From positions 3,784,288 through 3,848,287 of the forward strand of contig NC_015577.1 of assembly GCF_000214355.1 (NCBI RefSeq): 64,000 nucleotides of DNA, in the 5' to 3' direction. Under the pieces are notes generated by a model. It saw only the letters and a list, made by a program, of their open reading frames with translations, was not told where the DNA came from and made no database searches. Positions within the stretch are counted from its first letter, which is position 1. Every line of letters starts with the position of its first letter. A program made the position numbers and the translations under genes. Below, piece by piece: positions 1 through 64,000 of this stretch. This stretch comes from Leadbettera azotonutricia ZAS-9 (GTDB taxonomy: Bacteria; Spirochaetota; Spirochaetia; Treponematales; Breznakiellaceae).

Positions 1-62
1 CATCTTCTTTCATCATAGCTTCGTTAGACGAAATGGGGCTAATTTTTTTTAACGAAAAGATA

Positions 63-90
63 TTGACAAAATTTTTTTGGTCAATATAAA
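63..90 (+). promoter_or_regulatory. sigma-70 promoter overlapping an inverted repeat
   Basis: TTGACA at 63-68 and TATAAA at 85-90 are separated by 16 bp, a good vegetative promoter match upstream of the two genes at 117 and 233. The same stretch contains perfect 6-bp arms ATTGAC (62-67) and GTCAAT (80-85), so a repressor dimer could bind between the -35 and -10 boxes. The repressor is unknown. Confidence 0.6.
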
Positions 91-116
91 ATAACTAAAA
101 TAAATGGGGGATTAAG

Positions 117-230
117 ATGGCAAATGAAAATCCTGGTTGCTTTTCGGGCTTTCGGTTTGGCTGTGGACTTATTTTCGGTATAATTATAGTCATCATTATA
201 CTTATAACTGTATTTGCAGGCGGATTTTGA
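117..230 (+). CDS. small single-pass membrane peptide (37 aa)
   Basis: An ATG at 117 follows a GGGGG stretch at a workable ribosome-binding distance and opens a 37-codon frame ending with TGA at 230. The N-terminal third is polar and rich in Gly, Cys and Phe. Residues about 18-34 form one strongly hydrophobic helix rich in Ile, Val and Leu. It lies between a good promoter and the protease gene, with only 2 bases to the next ATG, so the two are almost certainly cotranscribed and perhaps translationally coupled. I do not recognise a family. A small membrane partner or regulator of the neighbouring M48 protease is one possibility, inferred from position only. Confidence 0.55.
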   Translation: MANENPGCFSGFRFGCGLIFGIIIVIIILITVFAGGF

Positions 231-232
231 AA

Positions 233-1117
233 ATGTTAAAAAAAACGGTGTTTTGTATATTTTGCCTTTCTGTAATATCGTTAGGTATATTTGCTCAAAA
301 TGACGATGATTCACAAAATAATGAAAATCAGGGTGTTACTGTAGAAATCGCAAAAGAAGCATGGGGATTATATGTCCAATATAGAAGGCTAACAAATGAA
401 GTTAAAAATTATTGGGAAAATGAAATTGAAACGGGTTTAAGAGATGGTAAATATACAAATAACATTAGGCTTTCTCAATATCAACGTATCAAAAATATTT
501 TTGATAGACTGCTGACATCTCAATACCTTAGGAGAGATGTGAATAAATATAATTGGAGAATTTATTTACAAAACACGAATTCGTTAAACGCATTTGCGGC
601 TATAGACGGTATCATAATAATAAATAAGGGGATAGTCGATTTTTGTCAAAATGATGATGAATTAGCCATCATTATTGGACATGAGATAGCTCATATGACA
701 GAAGATCATGTAAAGAAACAATTGGGGGCAAGGATCGTTAAAGAACCAATTATAGAGCACATATCATCATTTATAGCACAACGGAAAAATAAAAGATTAA
801 ATACAGAAGAAATTTCAGACAAAGAAATTTCTGATAAAGAAATGTTTCAATTAGTCTTTGGTTTGGCAGGAGAATTGGCATTATTAAAATATAGTAGATC
901 GCAGGAAGAGAAAGCCGATGAGGAAGGAGCAAAATTTGCTGCCAGTGTAGGTTATGATACGGAAAAAGGATATGATTTATGGTCTAGGATGGCATTAAAT
1001 TCTAGTAATGGATGGTCAAATTTTTTGAGTACCCACCCAAATTCTGATCATAGAGCAAAAGAGTTTCTTAATGGTAATTATAAAAGAAAATATTATCGAG
1101 CATATACCGGTGAATAA
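233..1117 (+). CDS. M48-family zinc metalloprotease, exported
   Basis: A 294-aa protein with an N-terminal signal sequence (KK followed by a hydrophobic run ending near Ala-Gln at about residue 22), so it acts in the periplasm or at the outer side of a membrane. The M48 signature is clear: a NAFA strand before the active site, HEIAH with the first His at residue 150, and a downstream EEKADEEG segment near residue 225 that supplies the third zinc ligand. The usual BepA/Oma1-like TPR tail is absent, so it is a short stand-alone protease. I chose the ATG at 233 because the frame upstream is not protein-like and this Met begins a normal signal peptide. M48 proteases of this kind degrade misfolded envelope proteins; the substrate here is unknown. 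Base composition is AT-rich, like the rest of this island. Confidence 0.85.
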   Translation: MLKKTVFCIFCLSVISLGIFAQNDDDSQNNENQGVTVEIAKEAWGLYVQYRRLTNEVKNYWENEIETGLRDGKYTNNIRLSQYQRIKNIFDRLLTSQYLRRDVNKYNWRIYLQNTNSLNAFAAIDGIIIINKGIVDFCQNDDELAIIIGHEIAHMTEDHVKKQLGARIVKEPIIEHISSFIAQRKNKRLNTEEISDKEISDKEMFQLVFGLAGELALLKYSRSQEEKADEEGAKFAASVGYDTEKGYDLWSRMALNSSNGWSNFLSTHPNSDHRAKEFLNGNYKRKYYRAYTGE

Positions 1118-1203
1118 TATGTTACTGTAGTACGCCCCACTTCGCTTAACCAGGCTGCAGAAAAAGCCCCTTTTTGACAAAAAGGAATTTACAAAAATAA
1201 AAA

Positions 1204-1229
1204 GCCATGATAAAATGGTAAATCATGGC
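1204..1229 (+). promoter_or_regulatory. hairpin across the transposase start codon
   Basis: GCCATGAT (1204-1211) and ATCATGGC (1222-1229) are perfect 8-bp arms with a 10-base loop, and the second arm contains the ATG start at 1225. A TTGACA box is at 1174-1179. The hairpin is kept in the other two left-end copies (2571-2597 region and 8980-9004 region). Such hairpins in other IS families block translation of read-through transcripts; that role here is inferred. Confidence 0.55.
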
Positions 1230-2360
1230 AAGATATAAAAAAACAAATAAAGAGCAGGGGCTCTTTACAGCAGTAAACTTAAAAGATCAAATAGTTCCGG
1301 GAACATTTGAGCATACGTTGCAGGAATTATTTGATAAAAAGATAGATCTTGGTATATTCGACCGAAAGTATAACAACGATGAAACCGGGGCGGGTGCAAT
1401 TGAGCCCCGTATTCTACTGAAAATTGTCCTCTATAGCTATTCATTAGGGGTAATCACTTCACGAAAGATAGCGAAAATGTGCCATGACAACATGGTAGTT
1501 AAGGCCTTGGCAGAAGATGCGGAACCCCATTACACTACAATTTCAAATTTTATATCGGGAATGAGCGGAGAGATTGAAAAACTATTCACCGAAGTGCTTA
1601 TGGTATGCTCTGAAATGGGATTGATAAAAGGGAAAATGTTTGCCATAGACGGCTGCCGACTTCCTTCGAATGCGGCAAAGGAATGGTCAGGGATAAAAAA
1701 GGAATTAAAGAAAAAATATGACAAAATAAAGGCGATGTGCGAAAAGATAGTGGAAGAACATAAAAACAAGGACCGGATATCGGCAAAGGAACAGGAAAGG
1801 GAAGAAGAGAAGTTGGAACGGCTGGAAGCGGCGGCTTCTCGGATACGAAACTTTATATTAACCCAGGAAGAACGGAAAGGAGCCGGGGGAGAGACGGTAA
1901 AATCGAATATAACCGATAATGAAAGCGGGAAAATAAAAGGGCCCCACGGTTATATACAAGGGTATAACGGGCTTGCGGTAGCGGACAGCAAGAATCAGGT
2001 AATAATAGCCGCTGACGCGAACGGAAGCGCAGCGGAAGGACAATATTTTGTCCGTATAAAGACAAATGCATACGGAGCAAAAAGAAAAACTACAGGACAT
2101 TATATATACCGGTGAGAGAATATGAAAGAAACCTTTCACAGGAAATGCGGGAAAAGATAGACAAGAAAGAATACCGGAAGATATACAGCAAGAGGATGCA
2201 AATAATCGAACCGGTATTTGCGGATATTACGTATTGCAAAGGGATGGACAGGTTTACGATGAGGAGTAAAGCGAAAGTAGACATACAGTGGAAACTATAT
2301 TGCATAATGCATAACATAGGCAAATTCCAGCAGGCAAAAGGGAAGAAAAATGCGGTATAA
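1225..2360 (+). pseudogene. IS1182-family transposase, internal deletion plus frameshift
   Basis: The first frame (1225-2115) has the IS1182/DUF772 N-terminal domain: a helical region with the SLGVITSRKIAKMC segment, then the first catalytic Asp in MFAIDGCRL near residue 139, then a charged helical insert at about 155-210. After GQYF, near residue 277, the protein jumps to VRIKTNAYGAKRK, so the middle of the DDE domain is missing. The frame then stops at 2113-2115. The C-terminal part, with RMQIIEPVFADITYCKGMD and KWKLYC-type ending, continues in another frame from about 2112 to 2360. The lesion lies at a CCGG and looks like loss of a few bases. It cannot encode an active transposase. Confidence 0.85.
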
Positions 2361-2518
2361 GGAAGATAACAGGAAGAAAAAAGCGAATAAAATGTCTTAT
2401 TTGAATATTCGTTTCAAAGTTCTGAATAATAATATGATTATAAATCAATACGAGTAAAAAAATACTATTTAGGTTTTAATTCAGATGATAAAAGCAAGGT
2501 TTTTCAGCAGTCTCAACC

Positions 2519-2634
2519 AGACTGCAGAAAAAGCCCTTTTTTGGCAAAAAGGAATTTACAAAAATAAAAAGCCATGATAGAATAGCAAATCATGGCAAGA
2601 TATAAAAAAACAAATAAAGAGCAGGGGCTCTTTA
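2519..2634 (+). mobile_element. IS1182-like left-end fragment, copy 2
   Basis: This stretch repeats the left end of copy 1, including the TIR, the promoter region, the start-codon hairpin and the first 13 or so codons of the transposase, with a few base differences. It breaks off at about 2634 where unrelated sequence begins. Its first bases lie 5 bp (CAACC) after the right end of copy 1, a tail-to-head arrangement. Confidence 0.75.
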
Positions 2635-2691
2635 TAGGTATTCGTCCGACAACTTCAACAGGTCTGTGCAAGTTTTTTCACCTTAGTCTGC

Positions 2692-2699
2692 AAAAATAT
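2692..2699. repeat. 8-bp target duplication of outer IS256 element (pairs with 6207-6214)
   Basis: AAAAATAT precedes the first base of the element at 2700 and recurs directly after its last base at 6207-6214. Both sites are intact, so no deletion has occurred at the outer junctions since insertion. Confidence 0.85.
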
Positions 2700-2738
2700 G
2701 GACGTGTCCGAATTTTTGTGTAAATGGCAATGAATTAT

Positions 2739-3231
2739 TTAGAACGGAACCCGTTCATTGCCAAAAATAATAGCGAATTGGTTGAGCGCCATCCCCCAAT
2801 CCCGTACCGGCATTGTCCATTTCTCTGACGCATTCCTAATTGCCAAATACAATATCTTAAATATAGCATCATCGTTCGGAAATGTCGAGCGGTTTTTTGT
2901 GACTTTTCGCAGCTGGTAATTTAATGACTCAATTGCATTTGTCGTGTAAATTGCCTTGCGGATTTCAGGCGGGTATTTAAAGAACTCGCTTAAGTCATCC
3001 CAGTGGGTATCCCAGGACTGGTATATCATCGGGTACTTGGCATCCCATATCTTGCCGAATTCTTCCAGTGCGTCACGGCCGGCTTCCTCGGTGGCTGCCG
3101 AATATATGGCCTTAAGATCGGCACAGATTTTTTTCAGGTCTTTCCAGGAAACAAACTTGGTGGAATTACGCACCATGTGGACAATGCACAATTGGATACG
3201 GGTCTTGGGAAATACTGCCCGAACCGCTTCG
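2739..3231 (-). pseudogene. IS256 transposase, C-terminal part (element A)
   Basis: This encodes the last 160 or so residues of the transposase, from QLCIVHMVRNSTKF through TNAIESLNYQLRKVTKN to the ERVPF terminus. It is interrupted upstream at 3231 by insertion of element B at CCGCTTCG. In sequence it is the same as the matching part of the intact copy. The first catalytic residues are in the separated N-terminal part. Confidence 0.9.
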
Positions 3232-4572
3232 GGACGTGTCCGAATTTTTGTGTAAATGGCAATGAATTATTTAGAACGGAACCCGTTCATTGCCAAAAAT
3301 AATAGCGAATTGGTTGAGCGCCATCCCCCAATCCCGTACCGGCATTGTCCATTTCTCTGACGCATTCCTAATTGCCAAATACAATATCTTAAATATAGCA
3401 TCATCGTTCGGAAATGTCGAGCGGTTTTTTGTGACTTTTCGCAGCTGGTAATTTAATGACTCAATTGCATTTGTCGTGTAAATTGCCTTGCGGATTTCAG
3501 GCGGGTATTTAAAGAACTCGCTTAAGTCATCCCAGTGGGTATCCCAGGACTGGTATATCATCGGGTACTTGGCATCCCATATCTTGCCGAATTCTTCCAG
3601 TGCGTCACGGCCGGCTTCCTCGGTGGCTGCCGAATATATGGCCTTAAGATCGGCACAGATTTTTTTCAGGTCTTTCCAGGAAACAAACTTGGTGGAATTA
3701 CGCACCATGTGGACAATGCACAATTGGATACGGGTCTTGGGAAATACTGCCCGAACCGCTTCGGGGAAACCGGTAAGGCCGTCCATGCAAGCGATGAGTA
3801 TGTCTTCCACTCCCCGGTTCTTTATTTCGTTCAGGACGCCCATCCAGAACTTAGCCCCTTCGTTCTCCGCTATCCAAAGGCCCAATACCTCCTTCTGACC
3901 CTCGAAATTCACTCCCAGAGCCACATAGACGCTCTTGGTACAGCTTTTCCCGTCCTGTTTGGTCTTGACCCTCAGGGCGTCCAAATACACGATGGCATAA
4001 GATTTTTCCAGCTGCCGATTCTGCCACTCCTTCACTTCTTCCATCACCGCTGCAGTGACACGGCTTATCAATTCAGGGGAGACTTCCACGTTATATATTT
4101 TTTCCAGGTGTGATTTAATATCCCGGTCGGTCATCCCAAAGGAATACATCGAAATAACCTGGTCGTTAAATATAGGGAGCCGTCTTTGGTGTTTCGCCAG
4201 TATCTTGGGTTCGAACGTTCCATTGCGGTCCCGTGGTACCTGTATCACTGCACTCTGATTCTCTGTCAGGACTGTCTTTTCACTGTACCCGTTTCGGCTG
4301 TCCCCCGAATTGTCCCCGGCGTTGGAATTCTTTTCATACCCCAAATGCTCGTCCATTTCAGCATTCATGACACGGCTTAGCAGCTTCCCTGTCAGATGCT
4401 TTAATAATCCTTCCTGTCCAAGGATTTCTTCCTGGGTCATTCCTTTAAGGTCTATCTGATCGAGTATTTGGTCGATCAGATCCTTCTCTTTCAGTTTTCG
4501 TGTACTGGCCATTTTGTCTCCTTGGTATTTCTACCATATTTTGGCCATTTACACAAACTTCAGGACAGGCCC
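3232..4572 (-). mobile_element. intact IS256-family insertion sequence (element B, 1341 bp)
   Basis: This is the only complete copy in the array. It carries both terminal repeats and one full transposase gene. It sits inside element A and is flanked by the 8-bp direct repeat CCGCTTCG (3224-3231 and 4573-4580), so it arrived by a genuine transposition into its own relative. Confidence 0.9.
3271..4512 (-). CDS. IS256/Mutator-family transposase, full length
   Basis: A 413-aa protein of normal family length. The N-terminal region (about 1-160) includes the conserved LGYEK and RNGYSEKTV segments. The DDE core follows: Asp in AIVYLDALRVK (near residue 174), Asp in ILIACMDGLTGFPEAV (near 242), and a Glu in TNAIESLNYQLRK (near 345), the family pattern. 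It cuts and moves the element by binding the terminal repeats. The start ATG at 4512 is preceded by an AAGGAGA ribosome-binding site in the same strand. It should be able to act in trans on all the partial copies that keep at least one end. Confidence 0.93.
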   Translation of the reverse strand: MASTRKLKEKDLIDQILDQIDLKGMTQEEILGQEGLLKHLTGKLLSRVMNAEMDEHLGYEKNSNAGDNSGDSRNGYSEKTVLTENQSAVIQVPRDRNGTFEPKILAKHQRRLPIFNDQVISMYSFGMTDRDIKSHLEKIYNVEVSPELISRVTAAVMEEVKEWQNRQLEKSYAIVYLDALRVKTKQDGKSCTKSVYVALGVNFEGQKEVLGLWIAENEGAKFWMGVLNEIKNRGVEDILIACMDGLTGFPEAVRAVFPKTRIQLCIVHMVRNSTKFVSWKDLKKICADLKAIYSAATEEAGRDALEEFGKIWDAKYPMIYQSWDTHWDDLSEFFKYPPEIRKAIYTTNAIESLNYQLRKVTKNRSTFPNDDAIFKILYLAIRNASEKWTMPVRDWGMALNQFAIIFGNERVPF

Positions 4573-5329
4573 CCGCTTCGGGGAAACCGGTAAGGCCGTC
4601 CATGCAAGCGATGAGTATGTCTTCCACTCCCCGGTTCTTTATTTCGTTCAGGACGCCCATCCAGAACTTAGCCCCTTCGTTCTCCGCTATCCAAAGGCCC
4701 AATACCTCCTTCTGACCCTCGAAATTCACTCCCAGAGCCACATAGACGCTCTTGGTACAGCTTTTCCCGTCCTGTTTGGTCTTGACCCTCAGGGCGTCCA
4801 AATACACGATGGCATAAGATTTTTCCAGCTGCCGATTCTGCCACTCCTTCACTTCTTCCATCACCGCTGCAGTGACACGGCTTATCAATTCAGGGGAGAC
4901 TTCCACGTTATATATTTTTTCCAGGTGTGATTTAATATCCCGGTCGGTCATCCCAAAGGAATACATCGAAATAACCTGGTCGTTAAATATAGGGAGCCGT
5001 CTTTGGTGTTTCGCCAGTATCTTGGGTTCGAACGTTCCATTGCGGTCCCGTGGTACCTGTATCACTGCACTCTGATTCTCTGTCAGGACTGTCTTTTCAC
5101 TGTACCCGTTTCGGCTGTCCCCCGAATTGTCCCCGGCGTTGGAATTCTTTTCATACCCCAAATGCTCGTCCATTTCAGCATTCATGACACGGCTTAGCAG
5201 CTTCCCTGTCAGATGCTTTAATAATCCTTCCTGTCCAAGGATTTCTTCCTGGGTCATTCCTTTAAGGTCTATCTGATCGAGTATTTGGTCGATCAGATCC
5301 TTCTCTTTCAGTTTTCGTGTACTGGCCAT
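4573..5329 (-). pseudogene. IS256 transposase, N-terminal part, first tandem copy
   Basis: It carries residues 1 to about 250 of the transposase. At the junction (GLTGFPEA) the frame runs out of the gene into the terminal repeat of element B and stops at 4445, giving a 294-residue chimera with a foreign tail of about 43 residues. The second catalytic Asp is retained but the C-terminal catalytic Glu is absent, so it is inactive by itself. A dominant-negative DNA-binding product is possible, since start site and ribosome-binding site are intact. Confidence 0.88.
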
Positions 5330-5389
5330 TTTGTCTCCTTGGTATTTCTACCATATTTTGGCCATTTACACAAACTTCAGGACAGGCCC

Positions 5390-6146
5390 CCGCTTCGGGG
5401 AAACCGGTAAGGCCGTCCATGCAAGCGATGAGTATGTCTTCCACTCCCCGGTTCTTTATTTCGTTCAGGACGCCCATCCAGAACTTAGCCCCTTCGTTCT
5501 CCGCTATCCAAAGGCCCAATACCTCCTTCTGACCCTCGAAATTCACTCCCAGAGCCACATAGACGCTCTTGGTACAGCTTTTCCCGTCCTGTTTGGTCTT
5601 GACCCTCAGGGCGTCCAAATACACGATGGCATAAGATTTTTCCAGCTGCCGATTCTGCCACTCCTTCACTTCTTCCATCACCGCTGCAGTGACACGGCTT
5701 ATCAATTCAGGGGAGACTTCCACGTTATATATTTTTTCCAGGTGTGATTTAATATCCCGGTCGGTCATCCCAAAGGAATACATCGAAATAACCTGGTCGT
5801 TAAATATAGGGAGCCGTCTTTGGTGTTTCGCCAGTATCTTGGGTTCGAACGTTCCATTGCGGTCCCGTGGTACCTGTATCACTGCACTCTGATTCTCTGT
5901 CAGGACTGTCTTTTCACTGTACCCGTTTCGGCTGTCCCCCGAATTGTCCCCGGCGTTGGAATTCTTTTCATACCCCAAATGCTCGTCCATTTCAGCATTC
6001 ATGACACGGCTTAGCAGCTTCCCTGTCAGATGCTTTAATAATCCTTCCTGTCCAAGGATTTCTTCCTGGGTCATTCCTTTAAGGTCTATCTGATCGAGTA
6101 TTTGGTCGATCAGATCCTTCTCTTTCAGTTTTCGTGTACTGGCCAT
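5390..6146 (-). pseudogene. IS256 transposase, N-terminal part, second tandem copy
   Basis: This repeats the preceding truncated gene, with the same junction and the same foreign tail (the open frame continues to 5262). It also provides the outer terminal repeat of element A at 6178-6206. It appears identical to the other copies, so the duplication is recent. Confidence 0.88.
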
Positions 6147-6206
6147 TTTGTCTCCTTGGTATTTCTACCATATTTTGGCCATTTACACAAACTTCAGGAC
6201 AGGCCC

Positions 6207-6479
6207 AAAAATATACCATTAAATGAACCAATTGACAAAATTTATACGTTATTATATGCTTTACTCATGGCGAATTTGTTAAAAAAAGAGCATATTGGGG
6301 AAAAACTCGGTATCTCTTTAGCTACTGTTAATAATTGGATAAAAACACAGGTTATTCCCCCTCCTGATATTCTGGATCATTATAGTCAAAGTACATTTGT
6401 ATCTATCATAAATGGAATAAAAGATGAACCATCGCGTTTAAATTCTCGGGCTAATAGGTCATTATTAGAAAAAAAATAA
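6207..6479 (+). pseudogene. HTH protein gene cut by IS1182 and IS256; 3' part
   Basis: Codons from 6207 read KNIPLNEPIDKIYTLLYALL and then a likely helix-turn-helix (KEHIGEKLGISLATVNNWIK), ending at 6479. If the IS256 array and one target duplication are removed, bases 2638-2699 join 6215-6479 in frame (109 codons, no stop), adding FVRQLQQVCASFFTLVCK in front. The gene therefore once ran from before 2634, and its 5' end was lost to the IS1182 fragment. An internal ATG at 6267 could still give a 70-aa product. It lies 40 bp upstream of the methyltransferase gene, so it may have been a regulator of the restriction system; that is inference. Confidence 0.6.
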
Positions 6480-6519
6480 TATATGTTATCTAGGAATAAC
6501 AGAAAAATCACGAAAGATA

Positions 6520-8145
6520 ATGTTAAATAACTTAGTAACAGAATTTGAAATGTCAGGATTGTCGTTAAACGATGGTGTATTAGCATTGGTATTAACAATC
6601 TTACGAGCAAATAAAATAATAAATAATAATTGGCAAATAAATATGGACACGCCTCTTGATTCATTTTTGTCGGCATGGATAATGGAAAGTAAAAATCCTG
6701 CTTTAGTTAAATCACTCTATTCAGAATATGAAATAATCAATCAAAATGACGATATTCTAGGAGCATTTTATCAATCTATTCAAAGCATTTCTCAAAAATC
6801 AACGCTTGGATCATATTATACTCCATCTGAATTATTAAGCGGAATAAATATACCCAAGAATAAAACCATTCTCGACCCGTGTTGTGGTAGTGGCGGTATA
6901 TTGATTAGAGTATTAACAAAAGCACATGATCCTTCAAAAATATTTGCACGGGATATCGATGAAATAGCTTTAAAAATATGTTTTATAAACCTTGTTCTGT
7001 TTTTTGATAATAAAAATATATTGCCAAATATACTGAAACAAGATATAGCGCTTGTTGATTCAGACAATTTATTTAATCAAAAACTAAAAGAAGATTTTGA
7101 CGTTATTGTTACTAATCCACCATGGGGCAGCAAATGGACAAAGTCTCAAAAAGAATATCTCCTAAAATTGTACCCGGAAATTGAAACAAATGAAATATTT
7201 AGTATTGCTCTATATAATGCAATAGGTATGCTAAAAAATAATGGGGAATTATATTTCTTTCTTCCGCATAGTTTCTTAAATGTAGCGGCACATCACAATA
7301 TTAGAAATTATATCTTAAAGAAAAACAATAAGCTGTCAATTAAATTACTTGGCAACGCTTTTAAGGGTGTTTTATCCGAAAGTATTTTATTCCATATTGA
7401 GACTGAAAGGGCAGATGAGAATATACATGTTGAGGATAAGGATAATAACATATATCAATTGTCAAAAAAAAGTATCACTTCACCTGATTACATTATCAGT
7501 GCAAATATTAAGACTCGAGATTTTCTCTTAATAAATAAAATATATAATACTCCTCATGTTAATTTGAAAAAAGACACGTCATTTGCTCTCGGTGTTGTTA
7601 CGGGAAATAATGCAAAACATATATTACAAAATCCTACCGAACAAACAGAGCCAATATTTCGTGGTAAGGATATACAAAAGTATTACTATGAATTGCCACA
7701 ATGTTATATTGTATTTAATCCCGGCGCTTATCAACAAATTGCACCAATTGAATATTATCGACAAAAAAAAATAGCATATCGATTTATTAGTGATACATTG
7801 ATTTGTACGCTTGATTGTAGTAATGCTCTTGTTTTGAATAGCGCTAATATTTTTATTTCCGTCAATTACCCCATGGAAACAATTGTAGGTTTATTTAATA
7901 GTGATATATATTCATTTATTTTCAAAAAGAAATTTCATTCTTGCAAGGTTTTAAAATCGCATTTACAAGATATGCCATTACCAATTCTAACCACAAATGA
8001 ACATAAAAATATTTATGATATGTATCAAAAAATGATTCTTGAAGAAGAAAACATGCAAACATTTCAGGAAAGTATAGATAAAATTATTTGTAATTATTTT
8101 TCGCTAGATAATAAGCAGTATGTCTACATTAAAGAAGAAATCTAA
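6520..8145 (+). CDS. type II DNA adenine-N6 methyltransferase
   Basis: A 541-aa modification enzyme. A helical N-terminal region (about 1-100) precedes the SAM-binding motif I, DPCCGSGG at residues 119-126. Motif IV is NPPW at residues 199-202, the adenine-N6 catalytic tetrad. The second half (about 340-520) has the features of the TaqI/Eco57I-like specificity domain: GVVTGNN, then EPIFRGKDIQKY, then a segment ending in MPLPIL. It would protect host DNA at the site cut by the adjacent endonuclease. The recognition sequence cannot be read from the protein. The stop codon is immediately followed by the ATG of the next gene, so the pair is cotranslated. AT-rich composition marks it as acquired. 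Confidence 0.88.
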   Translation: MLNNLVTEFEMSGLSLNDGVLALVLTILRANKIINNNWQINMDTPLDSFLSAWIMESKNPALVKSLYSEYEIINQNDDILGAFYQSIQSISQKSTLGSYYTPSELLSGINIPKNKTILDPCCGSGGILIRVLTKAHDPSKIFARDIDEIALKICFINLVLFFDNKNILPNILKQDIALVDSDNLFNQKLKEDFDVIVTNPPWGSKWTKSQKEYLLKLYPEIETNEIFSIALYNAIGMLKNNGELYFFLPHSFLNVAAHHNIRNYILKKNNKLSIKLLGNAFKGVLSESILFHIETERADENIHVEDKDNNIYQLSKKSITSPDYIISANIKTRDFLLINKIYNTPHVNLKKDTSFALGVVTGNNAKHILQNPTEQTEPIFRGKDIQKYYYELPQCYIVFNPGAYQQIAPIEYYRQKKIAYRFISDTLICTLDCSNALVLNSANIFISVNYPMETIVGLFNSDIYSFIFKKKFHSCKVLKSHLQDMPLPILTTNEHKNIYDMYQKMILEEENMQTFQESIDKIICNYFSLDNKQYVYIKEEI

Positions 8146-8898
8146 ATGGAAACACTTGAAAAAGAACTTGATACGTTGATTGACAAATTGAATAATTCAA
8201 TCAATTTTAGGATGGAATTGGAAAATATTAGTTCTGTATATCCTTTTAGTAAATATGAATATATCATATCAACATTGCTTTCGAAAAATGTATTGTCTTT
8301 TGATGACTATTTAGAACTGCGCGATACCTATATCAATAGAAATTTATACCTATATCTTTTTGAAATGGCACCTCGTACTTTTGGAGATACTTGGGGACTA
8401 AGCCATCTAATGTCATTAGAACCATGCTTGCAGAGGCCCAATAAAAAAATCGATCCTACCTATCAACTTGAATATGACTTATATTTACCTTGTCCCAACG
8501 GAAATATTAAAGTTGAAGTAAAAGCATCGCGTGCCCAAGATAGAGACAAGGCTGATGAGCCGATGATTGTTAAGGCTTTTTCTTCAAAATCAAAAGGTAA
8601 TTTTTTGATGAATTTTCAACAATTGAAGCCTTCCTGTTGTGATGTTTTTATATGGATTGCAGCATATCGTGACAGTATTAAATATTGGGTTTTAAAGAAT
8701 AGTGTTATACAAAAGCATCATGATTTTACACCACAACATCGGAATGAAAACACATCAAAGAGAGAAAAAGATTATGATAAAGCGGAGATATATGAGGGTC
8801 AAATAATGATAACAAATGCAAATATTAGTTCCATTAAAGAATATATGGTTAACAGCAGAGGTATAAGACAGGCAGTTATTGAACAGTTTGAAGCATAA
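8146..8898 (+). CDS. type II restriction endonuclease, PD-(D/E)XK fold
   Basis: A 250-aa protein whose start codon directly abuts the methyltransferase stop. A PD-(D/E)XK active site is visible: Asp111 in EYDLYLP, then Glu124-Val-Lys126 in KVEVKASRA, about the right spacing for a beta hairpin. Position next to a DNA methyltransferase and this motif support a restriction endonuclease; overall sequence is not one I can assign to a named enzyme. It should cleave unmethylated foreign DNA at the site modified by the preceding enzyme. The lack of any gap favours making the methylase first. Confidence 0.8.
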   Translation: METLEKELDTLIDKLNNSINFRMELENISSVYPFSKYEYIISTLLSKNVLSFDDYLELRDTYINRNLYLYLFEMAPRTFGDTWGLSHLMSLEPCLQRPNKKIDPTYQLEYDLYLPCPNGNIKVEVKASRAQDRDKADEPMIVKAFSSKSKGNFLMNFQQLKPSCCDVFIWIAAYRDSIKYWVLKNSVIQKHHDFTPQHRNENTSKREKDYDKAEIYEGQIMITNANISSIKEYMVNSRGIRQAVIEQFEA

Positions 8899-8926
8899 TA
8901 TAAAAGGAAAAAACCAGCACATAACC

Positions 8927-9448
8927 AGGTTGCAGAAAAAGCCCCTTTTTGACAAAAAGGAATTTACAAAAATAAAAAGCCATGATAAAATAGTAAATCA
9001 TGGCAAGATATAAAGTCCGCATATGCGTTTTACCCCCAGGGGATGCCTGATACTTATCTCCGCTATTCCGGTTGAGCTTAACAAATCCTTTATATATAAG
9101 TATTTTTTTATTTGGACAGAGGAAAGTATTATTTTCTTTGTTGTAGGTAAAATCCCGAACAGTAAACCGGTTCACTCCATGGCCTTTCCGGTTGTCGAAA
9201 CAAGGATCCCGTTTGCGGAATTGCTGGTCCGGGATAAGTACCTCAATATTCCGCTTCGCCGCTTCCTGTAAATTATTTTCAGAGAAATAGCCGGCATCTC
9301 CGGTGACCAACGCTTTTTGAGCGGTTCTTCTTTACCGGTTACCATCCGCATATTTTCATTAAGGGAATCAAGCATTGAAGGAAAATGCTGGCTCTCACTC
9401 CCGGAGCCGAAGGCTTCTACAGAAACAATGATTTGACTGGCAGAATCA
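8927..9448. mobile_element. IS1182-like copy 3, rearranged: left end (+) joined to inverted middle (-)
   Basis: Bases 8927-9014 repeat the left end seen at 1149 and 2519, on the plus strand, up to the fourth transposase codon. From 9015 to about 9448 the sequence switches to the minus strand and encodes the middle of the transposase, from ADSASQIIV through VTGDAGYFSENNLQEA to GDKYQASPGG. An A-run near 9315 has lost one base, so the frame is broken there too (LKK then RWSPEMP). This middle segment is the very portion missing from copy 1. The first part is slightly diverged from copy 1, so the two are related, not identical. Confidence 0.75.
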
Positions 9449-9615
9449 GCTATTAAAAAAAAATAGAGAAGATAGCAGACAAACCGGTGGCTGCCATGAG
9501 CGGCAAAGAAAGGTGGGCCTGTTATTTCCGTTATTTTGCGGATAAGACCAGGAAAGACCTGCAAATACAGGAAATGAGACAAATGCTCAAGGATATGGGG
9601 CTATTCAAAGGTTAG
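9448..9615 (+). pseudogene. C-terminal remnant of an Rpn-family nuclease (PDDEXK_2)
   Basis: An open frame reading IEKIADKPVAAMSGKERW then ACYFRYFADKTRKDL and ending with TAG at 9613-9615. The MSGKERWAxxFRYxxDK pattern is the typical segment behind the nuclease domain in Rpn/PD-(D/E)XK transposase-like proteins. The nuclease domain itself has been replaced by the rearranged IS1182 piece. Confidence 0.55.
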
Positions 9616-9618
9616 GAA

Positions 9619-9729
9619 TTGACGCAAAAGTCCGGGTCATATAGTTTAAGGATATCCATAGGGCTTATTGTTATGGCTTTGATCTTTATGGTATCCTTCT
9701 GTGGATGTCAGAAAAAGATATACCCTTAA
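9619..9729 (+). other. possible short lipoprotein-like frame overlapping the kinase start
   Basis: A TTG at 9619, after an AGG-type ribosome-binding stretch, opens a 36-codon frame with a hydrophobic run ISIGLIVMALIFMV followed by a Cys (FCGC), resembling a lipoprotein signal. It overlaps the first codons of the kinase gene and stops at 9729. It may be the remains of an upstream gene. No family is recognisable. Confidence 0.2.
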
Positions 9730-11174
9730 CAGAAATGCTCGCCCGGTATGGGCCGGCCAATTCCGCCGAGGCGGAAAAAGCCGCTGCGTTTATCGCCGGG
9801 GAAATCGAAAGCAAAAAACGTAAAATCATCGTCCTCGACGACGATCCCACGGGGGTACAAACTGTCCATGGGGTCAGTGTGTACACAGGCTGGGACGCTT
9901 CAAGCATCGAAGCGGGGTTTGACGAGCCCGGCGTCCTGTTTTTCATCCTTACCAATTCCCGGAGCATGGGCTCCGCTGAAACCGCAAAGGTTCATAGTGA
10001 AATTGGCCAAACCATAGCAAAAATTGCCAAAAAGAAAGGCCGTGAATTTATACTTATCAGCCGTTCTGATTCTACCCTGAGGGGCCACTATCCCCTGGAA
10101 ACCCAAACTCTCAAAGATGCGATAGAGGCTGAATGCCATTCCGACAATCCAAATTTTTGTTTTGACGGCGAAATCATCTGTCCTTTTTTTATTGAGGGGG
10201 GGCGCTATACTGCGGGGAACATCCACTATGTCAAGACCGGTGACGTCTTGGTTCCTGCAGCCCAAACCGAGTTCGCCGGGGATAAAACTTTCGGTTATCA
10301 TCATTCTGATTTGACCGAGTGGGTGGAAGAAATGACCGGGAGCGATTTCTCCCCCGGCGTCTTTCCTGCGGCAAAGGTGACAGCCGTTTCCATTGAGGAT
10401 ATAAGGCAGACAGGGGCAGAGAAGGTGACGGCCCTCCTTATGGGGGTAAAAGATTTCGGTAAAGTGGTTGTAAACGCCCTGGATTACAGTGATATCAGGA
10501 TCTTCTGCGCCGCACTTTATCAGGCTTTGGATAATGGTAAACACTTTATCATACGGTCTGCGGCAGCAATTCCCAAAGTTCTCGGTAATATCGGCGAGAA
10601 ACCCCTTCTTAATAAGAATGATTTGCTTGATACGGGAAACAAGCGGGGCGGCCTTGTGGTCATAGGTTCTCATGTAAAAAAAACCACACGCCAGCTTGAA
10701 CTGCTTTTGGAAAATAAAAACATCAGCGCCATCGAATTCAATACCCATCTTGTATTGGACGATGAAAAATTTAACGAAGAAATAAACCGGGTGCAAAAAC
10801 TCTGCAATGATTCTATCGAAGCCGGGCGTACGACAGCGGTATTCACCTGCAGAAACCGTTTTGATCTTAACACCGGGAAAAAGGAAGATGAACTCCGGGT
10901 AGCGGTAAAAATAGCAAATGCGGTAACAAGCTTTGTTACGAATCTTCCGGGAAGGCCCCGGTTCATCATCTCCAAGGGCGGTATCACTTCAAGTGAAATT
11001 GGTACCAAAGCCCTGAAAGTGAAAAAAGCCCTTGTTTTGGGACAGGTTTTGCCCGGCATACCTGTCTGGCTTACAGGCGCCGAAAGCCGTTTTCCCAAAA
11101 CTCCCTACATTATCTTTCCGGGAAACGTGGGAGAAGAAGACAGCCTTAAAAAAATAGTAGAAATGCTGCTATAA
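9705..11174 (+). CDS. four-carbon acid sugar kinase (OtnK/DUF1537 family)
   Basis: A 489-aa kinase. The N-terminal domain (about 1-270) starts with the substrate-binding strand KIIVLDDDPTGVQTVHG, near residue 40, and has the SRSDSTLRGHYP motif near 120. The C-terminal nucleotide-binding domain (about 310-489) has FIISKGGITSSEIG and the LPGIPVWL and IIFPGNVG segments. Family members phosphorylate threonate, erythronate or 2-oxo-tetronate at O4. It heads a four-gene operon; the next gene starts 9 bp downstream. No good ribosome-binding site precedes the ATG, and the region just upstream is mobile-element debris, so the original promoter or earlier genes of the operon may have been lost. The kinase fold is secure, the exact substrate is not. 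Confidence 0.85.
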   Translation: MSEKDIPLTEMLARYGPANSAEAEKAAAFIAGEIESKKRKIIVLDDDPTGVQTVHGVSVYTGWDASSIEAGFDEPGVLFFILTNSRSMGSAETAKVHSEIGQTIAKIAKKKGREFILISRSDSTLRGHYPLETQTLKDAIEAECHSDNPNFCFDGEIICPFFIEGGRYTAGNIHYVKTGDVLVPAAQTEFAGDKTFGYHHSDLTEWVEEMTGSDFSPGVFPAAKVTAVSIEDIRQTGAEKVTALLMGVKDFGKVVVNALDYSDIRIFCAALYQALDNGKHFIIRSAAAIPKVLGNIGEKPLLNKNDLLDTGNKRGGLVVIGSHVKKTTRQLELLLENKNISAIEFNTHLVLDDEKFNEEINRVQKLCNDSIEAGRTTAVFTCRNRFDLNTGKKEDELRVAVKIANAVTSFVTNLPGRPRFIISKGGITSSEIGTKALKVKKALVLGQVLPGIPVWLTGAESRFPKTPYIIFPGNVGEEDSLKKIVEMLL

Positions 11175-11183
11175 GGAAAAGAA

Positions 11184-12086
11184 ATGATTAAAATTGTTGG
11201 TTTTATTGGGCTTGGGGTAATGGGTCATAATATGGCCCTCAATTTGGCGCAAAAGATGCCTGCCGGGGTTAAGCTGATTGTCTTTGATGTTGACAAGGCA
11301 AAAACAGAAGCCCTGGTAAAGGCTGCCGAAACCAGGGGTGCTGCTGCCGCAGGCGCTTCAAGTATTACGGATATGGGTTCCACGGATTTGATTTTCCTTT
11401 CTTTGCCAAATTCTTCCATAGTGCAGAATGTAATTACAAGTCTTTCTCCCATTCTTAAATCCGGAAGCATAATTGCCGATACTTCCACTACTGAAGTAAC
11501 GGTAGTAAAAGTTTTAGCCCTGGAACTTGAAAAAATGGGAATCGACTTTGCCGATACTCCGGTTTCGGGGGGCGAGAAGGCGGCTATTGACGGGACCCTT
11601 TCGTTCATGGCAGGGGCAAAAGAAGAGGTCTTTGCTGAAATAAAACCTTTTTGCAGTACTATGGCCGCTTCGGTGGTTCACATGGGCGGGGTAGGAACCG
11701 GCCAGACTGCTAAAGCAGTAAACCAGATGATAGTCGGGGCAGCCTTCGCGGTTATTGCCGAGTCTTTCAGCCTTGGTGCAAGAAGCGGTCTCGATCCTAA
11801 AATACTCTACGAAGCCATAAAAGGCGGCTGGGCAGGTTCAAAAGTGCTTGATGTAGCAGCAAAAGACATGCTTTCCCGGGATTTTAAGCCCGGAGGTACT
11901 GTGGACATACACTGGAAAGATCTTGGCTATGCCCTGAATCTTTCAAAGGATACAGACACCCCGGTTCCGGTAACTGCTCTGGTTCATGAAATTTTCAAAG
12001 CCTCAAGAGCCCATGGGGACGGTAAAAAATCCCAGCCTGCAATAGTGAAACTTTGGGAATCCCTCCTCAATCAGGAAGTTAAGTAA
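11184..12086 (+). CDS. NAD-dependent beta-hydroxyacid dehydrogenase (threonate/3-hydroxyisobutyrate type)
   Basis: A 300-aa enzyme with the Rossmann signature GFIGLGVMGHNMALNL at residues 6-21. The substrate loop DTPVSGGEKAAIDGTLSFMA lies near 125, and the catalytic Lys helix GQTAKAVNQM near 175. Domain lengths are normal for the family, which oxidises the 2- or 3-hydroxyl of small hydroxyacids with NAD. Next to a four-carbon acid sugar kinase, the best guess is a threonate- or erythronate-2-dehydrogenase making the 2-oxo acid that the kinase then phosphorylates. GGAAAAG upstream of the ATG serves as ribosome-binding site. Confidence 0.88.
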   Translation: MIKIVGFIGLGVMGHNMALNLAQKMPAGVKLIVFDVDKAKTEALVKAAETRGAAAAGASSITDMGSTDLIFLSLPNSSIVQNVITSLSPILKSGSIIADTSTTEVTVVKVLALELEKMGIDFADTPVSGGEKAAIDGTLSFMAGAKEEVFAEIKPFCSTMAASVVHMGGVGTGQTAKAVNQMIVGAAFAVIAESFSLGARSGLDPKILYEAIKGGWAGSKVLDVAAKDMLSRDFKPGGTVDIHWKDLGYALNLSKDTDTPVPVTALVHEIFKASRAHGDGKKSQPAIVKLWESLLNQEVK

Positions 12087-12087
12087 A

Positions 12088-13167
12088 ATGGTCCCCTTTT
12101 ACTGCGGATTTATAGGAACTTATACCCAGAGTTCAAATTCCAAATCCGAGGGGATCTATTCATTTACTTTGGATGCAAAAACCGGAGAAGTAGAAGATCT
12201 GCATCTTGCAGCCAGAGCGGATAATCCTTCATGGCTCTCCCTGCATCCTGCCGGCCAGTGTCTTTATGTCGTAAACGAATTGGACGATTTCAACGGAAAA
12301 GAGAAGGGCGGCGCGGTTTCTGTCTACAGTATTAAAAATGACGGGAGCCTTGATTTTATCAATCAGAAGACCACCCAAGGAAAGTCCCCCTGCCATCTGG
12401 CAATCAACAGCGGAGCTTCTTATGCTATAGCTGCCAATTACTACAGCGGCAGCATTACCGTCTTTCCCCTGGCTCATAACGGCGCCATAAACGATCCGTG
12501 CCAGATTATTCAATTCAGCGGAAAAGGTCCGAACTCTCTCCGTCAGGAAGCCCCTCATGCCCATTCTTTCCTCTTTGACAAAACCTGCGCTTTTGGTTTA
12601 GCCATGGATCTTGGTACCGATCGTGTAATGGCTTATCAATTCAGCAGCAATACTGCCGAACCTTTAAAACCTGCCGATGTCCCCTGGTATAATTCACTCC
12701 CCGGGTCAGGGCCGCGGCATGGGATTTTCAATCCCCGGGGAACCTGCGTTTACATAGTCAATGAGATCGATTCAACACTAAATGTTTTAAAATATAATTC
12801 TATTGATGGAAGCGTTATTAACATTCAAACCATTTCCTGCCTGCCTGAAAATTGTAAAACCCAAAGTACCTGTGCGGCAGTAAAGATAAGTCCTGATGGA
12901 AATTTTGTTTATGTCTCCAATAGGGGACATGACAGTATTACTGTTTTTAAAGTTAAGCGCGATGATACTCTTGATTTTATTGACGCTATTTCCTCGGGGG
13001 GAAGAACCCCAAGGGACTTCGGTATAACTCCCAACGGGAATTATCTTCTTGCCCTGAATCAGGATTCAGACAATCTTGTGGTTTTCCACAGGGATGAAAC
13101 TTCAGGTTGTATTGAAAAGAAACGGGAATACCCTGTTCCTGCTCCGGTTTGCGTTATTTTTCGTTAA
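12088..13167 (+). CDS. lactonase of the 6-phosphogluconolactonase (YbhE) beta-propeller family
   Basis: A 359-aa protein made of repeated beta-propeller blades: segments of the form ISPDGNFVYVSNRGHDSITVFKV and ITPNGNYLLALNQDSDNLVVF recur, with N-terminal GTYTQSSNSKSEGIY. There is no signal peptide, so it is cytosolic. The family opens sugar lactones such as 6-phosphogluconolactone. In this operon it could hydrolyse a four-carbon sugar lactone made by oxidation of the polyol or sugar, which is inference. It begins one base after the stop of the dehydrogenase gene. Confidence 0.85.
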   Translation: MVPFYCGFIGTYTQSSNSKSEGIYSFTLDAKTGEVEDLHLAARADNPSWLSLHPAGQCLYVVNELDDFNGKEKGGAVSVYSIKNDGSLDFINQKTTQGKSPCHLAINSGASYAIAANYYSGSITVFPLAHNGAINDPCQIIQFSGKGPNSLRQEAPHAHSFLFDKTCAFGLAMDLGTDRVMAYQFSSNTAEPLKPADVPWYNSLPGSGPRHGIFNPRGTCVYIVNEIDSTLNVLKYNSIDGSVINIQTISCLPENCKTQSTCAAVKISPDGNFVYVSNRGHDSITVFKVKRDDTLDFIDAISSGGRTPRDFGITPNGNYLLALNQDSDNLVVFHRDETSGCIEKKREYPVPAPVCVIFR

Positions 13168-13198
13168 CCGGGAAAAATATTAGGTTAACGGAGGTTAT

Positions 13199-14272
13199 AT
13201 GAGTTTACCTAAAACAATGAAAGCTCTGGTTTCTTACGGCCAGACGGATTATCGTTTCGTACCGGATTACCCGGTTCCCGAATGCGGAAGCGATGATATC
13301 ATCATCAAAACCGAGGGCTGCGGCATCTGCGCCGGAGACTTAAAATGCCGGCATGGAGCCGCCATGTTCTGGGGTGATGATATACAGCCCGGCTACGCCA
13401 GGCCTCCCTTTGTTCCGGGCCATGAATTCCTCGGCGTCATTGCCGCCATGGGAAGCAATGTCAAGGGTTACGCTTTGGGCGAACGTATTACCGCGGATCA
13501 AATCGTACCCTGCGGCGAATGTATGTTCTGTAAAAGCGGTAAATACTGGATGTGCCAGGTGCATAATGTATTTGGTTTCAGAAAAGAACTGCCCGGCGGT
13601 ATGGCGGAGTATGTGAAGTACCCCAAAAATGCAGTGATTCACCGGGTTCCCCAGGACATGCCTCTGGAACAAGCCCTCCTGATAGAACCATATTCCTGTT
13701 CGAAACACGCGGTGGACAGGGGCAATATTCAGTGCGATGAAGTCGTTGTCATATCAGGCGCCGGTACACTTGGCCTTGGCATGGTAGCCTATGCGGCCAT
13801 GAAAAGGCCCAAAGCCCTCGTCTCCCTCGACATAAGCGATCAGCGTCTTGCAAAGGCGAAGGAATTCGGCGCAACCCACATCTTTAACCCATCCAAAGTC
13901 GATTTAATGGAGGAAATTTTAAAACTCACCAATGGTTATGGCTGCGATGTGTATATCGAAGCCACGGGGCATCCTTCAAGCGTAATTCAGGGCCTTAAGA
14001 TAATCAGAAAACTCGGAAAATTCGTGGAGTTTTCGGTCTTCGGCGCGCCTACAACCGTGGATTGGACCATCATAGGGGATACCAAAGAACTTGACATTAT
14101 GGGCGCCCACCTCAGTCCCTATTGTTTCCCCTTTGTAATTGAGAACATCAGTAAAGGGAATCTTAAAACAAACGGCGTGGTCTCAAATATCTTTAAAATT
14201 GAGGAATGGGAAAAAGCCTTTGAATATGCAGCCGGAACCCATGGGGATTTTAAGGTCGCTTTCGCCTTTTAA
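13199..14272 (+). CDS. zinc-dependent alcohol dehydrogenase, polyol (erythritol/threitol) type
   Basis: A 357-aa medium-chain dehydrogenase. Catalytic zinc ligands are the Cys in GCGICAGDLKCRHG near residue 42 and the GHE motif (PFVPGHEFLGVI) near 75. The structural-zinc loop CGECMFCKSGKYWMC lies near 103-117 with four Cys. The NAD-binding GAGTLGLG motif is near residue 186. The overall pattern resembles threonine dehydrogenase-like enzymes and the erythritol/L-threitol dehydrogenases. A strong GGAGG precedes the ATG. It ends the operon, and its stop codon overlaps the stop of the convergent protease gene by 4 bases. Confidence 0.8.
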   Translation: MSLPKTMKALVSYGQTDYRFVPDYPVPECGSDDIIIKTEGCGICAGDLKCRHGAAMFWGDDIQPGYARPPFVPGHEFLGVIAAMGSNVKGYALGERITADQIVPCGECMFCKSGKYWMCQVHNVFGFRKELPGGMAEYVKYPKNAVIHRVPQDMPLEQALLIEPYSCSKHAVDRGNIQCDEVVVISGAGTLGLGMVAYAAMKRPKALVSLDISDQRLAKAKEFGATHIFNPSKVDLMEEILKLTNGYGCDVYIEATGHPSSVIQGLKIIRKLGKFVEFSVFGAPTTVDWTIIGDTKELDIMGAHLSPYCFPFVIENISKGNLKTNGVVSNIFKIEEWEKAFEYAAGTHGDFKVAFAF

Positions 14273-14943
14273 TTTCCCCTCAATTGCGGTATAAAAAAGC
14301 CCAGTATGGCGAAGATAAGTTTGCCTATGGGAAGTATGGTAATCCCTGCATAGTTTTGAATAATCAGAATGATAAAGAGCAGGGGAGTACCAATCTTCAT
14401 GATGCTCCGCTCAGTCTCGGGCCTTAAATTGAGGCCCGAGAAAAAGATATGGCTCCCATCCAGAGGCGGAATGGGTAAAAGGTTAAAAACAAAAAGCCCC
14501 AGGTTGATTACCGCCGCCTGCAGAATGATCATAATTACCCGATAAAAAGTTTCCGACTGGAGAAATACAAAAAGCGCATCACTGTTCATGGAATCATAGG
14601 AATATTCAAGAAGGGCCCTGTACCCCTTGATGGTAAAAATAAAAATCAGAGCCAGCAGAAGATTTGAAAGAGGTCCTGCGGCAGCGATAAGAGCCTTGTC
14701 CCGCCTGGGATGGCTCAAATTATCCGGCGAAAACTGCACCGGCTTTGCCCAGCCGAAACCCGCAAATATGATAAAAAGAAAACCGATAGGGTCTATGTGC
14801 CTGAGCGGGTTAAACGTAAGCCGTCCCTGATCCTTTGCCGTATAATCCCCCAGCTTGTAAGCCGCCCAGGCGTGGCTGAATTCATGCACCGTAAGACCAA
14901 TCAGGATGCCCGGAAGGGAATTGAGTATATTCTGCCAGTTCAT
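14269..14943 (-). CDS. site-2-protease-family intramembrane metalloprotease (M50)
   Basis: A 224-aa multi-pass membrane protein. The zinc motif HEFSH is at residues 20-24 in the first helix. The second half has NLLPIPPLDGSHIFF, the DG motif giving the third zinc ligand. Helices near 85-110, 130-160 and 180-215 match the compact group of bacterial S2P proteases without PDZ domain. The substrate is unknown; relatives cleave membrane-bound regulators. Its ATG overlaps the stop of the Dam gene (ATGA), so the two are translationally coupled. Confidence 0.88.
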   Translation of the reverse strand: MNWQNILNSLPGILIGLTVHEFSHAWAAYKLGDYTAKDQGRLTFNPLRHIDPIGFLFIIFAGFGWAKPVQFSPDNLSHPRRDKALIAAAGPLSNLLLALIFIFTIKGYRALLEYSYDSMNSDALFVFLQSETFYRVIMIILQAAVINLGLFVFNLLPIPPLDGSHIFFSGLNLRPETERSIMKIGTPLLFIILIIQNYAGITILPIGKLIFAILGFFIPQLRGN

Positions 14944-15800
14944 GTATTGCTCCGGTTTTTTATCAGCACTTCGTTTACCTTGCCCCGGCCATCGGCATCT
15001 GAATTTATTGTTCGTTTTGCCAAAACAGCGATGATTTCAAAAGAAGGGTTCTGATATAATTCCCTGATAAAAGGCGTATCCGAATTGCTTAACAAGCATT
15101 GAATACCCTGTTTTGTCAGATTCAAGAAAGTATCCCTTAGCCTTATTTGTTCATCCTCATTAAATCCGTCAGCCTGGTATCCGGTAAAATTGGTTTTATC
15201 CGGGCTGTGATAGGGAGGGTCAAAATAGACAAAAGATTCTTTATTGATGTTCTTAACCGCATCTTCAAAATCACCGCTGGTGATGGTAATTTCATTTGCG
15301 GCGAGATAGTTATGAACGGCACGCAATACTGGCTCCTCGCAAATTGCAGGATTTTTATACCTGCCATAGGGAACATTAAACAATCCTTGCGAATTGACCC
15401 TATAGAGTCCATTATAACAAGTTTTATTAAGATAAATAAGCCGGGCAGCCCTTTTAATTTCACTCAAGGTATTAAATTCTGTTTTGTCTCTGTCTGTTGC
15501 CCGAATCTCATAATAATATGCCTCATTGGTTTTTTCTTTATGAATTTGCAATTCCTGAATAAGTTCTTCTATATGATCTTTTATAACCCTGTACGTCAAG
15601 ATAAGCTCAGTATTAAAATCATTGATCACTGCTTTTTGGGGCTGCAAGTCAAATAGTACTGCGCCTGCGCCGACAAAAGGTTCATAATAGGTGAGGCTGT
15701 TTATATTTTGAGGGAGATGTTTTTTTATTTCAGACAATAATTGCCTTTTCCCACCGGCCCATTTTAGGTAAGGCTTTATCGGTAGGTTTTTTCCGGCCAT
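14940..15800 (-). CDS. dam: DNA adenine methylase, Dam family (D12 class)
   Basis: A 286-aa enzyme from the ATG at 15800, which is preceded by TTTGGAGC at proper distance; an alternative Met 10 codons earlier lacks one. Motif X is LKWAGGKRQLL near residue 10, motif I is YEPFVGAGAVLF near 40, and the catalytic motif IV is FDPPYH near 180. This alpha-type arrangement is that of the Dam/DpnM group that methylates the adenine in GATC. No endonuclease gene is adjacent, so it may be a solitary methylase for mismatch repair or expression control; a GATC target is likely but not proven by sequence alone. Confidence 0.85.
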   Translation of the reverse strand: MAGKNLPIKPYLKWAGGKRQLLSEIKKHLPQNINSLTYYEPFVGAGAVLFDLQPQKAVINDFNTELILTYRVIKDHIEELIQELQIHKEKTNEAYYYEIRATDRDKTEFNTLSEIKRAARLIYLNKTCYNGLYRVNSQGLFNVPYGRYKNPAICEEPVLRAVHNYLAANEITITSGDFEDAVKNINKESFVYFDPPYHSPDKTNFTGYQADGFNEDEQIRLRDTFLNLTKQGIQCLLSNSDTPFIRELYQNPSFEIIAVLAKRTINSDADGRGKVNEVLIKNRSNT

Positions 15801-15877
15801 ATCAGCTCCAAACTGCGTAGATCTAAGCATTTTTCAAAGAAAAACTGCAGACATGGGTGCAGTTTTATATCTCTTTT

Positions 15878-16777
15878 TCATGCAGTAATCCTGCCTGTGT
15901 ATTTCCTCACAAACCCCGAAGGCCTGTAAGTCATTTTGGCCTGCCGCAAACCCTCGCTGCCTAAATCCTGCTCACGGTTTATATAAGTAAAATATTCGGG
16001 CAGAGAAGCGGCAAAAGCCTGGTTAATGAACTGATAGATACCCTTGTATTCATCCAAGCCTTTTTCAAAATGAATAGTGAAGATCCTGCCCCTGGCAATG
16101 GGCTCGCCCATGCACCAGCCAACAGGTTTTCCTTCTATATAATAAATGGCGCCTTTGAGGTTGAGCTCCGCAAAAAGCTCCAGAGCTTCCCGGCCAGCAA
16201 CATAGTCACCATCGTCGCCCCTGGTTTGCTTCCATTTTTCAAGCACCTCAAAGGTATCGGGGATTAATTCCGGCGTGAGGATCTTTTCTTCATGCCGGGG
16301 GTACAGCGTAAGGAACTGGCTAACGAGGTTCCGCTTCTTGTGGAACTTCTTGCCTGCAAGCTCGGCGAGATCCGTTCTGGGGTAGAGATAATCGAAATTG
16401 TCACGATCCTCGGTGATGGAAAGCCCCCAGGCTTCAAGGCGCTCCCTCACTGGTATAAGCACCGAGTCGGATATATTCTTCCAGAAGTCATGGGTCTTAA
16501 GAAGCTCCTCCAATATGCCTTTGCCTGGGGCCGCGCAGGGAGTCATAAAAAAAGGACGGGCGGTTTCACCTTCGCCGTGGGGGGGCTGAATGCCCGATAT
16601 TATGAAGGTTTTATCCTCGATTTTAGAAACCCTGTAACTGTAACGCTTCCTGAACAGGTAGAGGCCCGCAAAGGTGAATTCCGAGACCCCGTCAGGGGTA
16701 AGGGAAAGCTTCGGGTGCATCTCATTTTTCAATTCCATGGTGAGGGGCACAAATTCAGGAAAACATGGTATGGACAT
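15878..16777 (-). CDS. DUF2156 protein, phosphatidylglycerol-lysyltransferase-like
   Basis: A 299-aa soluble protein with the DUF2156 fold, a tandem GNAT-like domain related to the catalytic part of lysyl-phosphatidylglycerol synthases. Seen are SEFTFAGLYLFRKRY near residue 45, GKKFHKKRNLVSQF near 150 and a C-terminal YKGIYQFINQAFA with YINREQDLG. No membrane helices are present, so it is not the full MprF. The start at 16777 is chosen because a promoter ends just before it (TATACT at 16784-16789 on this strand), leaving no room for a leader. Another Met lies 14 codons upstream. The amino-acyl or peptidyl transfer role is by family only. Confidence 0.75.
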   Translation of the reverse strand: MSIPCFPEFVPLTMELKNEMHPKLSLTPDGVSEFTFAGLYLFRKRYSYRVSKIEDKTFIISGIQPPHGEGETARPFFMTPCAAPGKGILEELLKTHDFWKNISDSVLIPVRERLEAWGLSITEDRDNFDYLYPRTDLAELAGKKFHKKRNLVSQFLTLYPRHEEKILTPELIPDTFEVLEKWKQTRGDDGDYVAGREALELFAELNLKGAIYYIEGKPVGWCMGEPIARGRIFTIHFEKGLDEYKGIYQFINQAFAASLPEYFTYINREQDLGSEGLRQAKMTYRPSGFVRKYTGRITA

Positions 16778-16783
16778 GTATAC

Positions 16784-16812
16784 AGTATAGAAAACTTTGC
16801 CCAGGGGGGCAA
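16784..16812 (-). promoter_or_regulatory. promoter of the DUF2156 gene, -10 six bases before ATG
   Basis: On the minus strand TTGCCC (16812-16807) and TATACT (16789-16784) are 17 bp apart. Only six bases separate the -10 box from the ATG, so transcription would start at or next to the A of the start codon: a leaderless transcript. Confidence 0.5.
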
Positions 16813-16821
16813 TAAGCAATG

Positions 16822-16850
16822 TTGAAAAAACTTCCCTTTTGGATCATACT
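16822..16850 (+). promoter_or_regulatory. promoter of pepT, -10 six bases before ATG
   Basis: TTGAAA (16822-16827) and CATACT (16845-16850) are 17 bp apart. The ATG of pepT is at 16857, six bases after the -10 box, again predicting a leaderless mRNA. This promoter is back to back with that of the DUF2156 gene. Confidence 0.5.
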
Positions 16851-16856
16851 TTTTAT

Positions 16857-18119
16857 ATGAATACCGCCATCATCAATGAAGACAAAAAGATTTTTACCCA
16901 GCTCACAACAAGCCGTTTTCTAAAATATGTGGGCTTTAACACCACGAGCGATCGCCACGAAGAGGCCACCCCCTCGACACCGGGCCAGTGGGATTTAGCG
17001 AAGTATCTTGTGGAAGAGCTAAAAGGCTTGGGCCTCAAAGATATAGAGCTGACGGATCACTGCTATGTGATCGCCCGGCTTCCCGCAAGCCCCGGCAAAG
17101 AATCCATTCCCGCAGTGGGATTTCTCGCGCACCTTGATACTTCAAGCGAAGTCTCAGGGGAGAACATAAAAGCCCAGGTAATAGAAAACTACGATGGCAA
17201 GCCCATAATTCTTGGAGCCGGCCTTTCCCTCGATCCTGCAGCCGATGCCGATCTTGCGGCCCAAAAAAGCAAAGCCCTGATCCACACCGACGGCAGTACC
17301 CTCCTCGGGGGCGATGACAAGGCAGGCATTGCGGCAATTATGGGCGCCGTTGAATATCTCTTGAAGCATCCGGAAATTTCCCACGGAACTGTTGAACTTA
17401 TTTTTACTCCTGACGAAGAAACCGGCAAAGGGCTCCCCGAATTTCCCCTCGCAACGCTCAAGTCCAAAGCCTGCTTTACCCTTGACGGCGGCCCAATAGG
17501 TGAACTTGAGATTGAGTGCTTCAATGCCTGGGGCGCCAATATCAAATTTACCGGCAAATCCATGCACCTTGGGACGGCCAGGGGCATCATGGCGAACGCC
17601 GCCAGCATGGCTGCCTCTTTCGCCGCCATGCTCCCCCGTTCCGAAAGTCCCGAAGCCACCGATGCCTATTACGGCTATTACTGCCCTCTTGAAATTCACG
17701 GGGATATCGAAAACGCTGTCCTCGAAGTATTCATCCGCGACTTTGACAGCAAAGGCGCAGAGAGGCGGGTCGCTGCCCTCGACGTATTTGCCCGGGCTGT
17801 AGAATCCCAATTTTCCGGCGGCAAAGTAAGCGTACAGGCCAAGGCCCAGTATTTTAATATGAAGGAAAAGATAAATGAAAAACCCGAAATCCTGGAAAAA
17901 TTGAAAACCGCCTTCAATAATCTGGGCATAGAGATCCATCAAAAACCCATACGCGGCGGCACCGATGGCTCACGCCTTACCGAACTCGGCATACCCACCC
18001 CGAATATTTTTACCGGCGGGCGCAATGCCCACAGCCGCCTTGAGTGGGTTTCTATCCCTGAAATGGCTGCAGCCTGTCAATTAACAGCAGAACTTATACG
18101 TCTTTGGGGAAATAATTAA
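16857..18119 (+). CDS. pepT: peptidase T, tripeptide aminopeptidase (M20B)
   Basis: A 420-aa cytosolic zinc peptidase of the usual length. The metal centre is visible in order: His and Asp in FLAHLDTSSE near residue 87, Asp in GGDDKAG near 152, Glu-Glu in FTPDEETGKG near 187, Asp in TLDGG near 208, and His in GGRNAHSRLEW near 390. RGGTDGSRL near 368 is the conserved substrate loop. It removes N-terminal residues from tripeptides, completing peptide breakdown. I set the start at 16857 since the family begins with the helix FTQLTTSRFLKYVGF shortly after it; the frame is open further upstream but without likeness. Confidence 0.93.
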   Translation: MNTAIINEDKKIFTQLTTSRFLKYVGFNTTSDRHEEATPSTPGQWDLAKYLVEELKGLGLKDIELTDHCYVIARLPASPGKESIPAVGFLAHLDTSSEVSGENIKAQVIENYDGKPIILGAGLSLDPAADADLAAQKSKALIHTDGSTLLGGDDKAGIAAIMGAVEYLLKHPEISHGTVELIFTPDEETGKGLPEFPLATLKSKACFTLDGGPIGELEIECFNAWGANIKFTGKSMHLGTARGIMANAASMAASFAAMLPRSESPEATDAYYGYYCPLEIHGDIENAVLEVFIRDFDSKGAERRVAALDVFARAVESQFSGGKVSVQAKAQYFNMKEKINEKPEILEKLKTAFNNLGIEIHQKPIRGGTDGSRLTELGIPTPNIFTGGRNAHSRLEWVSIPEMAAACQLTAELIRLWGNN

Positions 18120-18126
18120 ATTATAC

Positions 18127-18155
18127 TTGCATGTGATATAAGAGTAGTTTATACT
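18127..18155 (+). promoter_or_regulatory. promoter of the acyltransferase gene, -10 five bases before ATG
   Basis: TTGCAT (18127-18132) and TATACT (18150-18155) are 17 bp apart, and the ATG is at 18161. No ribosome-binding site can be placed between, so a leaderless message is predicted. Confidence 0.5.
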
Positions 18156-18160
18156 AGCTT

Positions 18161-19063
18161 ATGGAAACATTAGCCACTGCATTCAGAGAGCAAATCAAGC
18201 AGGTAGTGAGCCTGTCAAAATCTTCCACTCTTATTACTGAACATAACGTATATCAGCAGGGGGCGGATAACATACTCCCCTTTTTGGATCAAATGGTGGA
18301 TAGCCTGATCCTCCCCGGATCAGGAGTGGACGGCATGGCCCATCTTGAAGATCTCCTTTCAAAAGCCCGGTCGGGAAAGTCCTGCCTGCTCCTTTTGGAG
18401 CATTACAGTAATATGGATCTTTCGCTTTTTTCTTCATTGGTAAGAAAAGAAGGCGGCCATGGGGAAGAAATAGCAAAAGCTGTGGTCGCCATAGCCGGCA
18501 TGAAGCTTAACGAAGAAAACCCTGTCGTATCTGCCTTTGCAAGCGCTTATACCAGGATTGTAATTTATCCCAGCCGTTCGTTCCAGGGCCTTGATGCTGA
18601 AAAAGACAAAGCTGAAATTATCCGCAGCAATGCAATTAACCGGGCTGCCATGAAATCCCTCATGAGCGTAAAGGTGGACGGCAAACTTATTCTGCTGTTC
18701 CCATCCGGAACCCGTTACCGCCCCTGGGATCCAAACACCAAGCGCGGCGTTAGGGAAATCGATTCCTATATTAAATCTTTTGATTATATGTGCCTTGTAG
18801 CCATAAACGGGCAAGTCCTCCATGTAGCCGAGGGCGATATGCTGGACGATTATCTTACCCCCGATCTTATTCGCCTTACTGCCGGGCCTGTACTGGATTG
18901 TTCTGAATTCCGTGAAAAGATCCGCGCTGAAGTTGAAGCACGAAAAACCGAAAACACCGAAGCAATTGAGGATAAAAAGCAAGCCGTGGCGGATGCCATT
19001 ATGGCTTTGCTGGAAGAAATGCATATCAAGGCAGAGCCGGAGCGCTTGGCACTGCTTAAATGA
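18161..19063 (+). CDS. glycerolipid acyltransferase (PlsC/PlsB-like)
   Basis: A 300-aa protein with the acyltransferase HX4D motif, His-Tyr-Ser-Asn-Met-Asp in LLLEHYSNMDLSLF near residue 87. The third block LLFPSGTRYRPWD near 178 stands for the usual FPEGTRS; Ser replaces Glu. No clear membrane helix is seen, so it is probably peripheral to the membrane. It likely moves acyl chains onto glycerol-3-phosphate or lysophosphatidate in phospholipid synthesis; which acceptor cannot be told. The C-terminal 45 residues form a charged helix (ARKTENTEAIEDKKQAVADA). Confidence 0.8.
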   Translation: METLATAFREQIKQVVSLSKSSTLITEHNVYQQGADNILPFLDQMVDSLILPGSGVDGMAHLEDLLSKARSGKSCLLLLEHYSNMDLSLFSSLVRKEGGHGEEIAKAVVAIAGMKLNEENPVVSAFASAYTRIVIYPSRSFQGLDAEKDKAEIIRSNAINRAAMKSLMSVKVDGKLILLFPSGTRYRPWDPNTKRGVREIDSYIKSFDYMCLVAINGQVLHVAEGDMLDDYLTPDLIRLTAGPVLDCSEFREKIRAEVEARKTENTEAIEDKKQAVADAIMALLEEMHIKAEPERLALLK

Positions 19064-19113
19064 AAAAGGTTGCCCTGATAGCTATTTTTATCTCTTCCTG
19101 AAGCATTTTCATT

Positions 19114-20796
19114 CTATCTCATCTTGGCAAGGCCGCTGGAAATATCGTAACAGTAATCACCCAGCTTCTCGATGCGCCGCACCAGGTCTATGAACAGCAA
19201 TTCTGTCTTAACGTCTTTGCCTGCCTCGATGCGCTTGCGGCTCAGCTTGCGGAGACGGTCCCGGGCCTGGTCTATGGCGTCTTCGAGTTCCCGGGCCTGG
19301 TGGGCCTGCTCGGCAGTGAGGCTGCGGCCAAGGTGCTCGCGCACCAGAGTGAGGAAATCTTCAACCTGTTTGACGTAGGGGACGAGGGCTTCCATCTCCT
19401 TGCCCTTGATAAGCTGGTTTTTCTTGACGCTGCGATCCAGAAGGTACACAAGCCCGCAGCAGTCATCGGTCATGTCTTCGAGATCCGCGATAACCCGGAG
19501 CAGCAGGGTTACCCTCCTGCCCGAGCGGGGGTTAATTTGCTCCCTGGTGCAGGCGATGAGAAAGGCTGTGAGGGTTTCGCGCATTTCGTCGGCATAGGCT
19601 TCCTTTACCTTCATCTCGTCCATGAGAACGTTGACCAGGGTATCCTTGTCCTCGGTTTCGGGCAGGGCTTTGAGGCCCTCGCTGAAGGAGGCGTACATGG
19701 AAGAAGCAATGCCTGCCATATCGCGGATTTCTTTTTCTGCCCGCAGGATGCTCAGTTCCGGCGTATCCTGGATTGAAGCAGCACGGTATACAAAATGGTA
19801 ATGGTCCGGCACAGCCGCTTCTTTTTGGGGATCGTCCTTTATGATGAATTTTACCAACACTGCGAATTGCGTTACAAAGGGGATGAACACAATGGTACAC
19901 CCTATATTGAACACCGAGTGGAACATTGCGAGGTGGGAAGTTATCCCCTCGCCTGATGAAGATCCGGGGGTGATAAAATCAACAAAAGTCAAAAGGGGCT
20001 TAAAGAATAGCAGTGCCAAAATACTGCCCACCACATTGAAAAGCACGTGCACCAAAGCGGTTTGCTTGGCTGCGGTTTTGGCTCCGAAGGCTGCCAAAAT
20101 TGCGTCGATGGTAGTGCCTATATTGGCGCCCAGGATCAGGGCCGCGGACATCTCGAAATTTATGATTTGCCTAAAGGCCAGGGTAATCACCAGGGTGAGG
20201 GTTGCGGCGGAAGAGTGCATCAGAAGGGTGACCACTGTCCCTATGGCTACGCTTAACAGTATCGAGCCCATCCCATAACCGGAAAGTTTGCTGATAAAGA
20301 TAACTGAATCGGAGCTTATGGAAGGGAGGGAGGTATTAAGGAATTCGAGGCCCAGGAAGATGAAGCCGAAGCCAAGAAAAGCCTCGCCCCAGGCTTGGTG
20401 CTTCCACTTGATGATACGGGCAATAAAACCTATGCCTATGGCGGGCAGCGCCAGGGAGGCGATATCAAACTTGAAGCCAATGAGGGACACGATCCAGCCT
20501 GTGGTGGTGGTACCTATATTGGCGCCCATGATGACCCCAATGGACTGGGTCAGGGTAAGGAGGCCGGCGTTCACAAAGGACACCAGCATGACCGTGGTCG
20601 CCGAAGATGACTGTACCAGGGTTGTCACGATAAACCCCGTAAAAACCGCCATAAAACGGTTCCTGGTCATAAAGTTAAGGACTTGCTGCATGCGGTCGCC
20701 GGCAGCCTGCTGGACGCCATCGCTCATCACCTTCATTCCATAGAGGAAGAGGCACAAACCGCCGACTAAATGAAACAGAATGCCGATTACCTGCAT
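19114..20796 (-). CDS. Na+/phosphate symporter with PhoU-like tail
   Basis: A 560-aa membrane protein of the NptA/YjbB family. Two inverted repeats of the Na/Pi cotransporter domain carry the QSSSATTVMLVSFVNAG segment near residue 62 and HSSAATLTLVITLAF near 194, with GANIGTT motifs at about 90 and 223. Residues from about 340 to the end are a helical PhoU-like domain in the cytoplasm. It takes up inorganic phosphate with sodium or exports it; the PhoU tail suggests sensing of phosphate state. It is divergent from trpS. Confidence 0.88.
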   Translation of the reverse strand: MQVIGILFHLVGGLCLFLYGMKVMSDGVQQAAGDRMQQVLNFMTRNRFMAVFTGFIVTTLVQSSSATTVMLVSFVNAGLLTLTQSIGVIMGANIGTTTTGWIVSLIGFKFDIASLALPAIGIGFIARIIKWKHQAWGEAFLGFGFIFLGLEFLNTSLPSISSDSVIFISKLSGYGMGSILLSVAIGTVVTLLMHSSAATLTLVITLAFRQIINFEMSAALILGANIGTTIDAILAAFGAKTAAKQTALVHVLFNVVGSILALLFFKPLLTFVDFITPGSSSGEGITSHLAMFHSVFNIGCTIVFIPFVTQFAVLVKFIIKDDPQKEAAVPDHYHFVYRAASIQDTPELSILRAEKEIRDMAGIASSMYASFSEGLKALPETEDKDTLVNVLMDEMKVKEAYADEMRETLTAFLIACTREQINPRSGRRVTLLLRVIADLEDMTDDCCGLVYLLDRSVKKNQLIKGKEMEALVPYVKQVEDFLTLVREHLGRSLTAEQAHQARELEDAIDQARDRLRKLSRKRIEAGKDVKTELLFIDLVRRIEKLGDYCYDISSGLAKMR

Positions 20797-20909
20797 ATAC
20801 TCTCCTGGCAGCCAAGTACGGTAAAATTATAAGTTTTTCAGGAAAAATTCCAGCCCCTTCATATTTGGCCTTTCTCTTTTTCTGAAAAAGAGCTATTATG
20901 CCTCGTATT

Positions 20910-21908
20910 ATGAAGAAGATAGCTCTCACAGGGGTAAAACCCACCGGCGACCTCCACATCGGCAACTATTTCGGGGCCATCAAGCCCGCTATTGCCCTTA
21001 CCGCCGAGTACGACGCCCGGTACTTTATCGCCGACTACCACGCCCTTAACACCATGAAGGACGCCAAGGAGCTGAACGCCACCATCAGGCAGGTTGCCGC
21101 ATGCTGGCTCGCTTCGGGCCTCGATCCCGACAAGGTGATCTTCTATCGCCAGAGCTCCATCCCCGAAACCTTCGAGCTTTCTACCATGCTCATGGCTTTT
21201 ACCTCCAAGGGCCTCATGAACCGCGCCCACGCCTACAAGGCTGCAGTGCAGGACAACAATGAAAAAGGGGACGATCCCGACGCGGGAGTCAACATGGGCC
21301 TCTTTACCTACCCCGTGCTCATGGCCGCCGACATCATCCTCTTTGATTCGGATGTAGTCCCTGTGGGAAAGGATCAGGTTCAACATATTGAGATGGCCCA
21401 GGACATTGCCCAGGCCGTGAACTTCAACTACAAGCAGGAAGTGCTTAAAATCCCCCAGGCGGCGGTGCAGGAAGAAGTGGCCGTAGTACCCGGCCTTGAC
21501 GGCAGGAAGATGAGCAAAAGCTACGGCAACGTCATCCCTCTCTTTGCTCCGGAAAAACAGCTCCGCAAGACCATCATGCGCATCGTGACCAATTCCCAGG
21601 GTGTCGATGAGCCCAAAGATCCCGATGCAAGCCAAATCTTTCTATTATATAAGCTTTTCGCCTCCAAAGAGGAACAAGCCGCTCTGGCGTCCCGTTACCG
21701 CGCCGGAGGCATGGGCTGGGGCGAGGCCAAGGAAGAACTCTTCAGGGTGGTGAACCGCGAACTTACCCCCATACGCGAACGCTACGATGCCTACATAGCA
21801 GATCCTGCCGGCCTCGACCGCATTCTTGCGCAGGGCGCCGAGAAGGCCAGGCCCATTGCCGCCGCCACGGTTAAGCGCTTCAGGAAAGCGGCGGGGATAG
21901 ATAACTAA
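20910..21908 (+). CDS. trpS: tryptophan--tRNA ligase
   Basis: A class I synthetase of 332 aa, charging tRNA-Trp. The HIGH motif appears as GDLHIGNYFGA near residue 14, and the KMSKS loop as GRKMSKSYGN near 200. The tryptophan-binding ADYHALN and DPDKVIFYRQS segments lie between. I prefer the ATG at 20910 because the family usually begins close to the first strand (KKIALTGVKPTG); an in-frame ATG four codons earlier (20898) is also possible. Confidence 0.95.
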   Translation: MKKIALTGVKPTGDLHIGNYFGAIKPAIALTAEYDARYFIADYHALNTMKDAKELNATIRQVAACWLASGLDPDKVIFYRQSSIPETFELSTMLMAFTSKGLMNRAHAYKAAVQDNNEKGDDPDAGVNMGLFTYPVLMAADIILFDSDVVPVGKDQVQHIEMAQDIAQAVNFNYKQEVLKIPQAAVQEEVAVVPGLDGRKMSKSYGNVIPLFAPEKQLRKTIMRIVTNSQGVDEPKDPDASQIFLLYKLFASKEEQAALASRYRAGGMGWGEAKEELFRVVNRELTPIRERYDAYIADPAGLDRILAQGAEKARPIAAATVKRFRKAAGIDN

Positions 21909-21938
21909 TTTCCTCTTCCCTTTTCCCCTAAAAAATGG

Positions 21939-21966
21939 TATAATTTTCAAATTCAATAGGAGGATT
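21939..21966 (+). promoter_or_regulatory. -10 box and ribosome-binding site of the DUF3798 transporter operon
   Basis: A consensus TATAAT is at 21939-21944, and AGGAGG at 21958-21963 stands 7 bases before the ATG at 21971. The -35 region is weak (pyrimidine-rich), which may point to activator control. Confidence 0.5.
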
Positions 21967-21970
21967 CTTA

Positions 21971-23203
21971 ATGAAAAGAATCGGTTTAGCGGCTTTTATC
22001 CTTATTATGGGTAGCGCCCTGATTTTTGCCTCTGGCGGCGGCCAGAAGAGCAGCGGAAGCACAGGATCTACTGCGGCTTATCACATTGGCATAGTGACCG
22101 GGACAGTTTCCCAGTCTGAAGACGACCTCCGGGGCGCTGAAGAACTCATCAGGCGCTATGGGGCTGTTTCCTCGGGCGGCGTCATCCAGCATGTAACTTA
22201 CCCCGACAACTTCATGGATCAGCAGGAAACCACCATCACCCAGATCACCACTCTTGCGTCTGATCCCCTGATGAAGGCCATTGTCGTAAACCAGGGCGTA
22301 CCCGGCACTGCCGAAGCCTTTAGGCGTATCAAGGATTCCAGGCCCGACATTTTGCTCTTTGCCGGTGAATCCCACGAGGATCCTCTGATAATTCAGCAGT
22401 CAGCCACCCTGGCCATCAGCGCCGACTTTGTATCCCGCGGTTATACCATCCCCTGGGCTGCCAAACAGCTTGGCGCCGACACCTTTGTGCATATCTCTTT
22501 TCCCAGGCACATGAGCTATGAATCCCTCGGTCTCCGCAGGCAGATTTTCGAAGCCGCCTGCAAAGATCTGGGCATAAAGTTCGTGTTTGTAACCGCCCCT
22601 GACCCCACTTCTGATGTCGGCGTTGCCGGCGCCCAGCAGTACATTCTGGAACAGACTCCCCAGTGGATCGCCCAGTACGGCAAAAATTCCGTATACTTCT
22701 GCACCAATGACGCCCATACCGAGCCCCTGCTCAAGCAGCTCCTCACCTACGGCGGAATGTTCGTAGAAGCCGATCTCCCCAGCCCCCTCATGGGTTACCC
22801 CGGAGCCCTGGGCATCGACCTCTCGGCTGAAGCCGGTAATTTCCCCGCCATCCTCAAAAAGGTTGAAGCCTCTGTGGTAGACAAGGGCGGCGCAGGCCGT
22901 TTCGGTACCTGGGCCTTCTCCTACGGCTTTACCGCTTCCGCGGGCCTCGGCGAATTCGCCAAGAGGATCCTCGATGGAAAGGCTAAAGTTGACAGCGCTG
23001 CGGATCTCTATGCGGCTCTTGGGGAATTCACCCCCGGCGCCAAGTGGAACGGCGGTTACTATGTGGATGCCAATACCGGCATACGCGCCAGGAACCAGAT
23101 CCTCATCTATATGGACACCTATATCATGGGCAAGGGTTACCTCCCCACTACCGCCCAGGTTGTACCGGACAAGTACTATCAGATAAAGTTCCAGCAGCAA
23201 TAA
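21971..23203 (+). CDS. DUF3798 periplasmic substrate-binding protein of an ABC importer
   Basis: A 410-aa exported protein: residues 1-20 are a signal peptide (KRIGLAAFILIMGSALIFA, then SGGGQ). The mature part has the two-lobed periplasmic binding shape of DUF3798 proteins, with HIGIVTGTVSQSEDDLRGAEELI near residue 40 at the start of the first lobe. It is the first gene of an operon with an RbsA-type ATPase and two RbsC-type permeases, so it delivers a solute, probably a sugar or nucleoside, to them. The true ligand of this family is not known to me. A strong hairpin follows the stop, which would let this gene be made in excess over the others. Confidence 0.85.
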   Translation: MKRIGLAAFILIMGSALIFASGGGQKSSGSTGSTAAYHIGIVTGTVSQSEDDLRGAEELIRRYGAVSSGGVIQHVTYPDNFMDQQETTITQITTLASDPLMKAIVVNQGVPGTAEAFRRIKDSRPDILLFAGESHEDPLIIQQSATLAISADFVSRGYTIPWAAKQLGADTFVHISFPRHMSYESLGLRRQIFEAACKDLGIKFVFVTAPDPTSDVGVAGAQQYILEQTPQWIAQYGKNSVYFCTNDAHTEPLLKQLLTYGGMFVEADLPSPLMGYPGALGIDLSAEAGNFPAILKKVEASVVDKGGAGRFGTWAFSYGFTASAGLGEFAKRILDGKAKVDSAADLYAALGEFTPGAKWNGGYYVDANTGIRARNQILIYMDTYIMGKGYLPTTAQVVPDKYYQIKFQQQ

Positions 23204-23217
23204 GTTAGTTATCGATG

Positions 23218-23249
23218 GAAACCGCGCGTAATGCGCGGTTTCTGTTTTC
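23218..23249 (+). terminator. hairpin between binding protein and transporter genes (attenuator)
   Basis: GAAACCGCGC (23218-23227) and GCGCGGTTTC (23233-23242) form a perfect 10-bp stem with a 5-base loop, followed by TGTTTTCTG. The short interrupted T-run suggests partial termination or 3' end protection, in keeping with high expression of the binding protein and lower expression of the ATPase. Confidence 0.7.
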
Positions 23250-23284
23250 TGTACGCGCGTGTAATTTCTTCCCAAGGATCGTGT

Positions 23285-24883
23285 ATGGCAAATGATGTTC
23301 CCCTTCTGCGTTTTGAAAATGTTACGAAAGATTTTTACGGCAACACCGTACTTACAGGCGTGGATTTTTCCCTTGAAAAAGGGCAGATCCTGGGTCTGGT
23401 CGGCGAAAACGGCGCCGGCAAAACTACCCTCATGCACATACTTTTTGGCATGTCCGATATCACCGAAACAGGCGGATACCACGGCAAAATTTATATAAAC
23501 GGAAAGCCCTGCCATTTCAAATCTCCCTTCGACGCTCTTGACGCGGGGATAGGCATGGTTCACCAGGAATTTTCCCTCATTCCGGGTTTTACAGCCTGCG
23601 AAAATATCATGCTTAACCGCGAACCGGTTAAGCTCAACCCCGCAGTGGAAGTGTTCGGCGAAAGGCTTGCCACCCTAAAGCGGGACATTATGCAGGAGCG
23701 GGCAGCGAAAACCATCGCCAAGCTGGGGGTCAATATTTCCCCGGATACGGTGGTTTCCGAAATGCCTGTGGCCCACAAACAGTTCACCGAAATTGCCCGC
23801 GAAATAGACCGGGACGAAGTAAAACTTTTAGTGTTAGACGAACCCACTGCGGTACTTACCGAGAGTGAAGCGGAAATACTGCTTGCGGCCCTTGAACGCC
23901 TTGCAGGCGAAGGCATTGCCATCATCTTTATTTCCCATCGCTTAAGGGAAATTACCCAGATAGCCGACAAGATCCTCGTGCTTAGGGACGGCCATATTGT
24001 CAGGGATACCAAAAACGAAAACATCAGCATTACCGACATCACTACCTGGATGGTGGGTCGGGAAGTGGATGTTTCAAGCGTCCTGGAAAAGCGGGAACTT
24101 TCGGGCGAGGCTTTTAAGGTGGATCACCTCTGGGTGGATATGCCCGGCGAAACCGTGCGGGATGTTTCCTTCGCGGTCAAGCAGGGGGAGATTTTCGGCA
24201 TAGGGGGCCTTGCAGGCCAGGGCAAGCTCGGCATCCCCAACGGCATCATGGGGCTTTACGCTTCAGGGGGCAAGGCCCTTATGGAAGGGAAAAACCTTGC
24301 GCTGGGCGATCCCAAACCGGTGCTGGACGCAGGCGTTGCCTTTGTGTCGGAAGACCGGCGGGGTGTAGGATTACTGCTGGACGAAAGCCTTGACTGGAAC
24401 ATTGCCTTCGGGGCCATGCAGACCAAGGGCGAGTATCTCAAAACTTTCTTCGGCGGTCTTTTTGGGCTTCGTGATGAAAAAGCCATGCGGACGCTGGCCG
24501 ACGACTATATCGCCAAACTCGAAATTAAGTGTACCAGTGCGAAACAGCCTGCAAAAGAACTTTCAGGCGGCAACCAGCAGAAAGTCTGCCTTGCCAAAGC
24601 CTTTGCACTTAACCCCAGGCTGCTTTTTGTTTCGGAGCCTACCAGGGGAATAGATGTGGGAGCAAAGAAAATTGTTTTGGATACCCTGAGATATTATAAC
24701 CGCGAAAAAGGAACCACTATTGTTATGATTTCCAGCGAACTTGAAGAGCTGCGTTCCATTTGCGACAGGATCGCCATTGTTGACGAAGGCAAAATAGCCG
24801 GCATACTGCCCCCTGACGCGCAGGCCGCCGAATTCGGCCTCTTAATGTCCGGGATAGCCGTAAATGCAGGGGGCGCAAAATGA
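23285..24883 (+). CDS. ABC transporter ATP-binding protein, tandem-domain RbsA type
   Basis: A 532-aa ATPase with two nucleotide-binding domains. Domain 1 has Walker A GENGAGKTT near residue 40 and LLVLDEPTAVLT near 185. Domain 2, after about residue 275, has a degenerate Walker A (GGLAGQGKLG) but a good signature LSGGNQQKVCLAKA near 438 and LFVSEPTRGIDVGAK. Such asymmetry is normal for the sugar/nucleoside importers. It energises the two permeases that follow; its stop overlaps the next ATG by 4 bases. The start at 23285 follows AAGGATC; the frame is open further upstream without likeness. Confidence 0.92.
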   Translation: MANDVPLLRFENVTKDFYGNTVLTGVDFSLEKGQILGLVGENGAGKTTLMHILFGMSDITETGGYHGKIYINGKPCHFKSPFDALDAGIGMVHQEFSLIPGFTACENIMLNREPVKLNPAVEVFGERLATLKRDIMQERAAKTIAKLGVNISPDTVVSEMPVAHKQFTEIAREIDRDEVKLLVLDEPTAVLTESEAEILLAALERLAGEGIAIIFISHRLREITQIADKILVLRDGHIVRDTKNENISITDITTWMVGREVDVSSVLEKRELSGEAFKVDHLWVDMPGETVRDVSFAVKQGEIFGIGGLAGQGKLGIPNGIMGLYASGGKALMEGKNLALGDPKPVLDAGVAFVSEDRRGVGLLLDESLDWNIAFGAMQTKGEYLKTFFGGLFGLRDEKAMRTLADDYIAKLEIKCTSAKQPAKELSGGNQQKVCLAKAFALNPRLLFVSEPTRGIDVGAKKIVLDTLRYYNREKGTTIVMISSELEELRSICDRIAIVDEGKIAGILPPDAQAAEFGLLMSGIAVNAGGAK

Positions 24884-25950
24884 GCAACATCGCTGTAAAA
24901 ATTGATAAAAACAAAATAGAAGAGTTTATCAGCGATTTCGGCTGGCCCAGGCTCATCATTTTCTTTTTTGTGGTTGCCCTTTTTATCGCCGCCCCCTTTG
25001 TAGGCATCAATCCTGATTCTTCCATTAAAGATGTGCTGGTGCGTTTCGGGCAAAACGGCGTCATGGTGCTTGCCATGGTTCCCATGATGCAGTCGGGGAG
25101 CGGCTTGAACTTCGGGCTCCCTGTGGGCATTGTTGCGGGCCTTTTGGGTTCCACCCTGGCGATGCAGTTTCAGCTTACAGGCCCCGCAGGATTCTTCGGC
25201 GCACTATTACTGTCAATGCCCTTTGCCATCCTTTTTGGGTATCTCTACGGCCTTCTCCTCAACAAGGTAAAGGGAGAAGAAATGACCATTGCAATGTACG
25301 TGGGCTTTTCCATTGTTACCTTCATGTCCATCATGTGGCTCATACTTCCTTTCTCAAACCCCACCATGGTTTGGGGTTACACGGGCAAGGGCTTAAGAAC
25401 TACCATCACCCTGGACGGCTATTGGTCAAGAATACTAAATAACTTTCTCGTGGTAAAAATAGGGCCTTTTTTTGAATTCCCCACAGGGGCAATTCTTTTC
25501 TTCGTTGTCATGGCCTTTATCATGTGGCTTTTTATGAGGAGCCGCACTGGTACTGCCCTTACTGCCGTGGGTTCCAATCCCGGCTTTGCCAGGGCAGGCG
25601 GGGTTTCGGTAAACCGCTGCCGTATCATAGGCGTCATGATGTCCTCGATTTATGGGGCCATAGGAATACTCACCTATCAGCAGGGCTTCGGCTTTATACA
25701 GCTTTACAACTCACCACTCTATATGGCCTTTCCCGCAGTAGCAGCAATACTGCTGGGCGGCGCTTCGGTAAACAAGGCCAGCATACTCAACGTGGTAGTG
25801 GGAACTTTCCTTTTCCAAAGCATACTTACCATGACGCCCTCGGTTATCAACAGCGTGCTCAGGACTGATATGTCGGAAGTAATACGCATACTTATCTCCA
25901 ACGGGATGATCATTTATGCCTTAACCAGAAAATCGAAGGTAACCAAATGA
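24880..25950 (+). CDS. ABC transporter permease 1 (RbsC/BPD_transp_2 family)
   Basis: A 356-aa integral membrane protein with about nine or ten hydrophobic segments and the family pattern GLNFGLPVGIVAGLLG near residue 80 and TALTAVGSNPGFARAGGVSVNR near 230. GASVNKASILNVVVG near 300 is the conserved C-terminal block. It forms half of the channel with the next gene. Start and stop overlap the neighbouring genes by 4 bases each. Confidence 0.9.
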   Translation: MSNIAVKIDKNKIEEFISDFGWPRLIIFFFVVALFIAAPFVGINPDSSIKDVLVRFGQNGVMVLAMVPMMQSGSGLNFGLPVGIVAGLLGSTLAMQFQLTGPAGFFGALLLSMPFAILFGYLYGLLLNKVKGEEMTIAMYVGFSIVTFMSIMWLILPFSNPTMVWGYTGKGLRTTITLDGYWSRILNNFLVVKIGPFFEFPTGAILFFVVMAFIMWLFMRSRTGTALTAVGSNPGFARAGGVSVNRCRIIGVMMSSIYGAIGILTYQQGFGFIQLYNSPLYMAFPAVAAILLGGASVNKASILNVVVGTFLFQSILTMTPSVINSVLRTDMSEVIRILISNGMIIYALTRKSKVTK

Positions 25951-27068
25951 AGCAGGAATCCAAGCTAAAAAAAATACTGAGCCCCACATTTCTTGCGGAC
26001 AACGCAGTAGTCCTGATCTTCGTGGTCATCACCATAGCGGCAATTCCGGTTTCCGGTCTGCCCCTTAACTCCATACTCCAGGAAATTCTTACCCGCATCG
26101 GCAGAAACTGCTTTTTGGTGTTCAGCCTCATACTCCCCATCATGGCGGGCATGGGCATCAACTTCGGCATGGTGCTGGGCGCCATGGCGGGCCAGATAGG
26201 CCTCATCTTTGCGGTTGACTGGAACATAGTGGGCGTGCCGGGCCTTGTTTTTGCAAGCCTCATCGCCATTCCCATTGCAGCCCTTTTGGGCTGGCTTGCA
26301 GGGGAAATCCTCAACCGCGCCAGGGGACGCGAAATGGTCACCGGCTATGTGCTGGGATTCTTCATGGACGGTTTTTACCAGTTTATTGTTCTTTATCTCA
26401 TGGGCGCCATCATCCCCATTCACTCCCTCAACATCGTGCTTTCCCGGGGTTACGGTATCAGAAATACCCTTACCCTTGATTCGGTGCGCCAATCCCTGGA
26501 CCACTTTATTCCCTTGCGAATAGGATCACTCAACTTGCCTATTATGAACTATCTGGTTATCGGCGTCCTCTGCCTCTTTATCATTTGGTTCCGCAAAACC
26601 AAACTGGGCCAGGACATGCGCGCCGTGGGGCAGAACCAGGCGGTAGCCCATGCGGCAGGCATTCCGGTAGACCGCACCCGCATACTGGCGATTGTGATCT
26701 CCACCATACTCGCAAGCCTTGGGCAGATCATCTTCCTGCAGAACATGGGGAACATCGCCACCTACAATGCCCACAAGCAGACAGGTTTCTTTGCCGCTGC
26801 GGCCATTCTCGTGGGGGGCGCATCGGTTTCAAAGGCCAGCATACCCAACGTCTTTATCGGCACCATGCTGCTCCACCTCATGTACATTGTAGTACCCCGC
26901 GCGGGCACCAACCTCTTCGGCGACGCCATGATCGGCGAATACTTCCGCGACGCGTTCAGCTACGCTATCATCGCCCTGGCCCTGGTCATACACGCATGGC
27001 GCAAACGGGCCCAGGCAGATGCAGCCCGTTCAGACCTCCGCGGCGGTGTTACGGAAATTAAGGGATAG
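25947..27068 (+). CDS. ABC transporter permease 2 (RbsC/BPD_transp_2 family)
   Basis: A 373-aa integral membrane protein, homologous to the preceding permease: MGINFGMVLGAMAGQIGLIF near residue 70, GQDMRAVGQNQAVAHAAGIPVDRTR near 225, GASVSKASIPNVFIG near 295. It has a longer basic C-terminal tail. The two different permeases should form a heterodimer. Confidence 0.9.
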   Translation: MKQESKLKKILSPTFLADNAVVLIFVVITIAAIPVSGLPLNSILQEILTRIGRNCFLVFSLILPIMAGMGINFGMVLGAMAGQIGLIFAVDWNIVGVPGLVFASLIAIPIAALLGWLAGEILNRARGREMVTGYVLGFFMDGFYQFIVLYLMGAIIPIHSLNIVLSRGYGIRNTLTLDSVRQSLDHFIPLRIGSLNLPIMNYLVIGVLCLFIIWFRKTKLGQDMRAVGQNQAVAHAAGIPVDRTRILAIVISTILASLGQIIFLQNMGNIATYNAHKQTGFFAAAAILVGGASVSKASIPNVFIGTMLLHLMYIVVPRAGTNLFGDAMIGEYFRDAFSYAIIALALVIHAWRKRAQADAARSDLRGGVTEIKG

Positions 27069-27071
27069 AAC

Positions 27072-27518
27072 ATGGACAACAAAACGAAACAGCGGCGTTT
27101 AATCATACGCATAGCGCTGGTGGTATTCTGGATTTGCCTCGGTGTAGTACTTTTTGTACTAAACAGGGGCCATTCGATTTTGATGGATAATCACAGCGTG
27201 GAGGCTCTTAATCTCAGGGCCCCGGATCTTATCACCGTTACAGTTGATAAGCTTAAGCCCCTGGAATTTTTTCGCAACGACCGCGATATATTTAAAGTCG
27301 GTGGGGGCAAGCACAGGATCACTATCGAGTTCAGCGATGGAACAGAAACATTCACCACAACTTTCGCCCTTCCCCTGAAGGGCGATATGTTTCTCCTCTC
27401 CATTCCAAAAATGCTAAATGGAACAGAGCCTTACTTCGAGCCTTATATCAACAACGAAATCCAGAGCAGGAACGATGCGGAACCGGCGCAGGAGATCGAA
27501 GCCCCCTTGGCGCCGTGA
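27072..27518 (+). CDS. membrane-anchored protein of unknown function, end of the importer operon
   Basis: A 148-aa protein with one N-terminal membrane helix (residues about 11-30) and a beta-rich extracytoplasmic domain of about 100 residues. It starts 3 bases after the second permease stop, so it belongs to the operon. I do not recognise a named domain. Placement with a DUF3798 importer suggests an accessory subunit of the transporter. The same frame stays open for 37 more codons after the stop TGA. Confidence 0.7.
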   Translation: MDNKTKQRRLIIRIALVVFWICLGVVLFVLNRGHSILMDNHSVEALNLRAPDLITVTVDKLKPLEFFRNDRDIFKVGGGKHRITIEFSDGTETFTTTFALPLKGDMFLLSIPKMLNGTEPYFEPYINNEIQSRNDAEPAQEIEAPLAP

Positions 27519-27632
27519 GGCAAAAAGGGGCTGACAGCCGTTGAGGCTTTCCGCTATCTGTATGCCGCATACGTGTACGACCTCTATCTTGCCGAAAAGG
27601 CTGCGGGGCATCTGGTTCAATTGGAAGTGTAG
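27519..27632 (+). other. coding-like in-frame extension after a TGA
   Basis: Directly behind the TGA of the previous gene the same frame continues with GLTAVEAFRYLYAAYVYDLY and ends at TAG 27630-27632. The codons look protein-like, but there is no start or ribosome-binding site. It may be a remnant of a longer C-terminus or of a lost gene. Confidence 0.3.
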
Positions 27633-27650
27633 CTGACAAATAGGATTTAA

Positions 27651-28415
27651 TTACACCTTCAGCGCATCAATGTATTTCTGCAAGCACAACTTGATATAAC
27701 GGTGTACAGCTATCTTATTGTCCTGGGACATTTTAGGATCGAAGAGGAAAATATAATTGGACTTGTCGTCGCGGCGGGTCCCCATAAAGATCATATCCGT
27801 CATGAAAAGGCCGCCCCGGAGTTTGCACTGAACCTCGCGGAGCAAAGAATTGGGGGTTAAGACAGGAGACTTTTCGACACGGGCTGCTATGCCCGCCGAT
27901 GAAATATCCAGTATCTTTCCGTGGAAGATATCCATATCCCCTTTAAAATTCATGGTTGCATTTATATCGTCTTCGCAATCGGCGCGTATATACTTGCGGC
28001 GGCCTCTGGCTTCGTTGGCTTCCAGGGCTGCGAGGATTATTTTGGTGCTTTCCTGAAGCCCCAGCTTGAGCTGAATGTACCCGCAGGGTATGGCCAGATC
28101 CATGAGGTACTTCTGCATCAGGGTCTTGTCCTGGTTATATGACATGATGCCCAGGCGGCTGTCTTTGGTCTTGGGATCCTCCATGATGCCCCGTATATAG
28201 ACTTCCCATTCAGGTTCCTTAAGGCCCTCATCAATATTAATGAACATAATGGAGCCGGGGAATTTTGCAAGCAGCTTTCTGGATTTCTTCTCATCAAGAA
28301 GGGTATAGGTCTCGTAGCCTGCCATGATAAGTATGTCCAACATTTCCTGGTGGATTACACTGTGGGGGTGGAGGAAAAATATCTTTTTGCCCTCGGTATT
28401 GGGCTGCTGATCCAT
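27651..28415 (-). CDS. PilZ-domain protein with receiver-like N-terminal part
   Basis: A 254-aa cytosolic protein. Residues about 10-125 alternate strands and helices like a response-regulator receiver (KKIFFLHPHSVIHQEMLDIL at the start), but no acidic phosphorylation site is evident. The C-terminal PilZ domain has RRKYIRADC near residue 136 and DISSAGIAARV near 165, the RxxxR and D/NxSxxG motifs that bind cyclic di-GMP. It may link that messenger to motility or adhesion. It lies 22 bp behind uxaC. A TAGAAT box ends five bases before its ATG. Confidence 0.8.
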   Translation of the reverse strand: MDQQPNTEGKKIFFLHPHSVIHQEMLDILIMAGYETYTLLDEKKSRKLLAKFPGSIMFINIDEGLKEPEWEVYIRGIMEDPKTKDSRLGIMSYNQDKTLMQKYLMDLAIPCGYIQLKLGLQESTKIILAALEANEARGRRKYIRADCEDDINATMNFKGDMDIFHGKILDISSAGIAARVEKSPVLTPNSLLREVQCKLRGGLFMTDMIFMGTRRDDKSNYIFLFDPKMSQDNKIAVHRYIKLCLQKYIDALKV

Positions 28416-28437
28416 AAGCTATTCTATCCTATCATCA

Positions 28438-29877
28438 TCAACTATTAAAGTACTTGAAGGCATTTCCGAATGAAATGTCCTTTGCCATGCCGCTCAGCAG
28501 ATTGAAGTCGTTGGGTATTTCTCCATCCTCCGCCCAAGTGCCGAGGAGATTGCAAAGTATGCGGCGGAAGTACTCATGCCGGGGGTAGGAGAGGAAGCTC
28601 CGGGAATCTGTGAGCATGCCCACAAAATGCGAGAGGAGCCCCACATTGCCCAGAAGCTTCATCTGATCTTCCATACCGTCTTTATGATCCAGGAACCACC
28701 AGCTTGAGCCGAGCTGCATTTTGCCTGGAATCCCCCCCTGAAAACAGCCCATAATCGTAGCCATGGGGTAAAAATCGGCAAAATTGAGGCTGTACAATAT
28801 GGTGCGGGGAAGCTTGCCCTGAACCTCCAAATTATCCAGAAAACGGGAAAGCTTGGCAGCCATGGGGAGGTCGTGAACCGCATCATAGCCTGTGTCCGGG
28901 CCAATGGCCTTAAAAGCCCGGGTATTGTTGTTCCGCAAAGCTGCTGCGTGGAGCTGCATGGCCCAGCCCTTTTCGGCATATTCACCTGCCAAAAAGCTTA
29001 GCACAAAGGTTTTGTAGGACTCGGCAGCCCCGGCATCAACCTTGCCCCCGGCCATTGCCTTGGCAAAAGTTTCGGCAGCCTCCTTCTCCCAAAGAATCCC
29101 GGTTGTGCCATCCCTTGCTGCCTCGAAGGGGACATACTCAAGGCCATGATCAGAGGCCCTGCAGCCAAGCTTGTCAAAAAAGGCGACCCTTTCCTTGAGA
29201 ACCTGAAGGAGATCGGGCAGGGAGTTGATGCTCTTGCCCGCCACCCTGCCAAGCCGGGCTATATAGGCGGCAAAACCTTCCTTCTCGATATTAAGGGCCT
29301 TGTCGGGCCTGAACGAAGGCAGCACTTTAGTCGCGATTTCACCCGATGCCTTAATCTTCTGATGATATTCGAGGCTGTCGGCAGGATCATCGGTAGTGCC
29401 CACTGCATAAACTTTGAATTTCCTGAAGATGCCGTACACTGAAAAATCAGGATCATTCTGCAGCTTCTCGTTGGCCGCCTTCCATATAGCAGGGGCGCTT
29501 CCCTTGTCCAGCGGATCATGAATATCAAAATAACGCTGCAGCTCAAGGTGGGTCCAATGGTAGAGGGGGTTTCCCAGAAGCCTGGGCATGGTTTCCGCCC
29601 AGGCAAGGAAACGGTCGTAGGGATCGGCGTCTTTGCCGGTGATGAGTTTTTCGTCTACCCCGTTGGCCCTGAGAGCCCGCCACTTGTAATGGTCGCCAAA
29701 GTTCCCCTCCCCAAGCCACACCTGGGCCAGATTTGCAAAGCGCCGGTTTTCCGCAATCTCCTGGGGGGGAAGGTGGCAATGATAATCGAAAATCGCTTCC
29801 GCTGCCGCCGCTTCGTGGAAAAGCCTCCTTGCCGTTTCGTTGCCGAGGAGAAAATCCTTATCCATAAATTGCTTCAT
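28438..29877 (-). CDS. uxaC: glucuronate/galacturonate isomerase
   Basis: A 479-aa enzyme of normal length for the family. It turns D-glucuronate into D-fructuronate (or galacturonate into tagaturonate), the first step of uronic acid use. Family segments are the FDYHCHLPPQEIAEN metal site near residue 31, GTTDDPADSLEYHQ near 157, the MQLHAAALRNNNTRAF segment near 305, and GSSWWFLDHKDGMEDQM near 393. It lies 18 bp after the GH3 glycosidase, which suggests joint use of plant polysaccharides such as glucuronoxylan; no other uronate genes are in view. Confidence 0.95.
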   Translation of the reverse strand: MKQFMDKDFLLGNETARRLFHEAAAAEAIFDYHCHLPPQEIAENRRFANLAQVWLGEGNFGDHYKWRALRANGVDEKLITGKDADPYDRFLAWAETMPRLLGNPLYHWTHLELQRYFDIHDPLDKGSAPAIWKAANEKLQNDPDFSVYGIFRKFKVYAVGTTDDPADSLEYHQKIKASGEIATKVLPSFRPDKALNIEKEGFAAYIARLGRVAGKSINSLPDLLQVLKERVAFFDKLGCRASDHGLEYVPFEAARDGTTGILWEKEAAETFAKAMAGGKVDAGAAESYKTFVLSFLAGEYAEKGWAMQLHAAALRNNNTRAFKAIGPDTGYDAVHDLPMAAKLSRFLDNLEVQGKLPRTILYSLNFADFYPMATIMGCFQGGIPGKMQLGSSWWFLDHKDGMEDQMKLLGNVGLLSHFVGMLTDSRSFLSYPRHEYFRRILCNLLGTWAEDGEIPNDFNLLSGMAKDISFGNAFKYFNS

Positions 29878-29895
29878 CTTCTCACCCCTTGTGTA

Positions 29896-32298
29896 TCACT
29901 TCATGCCCAAAAGGCCCGATGCTATAGGATTCGGTTTGCCGTTCAGGGCTTCCACCAAAGCTTCAATTACAGGAGGCGTCAGCCTGCCCCCGCTCATCAT
30001 GCCCAGGCCCCTCAAGGGCATATCCATGAGCATGCTCTCCATCATCACCTTGAGATCCGACTTCTCTTTTCCAAAGGCCTGCTCCAGGCCCTGTACAGCC
30101 ATCCCGAAAAGGGCTTTGCCTATGGGGGTGTCTTTGATCTCCTCTACAGAGGTATTCACCGTAAAAGGCTCGCCGGGCAAACGCTCTTTGGGAGGAAGCT
30201 CCGCACCATAGATTGCCTTAAAAGAAGCGTCATCAAAAACAGGACGACCGCCTTTCAAGAATGCAAACGCAGTCTCCCGCTTGTCCCCTGTAAGCTCAAG
30301 CTTTCCCTCAAGGCGTATATCACGGCTCGACGCCCCAATCAGGATACGGTAAAGCCCGCCTTCCAGTGACCAATCCTTTGCCTGGACATTGTAATACGCA
30401 AAGCTTCTCTCGTCCAGAATGAGCGTGACTGTCTTGGACTCTCCCGGTTTAAGATGGAGTTTTTCAAAACCCTTGAGTTCCTTTTTTGCCCTGAAGAGAA
30501 CAGACGCATCGGGCGCTATGTAGAGCTGCGCTGTTTCAGAGCCTTCGCGGCTTCCGGTATTTTTCACAGTAAAGGAAACTTTTAATGCATCTCCTTTTTT
30601 GAAATTGTCTTTGGCCTCAGCGGAGGTTCCCAATTTGAGATCCGAATATTCAAAGGAAGTATAGGAAAGGCCGAACCCAAAGGGATAGCGCACTTCCTTT
30701 TCGAGGGCGTCATACCAGCGGTAGCCTGCAAAAATACTTTCCCTGTATTCCACAGTTTTTGTGCTTCCCGGAAAATTGCCGTAACTGGGGTTGTCCTCAA
30801 GCGCAAGGGGCCAGGTCTCGGCCAGCTTTCCGCCGGGGCATGCGTTACCGGTAAGGAGATCCGCCGCTGCCCCGCCCCCTGCCTGTCCGCTCAAATAGAG
30901 GAGGAGTATGCCTTTTACTTTATCAGCCCAGGGAAGGGCAACAGGGGAACCCAACTGGAGAACTACCACCGTATTGGGATTTGCTTTTGCCACTGCTTCA
31001 ATAAGTTTGTTGTGGGATTCGCTCATATCCATAGACGCGCGGTCAAAACCTTCGCTCTCATATTCATCTGGAAGGCCCGCAAAAACCACGGCACTATCCT
31101 TTTCCCCTGCAAGCTTTGCTGCTTCGGCTATGAGTTTTTCATTTACGCCGCTTCCTGCTTCAAGGGAATAGCCTGGGGCATATTCAGCTTTTATGCCGGT
31201 GCGCATAATGGCATCGAATGCCTTGTCCAAGTGACTGGGATTTATCTTGCTGCTCCCCGCTCCCTGGTAACGGGGGCTTATTGCAAAAGCGCCTATGACC
31301 GCAAGGGTTTTGCCCGGAACCAGGGGCAGTATATTTTCATCATTTTTTAACAGCACCGCCGATTCCGCCGCAGCCCGCCTTGCAAGAAGATGATGGGCTT
31401 CCATGTCGCAGGCAAAACCAATACTGTCGCCTTCCCCGGCTTTTATTATAAGATCCACAACCCGGGCAACAACTTTATCCAAATCTTCAATACTCAATGC
31501 GCCGCTTTTTACCGCTTCGATAATGCGCTTGTCATTATCAGCATCAGGGCCGGGCATCTGCAAATCCAGACCGGCTTTAATTCCTTCGAGGCGATTGTTT
31601 GAAGCCCCCCAATCGGTCATCACAAGACCCTGGTAAGCCCATTCGTCACGCAGAATATCTGTGAGGAGTTTTTTGTTTTCACTTGCATAGGTTCCGTTAA
31701 TTTTGTTATACGAACACATGAGCGTCCAGGGCTTTGCCTCTCTTACCGCTTTTTCAAAACCTGCAAGGTATATTTCGCGGAAGGCCCTTTCGTCCACCAC
31801 AGCATTAATGGTCATGCGGCGCTTTTCCTGATTGTTGACAGCATAATGCTTTAAAGAAGTCCCTACGCCAAGTTTCTGAACGCCTTTGATGAGGGCTGCG
31901 GCAATTTCGCCGGTCAAAAAAGGATCTTCGCTGATATATTCAAAATTGCGGCCGCAAAGGGGGCTGCGCTTAATATTCGCCGCAGGCCCGAGCAGTACAG
32001 CCACCTTTTCCTTGCGGCATTCTTCGCCCATGGCCGCGCCTATTTCTTCAAGGAGGCTGCGGTCAAAACTGCAGGCAGTTGCGCAAGCCGCCGGAAAACA
32101 GGTAGCGGGCACGCTCTGGTTAAGCCCCAGGTGATCCCCGTCGCCCCCCTGTTTGCGAAGCCCATGGGGACCATCAGTTACCATAATCGCCTCAAGGCCA
32201 AAGCGCTCAATCCCCTTTAAGCTCCAAAAATCCCTGCCCGAGCAAAGGGCTGCTTTTTCTTCCAGGGTCATTTGGGGAATTATTTCTTTGCTTGTCAT
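29896..32298 (-). CDS. glycoside hydrolase family 3 beta-glucosidase/xylosidase
   Basis: An 800-aa enzyme without signal peptide, so cytosolic. The N-terminal barrel (about 10-300) has VTDGPHGLRKQ near residue 40, SLKHYAVNNQE at 148-158 and the nucleophile Asp229 in LVMTDWGAS. The second domain (about 315-560) has AVIGAFAISPRYQGAGSS and YLSGQAGGGAAADLLTG. A fibronectin-like domain (about 585-665) follows, then a family-typical tail. It releases glucose or xylose from short beta-linked oligosaccharides taken up by the cell. Confidence 0.93.
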   Translation of the reverse strand: MTSKEIIPQMTLEEKAALCSGRDFWSLKGIERFGLEAIMVTDGPHGLRKQGGDGDHLGLNQSVPATCFPAACATACSFDRSLLEEIGAAMGEECRKEKVAVLLGPAANIKRSPLCGRNFEYISEDPFLTGEIAAALIKGVQKLGVGTSLKHYAVNNQEKRRMTINAVVDERAFREIYLAGFEKAVREAKPWTLMCSYNKINGTYASENKKLLTDILRDEWAYQGLVMTDWGASNNRLEGIKAGLDLQMPGPDADNDKRIIEAVKSGALSIEDLDKVVARVVDLIIKAGEGDSIGFACDMEAHHLLARRAAAESAVLLKNDENILPLVPGKTLAVIGAFAISPRYQGAGSSKINPSHLDKAFDAIMRTGIKAEYAPGYSLEAGSGVNEKLIAEAAKLAGEKDSAVVFAGLPDEYESEGFDRASMDMSESHNKLIEAVAKANPNTVVVLQLGSPVALPWADKVKGILLLYLSGQAGGGAAADLLTGNACPGGKLAETWPLALEDNPSYGNFPGSTKTVEYRESIFAGYRWYDALEKEVRYPFGFGLSYTSFEYSDLKLGTSAEAKDNFKKGDALKVSFTVKNTGSREGSETAQLYIAPDASVLFRAKKELKGFEKLHLKPGESKTVTLILDERSFAYYNVQAKDWSLEGGLYRILIGASSRDIRLEGKLELTGDKRETAFAFLKGGRPVFDDASFKAIYGAELPPKERLPGEPFTVNTSVEEIKDTPIGKALFGMAVQGLEQAFGKEKSDLKVMMESMLMDMPLRGLGMMSGGRLTPPVIEALVEALNGKPNPIASGLLGMK

Positions 32299-32355
32299 TT
32301 TTTGCTTCCTGTTGGTTCATTATAACCCACTATTGGAAATAAGGCAAAAGAATAT

Positions 32356-33327
32356 TTATTCGTCTGCGGGATTTTTTCCCATAAAAACACGCCCCATGAG
32401 GGCAGCTATGGTCTGCTGAAAGATAATTCCCAATACCGAAGGCAATGCTGCGGGGCCGGGAAAGAATTCTATACCCAAAGTCATGGCGGCGCTGGTATTG
32501 TGGAGACCCACAGAGTAAAAGAGGGACACTTGTTTGCCTCGGTCGAATTTCCCCAAAAGGCCGGCGAGTTTGCCAACCACAAAACCCAATACCGAAAAAA
32601 ATATGCAAGCCGCACCGACTATCCAGAAACGCGAACTGATAAAATGGATCTGATCGGTTACTGCTGCGACATTTGCGCAAATCACAATGATCATGCAGAT
32701 TTTTGCCAGAGGTGTGAGATACGGCCCTGCGATTCTTGGCGCAGCCCCCCGGCTCAACTCGTTAAGGGCAACACCAATTATAGTTGGTATCACCACCATA
32801 TACATAAGAGAAAGCGATATGCCGTACATATCAAGCACTATTCTGGTTCCAAGGAGCAGCCTGACGGTGCCTGGCACCACAAAAGGCGCCAGGAGAGTAT
32901 CCAAAAGTATCAGCCCCAATGAAAGGGCAGGGTCGCCGCGGAAAATGGTCACCCATACAAAGCCCGACACTGCTGTAGGGGCCGCATAGATTAACACATA
33001 ACCTGAGATGGTGTCTGCGTCACTTCCAAAAAACAGGGCGCCCAATAAAAATACCATAACAGGCGTGATGATCCGTGCAGTCAGAAGAAAAAATATAATA
33101 GGCAGGGGATGCCGTGCGGTTTGCCCCAGATCGCGCACTTTAAGCTTTAATGCCCCCGAAAGGGTCATAATGCCAAAAATCCAGGGTACAAAAGGCCTGA
33201 GTTTTATAAAAAAACCAGGGAGGAGCATCCCAAGAATCACTCCAATGGGGGTAAGTATGGGCATAAAGCGTTCCAGCACACGGTTGCAGCCGTTGGCAAT
33301 CTCAGCGGGTTTGGATCCTGAAGGCAT
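32356..33327 (-). CDS. bile acid:sodium symporter (BASS) family transporter
   Basis: A 323-aa membrane protein with about nine hydrophobic segments. The BASS pattern is recognisable in LSGALKLKVRDL, the APTAVSGFVW segment near residue 130, and the HNTSAAMTLGIEFF segment near 280. Bacterial members move organic anions with sodium; actual bile acids are unlikely and the substrate is unknown. It is 24 bp downstream of the transglutaminase-like gene on the same strand. Confidence 0.75.
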   Translation of the reverse strand: MPSGSKPAEIANGCNRVLERFMPILTPIGVILGMLLPGFFIKLRPFVPWIFGIMTLSGALKLKVRDLGQTARHPLPIIFFLLTARIITPVMVFLLGALFFGSDADTISGYVLIYAAPTAVSGFVWVTIFRGDPALSLGLILLDTLLAPFVVPGTVRLLLGTRIVLDMYGISLSLMYMVVIPTIIGVALNELSRGAAPRIAGPYLTPLAKICMIIVICANVAAVTDQIHFISSRFWIVGAACIFFSVLGFVVGKLAGLLGKFDRGKQVSLFYSVGLHNTSAAMTLGIEFFPGPAALPSVLGIIFQQTIAALMGRVFMGKNPADE

Positions 33328-33351
33328 AATCCACTATAAACCAGGATGCCC

Positions 33352-34791
33352 TTAACGCAAACCCCTGTCCACAAGTTCTCTATCCTGAATGAGCTGGCGG
33401 TTCCCGGGGAATTCATTAAGGGCATCCCGAATTATCGTTCTGGCTTTTTCTATGTCCCTCCCGTTGTAAGCGTCCGCAAAGGCATTGTGGAGATCCGCCA
33501 CCCTGTTGGTTCTATAGGCGCGGAGATGCTCGTCCATGCGGGGATCAGCGCCGTATGCTGCCTGAGCCTCTTCAGCAAAAACTATGGCTTCGAACCAGCC
33601 CTGTTCCTTTGCGATAAACTCGGATTTCTTTATGAGTGTAAAAATCCGCATTTCCTTTAGCTTGTCGGCGGCTATTGATGACGGCGCTTTATCCAGGGCT
33701 GCCAGGGCAGCGTCGACATCCTTCATGGTTTTGACGGCGTTCACAAGCCGGACAATGTCCGTCTCGGCAAGCATAGCGTCCAGGCGGATATACGTTTCAG
33801 GGCTGATTTTATCAGCATTGCCACTGAGTGCATTCCGGGCTTCATCAAGACGGCCGGCCCTGACAAGCTTTACCAAAAGGTTATTCACCACTACGCTTAA
33901 GAATTCCTGCCAACGGGAGGGCTCAGGATATCCGGGCTCCGCAAGGGCCGCCCAGGCAAGGGCGTCATTTTCCTTTCCTGCCTTGACAAGACCCGCCCCA
34001 TAGTTGAAAATCCTGTCCATAACCATTTTTTTGGGATCAACAAAAAGTTCCGAATACTCCGTATTTGTGGGGTTTGAAAGAAGGGCTGCCCTGTCCAGGG
34101 CCAGGGGGATGGCATCAGCATAGCGGCTCCGGGTATCAAGCTCCGTAATGCGGTTATTAAAAATGAGCGAAACCAGTTCCAGGGCGTTAAGATCAACCCG
34201 GTCACGGTAGTTCCTGGCAGGCACATAGGCAAAGCCCGTTACCTTGCCAAAGCCGTCGTGGAAGTCCTTGCGGTTCCCGGGATCGAAACCGTAGGGGTTG
34301 GTGGTCTCCACGTCCAGCTCCTCACCCTCAATAAGAACCTTCACAAAAGCATGATCCTTGGTCGCCACACCACGGGCATCAAGACCGGCTGCCCTGGCGA
34401 ATATGGCATACAGCACCGCCGAGGAAACACAATTGTAGCTTCCGTTATTGAGCATGGTATCAATCCTGGTCTGTTTTTCTGAATAGGTTTTAAGGAATTT
34501 TTTGAACATAAAGGCCTGGATATATTCGCCCCTGCCGCGCTGATCAGGGGGCAGATCAGGATCACGGAGCAATTCATTCACGGCGGTTTTTATGATAACA
34601 AGATACGAAGGCCTCCCCGCAGACGCCCAGAGGCTTATCTCTGCCAGATCCTCCCAGGAGAGGCCATTTTTGGCCTTCGCTGCGTATTCAAGAGCCTTGG
34701 GGTCAGGATCAAGTGAAGGGAAACTTTGGGCCACCAACGGCTGAAGGATGGACAAAAATAGGAAAAAGAACCCTAGACAGGTATTTTTCAT
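33352..34791 (-). CDS. exported transglutaminase-like protein with helical repeat tail
   Basis: A 479-aa protein with signal peptide (KNTCLGFFFLFLSILQPLVAQ). Residues about 90-200 show a transglutaminase/cysteine-protease-like triad: Cys in NNGSYNCVSSAVLYAIFARAAG, His in TKDHAFVKVL, Asp in LDVETTNP. The rest is helical and resembles TPR-like repeats. The start at 34791 is the Met just before the signal peptide; seven further codons upstream are open. It is probably periplasmic, with peptide cleavage or a structural role. Confidence 0.7.
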   Translation of the reverse strand: MKNTCLGFFFLFLSILQPLVAQSFPSLDPDPKALEYAAKAKNGLSWEDLAEISLWASAGRPSYLVIIKTAVNELLRDPDLPPDQRGRGEYIQAFMFKKFLKTYSEKQTRIDTMLNNGSYNCVSSAVLYAIFARAAGLDARGVATKDHAFVKVLIEGEELDVETTNPYGFDPGNRKDFHDGFGKVTGFAYVPARNYRDRVDLNALELVSLIFNNRITELDTRSRYADAIPLALDRAALLSNPTNTEYSELFVDPKKMVMDRIFNYGAGLVKAGKENDALAWAALAEPGYPEPSRWQEFLSVVVNNLLVKLVRAGRLDEARNALSGNADKISPETYIRLDAMLAETDIVRLVNAVKTMKDVDAALAALDKAPSSIAADKLKEMRIFTLIKKSEFIAKEQGWFEAIVFAEEAQAAYGADPRMDEHLRAYRTNRVADLHNAFADAYNGRDIEKARTIIRDALNEFPGNRQLIQDRELVDRGLR

Positions 34792-34841
34792 TATCTTAAA
34801 TTGAAGTAACATATTAACGTATACAAGGTCAAGGGGAAGAC

Positions 34842-35795
34842 ATGACAGAAACAGATGCGGATTTGATAATCATAGGCGCGGGCCCGGCAGGACTTGCTGC
34901 GGCCCAATACGGGGCCAGGGCAAACTTAAGGGTGCTTGTGCTGGAGCAAATGGCCCCAGGAGGCCAGGTCCTGCTCATCGACATACTGGAGAATTACCCC
35001 GGCATTGCCCAGGGCAAAACAGGCTTCGATTTTTCTGATGATCTCCACCGCCAGGCAGTAAGCTTCGGCGCGCAATTCCTCACCGAACAGGTTCTTTCCA
35101 TTAAAAAGGAAGGGGATATCTTCAGCGTCACCCTGAATAAAGGCGCGGTTAGGACAGCTCCCGCCCTTCTCATTGCAACCGGGGCAAAGCACCGCAAACT
35201 TGGCATACCCGGCGAAGAACAATTTTACGGCCGGGGGGTTTCCTACTGCGCAACCTGCGACGGCCCATTCTTCAAGAACAAAAAAATCTTTGTGGTAGGA
35301 GGCGGGGATGCCGCCTGCGACGAGGCACAGTACCTTTCGCGCCTTAGCTCCCAGGTGATACTCATACACCGCAGGGACAGATTCCGGGCGCAGAAGGCCA
35401 TTGCGGACAGGGTGCTCCACAACCCAAATATCCGGATCAGCTTCAATACGATAATGAAAGAAATAAAGGGCGATAAAAAAACCGCCTCTGTGATTCTCGA
35501 AAAGACCACAGCCGAATGCAAGCCTTCGGGCGAAATAAATGAAGAAGCAGCGGACGCGGTTTTTATCTTTACCGGGACCGATCCCCAAACAGCATTAGTG
35601 TCTGACGTAAAGAAGGATGAGACCGGCTACATCATCACGGATCAACGCATGGCTTCCTCCCTTCCGGGCCTCTATGCAGCAGGGGATGTGCGGGCAACGC
35701 CCTTCCGCCAGGTGGTAGTGGCAGCTGCGGAAGGGGCCATAGCAGCCCACAGCGCGGCGGAGTATATCGATGCCCTCAGGGGCCAGGCATATTAG
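34842..35795 (+). CDS. trxB: thioredoxin reductase
   Basis: A 317-aa flavoprotein. FAD binding is by GAGPAGLAAAQYGA at residues 12-25, the redox-active CATC in SYCATCDGPFF is near residue 137, NADPH binding is by VGGGDAACDEAQYLS near 155, and GLYAAGDVRATPFRQ near 283 closes the FAD site. It reduces thioredoxin with NADPH for ribonucleotide reduction and oxidative-stress repair. GGGGAAG precedes the ATG. It is followed 12 bp later by the NagZ-like gene. Confidence 0.94.
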   Translation: MTETDADLIIIGAGPAGLAAAQYGARANLRVLVLEQMAPGGQVLLIDILENYPGIAQGKTGFDFSDDLHRQAVSFGAQFLTEQVLSIKKEGDIFSVTLNKGAVRTAPALLIATGAKHRKLGIPGEEQFYGRGVSYCATCDGPFFKNKKIFVVGGGDAACDEAQYLSRLSSQVILIHRRDRFRAQKAIADRVLHNPNIRISFNTIMKEIKGDKKTASVILEKTTAECKPSGEINEEAADAVFIFTGTDPQTALVSDVKKDETGYIITDQRMASSLPGLYAAGDVRATPFRQVVVAAAEGAIAAHSAAEYIDALRGQAY

Positions 35796-35807
35796 GGCAG
35801 TTTTAGA

Positions 35808-37496
35808 GTGAAAGCAGTAAAAGTTTTAATTTCATCAATTTTAGCAGTATTACTGCTAATTGTCATTATTCCAAAAACAGCGGCCCTCTCCTTTAATGAC
35901 GGCGGACACCCCAAAGCTCTGGCCCGTGCCATTGCCATGGAAATGAGCGATGAACAGGCCCTGGCTCAAACCTTCATGCTCGGCTGGGTAGGGGCCGAAC
36001 CTTCGCCCCTTATACTGAACTGGATAAAGGACAGGAACATCGGGGGGGTTAAAATCTTTGGCTGGAATACCGGCGATACCCGCAGGCTTGCGGAGACAGT
36101 CGGTAATCTCCAGGAAAATGCCCTGGATACCAGGTTCAACATCCCCCTCCTCGTGGCAACCGATCAGGAAGGGGGCCTGGTACGCCATGTAAAAGGAACC
36201 ACCAGCGAGACTCCGGGGAATATGGCAATAGGAGCCTCAGGACGCCCCATGGATGCCTATTGGTCGGGCTTTTATATAGGCAAAGAGCTTTCAATTTTAG
36301 GGATCAACATGAATTTCGCCCCTGCGGTGGATCTCTACACCAACAGGGATTCTACCCTCATAGGCCCCAGGTCTTTTGGAACAGATCCGGTACAGGCAGG
36401 GATTTTGGGGGCAGCCTTTGTGCGGGGCCTCGCAACCCAGGGGGTAATCGCCACCGCAAAACACTACCCCGGCCATGGCGACACCGACCTTGATTCCCAC
36501 GGCGTCCTCCCCCGCATTGACGCAAGCTTCGAGCTGCTCTGGGAAAGGGAACTCATACCCTACAGGCTTCTGGCAAAAGAAAAACTGCCCGCAGTAATGA
36601 CAGGCCACCTTTCCTTTCCCAAGACCCAGGCAGGGGATACCCCGGCCTCCCTTTCTTCCTGGTTTATCCGCGATATATTGAAAGAAAAAATCGGATACCA
36701 GGGGCTCATCATCACTGACGATCTTATGATGAACGGCGCGACCAATTTCGCCGGTAGCCTTTCGCGGGCTGCCAAGCAGGCCCTTATGGCAGGGAACGAT
36801 ATCATCATGCTTTCCAAAACCCCAAGCCTTAACGATCAGGTATGGACATATCTTCTTGCGGCAATGAAGGACGAAGCCGATTTCCGTGCACGGGTCAGGG
36901 ATGCCGCCCAAAGAATTCTCGAAACAAAACTTGAATACCTGCGGGGGGATAAAAAGATCGCGTATATCCCTGACCTAAAAAAAGTCGATGAAGGCCTCCC
37001 CGATCCCGAAGGGGCCGCATTCTTTTTGGATCTCGCAGCCCGCAGCGCCACTATTGTTAAAGGCAGGGAAACTATTTTCCCCCTTGACGATAAAAAAGCC
37101 GGAAAAGTGCTGCTTGCAGGCCAGTACCAGGATTTTTTCAATGCAGGGAAAAAGGCATACCCCAATGCTGTTTCTTACTGGTACTCGTCATGGTCATCGC
37201 CGGATTTGCTTTACTATGCCCGGAATGCAGATACCATCATCTTCTGCCTTTCTGACCAGGGGGGCCTCAATGTGCTCCGCAGCCTCAAGGGCATGGAAAA
37301 AAAGATCGTCGTCTTTTCGGTTTTAAGCCCTGTCTATCTTGACGAAGCCTCATGGGCGGACGGGGCCGTGGCTGTCTACAGCTATGCCCCTGAATCTTTC
37401 ATCGCCGGTTTCTCGGCCATGCTGGGAAGGATAGGCGCAGCAGGGCAGCTGCCCTTCCCCCTGAATGAACCCCTCAAGGCTGTGACGGAAAACTAA
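35808..37496 (+). CDS. GH3 beta-N-acetylglucosaminidase (NagZ-like), membrane anchored
   Basis: A 562-aa protein starting with GTG. Residues 8-25 are a hydrophobic signal or anchor, so unlike cytosolic NagZ it faces outside. The catalytic features of the NagZ branch are present: KHYPGHGDTDLDSHG, with the His of the acid/base dyad, near residue 220, and the nucleophile Asp in LIITDDLMMNGA near 305. The C-terminal 170 residues match the second domain found in longer Gram-positive-like forms. It likely trims N-acetylglucosamine from peptidoglycan or chitin fragments. Confidence 0.85.
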   Translation: MKAVKVLISSILAVLLLIVIIPKTAALSFNDGGHPKALARAIAMEMSDEQALAQTFMLGWVGAEPSPLILNWIKDRNIGGVKIFGWNTGDTRRLAETVGNLQENALDTRFNIPLLVATDQEGGLVRHVKGTTSETPGNMAIGASGRPMDAYWSGFYIGKELSILGINMNFAPAVDLYTNRDSTLIGPRSFGTDPVQAGILGAAFVRGLATQGVIATAKHYPGHGDTDLDSHGVLPRIDASFELLWERELIPYRLLAKEKLPAVMTGHLSFPKTQAGDTPASLSSWFIRDILKEKIGYQGLIITDDLMMNGATNFAGSLSRAAKQALMAGNDIIMLSKTPSLNDQVWTYLLAAMKDEADFRARVRDAAQRILETKLEYLRGDKKIAYIPDLKKVDEGLPDPEGAAFFLDLAARSATIVKGRETIFPLDDKKAGKVLLAGQYQDFFNAGKKAYPNAVSYWYSSWSSPDLLYYARNADTIIFCLSDQGGLNVLRSLKGMEKKIVVFSVLSPVYLDEASWADGAVAVYSYAPESFIAGFSAMLGRIGAAGQLPFPLNEPLKAVTEN

Positions 37497-37497
37497 G

Positions 37498-38355
37498 ATG
37501 GACAAGAATCAGCAAAAACAAGTTTGGAAAAAACTCCCCCGCAAAATGTATTCGGAAGCCCAGGAATTTTTGGAAGACCGTGAAGACCAATGCGTCTCGG
37601 CCTGTGCGCGCTTTCTGCACATGAAGGGCAGCCGCGATCATGTGTGGGCCCTCCGCAATGGCACAGGAAGCATAAAAGCCCTGCTCCTCCACAGCAGGCG
37701 TTCCCTTTACCCCATACTGAACGGAAACCATGACATAGCTCTGCCAAAGTTCCTCAACAATTTCCTCCTCAAAGTACCCATCCACGCAGTGCAGGGCCTC
37801 AAACCCGATGCGGAAATCCTGGAGGCAGCCATGGAAAGCAAGGGCTACCACCCTGCGGAACGCATTGATTACGACCTTATGGCTCTCGAAGACCCGCCTG
37901 TTTCCAGCTGTTTCCGTTCAGGCCCCGTCAATCTGGCGCTCCGCCCCCCCATGCCAGGCGATATCGAAGAACTCTTCCAGCTCCAGGCCGCCTACGAACA
38001 GGAAGAAGTGCTGCCCAAAGGAGCGGTGTTCTATCCGGCTGCAAGCAGGGCTAATTTAGAACGGCTCCTCAGAAACGAGCAGATGCTCCTTGCCTGCCTG
38101 GACGGCCGCATTGTCGGAAAAATCAATACCAGCGCCGCATCCTTTACCCGCTACCAAATTGGCGGCGTCTATGTAAGGCCCGACTACCGGGGCAGGGGTA
38201 TAGCTGTGCGCATGGCGGCGGTTTTCCTCAAGGGGCTTATCAACGAAGGGCGGGGTGTTACTTTGTTTGTCAAGAAGCAAAATGCCGCCGCCAGGGCGGT
38301 TTATCGGCATACAGGATTTACGGTGCAGGGGGATTACCGGATTTGCTATTATTGA
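37498..38355 (+). CDS. GNAT-family N-acetyltransferase
   Basis: A 285-aa protein. The acetyl-CoA-binding motif is VRPDYRGRGIAVRMAAVFL near residue 227 (R/QxxGxG/A pattern), followed by VTLFVKKQNAAARAVYRHTGF, the typical C-terminal block. The N-terminal 130 residues are a separate region of unknown role. It begins one base after the NagZ-like stop, so the two are cotranscribed and may act together on amino sugars; this is inference. Confidence 0.82.
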   Translation: MDKNQQKQVWKKLPRKMYSEAQEFLEDREDQCVSACARFLHMKGSRDHVWALRNGTGSIKALLLHSRRSLYPILNGNHDIALPKFLNNFLLKVPIHAVQGLKPDAEILEAAMESKGYHPAERIDYDLMALEDPPVSSCFRSGPVNLALRPPMPGDIEELFQLQAAYEQEEVLPKGAVFYPAASRANLERLLRNEQMLLACLDGRIVGKINTSAASFTRYQIGGVYVRPDYRGRGIAVRMAAVFLKGLINEGRGVTLFVKKQNAAARAVYRHTGFTVQGDYRICYY

Positions 38356-38385
38356 AAGCTTTTATGCGGATTTGCCGAAAATTGC

Positions 38386-39516
38386 CTACTCGATCCCTTC
38401 CCACCAGCGCGGGTAAATTTCATCCTCATCAAAATTGGCCTGCGACCCTATAAGGGGGTGAATAAGCGTGATACCCCGCTCGTCGCAGACGGCACGAAGC
38501 CGTGTGATGGGTTCGTCCCAGGAGTGGGTGGAGAGTATGAACTTGGCATAATGCACTGCGAAAAGCTTGTTGGCTTTGAGGTCGATGGAAGCCTGGGCTG
38601 TGTCCTCGGGGAACATGTGGCTGTTGCGCCATTGTTCGTTGTACTGGCCGCATTCAAGAATGGCAAGATCGAAGGGGCCATAACGCATGCCCACATCGGC
38701 AAAGAAGCTGGCATAGCCTCCATCGCCGCCTATGTAGATGGTGCGGTTCGGCGTTTCAAGGACAAAAGCCGACCATTGGGTTTTGTTGCGCTTGAGGGCG
38801 CGGCCCGAGAAGTGGGGGGTGGCAATGGCGGTGGTCGAAAAGCCGCCGCCTAAATCCGCGGATTCGTTCCATTCAAGCTCGACAATGTTTTCGTTCTTGA
38901 ATCCCCAATACTCAAGGTGGGAAGCAGTACCAAGGCCGGTAATGACTTTGGCTGTTTTTTCCTTCAGGGCCTTCACTGTTTTATAATCAAGGTGATCCCA
39001 ATGGTCGTGGGATATGACAAGGAAATCCAGGGGCGGAATGTCCTCGGGCTTATAGACATCGCTGCCTTTAAAAGCTTTTACCACAAGGGCTTTGCCGGAA
39101 AAAACAGGATCAACCAGGAAACGCTTGCCGTCCACCTGCATGTAATACGAAGAATGGCCCATCCACACAATGAGGTTGTCATTGGGATCCAGCGAAAAAA
39201 GATCGGTCTTGGACGACGGGAGGGGGGCTGCGGGCTTTTCGCGGTTTTTGCCGCCAAACATGATGCGCCAGATGGCATTGAACATGCCGCCGGATTTCTT
39301 TTTCTTGCCGGTTTCTTCGGGCGGTTCAGGGCGCACCGGCAGGGCGCCGGGGTAGCGGAAAGAGCCGTCTATATAGTAGGGGGAATCTTCGATGCGATCG
39401 AGCCTCTCGCCCGAGGGGAGCTTGCCGAATGAACGGCAGCTGCTTGCCACCGCGATAATGATGAGCGCCAAGATGGCGCCAAGAGCTATGCACACGATTC
39501 GCCTTTTTAATTCCAT
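38386..39516 (-). CDS. metallo-beta-lactamase-fold hydrolase, NAPE-PLD/UlaG-like, probable lipoprotein
   Basis: A 376-aa protein. The N-terminus (RRIVCIALGAILALIIIAVASSC) ends with a Cys in lipobox-like context, so it is probably lipid-anchored outside the cytoplasmic membrane. The metal site is HDHWDH near residue 174, with further ligands in ATPHFSGRA near 235 and GGDGGYASFF near 270. The MxxDPxFSGKA strand (FLVDPVFSGKA) is typical of the NAPE-phospholipase-D-like group. Phospholipid hydrolysis or repair is possible; no substrate can be assigned. Confidence 0.8.
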   Translation of the reverse strand: MELKRRIVCIALGAILALIIIAVASSCRSFGKLPSGERLDRIEDSPYYIDGSFRYPGALPVRPEPPEETGKKKKSGGMFNAIWRIMFGGKNREKPAAPLPSSKTDLFSLDPNDNLIVWMGHSSYYMQVDGKRFLVDPVFSGKALVVKAFKGSDVYKPEDIPPLDFLVISHDHWDHLDYKTVKALKEKTAKVITGLGTASHLEYWGFKNENIVELEWNESADLGGGFSTTAIATPHFSGRALKRNKTQWSAFVLETPNRTIYIGGDGGYASFFADVGMRYGPFDLAILECGQYNEQWRNSHMFPEDTAQASIDLKANKLFAVHYAKFILSTHSWDEPITRLRAVCDERGITLIHPLIGSQANFDEDEIYPRWWEGIE

Positions 39517-39650
39517 AATAATACTATCAATATAAGATAAAAAGAAGGAATTGCACAGAGGCTGGGAAAAGGCACGAAGAAAGATAGGCTTCCTGGAATG
39601 AATACCTGCGGCCCTTATTATGATGCCCGTAACCGCGTCAAAAATTTGTT

Positions 39651-40391
39651 TTAGCTTTTCATTTCCACAGTATAGGTAAAGAAGTCGCCCCGGACAATGG
39701 AAACACAGTACTCGATGATCCTGGTAGAATCGTAGGTGGTCCGTTCCAGGTGTATGGCGGGGGTTCCGATTTTAAGGTCCATGTATTTTGCCTCATAAGC
39801 CCTGATCGCGGCGGCGCGGAATTTTTCTACAATGCGCTTGGGAACAACCCCGTCATCCGCCATGGAATTATACAGACCCTTCTCTATGATGCTTTTTTCA
39901 GCAAGGCGAGGGCAAAGCGCATGGGGGATAAGGGAAGTCTCCACGGTATAGGCGGTATCGTCCACCATGCGGAGCCGGGTAATTTTGTAAAACACCGCGT
40001 CTTCGCCCAGGCCAAGATGGGCCGCCGTGGCAGCATCGGATTTTATAATATCAAAAGAGAGCATCTTTACATGCTCGTTCTTGCCCTTCTTTTTAAGGGC
40101 TTCGCTAAAGGAATAAAACTTTGAAAGCTTCTGTTCAAAATTGATGCTTGCCACAAAAGTGCCCTTGCCCTGGAAGCGGATCAGCCGCCCCTCGTGGACA
40201 AGCTCCTCCACAGCCTTGCGCACTGTTATGCGGGAAAGCCCATATATGCTGCAAAGCTCGGTTTCGGTAGGTATCTTTTGACCGCTCTTCCATTCGCCGC
40301 TTTGTATCTTCTGGGAAAGTTTTTCTTGCAACTGATAGTACAGGGAAATCGGTTTGTTCCTGTCAAACACCGTATCGTCTGATTGCGCCAC
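39651..40391 (-). CDS. GntR-family transcriptional regulator with UTRA domain (HutC subfamily)
   Basis: A 246-aa protein. Residues about 10-80 are a winged helix: ISLYYQLQEKLSQKIQSGEW, IPTETELCSIYGLSRITVRKAVEEL, LIRFQGKGTFVA. Residues about 100-240 are the UTRA ligand-binding domain. Relatives respond to phosphorylated sugars. A palindrome GTTATA-N4-TATAAC lies just upstream of its gene, and a GTTATAAC lies upstream of the neighbouring HAD gene, so it probably represses itself and that gene. Confidence 0.9.
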   Translation of the reverse strand: MAQSDDTVFDRNKPISLYYQLQEKLSQKIQSGEWKSGQKIPTETELCSIYGLSRITVRKAVEELVHEGRLIRFQGKGTFVASINFEQKLSKFYSFSEALKKKGKNEHVKMLSFDIIKSDAATAAHLGLGEDAVFYKITRLRMVDDTAYTVETSLIPHALCPRLAEKSIIEKGLYNSMADDGVVPKRIVEKFRAAAIRAYEAKYMDLKIGTPAIHLERTTYDSTRIIEYCVSIVRGDFFTYTVEMKS

Positions 40392-40413
40392 AATAATACC
40401 TCATTTTATAAAC

Positions 40414-40429
40414 GTTATATGATTATAAC
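40414..40429. promoter_or_regulatory. GntR operator upstream of its own gene
   Basis: GTTATATGATTATAAC is a perfect palindrome (6-bp arms, 4-bp centre), 23 bases before the gntR start. Its half-site recurs at 41134-41141 before the HAD gene, which supports a shared regulator. Confidence 0.6.
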
Positions 40430-40478
40430 ATCGTAATGAATTTATTGCAGGACGAGGAAGCGGCGAGGTTATAGGGGC

Positions 40479-41123
40479 TTATGCCAGCCTGACAAGTTCA
40501 AAGAGATCCTCGGGTTTTCTCAGCACAGCGTCGAAAAGGGCTTCGTCGGCAGGGGTGCAGTACCCAAAGGCAGCGCCCAGGGATTTGACCTTGTTTTCCC
40601 TGGCGGCGCTGGCGTCTATGTGCTTGTCGCCCACCAGAAGCCATTCAACAGGATCGCTCCCGTTGAGGATTCTCCTCACCATATCGCCCTTGCGTTTTTC
40701 GTTGCAGTGCAGGGAAGCAAAATAGCCGCCCAGCCCTGTGGCTTCCATCATGCAGTTCACATGATCGTTGCTGCCCGTGCTTGCTATATAGCAATCTATA
40801 CCCAAGCTGTTGAGTTTGGCGAGCATTTCTTCTATGCCCGGAAAGAGCATGGATTTTTCCAATTTCCTGATAGCCGCTTCTTCGAGTATGTCCAGTTCGG
40901 CCACGAATTTTTCAGCCATCCTGTCATCCAGGGTAGGGAGTATGATTTGGCAAAACTCCACGCTTGGGTGCCCCATGGCATTGCGTATTGCCTCGTCAGT
41001 GACAGGGGGAAACCCCCATTCCTTTGCCAGCTTATGGAAGCCGGCGCTTGTCGCCTTGGCCGTGTCCGACAAAGTGCCATCCATATCGAAGATCACATGC
41101 GCCGCTTTTCCTGCCTGAATCAT
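40479..41123 (-). CDS. HAD-family phosphatase (phosphoglycolate phosphatase-like)
   Basis: A 214-aa hydrolase with motif I FDMDGTLSDT (nucleophile Asp near residue 14), a helical cap (about 22-90), motif II in YIASTGSND near 113, and motif III/IV in LLVGDKHIDASAARENKVKS near 163. It removes phosphate from a small sugar phosphate or nucleotide. A GTTATAAC operator half-site just upstream ties it to the GntR protein encoded next on the same strand. Confidence 0.88.
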   Translation of the reverse strand: MIQAGKAAHVIFDMDGTLSDTAKATSAGFHKLAKEWGFPPVTDEAIRNAMGHPSVEFCQIILPTLDDRMAEKFVAELDILEEAAIRKLEKSMLFPGIEEMLAKLNSLGIDCYIASTGSNDHVNCMMEATGLGGYFASLHCNEKRKGDMVRRILNGSDPVEWLLVGDKHIDASAARENKVKSLGAAFGYCTPADEALFDAVLRKPEDLFELVRLA

Positions 41124-41133
41124 TTATAATGAT

Positions 41134-41141
41134 GTTATAAC
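41134..41141. promoter_or_regulatory. GTTATAAC site before the HAD gene
   Basis: An 8-bp palindrome 11 bases upstream of the HAD phosphatase ATG, matching the half-sites of the gntR operator at 40414. It lies in an AT-rich promoter-like stretch. Confidence 0.5.
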
Positions 41142-41156
41142 AATATTATCATTTTG

Positions 41157-42434
41157 TCAATCGTCGCCTGGCGCCCTTTTTTCAATTAATTGGTCAATTT
41201 CGCGGAAAATTCGGCGGGTAAAGACAGCAATTCCCGTCATTATCAATCCGGAAGCATAAAACGGCAGATAGGCCCTGCTTCCTATGCTTTCAAAAACAAG
41301 ACCGTACATGAATTGGCCCACAGGGATTGTGCACATGCACGCGCATATCACGCATGCGATGACTTTTCCGGTTAAATGTCCGGGGGTCAGAATTTGCAGG
41401 TTTGCCATTATCTGAATTTGGAACACTGTTGACAACGCCACCAGCAGGCCGCACCCGATTACCAGGACAATGTAGATTTCCATTGAGCCCCTCAGCAGGT
41501 GCAGCGCAATTCCCCCCATAAGCACGGACAGCGCGCACCCGCTCAAGAGGAACGGGCTTGCCCTGGAATTCAGTTTCTTTGCCAGGGCCCCTGCCAGCAG
41601 CCCCCCCAGCACCGCGCCGGCGGCGATTACGCCTTGGGCGTAACCGTACAGGCGGTTGGCGGTATTTGGCTCGAATCCCAAATGCTGGGTGATTAAAACC
41701 GGAACTCCAATCAGGGTCAAGGAAGTGAGGAATAAATTGATAGAGGCGTATATCAAAGACATTTTCCACAAAACGGGCCTCTCGTTGAACATGAAACTGA
41801 AGCTTTCCTTGAGGTCGCCCCAGCCGGTAACGAACATATTCCCTGTGGCTTCCTTTTTTTCAAACGGAATGCGGATGAAAATTTCCATTACCGCAGACGC
41901 GAAAAAACAGCCTATGCTTACATACAGGATAGGCGTCAATCCGACAATGGAGAACAGGACGCCGCCGATTACCGGCCCCACCATGCTTGCCAGGGAAGTA
42001 ATCAGATTGATGACCGAATTCCCCTGCATTATATGCTCCGTTTCCACCAGGACAGGTATGCTCGCCTGAACCGCCGGCTGATAGGCGCCTTGTATACTGT
42101 AGAGAACAATCATGGCGATTGCTATGAGGGGCACAATGTCTATCTTCCCTACCAAAAGATAAAACAGGAAAACAAGGAGGGCCGTGCTAAAATCCAGAAT
42201 CACCATGATGTTCCGTTTATTGACACGGTCCGCGATTATCCCCCCTATGGGGTAGAGCAGAAGCATGGGGACAAAGGAAATCGCCAAAACTGTCCCGAAC
42301 AGGACGGACGATCCCGTCCGGTTGAGCAGGTAAAGCGGAAGGGCATACCTCAATATCTGGTTTCCGAATATGGAAATGATCTGGCCTATGGCGACAAGTA
42401 TAAAATCCCTGTGGAATATCGCGTTTTTACCCAT
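41157..42434 (-). CDS. MFS transporter, drug-efflux type (MFS_3)
   Basis: A 425-aa protein with about 12 membrane segments, opening with the DFILVAIGQIISIFGNQILRYALPLYL helix and the loop GGIIADRVNKRN near residue 66, as in macrolide/enterobactin exporters. The start at 42434 overlaps the stop of the MarR remnant, which shows the ancestral pair: a MarR regulator followed by its efflux pump. Since MarR is broken, the pump may now be constitutive or silent. Confidence 0.85.
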   Translation of the reverse strand: MGKNAIFHRDFILVAIGQIISIFGNQILRYALPLYLLNRTGSSVLFGTVLAISFVPMLLLYPIGGIIADRVNKRNIMVILDFSTALLVFLFYLLVGKIDIVPLIAIAMIVLYSIQGAYQPAVQASIPVLVETEHIMQGNSVINLITSLASMVGPVIGGVLFSIVGLTPILYVSIGCFFASAVMEIFIRIPFEKKEATGNMFVTGWGDLKESFSFMFNERPVLWKMSLIYASINLFLTSLTLIGVPVLITQHLGFEPNTANRLYGYAQGVIAAGAVLGGLLAGALAKKLNSRASPFLLSGCALSVLMGGIALHLLRGSMEIYIVLVIGCGLLVALSTVFQIQIMANLQILTPGHLTGKVIACVICACMCTIPVGQFMYGLVFESIGSRAYLPFYASGLIMTGIAVFTRRIFREIDQLIEKRAPGDD

Positions 42435-42668
42435 GGCTGGTTTTCCCGATTTCTGCGTCCAAATGCCTGCTGTATATATCCAGGAAGCCAAGCATGCCGT
42501 CGAACTGTTCGTCGGTTATCTGCCCGAATACGGTCTTGTCCCGATCCTGGAACTCTTTATGCAGCGCGTCATGGATCCCGTTGACCGCCTTCCCTTTCCT
42601 GGTAAGCCTGAAATAGATTTCTTTCTTGTTGTCCGGCTTCTGGTAGCTTTGGACAACCCCTTTTTTTA
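42427..42668 (-). pseudogene. MarR-family regulator, N-terminally truncated
   Basis: The frame ending at 42427 reads ILKKGVVQSYQKPDNKKEIY then FRLTRKGKAVNGIHDAL and a helical tail, the wing and dimerisation helix of a MarR protein. The first half, including the recognition helix, is missing; it is replaced at about 42668 by the small gene of the PIN module. The end overlaps the MFS start codon (ATGGGTAA), the sign of a former operon. Confidence 0.8.
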
Positions 42669-42872
42669 AAATGTTTTACTTAAATCATGAAACACAACAG
42701 GGGCATAGGTTGTTATATCGGCATCGGTAAAATTGTATTTGCGGCCTTCCATGCTTTCAAGAAGCTGCCTCATGGTAAGATGCTTGTTTGTTTCATAAAA
42801 ACGATCCTGTTCTTCCCAAAAGGGTTTTAGGGCTTCTTCAAGGGTAATTTCATTCATTGGATTCGTCATCAA
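42666..42872 (-). CDS. small partner gene of the PIN toxin (putative antitoxin)
   Basis: A 68-aa acidic protein (EEALKPFWEEQDRFYETNKHLTM) with no fold I can name. It overlaps the end of the PIN gene by 23 bases; a second Met five codons in would reduce this to 8 (ATGAATGA). Overlap and small size suit an antitoxin encoded after its toxin. Its stop sits on the breakpoint of the marR fragment. Confidence 0.55.
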   Translation of the reverse strand: MMTNPMNEITLEEALKPFWEEQDRFYETNKHLTMRQLLESMEGRKYNFTDADITTYAPVVFHDLSKTF

Positions 42873-43407
42873 AAGTTACCTCCATTGGGTTTACCATTCG
42901 GAATTGGTAATCATATCCGTATATTTTATTCAGAATAAGAATTTTTTGCTCTTTGTTCACATTTGCCAAATGCTTAAAATTCCAGCTCAACAATATATCC
43001 ATTTGAAATAAGGTTGTATACGCAATATGTAATGCGTCTACCGGTTTACTCGGGGGAATAATTTTTGCATTCAAATAGGCTTCTGCTAAAGAGAGTACAT
43101 TTTTTGCCTGTTCATCGGTGGTGGTAACAAGCGTTTTTATCATTGGATATTTATTAAAAGTTTCAAGCAGTCTGTCTCGTTTTTTTCCGTCTTTCGTACC
43201 ATTTATTTCACCAGTAACGGCTACCGAAATGTAGCCCTCAACTTTTTCGGGGGCCAGAACAGTTTCAAAAAAATGCTCGGTTTCCTTCTTGTAACCCGGA
43301 GCGTCATAAGCATAGAGAAAATTTATAATACTGGTGTCCAAATAGACCTTCAGTTTTGGAATTTCAATTATCGGAAACCTGTCTTTCTGAGGTTTTTCAT
43401 CACTCAC
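42850..43407 (-). CDS. PIN-domain protein (VapC-like ribonuclease)
   Basis: A 185-aa protein. The PIN acidic residues are visible: Asp in LKVYLDTSIINFLY near residue 22, Glu in VAVTGEING near 66, and Asp in KPVDALHIAYTT near 123, then ILLSWNFKHLANV. This is the longer PIN type in which the toxin gene comes first and a short acidic protein follows. It should cleave RNA unless held by its partner. Confidence 0.78.
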   Translation of the reverse strand: MSDEKPQKDRFPIIEIPKLKVYLDTSIINFLYAYDAPGYKKETEHFFETVLAPEKVEGYISVAVTGEINGTKDGKKRDRLLETFNKYPMIKTLVTTTDEQAKNVLSLAEAYLNAKIIPPSKPVDALHIAYTTLFQMDILLSWNFKHLANVNKEQKILILNKIYGYDYQFRMVNPMEVTFDDESNE

Positions 43408-43442
43408 CCCTTAACCATACTGCAAATCCTGTTAAAATGTAA

Positions 43443-43457
43443 GGTGCCAGGTGCCCC
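43443..43457. repeat. GTGCCAGG-type palindromic repeat, variant
   Basis: GGTGCCAGGTGCCCC resembles the perfect copies of GTGCCTGGCAC at 53674 and 54632 and the variant at 48427. It stands between two accessory genes. Confidence 0.45.
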
Positions 43458-43461
43458 TGCG

Positions 43462-43803
43462 TTACTCCACCAAATGCCTGGCGATTACCCTTTGCACTGC
43501 TTCTTTGATAGCTCTATCGACCTCTTCTTCAATTTCTGCCAGAACCACATTTTGGAAGCTCTTTAGGTCTCTCGTCGGGGAAGATGTCAAGAATAATTCA
43601 TTGGCGTTGATTTCAAGGGCTGCGGCAATTCTTTCCAGCATTTCAGGGGTGGGAAATTTCCTGGTTAACTCGATCATGGCTATGTAGTGGGTTGAGGCGT
43701 TAGCCTTTTCTGCCAGTTTTGCCTGGGACAAACCAAGAATTCCCCTGTTCTTTTTAATATTTAGCGCCAAAAGCTTCCTTAAGCTAGCAATCTGATTGCC
43801 CAT
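43462..43803 (-). CDS. XRE-family HTH regulator
   Basis: A 113-aa protein. Residues 9-70 form a Cro/CI-type helix-turn-helix (LGLSQAKLAEKANASTHYIAMIE, then FPTPEMLERIAAALEINANELF). A C-terminal helix (EIEEEVDRAIKEAVQRV) may dimerise. Two AAGGCAAT repeats flank its promoter, and the -10 box stops six bases before the ATG, so the message is probably leaderless and self-repressed. Confidence 0.85.
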   Translation of the reverse strand: MGNQIASLRKLLALNIKKNRGILGLSQAKLAEKANASTHYIAMIELTRKFPTPEMLERIAAALEINANELFLTSSPTRDLKSFQNVVLAEIEEEVDRAIKEAVQRVIARHLVE

Positions 43804-43845
43804 AAGGCAATTATAGTAGTATATTGTGATTATCCAAAAGGCAAT
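43804..43845 (-). promoter_or_regulatory. XRE promoter with two AAGGCAAT sites
   Basis: On the minus strand TTGGAT and TATAAT (43815-43810) are 16 bp apart. AAGGCAAT occurs at 43804-43811 and 43838-43845, 34 bp apart (about three helical turns), one over the -10/start and one over the -35 side. They are likely operator sites of the XRE protein. Confidence 0.5.
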
Positions 43846-44466
43846 CTTTGCAATGGCGGTGATTACCTAAAAAATCCTCGTATGAGGTTTTTATATTATC
43901 AGGAGGTGACTCATGAAAAAAAGTTACAAAAGGGTTTTTGCAGCAATGACGGCTCTCGCGCTGGTATTCGGATTGGCATTGATGGGCTGCAGCAGTGACG
44001 GCGGTGGCGGCGGCTTGGACTTGCCGCCTATTGACGAGCAGACCCGCGGTGTTGCAACGATTACGGTAACAAATGCTCCGCTTACAATATCAGTGAACGG
44101 AGGTGAAAGCACCAGTCCGGCCACAAGTGTAAATGGCTATGTATTTGCAGATGGATTTAGCGGAAACGTCGGTACCATTACCAACGGAAAATTGACCCTA
44201 ACGCTGCCGGCGCCTGGCGCCAATACATTACAGGCAAGTTCAAATCTTAGCTATTACTTTGGAGGAGAGGAAGAACATCCAGCGACTGTTACGCCAAGTA
44301 ATGTAAAATTCCTGTATGTAAGTGGTTTTTCTGTTTGTAAGGACAATACCGACACTTCTGAATATATTTACTGGCTCAATAGAGATGCAACAATAACCAA
44401 TCTAGCTACCTTGATAGAAGGGGCCTCTATTGGGTATATATATTTGAGCAATGATGCAACCCGTAA

Positions 44467-45865
44467 TGCCTCAAAATAAAATCTAACCGAAAAGAACGGC
44501 TGCCTCACAATAAAAATCTAACCGTAGCTAAATATCTTCAAGAGCCGAAGCAGCAAGGGACTTCTGGCTCTGAAGCTCGAAGAGAGCCATCAGTGCATGG
44601 TTGACCAGGCGTTTCTGCTTGACCGGATTGAGACGGGCAGCCCTGCGTCGAAGCTCGTTCTTAAAAATATCAGGAAGGTCAGGGGATTCCAAGAGGCGCC
44701 TGTAGGGCGACTTGGGTTTGTCGTACACCTTCTTGACCCTGGCCCCTATCCGCTCCTTGGCGATTATTTTTTCTGAAGGGTAAAAATAGTTGAGCAGGGG
44801 ACAGAGATGGCGGTAGACCTCGGCCAGGGCGTCTCTGGCCTGGAGGGTGTCATAGCGATAGTACCCCACGGTCCTGCGGACGGTCATGTCGTTTTTCTGC
44901 TCCACGAAGCAGTTGTCGTTCTTGTGGTAGGAACGGCTGCGGGTGAACTGGACGCGGTGTTCGTCACACCATGCCTTGAGCTGGTAATTAATGAACTCCC
45001 CGCCGTTATCGCTGTCGATGCCCAAAAGGGGGAAGGGAAACTGGGAGGGGAAGAGAGACACCTCCTCTTTAACCCAGCGATGGGCCTTGTTGAGGAGGGC
45101 GCGGAGCTCCACCCAGCCTGAATAGACATCGGTGGCATTGAGGGTACAGCAGAACTCGCCTGAGGCGTTTCCGCCGTCATGAACCACCGTATCCAGCTCA
45201 AAAAAGCCCGGTTTCCTCTCATCCCAGGCATAAAAGACACGGATGGGGATCTGGTGCTTGAGGAGGCCGCCGGGCCGTGTGGCGCTCCGTCCTTTTAATT
45301 CCAGCTTCTTCCGTTCAGGCTTGAGCTTCCGGTCGATGGTGGCGGGGCTTATGGCAAGCAGCTGCGCCTTTACCTCCTTGGTGATGCCAAACTCCTTGCA
45401 GGGATTGAGGAAAGGCATCTGTTCCCGGAGGAAGGGGGAAAGCCTTTTCCCGCACATGTAATCAAAGAACTCCCAAATCAGTTTGAGGGCTTTTATCGTT
45501 GCCGCCTGGTAGACCGGCTTCCGCCCTCCCCCTGCTTTTCGTTTTTTAAACGCATCGGCCTTGAGCTTAACAACCCTTCCGGCCAGTCTGACCAGTTCCG
45601 TTCTCCCCCAATTCGCCAAAAGGTGCAGGGCGTATTTCCGGTTGTACCCTGTGTTCTGGACAAACTCGTCCAGGATAGCGGTCTTGCCCTTTTTCCCGGC
45701 TTTGCGATACCGCTTGCTGATTTCTCTGGCAAGCGCCTGTTTCTCTTTCATCGTTAACCCCATTGAGCCCTCCGGTACCCTTGTTACCGGATATAGGCTA
45801 CATAATTTGGGTTAGAATTTTATTATGAGGCATTCCCTGTTTTGGGTTAGATTATTTATGAGGCA
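44467..45865 (-). mobile_element. insertion sequence with rve-type transposase and doubled ends
   Basis: The outer ends are TGCCTC-type inverted repeats (TGCCTCAAAATAAAATCTAA at 44467; its counterpart ends at 45865). A second pair lies 33-34 bp inside each end (44501 and 45832). No clear target duplication is seen at the outer limits. Either each end has two transposase-binding sites or one copy landed in another. Confidence 0.75.
44528..45763 (-). CDS. DDE transposase with integrase (rve) core
   Basis: A 411-aa protein. The N-terminal 130 residues form a helix-turn-helix region (ILDEFVQNTGYNRKYALHLL). The catalytic core has Asp in PGFFELDTVVHDGG near residue 196, Asp in GIDSDNGGEFINY near 249, and Glu in NCFVEQKNDMTVRR near 285, the D-D-35-E retroviral-integrase pattern. 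It resembles IS481-like and unclassified (ISNCY) elements; the exact family I cannot fix. It is complete and probably active. Confidence 0.85.
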   Translation of the reverse strand: MGLTMKEKQALAREISKRYRKAGKKGKTAILDEFVQNTGYNRKYALHLLANWGRTELVRLAGRVVKLKADAFKKRKAGGGRKPVYQAATIKALKLIWEFFDYMCGKRLSPFLREQMPFLNPCKEFGITKEVKAQLLAISPATIDRKLKPERKKLELKGRSATRPGGLLKHQIPIRVFYAWDERKPGFFELDTVVHDGGNASGEFCCTLNATDVYSGWVELRALLNKAHRWVKEEVSLFPSQFPFPLLGIDSDNGGEFINYQLKAWCDEHRVQFTRSRSYHKNDNCFVEQKNDMTVRRTVGYYRYDTLQARDALAEVYRHLCPLLNYFYPSEKIIAKERIGARVKKVYDKPKSPYRRLLESPDLPDIFKNELRRRAARLNPVKQKRLVNHALMALFELQSQKSLAASALEDI

Positions 45866-46119
45866 ACGCGCAACCTTGACAAGGCCTGCCTTTACGGAAG
45901 AATATACACAGGATAATGGAGATACCGGAACAGAAACATGTCCAGCCGTCAATATCTCATTATTAGCCGGATGGAATTTAGTACAGCGAGATGAAATAAT
46001 AAGGGTAAGTGGGAATAATGTCGTGGGTACCTTCTCATATAAAGTCGCCACCGAAAATGTACCCTGGACACTGTGGTTGCCTGAATAAACAAGTATCCTC
46101 AGGCTAATCCGTCCATACC

Positions 46120-46158
46120 CCCTGCCAAGCAAATAAATTGCGCGGCAGGGTTTTTTTT
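46120..46158 (+). terminator. Rho-independent terminator of the split lipoprotein gene
   Basis: CCCTGCC (46120-46126) and GGCAGGG (46144-46150) form a 7-bp stem followed by eight T residues (46151-46158). Confidence 0.85.
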
Positions 46159-46232
46159 ACTCTGGATTATTTATTGCATATTCCAGGGGGAATATGTCCG
46201 GCGGGAAGGCCGAAAGGAAAAGTTATCATGGA

Positions 46233-46254
46233 TATTAACCCCCTCGCCACGAAT
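46233..46254. repeat. copy of the CCCCCTCGCCACGAAT intergenic repeat
   Basis: The core CCCCCTCGCCACGAAT preceded by TATTAA is found here, at 53573-53594, and inverted near 56666. This short copy lacks the hairpins seen at 53461. Confidence 0.6.
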
Positions 46255-46293
46255 CAAATTTTGAAATTGCAAGGACCGCTGTGGCATTATCCG

Positions 46294-46503
46294 TCAAGGG
46301 TTGGCCAGCCATTCAAGCACGTTAATATGCCGGATTCCGGCAAAATTGTTGCTGTCATAATCGCGGCTTAAGATAAATTTTGGGTAATTGTCTTTTATCT
46401 CTTGCAATGGCTCTAATTCCCTTTCAAAAACTTTCTTGTCCAGTAAAGTTTGTATTACCTGATAATATTCTACTTTCCCGCCGGGGCGGTTCCGGGTGTG
46501 GTG
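46294..46503 (-). pseudogene. C-terminal remnant of a DUF4143 AAA-family ATPase
   Basis: The minus strand reads GGKVEYYQVIQTLLDKKVFE then LEPLQEIKDNYPKFILSRD and ends GIRHINVLEWLANP. The KIxDNYPK(F/Y)(I/V)LS and G(I/V)xHxN pattern is the typical end of the DUF4143 domain. The ATPase and most of DUF4143 are gone. The whole stretch 46159-46794 holds only this, the short repeat at 46233 and the next promoter; between 46504 and 46746 I see nothing. Confidence 0.65.
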
Positions 46504-46746
46504 ACTCCCAGGGCTTTACTGAAGAATTGCTGAACAAAAACCAAGTATGTTTCCCTCTTTTATTGTTTTTTATGCACTTCCTGATAATTAGTCCCACAAT
46601 AGCCTAAACGTTGAGGAGCTTGAAAACAGTCTTACTTCTAAAATAGGATGTTAGATGCCATTAAAACCAAGAATTTAATAAGAGGCAGAGCCGCATCCAT
46701 GCGGCCCTCAAAAAACAATAATATCAAAGAATATGCAAAAAAACAC

Positions 46747-46776
46747 TTGACAGTACATACTATTTTAAGATATTAT
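46747..46776 (+). promoter_or_regulatory. promoter of the vapBC operon
   Basis: TTGACA (46747-46752) and TATTAT (46771-46776) are 18 bp apart, and GGAGG (46783-46787) lies 7 bases before the antitoxin ATG at 46795. Confidence 0.6.
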
Positions 46777-46794
46777 ATGTACCGGAGGCTATTT

Positions 46795-46986
46795 ATGAGA
46801 ACTACATTGGAATTACCTGATATATTGGTCGCAGAAGCCATGGAAATAACCAATATCTCCACTAAAACAGAAGTTATTAAAACAGCTCTGGAAAATTTAA
46901 TCCAACGAGAAAAAGTCAAAGAATTAGCAGACTATTTTGGAAAAATCGACCTGGGAATTAATATTGAGGAAATGAGAAAACGATGA
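46795..46986 (+). CDS. vapB: VapB-type antitoxin (ribbon-helix-helix)
   Basis: A 63-aa protein. The first strand and helix RTTLELPDILVAEAMEITN then STKTEVIKTALENLIQRE are the DNA-binding ribbon-helix-helix of the DUF2191 VapB group. The rest (YFGKIDLGINIEEMRKR) is the toxin-binding tail. A good GGAGG fixes the start. It binds the operon promoter and neutralises VapC. Confidence 0.82.
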   Translation: MRTTLELPDILVAEAMEITNISTKTEVIKTALENLIQREKVKELADYFGKIDLGINIEEMRKR

Positions 46987-47050
46987 CGCCTCACCGCTGG
47001 ATAGCGGTGCATAAATTAATTTCCTAACGGAAAGCGGAACGGAGTGACGC

Positions 47051-47446
47051 ATGAAAAACATATTAATAGATTCCTCGGCTTGGATAGAATATTTCAGAGG
47101 GAATGAAAAATATAGGTACATTAAAAACTTAATATACAGTAATATAACCTGTACCAATGATCTGATATTAACAGAATTATTGCCCTCAATAATTCATAGA
47201 AATGAAAAACATCTGGAAGAATTATTGAATAGTTTAACAAAATACGAAATGAAAATAAATTGGAACGAATTACAAAAAATTCAAGTAATGAATTACAAAC
47301 ATGGATACAATAACATAGGCATTACAGATTTAATAATAGCACAAAACTGTTTACAAAATAATCTGAAACTTATTGCACAAGATAAACATTTTACTGAAAT
47401 GGCAGAATATATACCAATAAGAATATATGAACAGGACAAAGTATAG
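47051..47446 (+). CDS. vapC: VapC-type PIN-domain ribonuclease toxin
   Basis: A 131-aa toxin with the PIN acidic residues: Asp in ILIDSSAWIEYFRG near residue 6, Glu in ILTELLPS near 42, Asp in NIGITDLIIAQNC near 95, and LIAQDKHFTEMAE near 115. It cuts RNA when free of VapB. The 64-base gap to vapB contains a GC-rich inverted repeat (CACCGCTGGATAGCGGTG), unusual for an operon whose genes normally touch. Confidence 0.85.
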   Translation: MKNILIDSSAWIEYFRGNEKYRYIKNLIYSNITCTNDLILTELLPSIIHRNEKHLEELLNSLTKYEMKINWNELQKIQVMNYKHGYNNIGITDLIIAQNCLQNNLKLIAQDKHFTEMAEYIPIRIYEQDKV

Positions 47447-47544
47447 AATAAATTGACTAAAGTGAAAATACGCCAGGAACCCGCTGCGCGGGGGAGGTCC
47501 ATGGCGGGCTATTCGACGCGGGTTTTAACAGCATCTAACACACG

Positions 47545-48270
47545 CTATGCGCCAGTAATCTGTTCAGGCGTAAGCCCAGTGTATTTGATTATAAGATCCA
47601 TGGACGTTTTATCAGCTTCCCTTTCAGTTCCCCCTCCTGTCGCGCACAGTTAACACCACTGGTCCAGTCGGACAGCGCCATTTCCCGCATCTGATAGACC
47701 CGGAGGGCTTCCTTGTCGTTGCTTACAAAAGTCATCTTTTTCTCGGCCTGCCGTATTGCCGTATCTATTTTAACTACCTCCTCCACTATCTCAGGTGAAC
47801 TTCCCTGATCTAGCCATGTCATCCACCGCTGCAGGGGGTCATTCTTGATATCCCTGTCCCGGAGCTTTTTGAATTTCACCATGTCGATAAAGTGAATTTC
47901 CAGCGCTTCTGTCAAAATATAATCCCTCTCCGCGTCCTCCCGCAAGTGGAAGGAAGCATGGAAGTTTTTGGTTGCCAGATACTCGAAATTGACAACGTTT
48001 ATGGCTATGACATTGGGCAACACCTTGTAATCGTCCCCGGCTTCAATGCTCCGGGTATAGTCCTGGCTCCAATAAAAAAGGCTCCGCTTGTCCCTGTTTC
48101 CTAAATTCTTAAGCTGGACTTATATCTTCACCTTCGTTCCATCATCGGTCTTTGCCCGGACATCGAGAATACTGGCCTTGTCCTCAATTATATCCGCAGT
48201 AATGGTCCTGTTCTCAAGGATTTCCACTGAAACAAGTTGATTCTTCCGTGTCCGCTTCAAAACGGCATTA
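47545..48270 (-). pseudogene. Rpn-family nuclease pseudogene
   Basis: The minus strand reads KASILDVRAKTDDGTKVKI, a stop (TAA at 48122-48120), then VQLKNLGNRDKRSLFYWSQD and LPNVIAINVVNFEYL, the heart of the Rpn/PDDEXK_2 domain. The catalytic xQV segment is hit by the stop. A second lesion, a frameshift near 47625, precedes the tail YTGLTPEQITGA. The N-terminus is absent. It once encoded a transposase-like endonuclease. Confidence 0.8.
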
Positions 48271-48423
48271 TGTGTGTTGAATTACGTTGCAGATAACCCG
48301 GAAATTCTTTCGAAGGTTCATTAATCGCGCTCGACCTAGGACTTCCCCCCGGGCCATTCCCTTTCAGATCCTTGCAGGGGGAATTTCCATTACCGGGACT
48401 AAAGTTTCCGCTTCCTGTGGAAA

Positions 48424-48441
48424 GAGTGCCAGGCGCCTGAG
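48424..48441. repeat. GTGCCAGGCGC repeat, variant
   Basis: GAGTGCCAGGCGCCTGAGCG is a diverged copy of the GTGCCTGGCAC palindrome found at 53674 and 54632. It lies at the edge of the FIST operon, with nothing else recognisable between 48271 and 48456. Confidence 0.45.
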
Positions 48442-48456
48442 CGTTCCTACCTACCC

Positions 48457-48484
48457 TTGAATCTTTTAAATTTTATAGTAGAAT
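48457..48484 (+). promoter_or_regulatory. promoter of the FIST/hybrid kinase operon
   Basis: TTGAAT (48457-48462) and TAGAAT (48479-48484) are 16 bp apart. GAGGA at 48504-48508 is the ribosome-binding site for the GTG at 48514. Confidence 0.5.
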
Positions 48485-48513
48485 ATACATCAGATTGTAA
48501 AAAGAGGAAATTT

Positions 48514-49719
48514 GTGTTAAAGATATATACTGCGTACACCACAGAGCTGGATGATGTTGATGGCGCCCTTGCTGAAATTATTGCCCGGATCGATCTAAAT
48601 GGGCTGGCAAAAAATTCCGTGGGGCTTATAAGCTGCTATTCCGAATTTATTGACACCGGAATCATCGCCGCCTTGAGTGAAAAACTGCCCTTCGATATAA
48701 TCGGCGCAACCACCATGGCCAGTTCTTCCGGAAGGGGACCTCATCCGTTGGGTTCGGTGGAAGCTCCCGATTCCGCCGGGAATTACGGCATGTACAGCCT
48801 TGGCCTTACTGTTTTAACCAGCGACGATACCTGTTTTCAAACAGCTATTTCAGCGCCCCTAACCCCGGGCGGTTACGAGGAGAGCCTTTCCACTGCGTAT
48901 CATGACGCCCTTGGCAAACTGCCCGGCGATCCGTCCCTGATTTTCGCATTTCTGCCCCTGGTGTCCGATTTTAGCACTTCCGGGGTTGTGGAAAGCCTGA
49001 ATGTCCTTTGTAAAGGTGTACCCATTTTCGGCACCGTTTCCGGGGATGTAACTTTGACACAGGAAAACTGCTATACCCTTCGTAATGGGCAGGGTGAAAA
49101 ACGTGCCGCCGCCCTTCTTCTGATCCACGGTGCGGTGAATCCCCGGTTTATCGTATCCTCACTTCCCGACAAAAACATAGGCCGCCAAAAAGCCGTGGTT
49201 ACCGAATCCGAAGGATGCCTGGTCAAAAAGGTAAACGGTGTAACCTTGCTGGAATATTTGAAGGACATGGGTATTGTCCCCCGAATCAGTAGCGGTATCG
49301 GTACGGTAAAAGAACCCTTCATGGTGGACTACGGCAATGGTTCCAAGCGGGTCGCCCTGCGGGCACACAATATTTTGGAGAATGGGGATGCCCTGTTCAG
49401 CGGCCCAATGCCCCAGGGCGTTACCTTTTCCATCGGCCAGGTAGACAGGGATGGTATAATCGGGACTGCCCAGGAGGCTTTGCACAAGATTCTCGAAGAT
49501 GGTGATGCCCAGGGAGCCGTTATCTTTACCTGCATGAGCCGCTACATAATGCTGACTCCGAATAAGGATGATGAAATGAAAACTATTCAGGAATATCTTG
49601 GCGGAAAAATTCCCTACGCCCATAGTTATTCCGGCGGGGAAATCTGCCCTGTGTACGGGGAAGACGGAAAAACCTACAACCATTTACACGGGTATTCCTT
49701 TGTTGCCTGTGTTTTTTAA
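48514..49719 (+). CDS. FIST-domain sensor protein
   Basis: A 401-aa soluble protein starting with GTG (48514), placed by GAGGA. Residues about 20-215 are FIST_N (SVGLISCYSEFIDTGIIAAL, FDIIGATTMASSSG), and about 225-390 FIST_C (RFIVSSLPDKNIG, VFTCMSRYIMLTPN, ISYAHSYSGGEICP-like end). FIST domains are thought to bind small ligands such as amino acids and to feed signal transduction. The hybrid kinase gene starts 3 bases after its stop, so the pair should work as an input module and a kinase. Confidence 0.9.
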   Translation: MLKIYTAYTTELDDVDGALAEIIARIDLNGLAKNSVGLISCYSEFIDTGIIAALSEKLPFDIIGATTMASSSGRGPHPLGSVEAPDSAGNYGMYSLGLTVLTSDDTCFQTAISAPLTPGGYEESLSTAYHDALGKLPGDPSLIFAFLPLVSDFSTSGVVESLNVLCKGVPIFGTVSGDVTLTQENCYTLRNGQGEKRAAALLLIHGAVNPRFIVSSLPDKNIGRQKAVVTESEGCLVKKVNGVTLLEYLKDMGIVPRISSGIGTVKEPFMVDYGNGSKRVALRAHNILENGDALFSGPMPQGVTFSIGQVDRDGIIGTAQEALHKILEDGDAQGAVIFTCMSRYIMLTPNKDDEMKTIQEYLGGKIPYAHSYSGGEICPVYGEDGKTYNHLHGYSFVACVF

Positions 49720-49722
49720 CCT

Positions 49723-51873
49723 ATGACAGGCGTAGACGTGGATTTCCTGGTAGAACAACTGCGTCAGCGGGTGGCGGAACTGGAAAGCAGTGAAGCGGAA
49801 CTAAAAAAGCAGGTACGGAAAAGCGCCAGGGAAAACAAACAGCTGCAGGATGCCATTGCGTACAATGAATACAGCACCTTGGTAAAGGAAAACCAGCTTT
49901 CCCTGCGTACCCAGGAGCAGGAGCGGCTGGAAAAATACATGAACCTGCTTTTGGGGAACAGCCCAAATAGCATTCTTCTTATTGATAAGGACGGGCAGGT
50001 TGCTTATTGTACCGATACTTTTTTGAAAATCAATCATATTACGGACAATAATCTGGTTATCGGAAAAACCATGCAGGATGTTTTCAGCGGCTACGCTTCC
50101 CCGGAACGAATTACCGGGCTTCTTAAAGCCCTGGAAGATGCCATAGCATCCAAAACAACCTTGATAGTGGATAGAGCAGGAATGTTCGGCATCGCCGACG
50201 AAACGCGCAATTATATGGTGTACTTTACCCCCATGCAGAACAAGGAGGGAGAACACGAAGGCGTGATGATACTTTTCCACGATATTACCGATATCGAGCG
50301 GGCCCGGGAGGAGGCGGAACGGGCCAATCTGGCAAAGAGTACCTTCCTGGCCACTATGAGCCATGAAATGCGTACTCCCATGAACGCCATCATCGGGATG
50401 ACCTCTATCGGCAAAGCAGCCCCCGGTCTGGAAAGGAAGGATTACTGTTTCAAAAAAATAGAAGAAGCCTCTACCCATCTTTTGGGGGTTATTAATGATG
50501 TTCTTGATATGTCAAAAATTGAGGCGAATAAACTGGAGCTGTCCCCGGAGTCCTTTAATTTTGAGAAGATGCTCCAAAAAACAGTAAATGTCATTAATTT
50601 TCGCGTTTCTGAAAAACAGCAGGATTTTACGGTGTATATCGACGCGAAGATCCCCAGCATTATAATCGGCGATGACCAGCGGCTGGCCCAGGTGATTACA
50701 AACCTGCTTTCCAACGCCGTTAAGTTTACACCGGAAAAGGGCAGAATACACCTGGATTCCCGTCTGCTGAAGGAAGAAAAGGGTATCTATACTATTCAAA
50801 TCTCGATAAGCGATACAGGAATTGGGCTTAGCGAAGAACAAAAAGGGCGGCTTTTTTCTTCTTTCCAGCAGGCGGAAAACAGCACCTCCCGGAAATACGG
50901 GGGCACCGGCCTTGGGCTTGCCATCTCAAAACGGATCGTAGAAATGATGGGCGGTTCGATCTGGATAGAGTCGGAACCCGGCAAAGGCTCCTCATTTATC
51001 TTTACTATGCAGGTCCCCAGGGGCAGCGAAGACCAGCAGGTTCCTGTTCCCGGAAGAAATTGGGACAATGTGAAAGTCCTGGCGGTGGACGATGATCCGG
51101 ATACTCTTGAGTATTTTATGCAAATCGCCGAACAGATAGGTTTTGCCTGTGATGCCGCCTCCGGTTCAGAAGACGCTCTCCGCCTGATTGCAGAAAAGGG
51201 CGCCTACGATATTTATTTTGTTGACTGGAAAATGCCCGGCATGAACGGCATTGAGCTGGCCCGGCAGATCAAGGGAAAGGAAGAACAAGCGGCAAAGTCG
51301 GTAATAATAATGATCTCCGCCACCGAATGGGATCTTATTCAGGGTGAAGCAAAAGCGGCGGGGGTGGATAAATTTTTATCCAAGCCTTTGTTCCCATCTC
51401 CCATTGTGGACAGCATCAACGAATGTCTGGGAACAGGCGCCATCCGGGAAATACAAACCGGAGAAACCGTTTCCTACAAGGGTCACTGCATTCTTCTGGT
51501 GGAAGATGTGGAAATAAATCAGGAAATTGTACTAACCCTCCTGGAGCCGACCTGTCTTACGATAGATTGCGCAGACAATGGCGCGAAGGCTTTAAGCATG
51601 TTCAGCGCTGCGCCTGAAAAGTACGATATGATTTTTATGGACGTGCAGATGCCGGAAATGGACGGGTATGAAGCGACCCGGCGGATACGGGCACTGGAGA
51701 ATGTTCCTCATGCCGCTTCTATCCCTATTGTAGCAATGACTGCAAATGTGTTTCGGGAAGATGTGGAAAGGTGCCTTGCCGCCGGTATGAACGATCATGT
51801 GGGAAAGCCCATCGATATGGATGAGATTTTTAAAAAGCTGCAGAAATATATTCCTCAGCTATTGAATGTTTAG
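49723..51873 (+). CDS. hybrid histidine kinase with PAS and two receiver domains
   Basis: A 716-aa protein without membrane helices. Order: coiled coil (about 1-68); PAS (about 75-190, [20 protein letters not shown]); HisKA with His214 in [13 protein letters not shown]; ATPase domain (about 320-440: [28 protein letters not shown]); receiver 1 (about 448-565) with Asp501 in FVDWKMPG; receiver 2 (about 585-705) with Asp640 in [11 protein letters not shown]. No output domain is present, so phosphate must pass to a separate Hpt or regulator not in this window. A cytosolic kinase beside a FIST protein suggests FIST delivers the stimulus. Confidence 0.93.
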
Positions 51874-51921
51874 GTAAATATTTCCCTTCATGGTTTACTA
51901 ATCCGGACGGGAGGATAATTT

Positions 51922-52056
51922 TTGCCGACAATTTTTGACAATATCCACAAGCCTGACCTGGCTTTTGCCTTAAACTCCACCCTTGGCGATGCAAAACGGG
52001 CTGATTTTTGTATCGGATACTTCAACCTCCGCAGTTGGAATCTCCTTCCGTGTTAA
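51922..52056 (+). pseudogene. N-terminal remnant of a PLD-like/helicase protein
   Basis: A TTG at 51922, after GGGAGG, opens 44 codons: PTIFDNIHKPDLAFALNSTL, then DAKRADFCIGYFNLRSWNLL, stop at 52056. RADFCIGYFNLRSW is the first strand of the phospholipase-D-like domain that starts many large helicase-related defence proteins. The rest is lost. The 414-base stretch 51874-52287 holds only this and the terminator at 52198. Confidence 0.5.
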
Positions 52057-52197
52057 CGTACTTGACATAAACCTGCGCAAAGGCAAGACTGGGTTATGAT
52101 TCAAGTTGGTTCTTTACCTATAGTGAATTACCCCCCCCATTTCCATCGGATTACTAGGATATAATGGTTCCCGCCATTTTAATTCCTCAAATCATGT

Positions 52198-52221
52198 CCG
52201 GGCAATTGCCGGGCTTTTTTT
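52198..52221 (+). terminator. hairpin with T-run
   Basis: CCGGGCAATTGCCGGG, around the palindrome GGCAATTGCC (52201-52210), is followed by seven T residues. It may end transcription of the lost gene upstream. Confidence 0.6.
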
Positions 52222-52287
52222 ACGGGAAACGGTGTTTCCCTTCCAATTAGCTTCGCCGCTCACGCGGCCCATAGCAAGGAGTAAGAA

Positions 52288-52893
52288 ATGATTAAATCAT
52301 TGGAATTGCAGAAAATGAATTCGCGCCGCGCAAAGGCAGTGGCCGCCGCCGGAATGATGGGATTTGCGACAATATTCGGTGCATGCAAACAGCCGACGGA
52401 TCAACAGCCGAAAGTATGCGAATGCCCAGATAAAGTCCATGGCGATGCGCCATGCGCATGCGGTGCCAGTTTATGCGATTGCAAACAGAAAAATTATACA
52501 CTTTACATAGGAACGAATCCAATAACTGTTGTTGATGAATCCGGCGGATTAGTCACACAAGATATGTTGTCATTTATGCAAGAAGAATTATATAGTGCGA
52601 ATGAAGATAATTGCATAAATAATTTAAGAACGCGCGATAATATGAAGATAATTGTAGAGGATGTTCCATTGTATTTTGACTTGGATGATACCATCGTGGT
52701 TAATAGCCGTGAAATAAGAATTCGTATTGAATTTTTATCAACCGGATATATTATAAATAGATATCGTTTTTTTGAGGCTATAAAGGATTTAAATGATAAT
52801 TATATTGCAGCATTGGGCAAACAGTTCAATAGTGCAAAGAATACCGTTCGGCTCATCTCCCAGGAGAGTGCTTGGCGCCCTTTTATGTTATAA
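52288..52893 (+). CDS. lipoprotein of unknown function
   Basis: A 201-aa protein with a twin-basic start (SRRAKAVAAAGMMGFATIFGAC), the lipobox Cys near residue 33, so probably a lipid-anchored envelope protein. Residues 33-70 hold seven further Cys or CDC/CEC pairs (VCECPDKV, APCACGASLCDCKQK), possibly a metal- or disulfide-rich module. The rest is mixed helix and strand without a family I know. AAGGAG precedes the ATG. The Cys cluster is the odd feature. Confidence 0.7.
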   Translation: MIKSLELQKMNSRRAKAVAAAGMMGFATIFGACKQPTDQQPKVCECPDKVHGDAPCACGASLCDCKQKNYTLYIGTNPITVVDESGGLVTQDMLSFMQEELYSANEDNCINNLRTRDNMKIIVEDVPLYFDLDDTIVVNSREIRIRIEFLSTGYIINRYRFFEAIKDLNDNYIAALGKQFNSAKNTVRLISQESAWRPFML

Positions 52894-53060
52894 GTTTCTG
52901 CCGGGTATAAAGATTATGGATAAATTATCGTAGCATGCAAGTTCTTTAATGTTTTCCTGAATAGGGTATGCACGGAAGCCTCTCCCATCCGCCTATGCAG
53001 GATGAGAGTTTCGCCTTCACCGGATTTTTGTCAATGCAATTCATGGCAAACAAAAATCCA

Positions 53061-53097
53061 TTGATAATGCATATCAAATGTGATATTGTATATGCAT
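53061..53097 (+). promoter_or_regulatory. vapB promoter with inverted-repeat operator
   Basis: TTGATA (53061-53066) and TATTGT (53084-53089) are 17 bp apart. The arms ATGCATAT (53067-53074) and ATATGCAT (53090-53097) straddle the -10 box, as expected for autoregulation by a VapB dimer pair. Nothing else is visible from 52894 to 53060. Confidence 0.6.
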
Positions 53098-53110
53098 AGG
53101 AATTGCTGAA

Positions 53111-53308
53111 ATGAGAACGACACTCGATCTAAATGAAGCTTTATTGAATGAAGCAATGAAATGGACAGGTCTATCAACTAAAACCAGTGTAATTAACGAG
53201 GCATTAAAAGAAGCCATACAATATAGGAAACGGATGAAACTTATTGAGATGGCCGGAACAATTAAATTGGATGTTGATCTCAATATTACGCGAAATAGAA
53301 TGGGATGA
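53111..53308 (+). CDS. VapB-type antitoxin, orphaned
   Basis: A 65-aa ribbon-helix-helix protein (RTTLDLNEALLNEAMKWTGL, then STKTSVINEALKEAIQ), 40-50% like the vapB at 46795. It ends in KLDVDLNITRNRMG. The promoter and operator are intact, so it can still be made, but its toxin is only a fragment. Confidence 0.78.
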   Translation: MRTTLDLNEALLNEAMKWTGLSTKTSVINEALKEAIQYRKRMKLIEMAGTIKLDVDLNITRNRMG

Positions 53309-53490
53309 AATAATAGAAATTCAGCATCAATGCATTAAATCCGGAATCAACAAATTAGGCCTACTGGATATTGCAATCGCCCAAAATGCAAAACAAAATG
53401 GCATAGGAATATTTTCGACGGACAGACATATGGCATTGTTAAATCAAAAAATAGGAATCAACAACCCCGCGGCAAGCCGCGAGGTATGTT
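53289..53490 (+). pseudogene. vapC fragment
   Basis: Reads EIEWDEIIEIQHQCIKSGIN, then KLGLLDIAIAQNAKQNGIGI and FSTDRHMALLNQKIG, the C-terminal half of a PIN toxin including the Asp of LLDIAIAQ. The N-terminal catalytic Asp is deleted, and the fragment begins inside the end of vapB, so a deletion fused the two genes. It runs into the repeat at 53461. Confidence 0.75.
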
Positions 53491-53640
53491 GTTCTCTTAA
53501 GGAATTGGACTCGGGGCTTAATACCTTTTTAACCGCCCCAAGGCTTCCACGCGTGAGCGTGTTCTTGGGTATTAACCCCCTCGCCACGAATAAATTGTAT
53601 CACGAAATAATCCGGCGCCTTTTATATTTGCCCCATAAAT
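53461..53640. repeat. GC-rich hairpin repeat ending in CCCCCTCGCCACGAAT
   Basis: It contains CCCCGCGGCAAGCCGCG and ACGCGTGAGCGT hairpins and the CCCCCTCGCCACGAAT core (53579-53594). In one frame it spells a spurious protein ending PRLPRVSVFLGINPLATNKL, a sequence I have seen as a false gene in unrelated genomes, so this is a widely spread non-coding repeat behind toxin genes. Confidence 0.65.
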
Positions 53641-53673
53641 GACCTGTTGCCAACGCAAAGAGGAACGGCAAGA

Positions 53674-53684
53674 GTGCCTGGCAC
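53674..53684. repeat. GTGCCTGGCAC palindrome, downstream of the Rpn gene
   Basis: A perfect copy of the 11-bp palindrome, preceded by CAACGCAAAG and followed by CCC. The same context lies on the other side of the Rpn gene at 54632. Confidence 0.6.
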
Positions 53685-53706
53685 CCCTATTAGGCTTTCA
53701 AGGCTT

Positions 53707-54561
53707 TTATTTTCCAGCTGTCTTGGTGGCTTTTGTTTGGGCTAATTTCTCTTCAATCTGCCCTGCTGTGTAGCCTTGCTTTACGAGTTCCAAAACTATG
53801 CTTTTGCCTTCTTCACGGCCTTCTTCACGACCCTCTTCGCGGCTGACTTCCATGGCTTCCTCTGTACTCCATTCGGTTAACAACATATTAAGCACCTCCG
53901 ATGCATTTTCTTCCAGGAATTGACGCAAGATATTGTGTTCTATGCAATAGTTGATTGCTTCCCTAAAAGCACGTTTGTTATCGGGAATGGTTTTGGTGTA
54001 TTCCCGGACTTTTTCAACAAAAGCGCTGTATCCATTGAGTTCTTCACTCCTTTCCAATATTGTCTCGTTGTGACCAGTATTGATATTATACACCCTGGCA
54101 ACAAGTTCCAGCCCCACCGGCATTTCGGTTTTGTCCGTCAAATCCCCCAGCTTCTTGAAAGCATTGGACAATTTTAAAGTAGCTTGATCCGGGTATGGAT
54201 CAGTGCCGTTGTATAGCACTATGAACTCGGGCCAGGGGATGGAAACCAGATCTTTGGCGTATATCTTTTTCCTGTCTATTATTTTTTCGTATACCCTGGC
54301 AATGTACAAAAGCAATCTGAGGGGCATATTCTCATTTATCGTGCTTTGGTGCTCTATAAGGACAACCAGCCTGTTATCCACAGTGAATGAAAGGTCATTG
54401 ATTTGATCCTTAAAAATCACGTCGCTTAAGGTATTGATGTCGATGGACACATTAGGGGGCAGCGTAACCCCTTCCAGTGCACTGTATAGACTCCGCAAAA
54501 CATCAGAGTCATTAAAGAGCAGCGAAAATACGCTATTTTTATACTCCCGATTCGCACCCAT
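53707..54561 (-). CDS. Rpn-family recombination-promoting nuclease (PD-(D/E)XK)
   Basis: A 284-aa nuclease. The core shows Asp in INDLSFTVDNRLVVLIEHQS (near residue 65) with Glu in LIEHQS, the family form of the PD-(D/E)XK site. The next block is MPLRLLLYIARVYEK, then IPWPEFIVLYNG. The C-terminal tail has REEGREEGREEG and a short helix (VKQGYTAGQIEEKL) typical of Rpn proteins. The start at 54561 (MGANREYKN) is chosen as the family begins just before YKNSVFSLLF; 12 more codons upstream are open. It cleaves DNA and promotes recA-independent recombination in relatives. Flanked by GTGCCTGGCAC repeats. Confidence 0.87.
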   Translation of the reverse strand: MGANREYKNSVFSLLFNDSDVLRSLYSALEGVTLPPNVSIDINTLSDVIFKDQINDLSFTVDNRLVVLIEHQSTINENMPLRLLLYIARVYEKIIDRKKIYAKDLVSIPWPEFIVLYNGTDPYPDQATLKLSNAFKKLGDLTDKTEMPVGLELVARVYNINTGHNETILERSEELNGYSAFVEKVREYTKTIPDNKRAFREAINYCIEHNILRQFLEENASEVLNMLLTEWSTEEAMEVSREEGREEGREEGKSIVLELVKQGYTAGQIEEKLAQTKATKTAGK

Positions 54562-54631
54562 AGAAACCCCTGACATTAATAATACCAAATTTTTCATGGA
54601 TTTTCAATGCTTTTTTACCGGCAACGCAAAA

Positions 54632-54642
54632 GTGCCTGGCAC
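54632..54642. repeat. GTGCCTGGCAC palindrome, upstream of the Rpn gene
   Basis: A perfect copy preceded by GGCAACGCAAAA. With the copy at 53674 it brackets the Rpn gene in the same orientation. Confidence 0.6.
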
Positions 54643-54731
54643 CGATTGGGATTAAGGGTGCGAGAACTTGTTTTTTTATCAATTTTGATATAGAGTTAGT
54701 ACATATTGAAAACCGCTTTCAGGAGGTAACC

Positions 54732-54959
54732 ATGTTGCTAACAATTCAAGGTTTTTTTGTAGAGGGCAAATTCATCTCCAATGAAGCAGTAAAAATCCCC
54801 GACCATAAAAAAGCCATAGTAACTATACTCGAAGAAGATACTGCTAAAACTAACAAAATGGCTGAATGGAAGGAATGCCTACGTCTCCTTGACGAAAGCA
54901 TGGACGAAGAAGTACCCGACTTCCCACGGGCAAATTTGCACCGCGAATTTGCACTATGA
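54732..54959 (+). CDS. antitoxin of a VapBC-type module
   Basis: A 75-aa protein with a strong AGGAGG. The first 35 residues form a small beta domain (IQGFFVEGKFISNEAVKIPD then KAIVTILEE) as in AbrB/DUF-type antitoxins, followed by a charged helix and DFPRANLHREFAL. Its stop overlaps the next ATG. Its toxin is broken. Confidence 0.7.
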   Translation: MLLTIQGFFVEGKFISNEAVKIPDHKKAIVTILEEDTAKTNKMAEWKECLRLLDESMDEEVPDFPRANLHREFAL

Positions 54960-55229
54960 TCGTCTATTACGAAGTCCGAAGGGGCTTATTATCCACAAAC
55001 GCTCCCATTAAAACCGCCACATTTAACCAGTTTTGCAAAATCCACGAAGTAGGAAACCTCCTAGATAGCCGCCAAAATATACACCAGCCTGTCAAAGCAA
55101 GGCAAGATTGTAGAAGATGCCGACATATTGATCGCTGCCTATTGCCTACAGCATGATTTTACCCTCGTTACAAACAATATACAGCATTTTGAAAACATAG
55201 ATACCCTAAAATACGAAGACTGGGCATAA
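54956..55229 (+). pseudogene. vapC pseudogene, truncated and frameshifted
   Basis: The first frame reads IVYYEVRRGLLSTNAPIKTA then FNQFCKIHEV, the middle of a PIN toxin. After about 55065 the match moves to another frame: IYTSLSKQGKIVEDADILIA, LQHDFTLVTNNIQHFENID, ending at 55229. The N-terminal Asp strand is missing and there is at least one indel. Confidence 0.8.
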
Positions 55230-55281
55230 CAGTACAGCAACGCAGGCATCCCCTTCTAAATCCTTCCTCTCCCCTTTATAC

Positions 55282-55297
55282 TGTTTCACGTGAAACA
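55282..55297. promoter_or_regulatory. parS site 1 (ParB-binding centromere)
   Basis: TGTTTCACGTGAAACA, a perfect 16-bp palindrome equal to the bacterial parS consensus. Its GTG (55290) is the apparent start codon of the lipase gene. Confidence 0.85.
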
Positions 55298-56090
55298 TAT
55301 TGAGCTGAAATACCCCCTCCTGCTGATTCACGGGGCGGGGTTCAGGGACAAGACCATGGGCATCAATTACTGGGGCAGGATACCCCGGTATCTGGCCGAA
55401 CAGGGGGTTGCCGTCCATTACGGCGGCACAGACGCCTGGGGAACCCTGGAAAGCAACGGGGAAATGGTTAAGCGGGCGATCCTGGAGACCCTGGACAAGA
55501 CCGGGGCGGAAAAGGTCAATATCATTGCCCATTCCAAAGGCGGCCTGGAGGCGCGGTATGCCATAAGCTGCCTGGGGATGGATTCCAGGGTTGCCTCCCT
55601 GACCACCATGTCCACGCCCCACAGGGGGGTTAAGGCCATGAACACAGCCCTGCAGCTTCCCCTCTGGCTCTACCGCCCTGCTTCTGTCCTTGCGAACCTC
55701 TGGAGCAGGATATTGGGGGATGGGGGGCCTGATTTTTTCCGGGGCAGCCGGCAGCTGGCCGAATATTTTTGCACCGAATTCAACCGGAAATATCCCGATA
55801 AGCCGGGGATTCTCTACCAAAGCTATGCCTCTAAGCTGAAATACTTTTTCGGCGACCCTGCCTATCTGCTTACCTGGATTCTAGTAAAGATCTTTGACGG
55901 CGACAACGACGGCCTGTGCCCGGTAGAGTCCGCCAAATGGGGGGAATTCCGGGGGATCATAACCACCCAGGGATACTTCGGGGTCTCCCATGCGGGCATT
56001 CTGGACTTGTACAGGGTACCGTATAAAGGAGTCCGCATCCCGGAACTATATGTTGCCATTGCAAAGGAACTGGCCGGAAAGGGGCTATGA
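55290..56090 (+). CDS. alpha/beta-hydrolase, lipase/esterase
   Basis: A 266-aa protein. The oxyanion strand KYPLLLIHGAGFRD is at residues 7-20, the nucleophile elbow is AHSKGG (Ser near residue 89), and the C-terminal His may be in GVSHAGILD near 235, with the Asp in FDGDNDGLCP near 210. No signal peptide, so cytosolic. It resembles the triacylglycerol lipases of Pseudomonas/Bacillus type. The GTG start lies inside a parS site and has no ribosome-binding site; a Met at codon 23 (55356) is a fallback. Confidence 0.82.
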   Translation: MKHIELKYPLLLIHGAGFRDKTMGINYWGRIPRYLAEQGVAVHYGGTDAWGTLESNGEMVKRAILETLDKTGAEKVNIIAHSKGGLEARYAISCLGMDSRVASLTTMSTPHRGVKAMNTALQLPLWLYRPASVLANLWSRILGDGGPDFFRGSRQLAEYFCTEFNRKYPDKPGILYQSYASKLKYFFGDPAYLLTWILVKIFDGDNDGLCPVESAKWGEFRGIITTQGYFGVSHAGILDLYRVPYKGVRIPELYVAIAKELAGKGL

Positions 56091-56091
56091 A

Positions 56092-56107
56092 TGTTTCACG
56101 TGAAACA
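56092..56107. promoter_or_regulatory. parS site 2 (ParB-binding centromere)
   Basis: A second exact TGTTTCACGTGAAACA, 810 bp from the first, starting two bases after the lipase stop codon. It lies between convergent genes. Confidence 0.85.
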
Positions 56108-56111
56108 TTGC

Positions 56112-56597
56112 TCAGGCGCCTATGGGGGCGCACACATCAACCCAATCCAGGCTGGCGGAATATTCCTTAAGCTCGTCCATGGTCAGCTCTATGGCCGAAT
56201 TGCCGCTGCCGCAGGCAGGGTAGACGGTTTGGAAGCGTTGGAGGGAAACGTCGAGGTACACTTCTACACCCGGCGGAAGGGCAAAGGGGCAGACACCGCC
56301 TACTGCATGGCCGGTGTATTCCAGGGCTTCGCCGGGGCTGAGCATTTTCGCCTTAAGGTCGAAACGGTCTTTGTACTTCCGGTTGTCCAGCTTCACATCC
56401 CCGGCGGTGACTACTACCATGGCAGCGGGGACGCCGTCCTTTTCTACCCTGAGGGAGATGCTTTTGGCTATGCGGGCGGGGATTACGCCCAGGGCTGCGG
56501 CGGCAAGCGCCACTGTGGCGGTGGATTCTTCCATCACGATAATATCCTTGTCCCTGCCCCACCTGGCAAGGTATTGGCACACCGATTCAATAGACAT
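56112..56597 (-). CDS. YbaK/prolyl-tRNA-editing-family deacylase
   Basis: A 161-aa single-domain protein. The conserved block GHAVGGVCPFALPPGVEVYLD near residue 98 and VKLDNRKYKDRF near 68 place it in the YbaK/ProX group, which removes wrongly attached amino acids (Cys or Ala) from tRNA-Pro. It is cytosolic. Its end lies five bases from parS site 2. Confidence 0.9.
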   Translation of the reverse strand: MSIESVCQYLARWGRDKDIIVMEESTATVALAAAALGVIPARIAKSISLRVEKDGVPAAMVVVTAGDVKLDNRKYKDRFDLKAKMLSPGEALEYTGHAVGGVCPFALPPGVEVYLDVSLQRFQTVYPACGSGNSAIELTMDELKEYSASLDWVDVCAPIGA

Positions 56598-56659
56598 ACC
56601 AGGCCATCCTTTTATTCCTGCATAATCCTGCCAAAAATTTCAAAAAACTTCAAGGGAAG

Positions 56660-56685
56660 GTTTTATTCGTGGCGAGGGGGTATAA
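56660..56685. repeat. inverted copy of the CCCCCTCGCCACGAAT repeat
   Basis: ATTCGTGGCGAGGGGGT here is the reverse complement of the core at 46233 and 53579. It stands in the gap between the YbaK and META genes. Confidence 0.6.
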
Positions 56686-56762
56686 TACTCCGGGGTTGTT
56701 TATAGATTACTAATTTAGTCATATTAAATTAATGCCGGAATTTGCGGCTTTATCCTCAAAAA

Positions 56763-56801
56763 AAGCGGATGAACCGGTACTTTTTCCGTGTCCATCCGCT
56801 T
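56763..56801 (-). terminator. Rho-independent terminator of the META-domain gene
   Basis: AAGCGGATG (56763-56771) and CATCCGCTT (56793-56801) form a 9-bp stem with a 21-base loop; on the minus strand seven T residues follow. Confidence 0.75.
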
Positions 56802-56838
56802 GTTTGTTAGTATGAATTTCTATACAGGCGAATTCCCG

Positions 56839-57342
56839 TTACTGGGCGGTAAAGACCAGAACCCGCTCTGCCCCTGTGTTGTCAGAGCTGTAGAGTTCCA
56901 GGCGGCCTTCGCGGATATCCCAGCGGGCAGCCCGATTCAGGTAAGAGAAGTAGTCGTGCTCCGGGAGATCCTGGGGCTCGCTGATCCCCATCATCAGGGT
57001 GGCGGCGATATTGCCGACAACAAGCGACCGGCCTTCGCCGGGGGTGTACGGACCGAAGTAGCGGTTGGGCGCGCCCATGCCGCTGAGGCGGCCTTCCTCA
57101 AAAGTGAGGGTGTAAGTCCCCTTGAAGCCGGAGGCTTCGAGCTGCTGCCTGTCCAGGCGGATAGTGGCGGAAGGGCCTTTCACTTCCGCCAGTGTCCACT
57201 CCCTGCCCTGGACATCGCTGAAAACCGCGCCGCTGTCTTTGGCTTTTGCCCCGCCGGCGCATGAAGCTGCCAGCATTGCTGCGGCAAGGAGGGCAAGCAA
57301 CCCTGCCATCCTGATGCCTGTTTCTTTAATCCTGCTTTGCAT
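56839..57342 (-). CDS. META-domain lipoprotein (HslJ-like)
   Basis: A 167-aa protein with signal peptide and lipobox (AGLLALLAAAMLAASC, Cys near residue 28). The META domain follows: GREWTLAEVKG, TFEEGRLSGMGAPNRYFGPY, LMMGISEP, YLNRAARWDI, LVFTAQ. It is a lipid-anchored envelope protein; relatives have roles in stress or antibiotic tolerance, none proven here. Confidence 0.85.
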   Translation of the reverse strand: MQSRIKETGIRMAGLLALLAAAMLAASCAGGAKAKDSGAVFSDVQGREWTLAEVKGPSATIRLDRQQLEASGFKGTYTLTFEEGRLSGMGAPNRYFGPYTPGEGRSLVVGNIAATLMMGISEPQDLPEHDYFSYLNRAARWDIREGRLELYSSDNTGAERVLVFTAQ

Positions 57343-57421
57343 TTTTTGCTCCTATGATTATAGTATACATATTAATAAGGCTTTCACCAAATTTGCAGAA
57401 AAATAAAGCAGGGGGTTCGTG

Positions 57422-58105
57422 ATGTATTTTGATTACTATTATGTGGTTCTGGTAGTCCCTACCATTATCCTGTCCCTGATTGCCCAGATCCTGGTGAAGT
57501 CCACCTTTTCAAAATATTCGAAGATCAGGTGCTCCAGGGGCATCACGGGCAAGGATGCTGCCAGCCTGCTGATGCGGGCGAACAATATCAGGGACGTAAG
57601 CATTCAGCAGGTGCGGGGCAATCTGACGGATCATTACGATCCGGGCGCCAAGGTGCTGCGCCTTTCGGATCCTGTCTTCGGCAATCCCTCCATTGCCGCC
57701 GTGGGGGTGGCGGCCCACGAGACCGGCCACGCCATCCAGCATGCCACGTCCTATGGCCCTCTGGCGCTGCGGAGCTCCCTGGTGCCCATAGCGAACATAG
57801 GCTCAACCATCGGGCCCTGGATCGCCATCGCGGGGATTTTCCTGTCGTTCCCTGTTTTGATCAACATCGGGATTGTTCTTTTTGGCGGGGCCGTGGTTTT
57901 CTATTTGATAACCCTGCCCGTGGAATTCAACGCTTCCGCACGGGCCTTGTCGATTCTAAAAAGCAACAATGTACTCAGCGCCGATGAACTTCGGGGAGTG
58001 CGAAAAGTGCTGACCGCCGCAGCCTTGACCTATGTGGCTTCTGCCCTGACAGCCCTGATGAGCTTCGTCAGGCTTATTCTTCTGGCTCAGAGGAGACGGC
58101 GCTAG
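57422..58105 (+). CDS. YugP-type membrane zinc metallopeptidase
   Basis: A 227-aa integral membrane protein with the HETGH zinc site ([14 protein letters not shown]) near residue 97 between a first helix (residues about 5-27) and two later ones (about 125-170). [16 protein letters not shown] near 178 is a family block with the third ligand. The ATG at 57422 follows GGGGG; the GTG just before it is possible. Its last 32 bases overlap the end of gyrA on the other strand. Confidence 0.87.
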
Positions 58106-60611
58106 AGTCATTTTCTTCCAGCGGGAATTCCAGCTGCCCTTCGTCCTGTGCATGGGGGGCTTCTTCCTCCTGGACTATGCGGTCAAGGCCGCTCACGAAG
58201 TCGGGCTTGTCTATGCTGAGGATCTTTACGCCCTGGGCCGAGCGGCCCATCACCCGGATCGAGGCGACTTTGAGCTTGATGGACTTGCCCTGGCTGGTGA
58301 TGCACATGATTTCTTCTTTGTCACGCACGCCTACGCAGCCTACGATTTCCCCGGTCTTTTCGCCCACAGTGTAGATCTTCTGGCCCCCGGTGCCTCGGCC
58401 GTGGGAGGAGAACTCGCTGAAATCCACGCGCTTGCCAAAGCCGTATTCGGAGAGGATGAGCATCTTCTCGTCTTCCGACACCTTGAGGAGGCCGGTGAGC
58501 TCGTCGCCCGAGGCGAGCTTCATGCCGGTGACACCATGGCCCGCGCGGCCCATGGGCCTTACGGCGTCCTCGTGGGTGCGCAGGGCCTGTCCCCGCCTGG
58601 AGATGAGCACCACTTCGTCCTTGCCGCCGGTGAGAAGGGCGCTGACGAGTTCGTCTCCTTCGTCAAGCTTGATGGCGATAATGCCCCGTGTCTTGGCATT
58701 GGAGAATTCGGATGTCTTGACTTTCTTGACCACACCACGGGCGGTACCCATGAGGATGTATTGATCGTCCGAGAAGTCCTTGAAAGACACGATGGCGGTG
58801 ATGTCTTCGTTGGGCGAGACCGTGAGGAGGCTCTTGATGTGGGCGCCCTTGCTGGTGCGGGTTCCCTCGGGAAGCTCGTGAACCTTCATCCAGTAGGCCT
58901 TGCCCTCATTCGTGATGAACATGATGTATTCATGGGTAGAGGCCACAAAGATCTGCTCCACAAAATCGTCTTCCGTAAGCTTGGCGGCTTGCATTCCTTT
59001 GCCGCCCCTGCCCTGGTTCTTATATGCAGAAACAGGCACACGCTTCACATAGCCCAGGTTGGAGATGGTGATCATCATCTCTTCTTTCTTTATGAGGTCT
59101 TCAATGTTGATGTTTTCAACTTCGCCGTTAACAATCTCGGTGCGGCGCTTGTCGCCGTAGCGGCTGGAAATGCTTTTGGTTTCATCTTTGATGACATTGC
59201 GGAGCTTAACGGGATCCGCAAGGAGGTCTTTATAATAGGCGATCTGAATCTGGAGTTCCGCCAATTCAGCCTGGAGCTTCTCGACTTCCAGGGAGGTGAG
59301 GCGGCCCAGCTGCATTTCAACTATGGCCTTGGTCTGGGGTTCCGAAAGGAGGAAGCGTTCCTGCAGTTTTGCCTTGGCTGCGGCGACATCGCGGCTTGCC
59401 TTGATAATGGCCACCACTTCGTCGATGTTCGCCAGGGCGATAACGAGGCCCTCCAATATGTGGGCCCGCTCCTCGGCTTTGCGGAGATCGTACTGGGTAC
59501 GGCGGGTAACGACCTCTACCCGGTGATCCACAAAGTAGCTGACAAGCTCCTTGAGGTTGAGGGTCCGGGGCCTGCCGTTGACCAGGGCGAGATTGATGAT
59601 GCCGAAAGTGGCCTGAAGCTGGGTATTGGCGAAAAGCCGGTTCAATACCACCTTGATAATGGCGCCTTTCTTAAGCTCTATGACTACCCGGATGCCCTCG
59701 CGGTCGGAGGATTCGTCATTGACGTAGGAAACGCCGTCAATCTCTTTATCCCTCACCATGACGCCTATGCGCTCAATGAGGAGCTTCTTGTTCACCCCGT
59801 AGGGTATCTCGTTAAAGACGATTTGCTCTTTGCCCGACTTGGTGGTCTCGATGATAAAGCGGCCCCGGACAAGGATCTTGCCCCTGCCTGTCTTGTAGGC
59901 TTCCCTGATGCCCCTGCGGCCAAAGATGATGCCCCCTGTGGGGAAGTCCGGGCCGTCAATGAACTTCATGAGATCTTCGATGGTAACATCGGGGTTGTCG
60001 ATAAAGGCGCAGACTGCCTCGCAGACTTCCACGAGGTTATGGGGGGCCATATTGGTAGCCATGCCGACGGCGATGCCGCTTGAGCCGTTTATGAGGAGAT
60101 TGGGAACAGCCGCAGGAAGCACCGTAGGTTCAAGCTCTTCTTCTGAAAAATTGGGGGTAAAGTCCACGGTCTCCTTGTTGAGATCCTGGAGCATTTCGTC
60201 GCCGATTTTGGAGAGCTTCGCCTCGGTATAACGCATGGCCGCGGGAGGATCGTCGTCCAATGACCCAAAATTGCCCTGCCCTTGTACCAGAGGGTAGCGG
60301 AGGGAAAAATCCTGGGCCATGCGCACCAGGGCATCGTAGAGGGAAAGATCTCCATGGGGATGGTACTTGCCCATGGTATCGCCGACGATGCGGGCGCACT
60401 TTTTGGTGGTGGCATTGGGGTGGAGGCCCAGCTCGCCCATGGAGAAGAGGAGCCGCCTGTGCACAGGCTTAAGCCCGTCCCTCACGTCCGGGAGCGCCCG
60501 GGAAACAATGACGGACATTGCGTAATTGAGGTAGTCGGTTTTTACTTCGTCTTCTATCGCAACGGGAATAATTTTCCCGGTTGGCACGGGTATATCGGAG
60601 GTTTCAGCCAT
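58074..60611 (-). CDS. gyrA: DNA gyrase subunit A
   Basis: An 845-aa protein. The breakage-reunion domain starts with [21 protein letters not shown] (residues 33-53); the active Tyr is Tyr128 in [10 protein letters not shown]. The C-terminal beta-pinwheel (about 520-810) has the GyrA box QGRGGKG near 555, which separates gyrase from topoisomerase IV. With GyrB it adds negative supercoils. In the quinolone-binding helix [13 protein letters not shown] the residue equal to E. coli Ser83 is Leu89. The acidic tail ([14 protein letters not shown]) is normal. Confidence 0.96.
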
Positions 60612-60646
60612 AGCTCAGTGTACTAAATTTGGCAAAAAAAGTCGAG

Positions 60647-60675
60647 TTGCAAAAAATGGGGATGTGGTTTATAAT
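60647..60675 (+). promoter_or_regulatory. promoter of the sugar ABC importer operon
   Basis: TTGCAA (60647-60652) and a consensus TATAAT (60670-60675) are 17 bp apart. AGGAGAG at 60711 is the ribosome-binding site. Confidence 0.7.
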
Positions 60676-60721
60676 ATCTCCAATCAAAGCGGCAACGCTT
60701 AAAATCTAAGAGGAGAGACAC

Positions 60722-62026
60722 ATGAAAAAGTTAGGTATCGCATGCCTACTGGTACTGCTCTCGGCGGCATTTATGCTCACCGGCTGTAGTAAAAAAGAGG
60801 CCCCCGTCCAAGCGGCGGCAGACCCCAATGCTCCTGTCACCATCACGGTATGGTGCTGGGACCCGGCGTTCAATATCTTCGCCATGAAGGAAGCGGAGAA
60901 AATCTACAAACGGGATCGCCCGAATGTCACTATCAATGTTGTTGAAACTCCCTGGGACGATGTCCAGCAAAAGCTCATCACCGGCTTCTCGTCCGGCGAA
61001 ACCAGCAGCCTGGCGGACATTGTACTGATGCAGGACAACGCCATGCAGAAGAACATCATAACCTATCCCTCCAATTTCCTCCCTGTGGGCGACAAGGTCG
61101 ATCTCTCCCAGTTTGCCAAATTCAAGGTTGACGTGGCTGCCTACAATGGCAAGTACTACGGCGTGCCCTTTGATAACGGCACAACCGGCTTCTTTATCCG
61201 GAGCGACATTATTGAACAGGCCGGCCTCAAGGTCGAAGATTTCAATGACACCACATGGGAGCACGTGATTGAATTGGGCAGGATTGTGAAAGCAAAGACA
61301 GGGCTTCCCCTTCTTTCCACCGACGGTACCGGCCCGGACCTCATCATGATCATGCTCCAGAGCGCAGGCACCTGGCTCTTTGATCAGCAGACCGGCAAAA
61401 CCCTCATCACCGGCAACCCTGCCCTTACCAGGGCGGTTGAGCTCTTCATCCAGATGGCCCAGGAAGGAATCCTCTACCTGGCTTCCGACTGGAACGATTA
61501 CATTGCCTCCTTTAACAGGGGCAACGTAGCGGCCACCATCCAGGGCTGTTGGATCATCGGGTCAATCAGCGCCGAGCCTTCCCAGTCAGGGAAGTGGGCC
61601 CTTGTTTCTACCCCCAAGTTCGCCAATATCCAATCGGTCAACTATTCGAGCCAGGGTGGTTCAGGCTGGATGGTTCTTGCCAATTCCAAGAACCCCGACG
61701 TGGCCATGGACTTCCTTGCCAAGACCTTCGCGGGCAGCAAAGAATTCTACGAAATCATTCTGCCCCCCGCGGGCGCCATTGCAACATGGCTTCCTGCGGC
61801 TGATTCTCCGGTTTATTCCCAGCCCGTCGCCTACTTCGGCGGCGACAAAGTCTATGAAAAGCTCATCGACTATGTCGGCAAGGTTCCCAGCGTAAAATAC
61901 GGCGTCTTCAATTATGAAGCCCGCGGCGCGGTGACCAAGGCCATGATGGACATCAGGAACGGCGCCAATCCTGCCGCCGCCCTCAAGGCAGCCCAGGATG
62001 AAGTTGACTTCCTTATAGCTCAGTAA
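60722..62026 (+). CDS. sugar ABC transporter substrate-binding lipoprotein (MalE/UgpB type)
   Basis: A 434-aa protein with signal peptide and lipobox (LLSAAFMLTGC, Cys22). Family 1 solute-binding domains follow, with TITVWCWDPAFNIFAMKEA near residue 41 and the GVPFDNGTTGFFIRSDI hinge near 145. It captures a sugar outside the membrane and passes it to the two permeases that follow. No ATPase gene is in the operon, so a shared MsmK/MalK-type ATPase must serve it. A hairpin after its stop likely lowers expression of the permeases. Confidence 0.93.
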   Translation: MKKLGIACLLVLLSAAFMLTGCSKKEAPVQAAADPNAPVTITVWCWDPAFNIFAMKEAEKIYKRDRPNVTINVVETPWDDVQQKLITGFSSGETSSLADIVLMQDNAMQKNIITYPSNFLPVGDKVDLSQFAKFKVDVAAYNGKYYGVPFDNGTTGFFIRSDIIEQAGLKVEDFNDTTWEHVIELGRIVKAKTGLPLLSTDGTGPDLIMIMLQSAGTWLFDQQTGKTLITGNPALTRAVELFIQMAQEGILYLASDWNDYIASFNRGNVAATIQGCWIIGSISAEPSQSGKWALVSTPKFANIQSVNYSSQGGSGWMVLANSKNPDVAMDFLAKTFAGSKEFYEIILPPAGAIATWLPAADSPVYSQPVAYFGGDKVYEKLIDYVGKVPSVKYGVFNYEARGAVTKAMMDIRNGANPAAALKAAQDEVDFLIAQ

Positions 62027-62042
62027 CATGTTCTAGCTTGTG

Positions 62043-62065
62043 GGGCTGTCCATTATGGGCAGCCC
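62043..62065 (+). terminator. hairpin between binding protein and permease genes
   Basis: GGGCTGTCC (62043-62051) and GGGCAGCCC (62057-62065) form a 9-bp stem (one G-T pair) with a 5-base loop and a weak T-run. It is placed like the one at 23218. Confidence 0.65.
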
Positions 62066-62089
62066 TATTTCATTCAAAGCGAGGCAAAC

Positions 62090-62968
62090 ATGCGGCGATT
62101 CAGTCTGGAAAAAAAATATTCCTGGTGGGGATGGGCTTTTGTGTTCCCCGCGTCTATCCTAATCTTTATCCTTTCTTTTTATCCTATGGTACAGGCCCTT
62201 TTCCTCTCGTTTAGATCGGGGCTGGGGAATAATCTCAAGTTTTCCGGGTTCAGGAATTATGCCCGCCTTTTCGAGGATCTGACCTTTCATTCTTCTGTAG
62301 CCAATGTTTTTATCTACCTGCTTTTCCAGGTCCCCATCATGCTCTTTTCGGCCCTGATTCTCGCGTCCATACTGAATCAGCCGGATTTAAAGGGCAAGAC
62401 TGTTTTCAGGACCCTGATCTTCCTGCCCTGCGCAACAGCCCTGGTTTCGTCGGCCCTTATCTTCAAGTCCTTCTTTTCCATGGACGGCATTATCAATTTT
62501 ACTTTGCAAAACCTGCATATTATTTCGGAGCCCAAGAACTGGCTCCTTGATCCCATTTGGTCCAAGGTGATCATCATAATCATTATCACCTGGCGTTGGA
62601 CGGGGTATAACACCATTTTTTATATGGCGGGGCTTCAGAACATCGACACCTCGGTGTACGAGGCTGCCCGCATTGACGGGGCTTCGGCATCCCAGCAGTT
62701 TTTCAAGATCACCCTGCCCCTCTTGAGGCCGGTGATTCTTTTAACCACCATCATGTCCACCAACGGCACACTGCAGCTTTTCGACGAAGTCAGGACGATT
62801 TCGCCGGGTACGGGCTTTAAATCGACCATTACGATTTCCCAGCATATCTATAATGTCTCGTTCACCAATGTTCCCCAGCTTGGCTATGCGGCTGCCCTTT
62901 CGTACACCATCCTTATCATGGTGGCTTTCTTATCCTTTATCCAGATGAAAGTGGGGGACAAGGTATGA
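62090..62968 (+). CDS. sugar ABC transporter permease (MalF type)
   Basis: A 292-aa membrane protein with six helices. The EAA loop is YEAARIDGASASQQFFKIT near residue 200, which contacts the ATPase. It pairs with the next permease, whose ATG overlaps its stop by 4 bases. Confidence 0.92.
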   Translation: MRRFSLEKKYSWWGWAFVFPASILIFILSFYPMVQALFLSFRSGLGNNLKFSGFRNYARLFEDLTFHSSVANVFIYLLFQVPIMLFSALILASILNQPDLKGKTVFRTLIFLPCATALVSSALIFKSFFSMDGIINFTLQNLHIISEPKNWLLDPIWSKVIIIIIITWRWTGYNTIFYMAGLQNIDTSVYEAARIDGASASQQFFKITLPLLRPVILLTTIMSTNGTLQLFDEVRTISPGTGFKSTITISQHIYNVSFTNVPQLGYAAALSYTILIMVAFLSFIQMKVGDKV

Positions 62969-63774
62969 AAATCAGAGTATCCCGGGTATTTATGTATGCT
63001 TTCCTTGTGGTGGTTTGTTTCCTCGCGGCCTTCCCCTATTTCTGGATGGTGTCCGCTGCCACCAACAAGAGCGTTGAGATCATCAAAGGCAGGCTCCTGT
63101 TCGGGACTTACCTCATCGAGAACATCAAGACCCTGGTCGCCACGGTTACCCTGGGGCAGATCTTCTGGAATTCCCTGCGAAACGCCATTGCAGGCACCCT
63201 GGCGAGCCTTATCATCTGTTCCATGGCGGGCTACGGCTTCCAGATCTACAGGGACAAATACAAGGACAGGCTCATCGGCATACTGCTCCTTTCCATGATG
63301 GTTCCCTTTGCGTCGATCATGGTTCCCCTTTTCAGGATGTTCAGCCAGGCGAAGCTTATTAACAGCACCATGGGCATCATCCTGCCCAGCCTCTCCACAG
63401 CCTTCCTCATCTTCTTTTTCAGGCAGAGTTCCGCGTCCTTCCCCATGGAGATAGTCCAGGCTGCCCGTGTTGACGGCGTGGGAGAGTTCGGCATCTACCT
63501 CAGGATCTACCTTCCGGTCATGGCCCCCACCCTTGCGGCGGCAGCCATCGTTACCTTTATGAACCAGTGGAACCAGTACCTCTGGCCCCTCATCATTTTG
63601 CAGAAGCAGGAAAGCCGCACCATGCCCCTGATGCTCACGGGCCTTACGGCGGGCTATGTCACTGACTACGGAATATTGATGCTGGCGGTTACGATTTGTA
63701 CACTGCCGACCCTGTTTATATTCGTGACACAGCAGAGGCGGTTCGTGGCGGGGATTTTGGGATCAGTTAAGTAG
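62965..63774 (+). CDS. sugar ABC transporter permease (MalG type)
   Basis: A 269-aa membrane protein with six helices and the EAA loop VQAARVDGVGEFGIYLRI near residue 163. It completes the channel. Its stop overlaps the stop of the convergent gene by about 8 bases. Confidence 0.92.
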   Translation: MKIRVSRVFMYAFLVVVCFLAAFPYFWMVSAATNKSVEIIKGRLLFGTYLIENIKTLVATVTLGQIFWNSLRNAIAGTLASLIICSMAGYGFQIYRDKYKDRLIGILLLSMMVPFASIMVPLFRMFSQAKLINSTMGIILPSLSTAFLIFFFRQSSASFPMEIVQAARVDGVGEFGIYLRIYLPVMAPTLAAAAIVTFMNQWNQYLWPLIILQKQESRTMPLMLTGLTAGYVTDYGILMLAVTICTLPTLFIFVTQQRRFVAGILGSVK

Positions 63775-64000
63775 CGATGCTGAAAGAGGGCTTTACTTCC
63801 CGCTCGTGGCCGGCGTCTTCTTCCGAGATGAACTGGCCCCAGGGGCGTATGTAGATATTGTCGTACCAATGATCGATGGTGGTGTTTTGATAGCCGTGGT
63901 GTTCGGGGTTGAAGCAGTCTTCCTTTGACGCACGGCCTTTAAAACGTATATCAAGAGCCCGGCTTAATTCATCGTACTTCCGTCTCATACGCTGGTACTT
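63767..64000 (-). CDS. unidentified protein, C-terminal end only
   Basis: The frame runs off the window; 77 codons are visible (KYQRMRRKYDELSRALDIRF, then CFNPEHHGYQNTTIDHWYDN, ending in EREVKPSFSIAT). It is polar and has several His and Tyr. I do not recognise the family. An internal Met at 63988 could start a short product, but coding continues upstream without a stop. Confidence 0.55.
   Translation of the reverse strand, partial: KYQRMRRKYDELSRALDIRFKGRASKEDCFNPEHHGYQNTTIDHWYDNIYIRPWGQFISEEDAGHEREVKPSFSIAT

Follow-up and report, generated by a model that had tools for sequence, protein, structure and literature searches.

A predicted parS centromere beside gyrA in Leadbettera azotonutricia ZAS-9 and its variation among related spirochetes

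The DNA analyzed here (the window) is a 64-kb stretch of the Leadbettera azotonutricia ZAS-9 chromosome, comprising bases 3,784,288-3,848,287 of the complete 3,855,671-bp contig. It contains two perfect copies of the palindrome TGTTTCACGTGAAACA, spaced 810 bp apart, at 55282-55297 (site 1, distal to gyrA) and 56092-56107 (site 2, proximal to gyrA), exactly where the initial annotation had reported two 16-bp parS sites. The gene bracketed by the sites has its apparent start, a GTG codon at 55290, within site 1; it lies on the plus strand (55290-56090) and encodes a 266-amino-acid alpha/beta hydrolase of lipase/esterase-like type (Abhydrolase_1, 4e-8; DUF676; Palm_thioest). Site 2 is part of the 18-bp palindrome ATGTTTCACGTGAAACAT and lies inside the 21-bp gap between the stop of the hydrolase gene (56090) and that of a convergent ybaK-like gene (56112), which encodes an aminoacyl-tRNA editing domain on the minus strand (56112-56597; tRNA_edit, 3e-22). 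Toward gyrA follow a META-domain lipoprotein gene (56839-57342, minus strand), a conserved neighbor between ybaK and gyrA; a neutral zinc metallopeptidase gene (57419-58105, plus strand; Zn_peptidase_2), a local insertion between META and gyrA; and gyrA itself (58074-60611, minus strand), the conserved origin-proximal neighbor of the parS pair, whose start lies 4.5 kb from site 2, as had been noted. On the side distal to gyrA, the region 42850-55200 shows patchy G+C and many mobile or toxin-antitoxin-like ORFs, including PIN-like ORFs and an Rpn/YhgA-like putative transposase, which replace the arfB-metK side of relatives; beside the parS sites of this genome, where the putative-transposase and small unassigned ORFs stand, arfB and metK were not detected.

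A scan of the window with up to three mismatches found no further copy of TGTTTCACGTGAAACA, and in the complete chromosome the same two copies were the sole matches with up to two mismatches, the sites thus being confined to one place in the genome; the reversed control pattern gave one match at this threshold. Based on nucleotide composition, 0.00084 perfect matches are expected per genome, and approximately one match genome-wide with up to two mismatches. Given two sites, a second site within 826 bp of the first has a probability of 4e-4, and a location of both within 16.4 kb of dnaA one of 7e-5. The initial annotation had held that a pair within 826 bp was not due to chance and that the window contained no other copy, and both statements stand.

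The contig is circular, with dnaA at C1:301-1716 followed by dnaN and recF, and, counted across the junction, 15.6-16.4 kb separate dnaA from the genome's only two sites. In the intervening stretch, gyrA is followed by approximately 9 kb of further genes, some of them for ABC transporters, and by gyrB. DnaA boxes, one perfect (C1:247) and several with one mismatch, are present in the gap between gyrB and dnaA and in the region of the dnaA start. GC skew is weak and noisy, being positive at 0-0.2 Mb and negative at 3.2-3.7 Mb in the samples taken; its cumulative curve has local minima near 3,822 and 3,852 kb, and near the contig junction its values pass from negative to positive. The weak skew agrees with an origin at dnaA and is insufficient as proof alone. 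The proposal that this end of the window is probably origin-proximal is borne out by the distance to dnaA, the DnaA-box-like sequences, and a skew change at the junction rather than far from the sites. The reasoning from Treponema pallidum on which it drew also holds, as a genome of this type, 1.14 Mb in size, carries a single parS (one mismatch) that follows gyrA after 86 bp and is 6.9 kb away from dnaA, where the contig begins.

The same chromosome carries an overlapping parA-parB operon at approximately 775.5-777.1 kb (L003), so that about 776 kb separate it from the dnaA end, and about 790 kb from parS when counted through dnaA; no parS was found beside it in the genome-wide scan with up to two mismatches. 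ParB comprises the CTP-binding N domain, the HTH, and the C-terminal dimer domain (ParB_N, HTH_ParB, and ParB_C in Pfam) and contains an N-terminal LGRGL as well as GERR and ENVQR motifs; solved ParB/Spo0J structures can be aligned to it. Its residues corresponding to Caulobacter R173 and G201 are arginine and glycine, whereas the aligned Noc chain has glutamine and arginine; the former pair is parS-specific and invariant in ParB, and the latter is found in Noc (PMC7383237). Position 184, which is permissive and variable among ParBs (PMC7383237), is occupied by lysine. The best NCBIfam match is the Noc model, but it remains below the cut-off (235 of 315 bits), and together with the arginine-glycine pair this places the protein outside the Noc/NBS systems, with their glutamine and arginine positions and Noc-type site. 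The search for parB suggested at the outset thus yielded a gene in an operon with parA and with parS-type specificity residues. Proximity of parAB to parS or oriC is a common accompaniment in many bacteria and no defining requirement, and parB is also unlinked from parS in single-contig relatives (approximately 87 kb in G028, 766 kb in G033, 269 kb in G040, 282 kb in G045, and roughly 300 kb in G037). An SMC gene is located at 820.5-823.3 kb. The genome also encodes a second ParB_N-domain protein (G000:C1:1363606-1363884; L004, 1414-2070) without an HTH_ParB match, which adjoins a gene resembling that of a penicillin-binding protein; most relatives likewise encode short ParB_N proteins of this kind.

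With up to one mismatch, parS was matched in 45 of 59 relatives and the control pattern in one only, and relatives with at least two sites on one contig have them clustered within approximately 2.7 kb. A sample of 93 genomes of the order, in which fragmented assemblies blur the per-genome counts, contained 9, 18, 32, 11, 16, and 7 genomes with zero, one, two, three, four, and more than four sites, respectively (up to one mismatch). Two is the commonest number (32/93) in a range of 0-8, and three or more are found in 34 of the 93 genomes; these counts rule out universal pairs, just as spacings from 46 bp to approximately 2.7 kb rule out a constant distance. For the nine genomes without a site, either the system varies or the assemblies miss parS. 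The usual place of the cluster is just 3' of gyrA, in the gene order dnaA/gyrB/gyrA, and in most relatives examined, from several families, the 16-mer adjoins gyrA, usually as a pair or cluster, while controls almost never match. The position beside gyrA and/or ybaK is kept in most relatives, the genus of G037 and G040 being the exception. In the family of L. azotonutricia, the backbone reads gyrA-META-ybaK-parS-(gene)-parS-arfB-like-metK, of which the genomes keep different parts; in related genera, the proximal parS is anchored in synteny to the 3' end of the ybaK-like gene, which is 0-45 bp away in many of them. In outgroup families, the sites are mostly 46-200 bp apart, with no gene inside.

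Several departures from this arrangement were observed. In one genus (g38; G037 [L065, G037:C1:2496700-2516600], G040 [L066], G150, G188, G192, and G313), gyrA and the parS pair are approximately 45-590 kb apart, and the pair lies 277 kb from dnaA in G037 and 338 kb in G040; GC skew in G037 goes from negative to positive values at about 2.54-2.56 Mb, a point to which parS (2.506 Mb) is nearer than dnaA. A Brachyspira-like genus (g100; G111, G119, G128, G132, G140, G148, G152, G160, and others) has two paired parS variants that are asymmetric, TGTTTCACATGAAACA and TGTTTCATGTGAAACA, 100-860 bp apart and usually mirrored; in G175 both have the same orientation. Several parS sites double as apparent gene starts, and an A preceding the site gives ATGTTTCACGTGAAACA, from which ORFs beginning with MFHVKH start (L056, L065, L066, and L162). 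In G347 (L161, G347:C195, positions 537-552), a one-mismatch parS forms an in-frame insertion within ybaK itself, where it encodes EVSRET, the rest of the YbaK protein being conserved; centromere sites can thus arise within genes.

The interval between the sites differs in content among members of the family, in which a single gene often sits tightly between them and its identity depends on the lineage. This gene encodes a 59%-identical hydrolase in G021, an HpcH/HpaI aldolase in G206 (4,059,867 bp), a 23S-rRNA intervening-sequence protein (23S-IVP) in G024, an NlpC/P60 protein in G028, and a small secreted protein in G002, G005, G012, G019, and G349 (no Pfam match for the copies in G012 and G019), whereas G386 and G352 have several ORFs there. 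The hydrolase gene points toward ybaK and gyrA in L. azotonutricia (G000) and away from them in G021, and in each of the two genomes a parS copy contains its start codon. The difference may reflect an inversion whose endpoints lie at parS or very close to it, but this is suggestive only, because viable breakpoints must fall between genes anyway. The secreted-protein gene of G347 was dropped as a second such inversion: the proximal parS lies inside ybaK there, so the interval differs from the slot of other genomes. A scan of the genome collection found six closer relatives of the hydrolase in spirochete-labeled assemblies, three of them near gyrA (L123, L124, and L126). Only the L126 gene is bracketed by two parS sites; for that of L123, the nearest perfect copy noted is 2.8 kb away, and a relic with two mismatches lies approximately 100 bp upstream. 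The simplest history is that the ancestral sites formed a tight pair, separated later by gains of single genes. Because the occupants differ by lineage and the hydrolase is inverted between two genera, the gene between the sites is best read as a variable passenger and not as part of a conserved functional unit. A conserved parS-gene-parS unit is ruled out by occupants that differ or are absent.

We hold with high confidence that the palindrome pair represents the chromosomal parS centromere, derived from an ancestral cluster on the gyrA side, and that the enclosed gene is a later passenger. We conclude that the two sites probably constitute the complete parS centromere of the chromosome, to which ParB is predicted to bind. 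Counted against this reading were the unlinked parAB and parS, the 9 of 93 relatives without a site, the weak GC skew, and the Noc model as the best NCBIfam match of ParB. By homology to characterized ParABS systems (PMC7333895), from which ParB binding, spreading, segregation, and SMC loading would follow, ParB produced from the operon approximately 776 kb away would bind each parS as a dimer, close into a CTP clamp, and slide outwards. With two loading sites only 810 bp apart, a single partition complex would assemble on the gyrA side of the origin region. ParA would then move the duplicated complexes apart, and SMC would probably be loaded there by ParB. The pair would have been inherited from a tight cluster directly downstream of gyrA, and the gene gained later between the sites would take no part in partition.

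Superimposed on the centromere role, the pair might form an exchangeable slot for a single-gene cassette, swapped and occasionally inverted by recombination between the palindromes, an addition that we regard as improbable. Unrelated single genes fit tightly between the sites in different genera, and the hydrolase gene has opposite orientations with respect to ybaK and gyrA in G000 and G021, its start codon falling within parS each time. However, palindromes of 16-18 bp are short substrates for homologous recombination, no recombinase tied to the parS sites was found, and survivorship explains the tight fit, since viable insertions and inversions must land in intergenic gaps. Moreover, some intervals contain several ORFs (G386 and G352) or none, one parS has moved into the ybaK coding sequence (G347), and the L123 and L124 hydrolase genes lie near gyrA without a perfect bracketing pair. 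In its form for the L. azotonutricia family, with parS sites as stable slot boundaries kept by selection and ParB-mediated or replication-associated recombination swapping or inverting the gene, the proposal is likewise doubtful; if true, the centromere would double as a local hot spot of gene turnover. Still less probable, indeed very unlikely, is that the palindromes are operators or Noc-type sites of a local regulator that control the hydrolase gene rather than partition. Site 1 does overlap the apparent start codon of this gene, site 2 abuts its stop, and a second ParB_N-domain protein is encoded at 1.36 Mb; but that protein is without an HTH_ParB match, the palindromes exactly match the parS consensus and not the Noc site, and the sites of relatives flank unrelated genes or none yet remain beside gyrA/ybaK. 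The residues of ParB, of parS type, together with the site sequence exclude a Noc-type site, and control of the hydrolase gene is unlikely to be the main role of the palindromes because this gene is replaced in relatives. A chance occurrence or dispersed repeat, favored by nothing beyond the short length of the motif, has practically no probability and is ruled out by the 0.0008 perfect matches expected, the genome scan, a location conserved across families, and nearly absent control matches.

The centromere reading, preferred here, would fix both the centromere and the origin end of this chromosome from sequence. As far as checked, the predicted parS centromere is new for the present genome, its biology is of the expected kind, and it would be an ordinary bacterial centromere. 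Across the spirochete order, a parS cluster, most often of exactly two sites, is kept beside gyrA, while the distance between the sites and the genes found there change freely. What makes the number of parS sites vary, although one often suffices, is a standing question (PMC7333895), for which this clade, whose genomes have from 0 to 8 sites at a single conserved location, offers a natural data set. The clade-wide cluster at gyrA and the turnover of the inter-parS gene are the parts worth following.

The arrangement resembles the chromosomal ParABS systems of Bacillus, Caulobacter, and Pseudomonas (PMC7333895) in its 16-bp palindrome, origin-proximal position, ParA-ParB operon, and SMC; it differs from them in having only two sites, 810 bp apart by gyrA, and in the location of parAB approximately 776 kb away. 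Elsewhere, the number of sites ranges from 1 (Xanthomonas) to 20-23 (Streptomyces and Listeria) (PMC7333895). Bdellovibrio bacteriovorus, from an unrelated phylum, likewise has two identical parS sites near oriC, which are near-consensus there (PMC10547168). The literature search on spirochete parS found only work on Borrelia. The Borrelia burgdorferi chromosome also has an origin-proximal parS, which is bound by ParB and recruits SMC (PMC9712426); in contrast to the parAB operon and the remote parS described here, its parS lies beside parB, parA and parB are divergent, and ParZ is present. Furthermore, Borrelia ParB is without the LG(R/K)GL ParA-stimulating motif, whereas the ParB described here has LGRGL. 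Noc and its binding sites represent a paralogous protein family with a related palindrome (PMC7383237), from which the present system is distinguished by arginine and glycine at both specificity positions of ParB and by a site that is parS.
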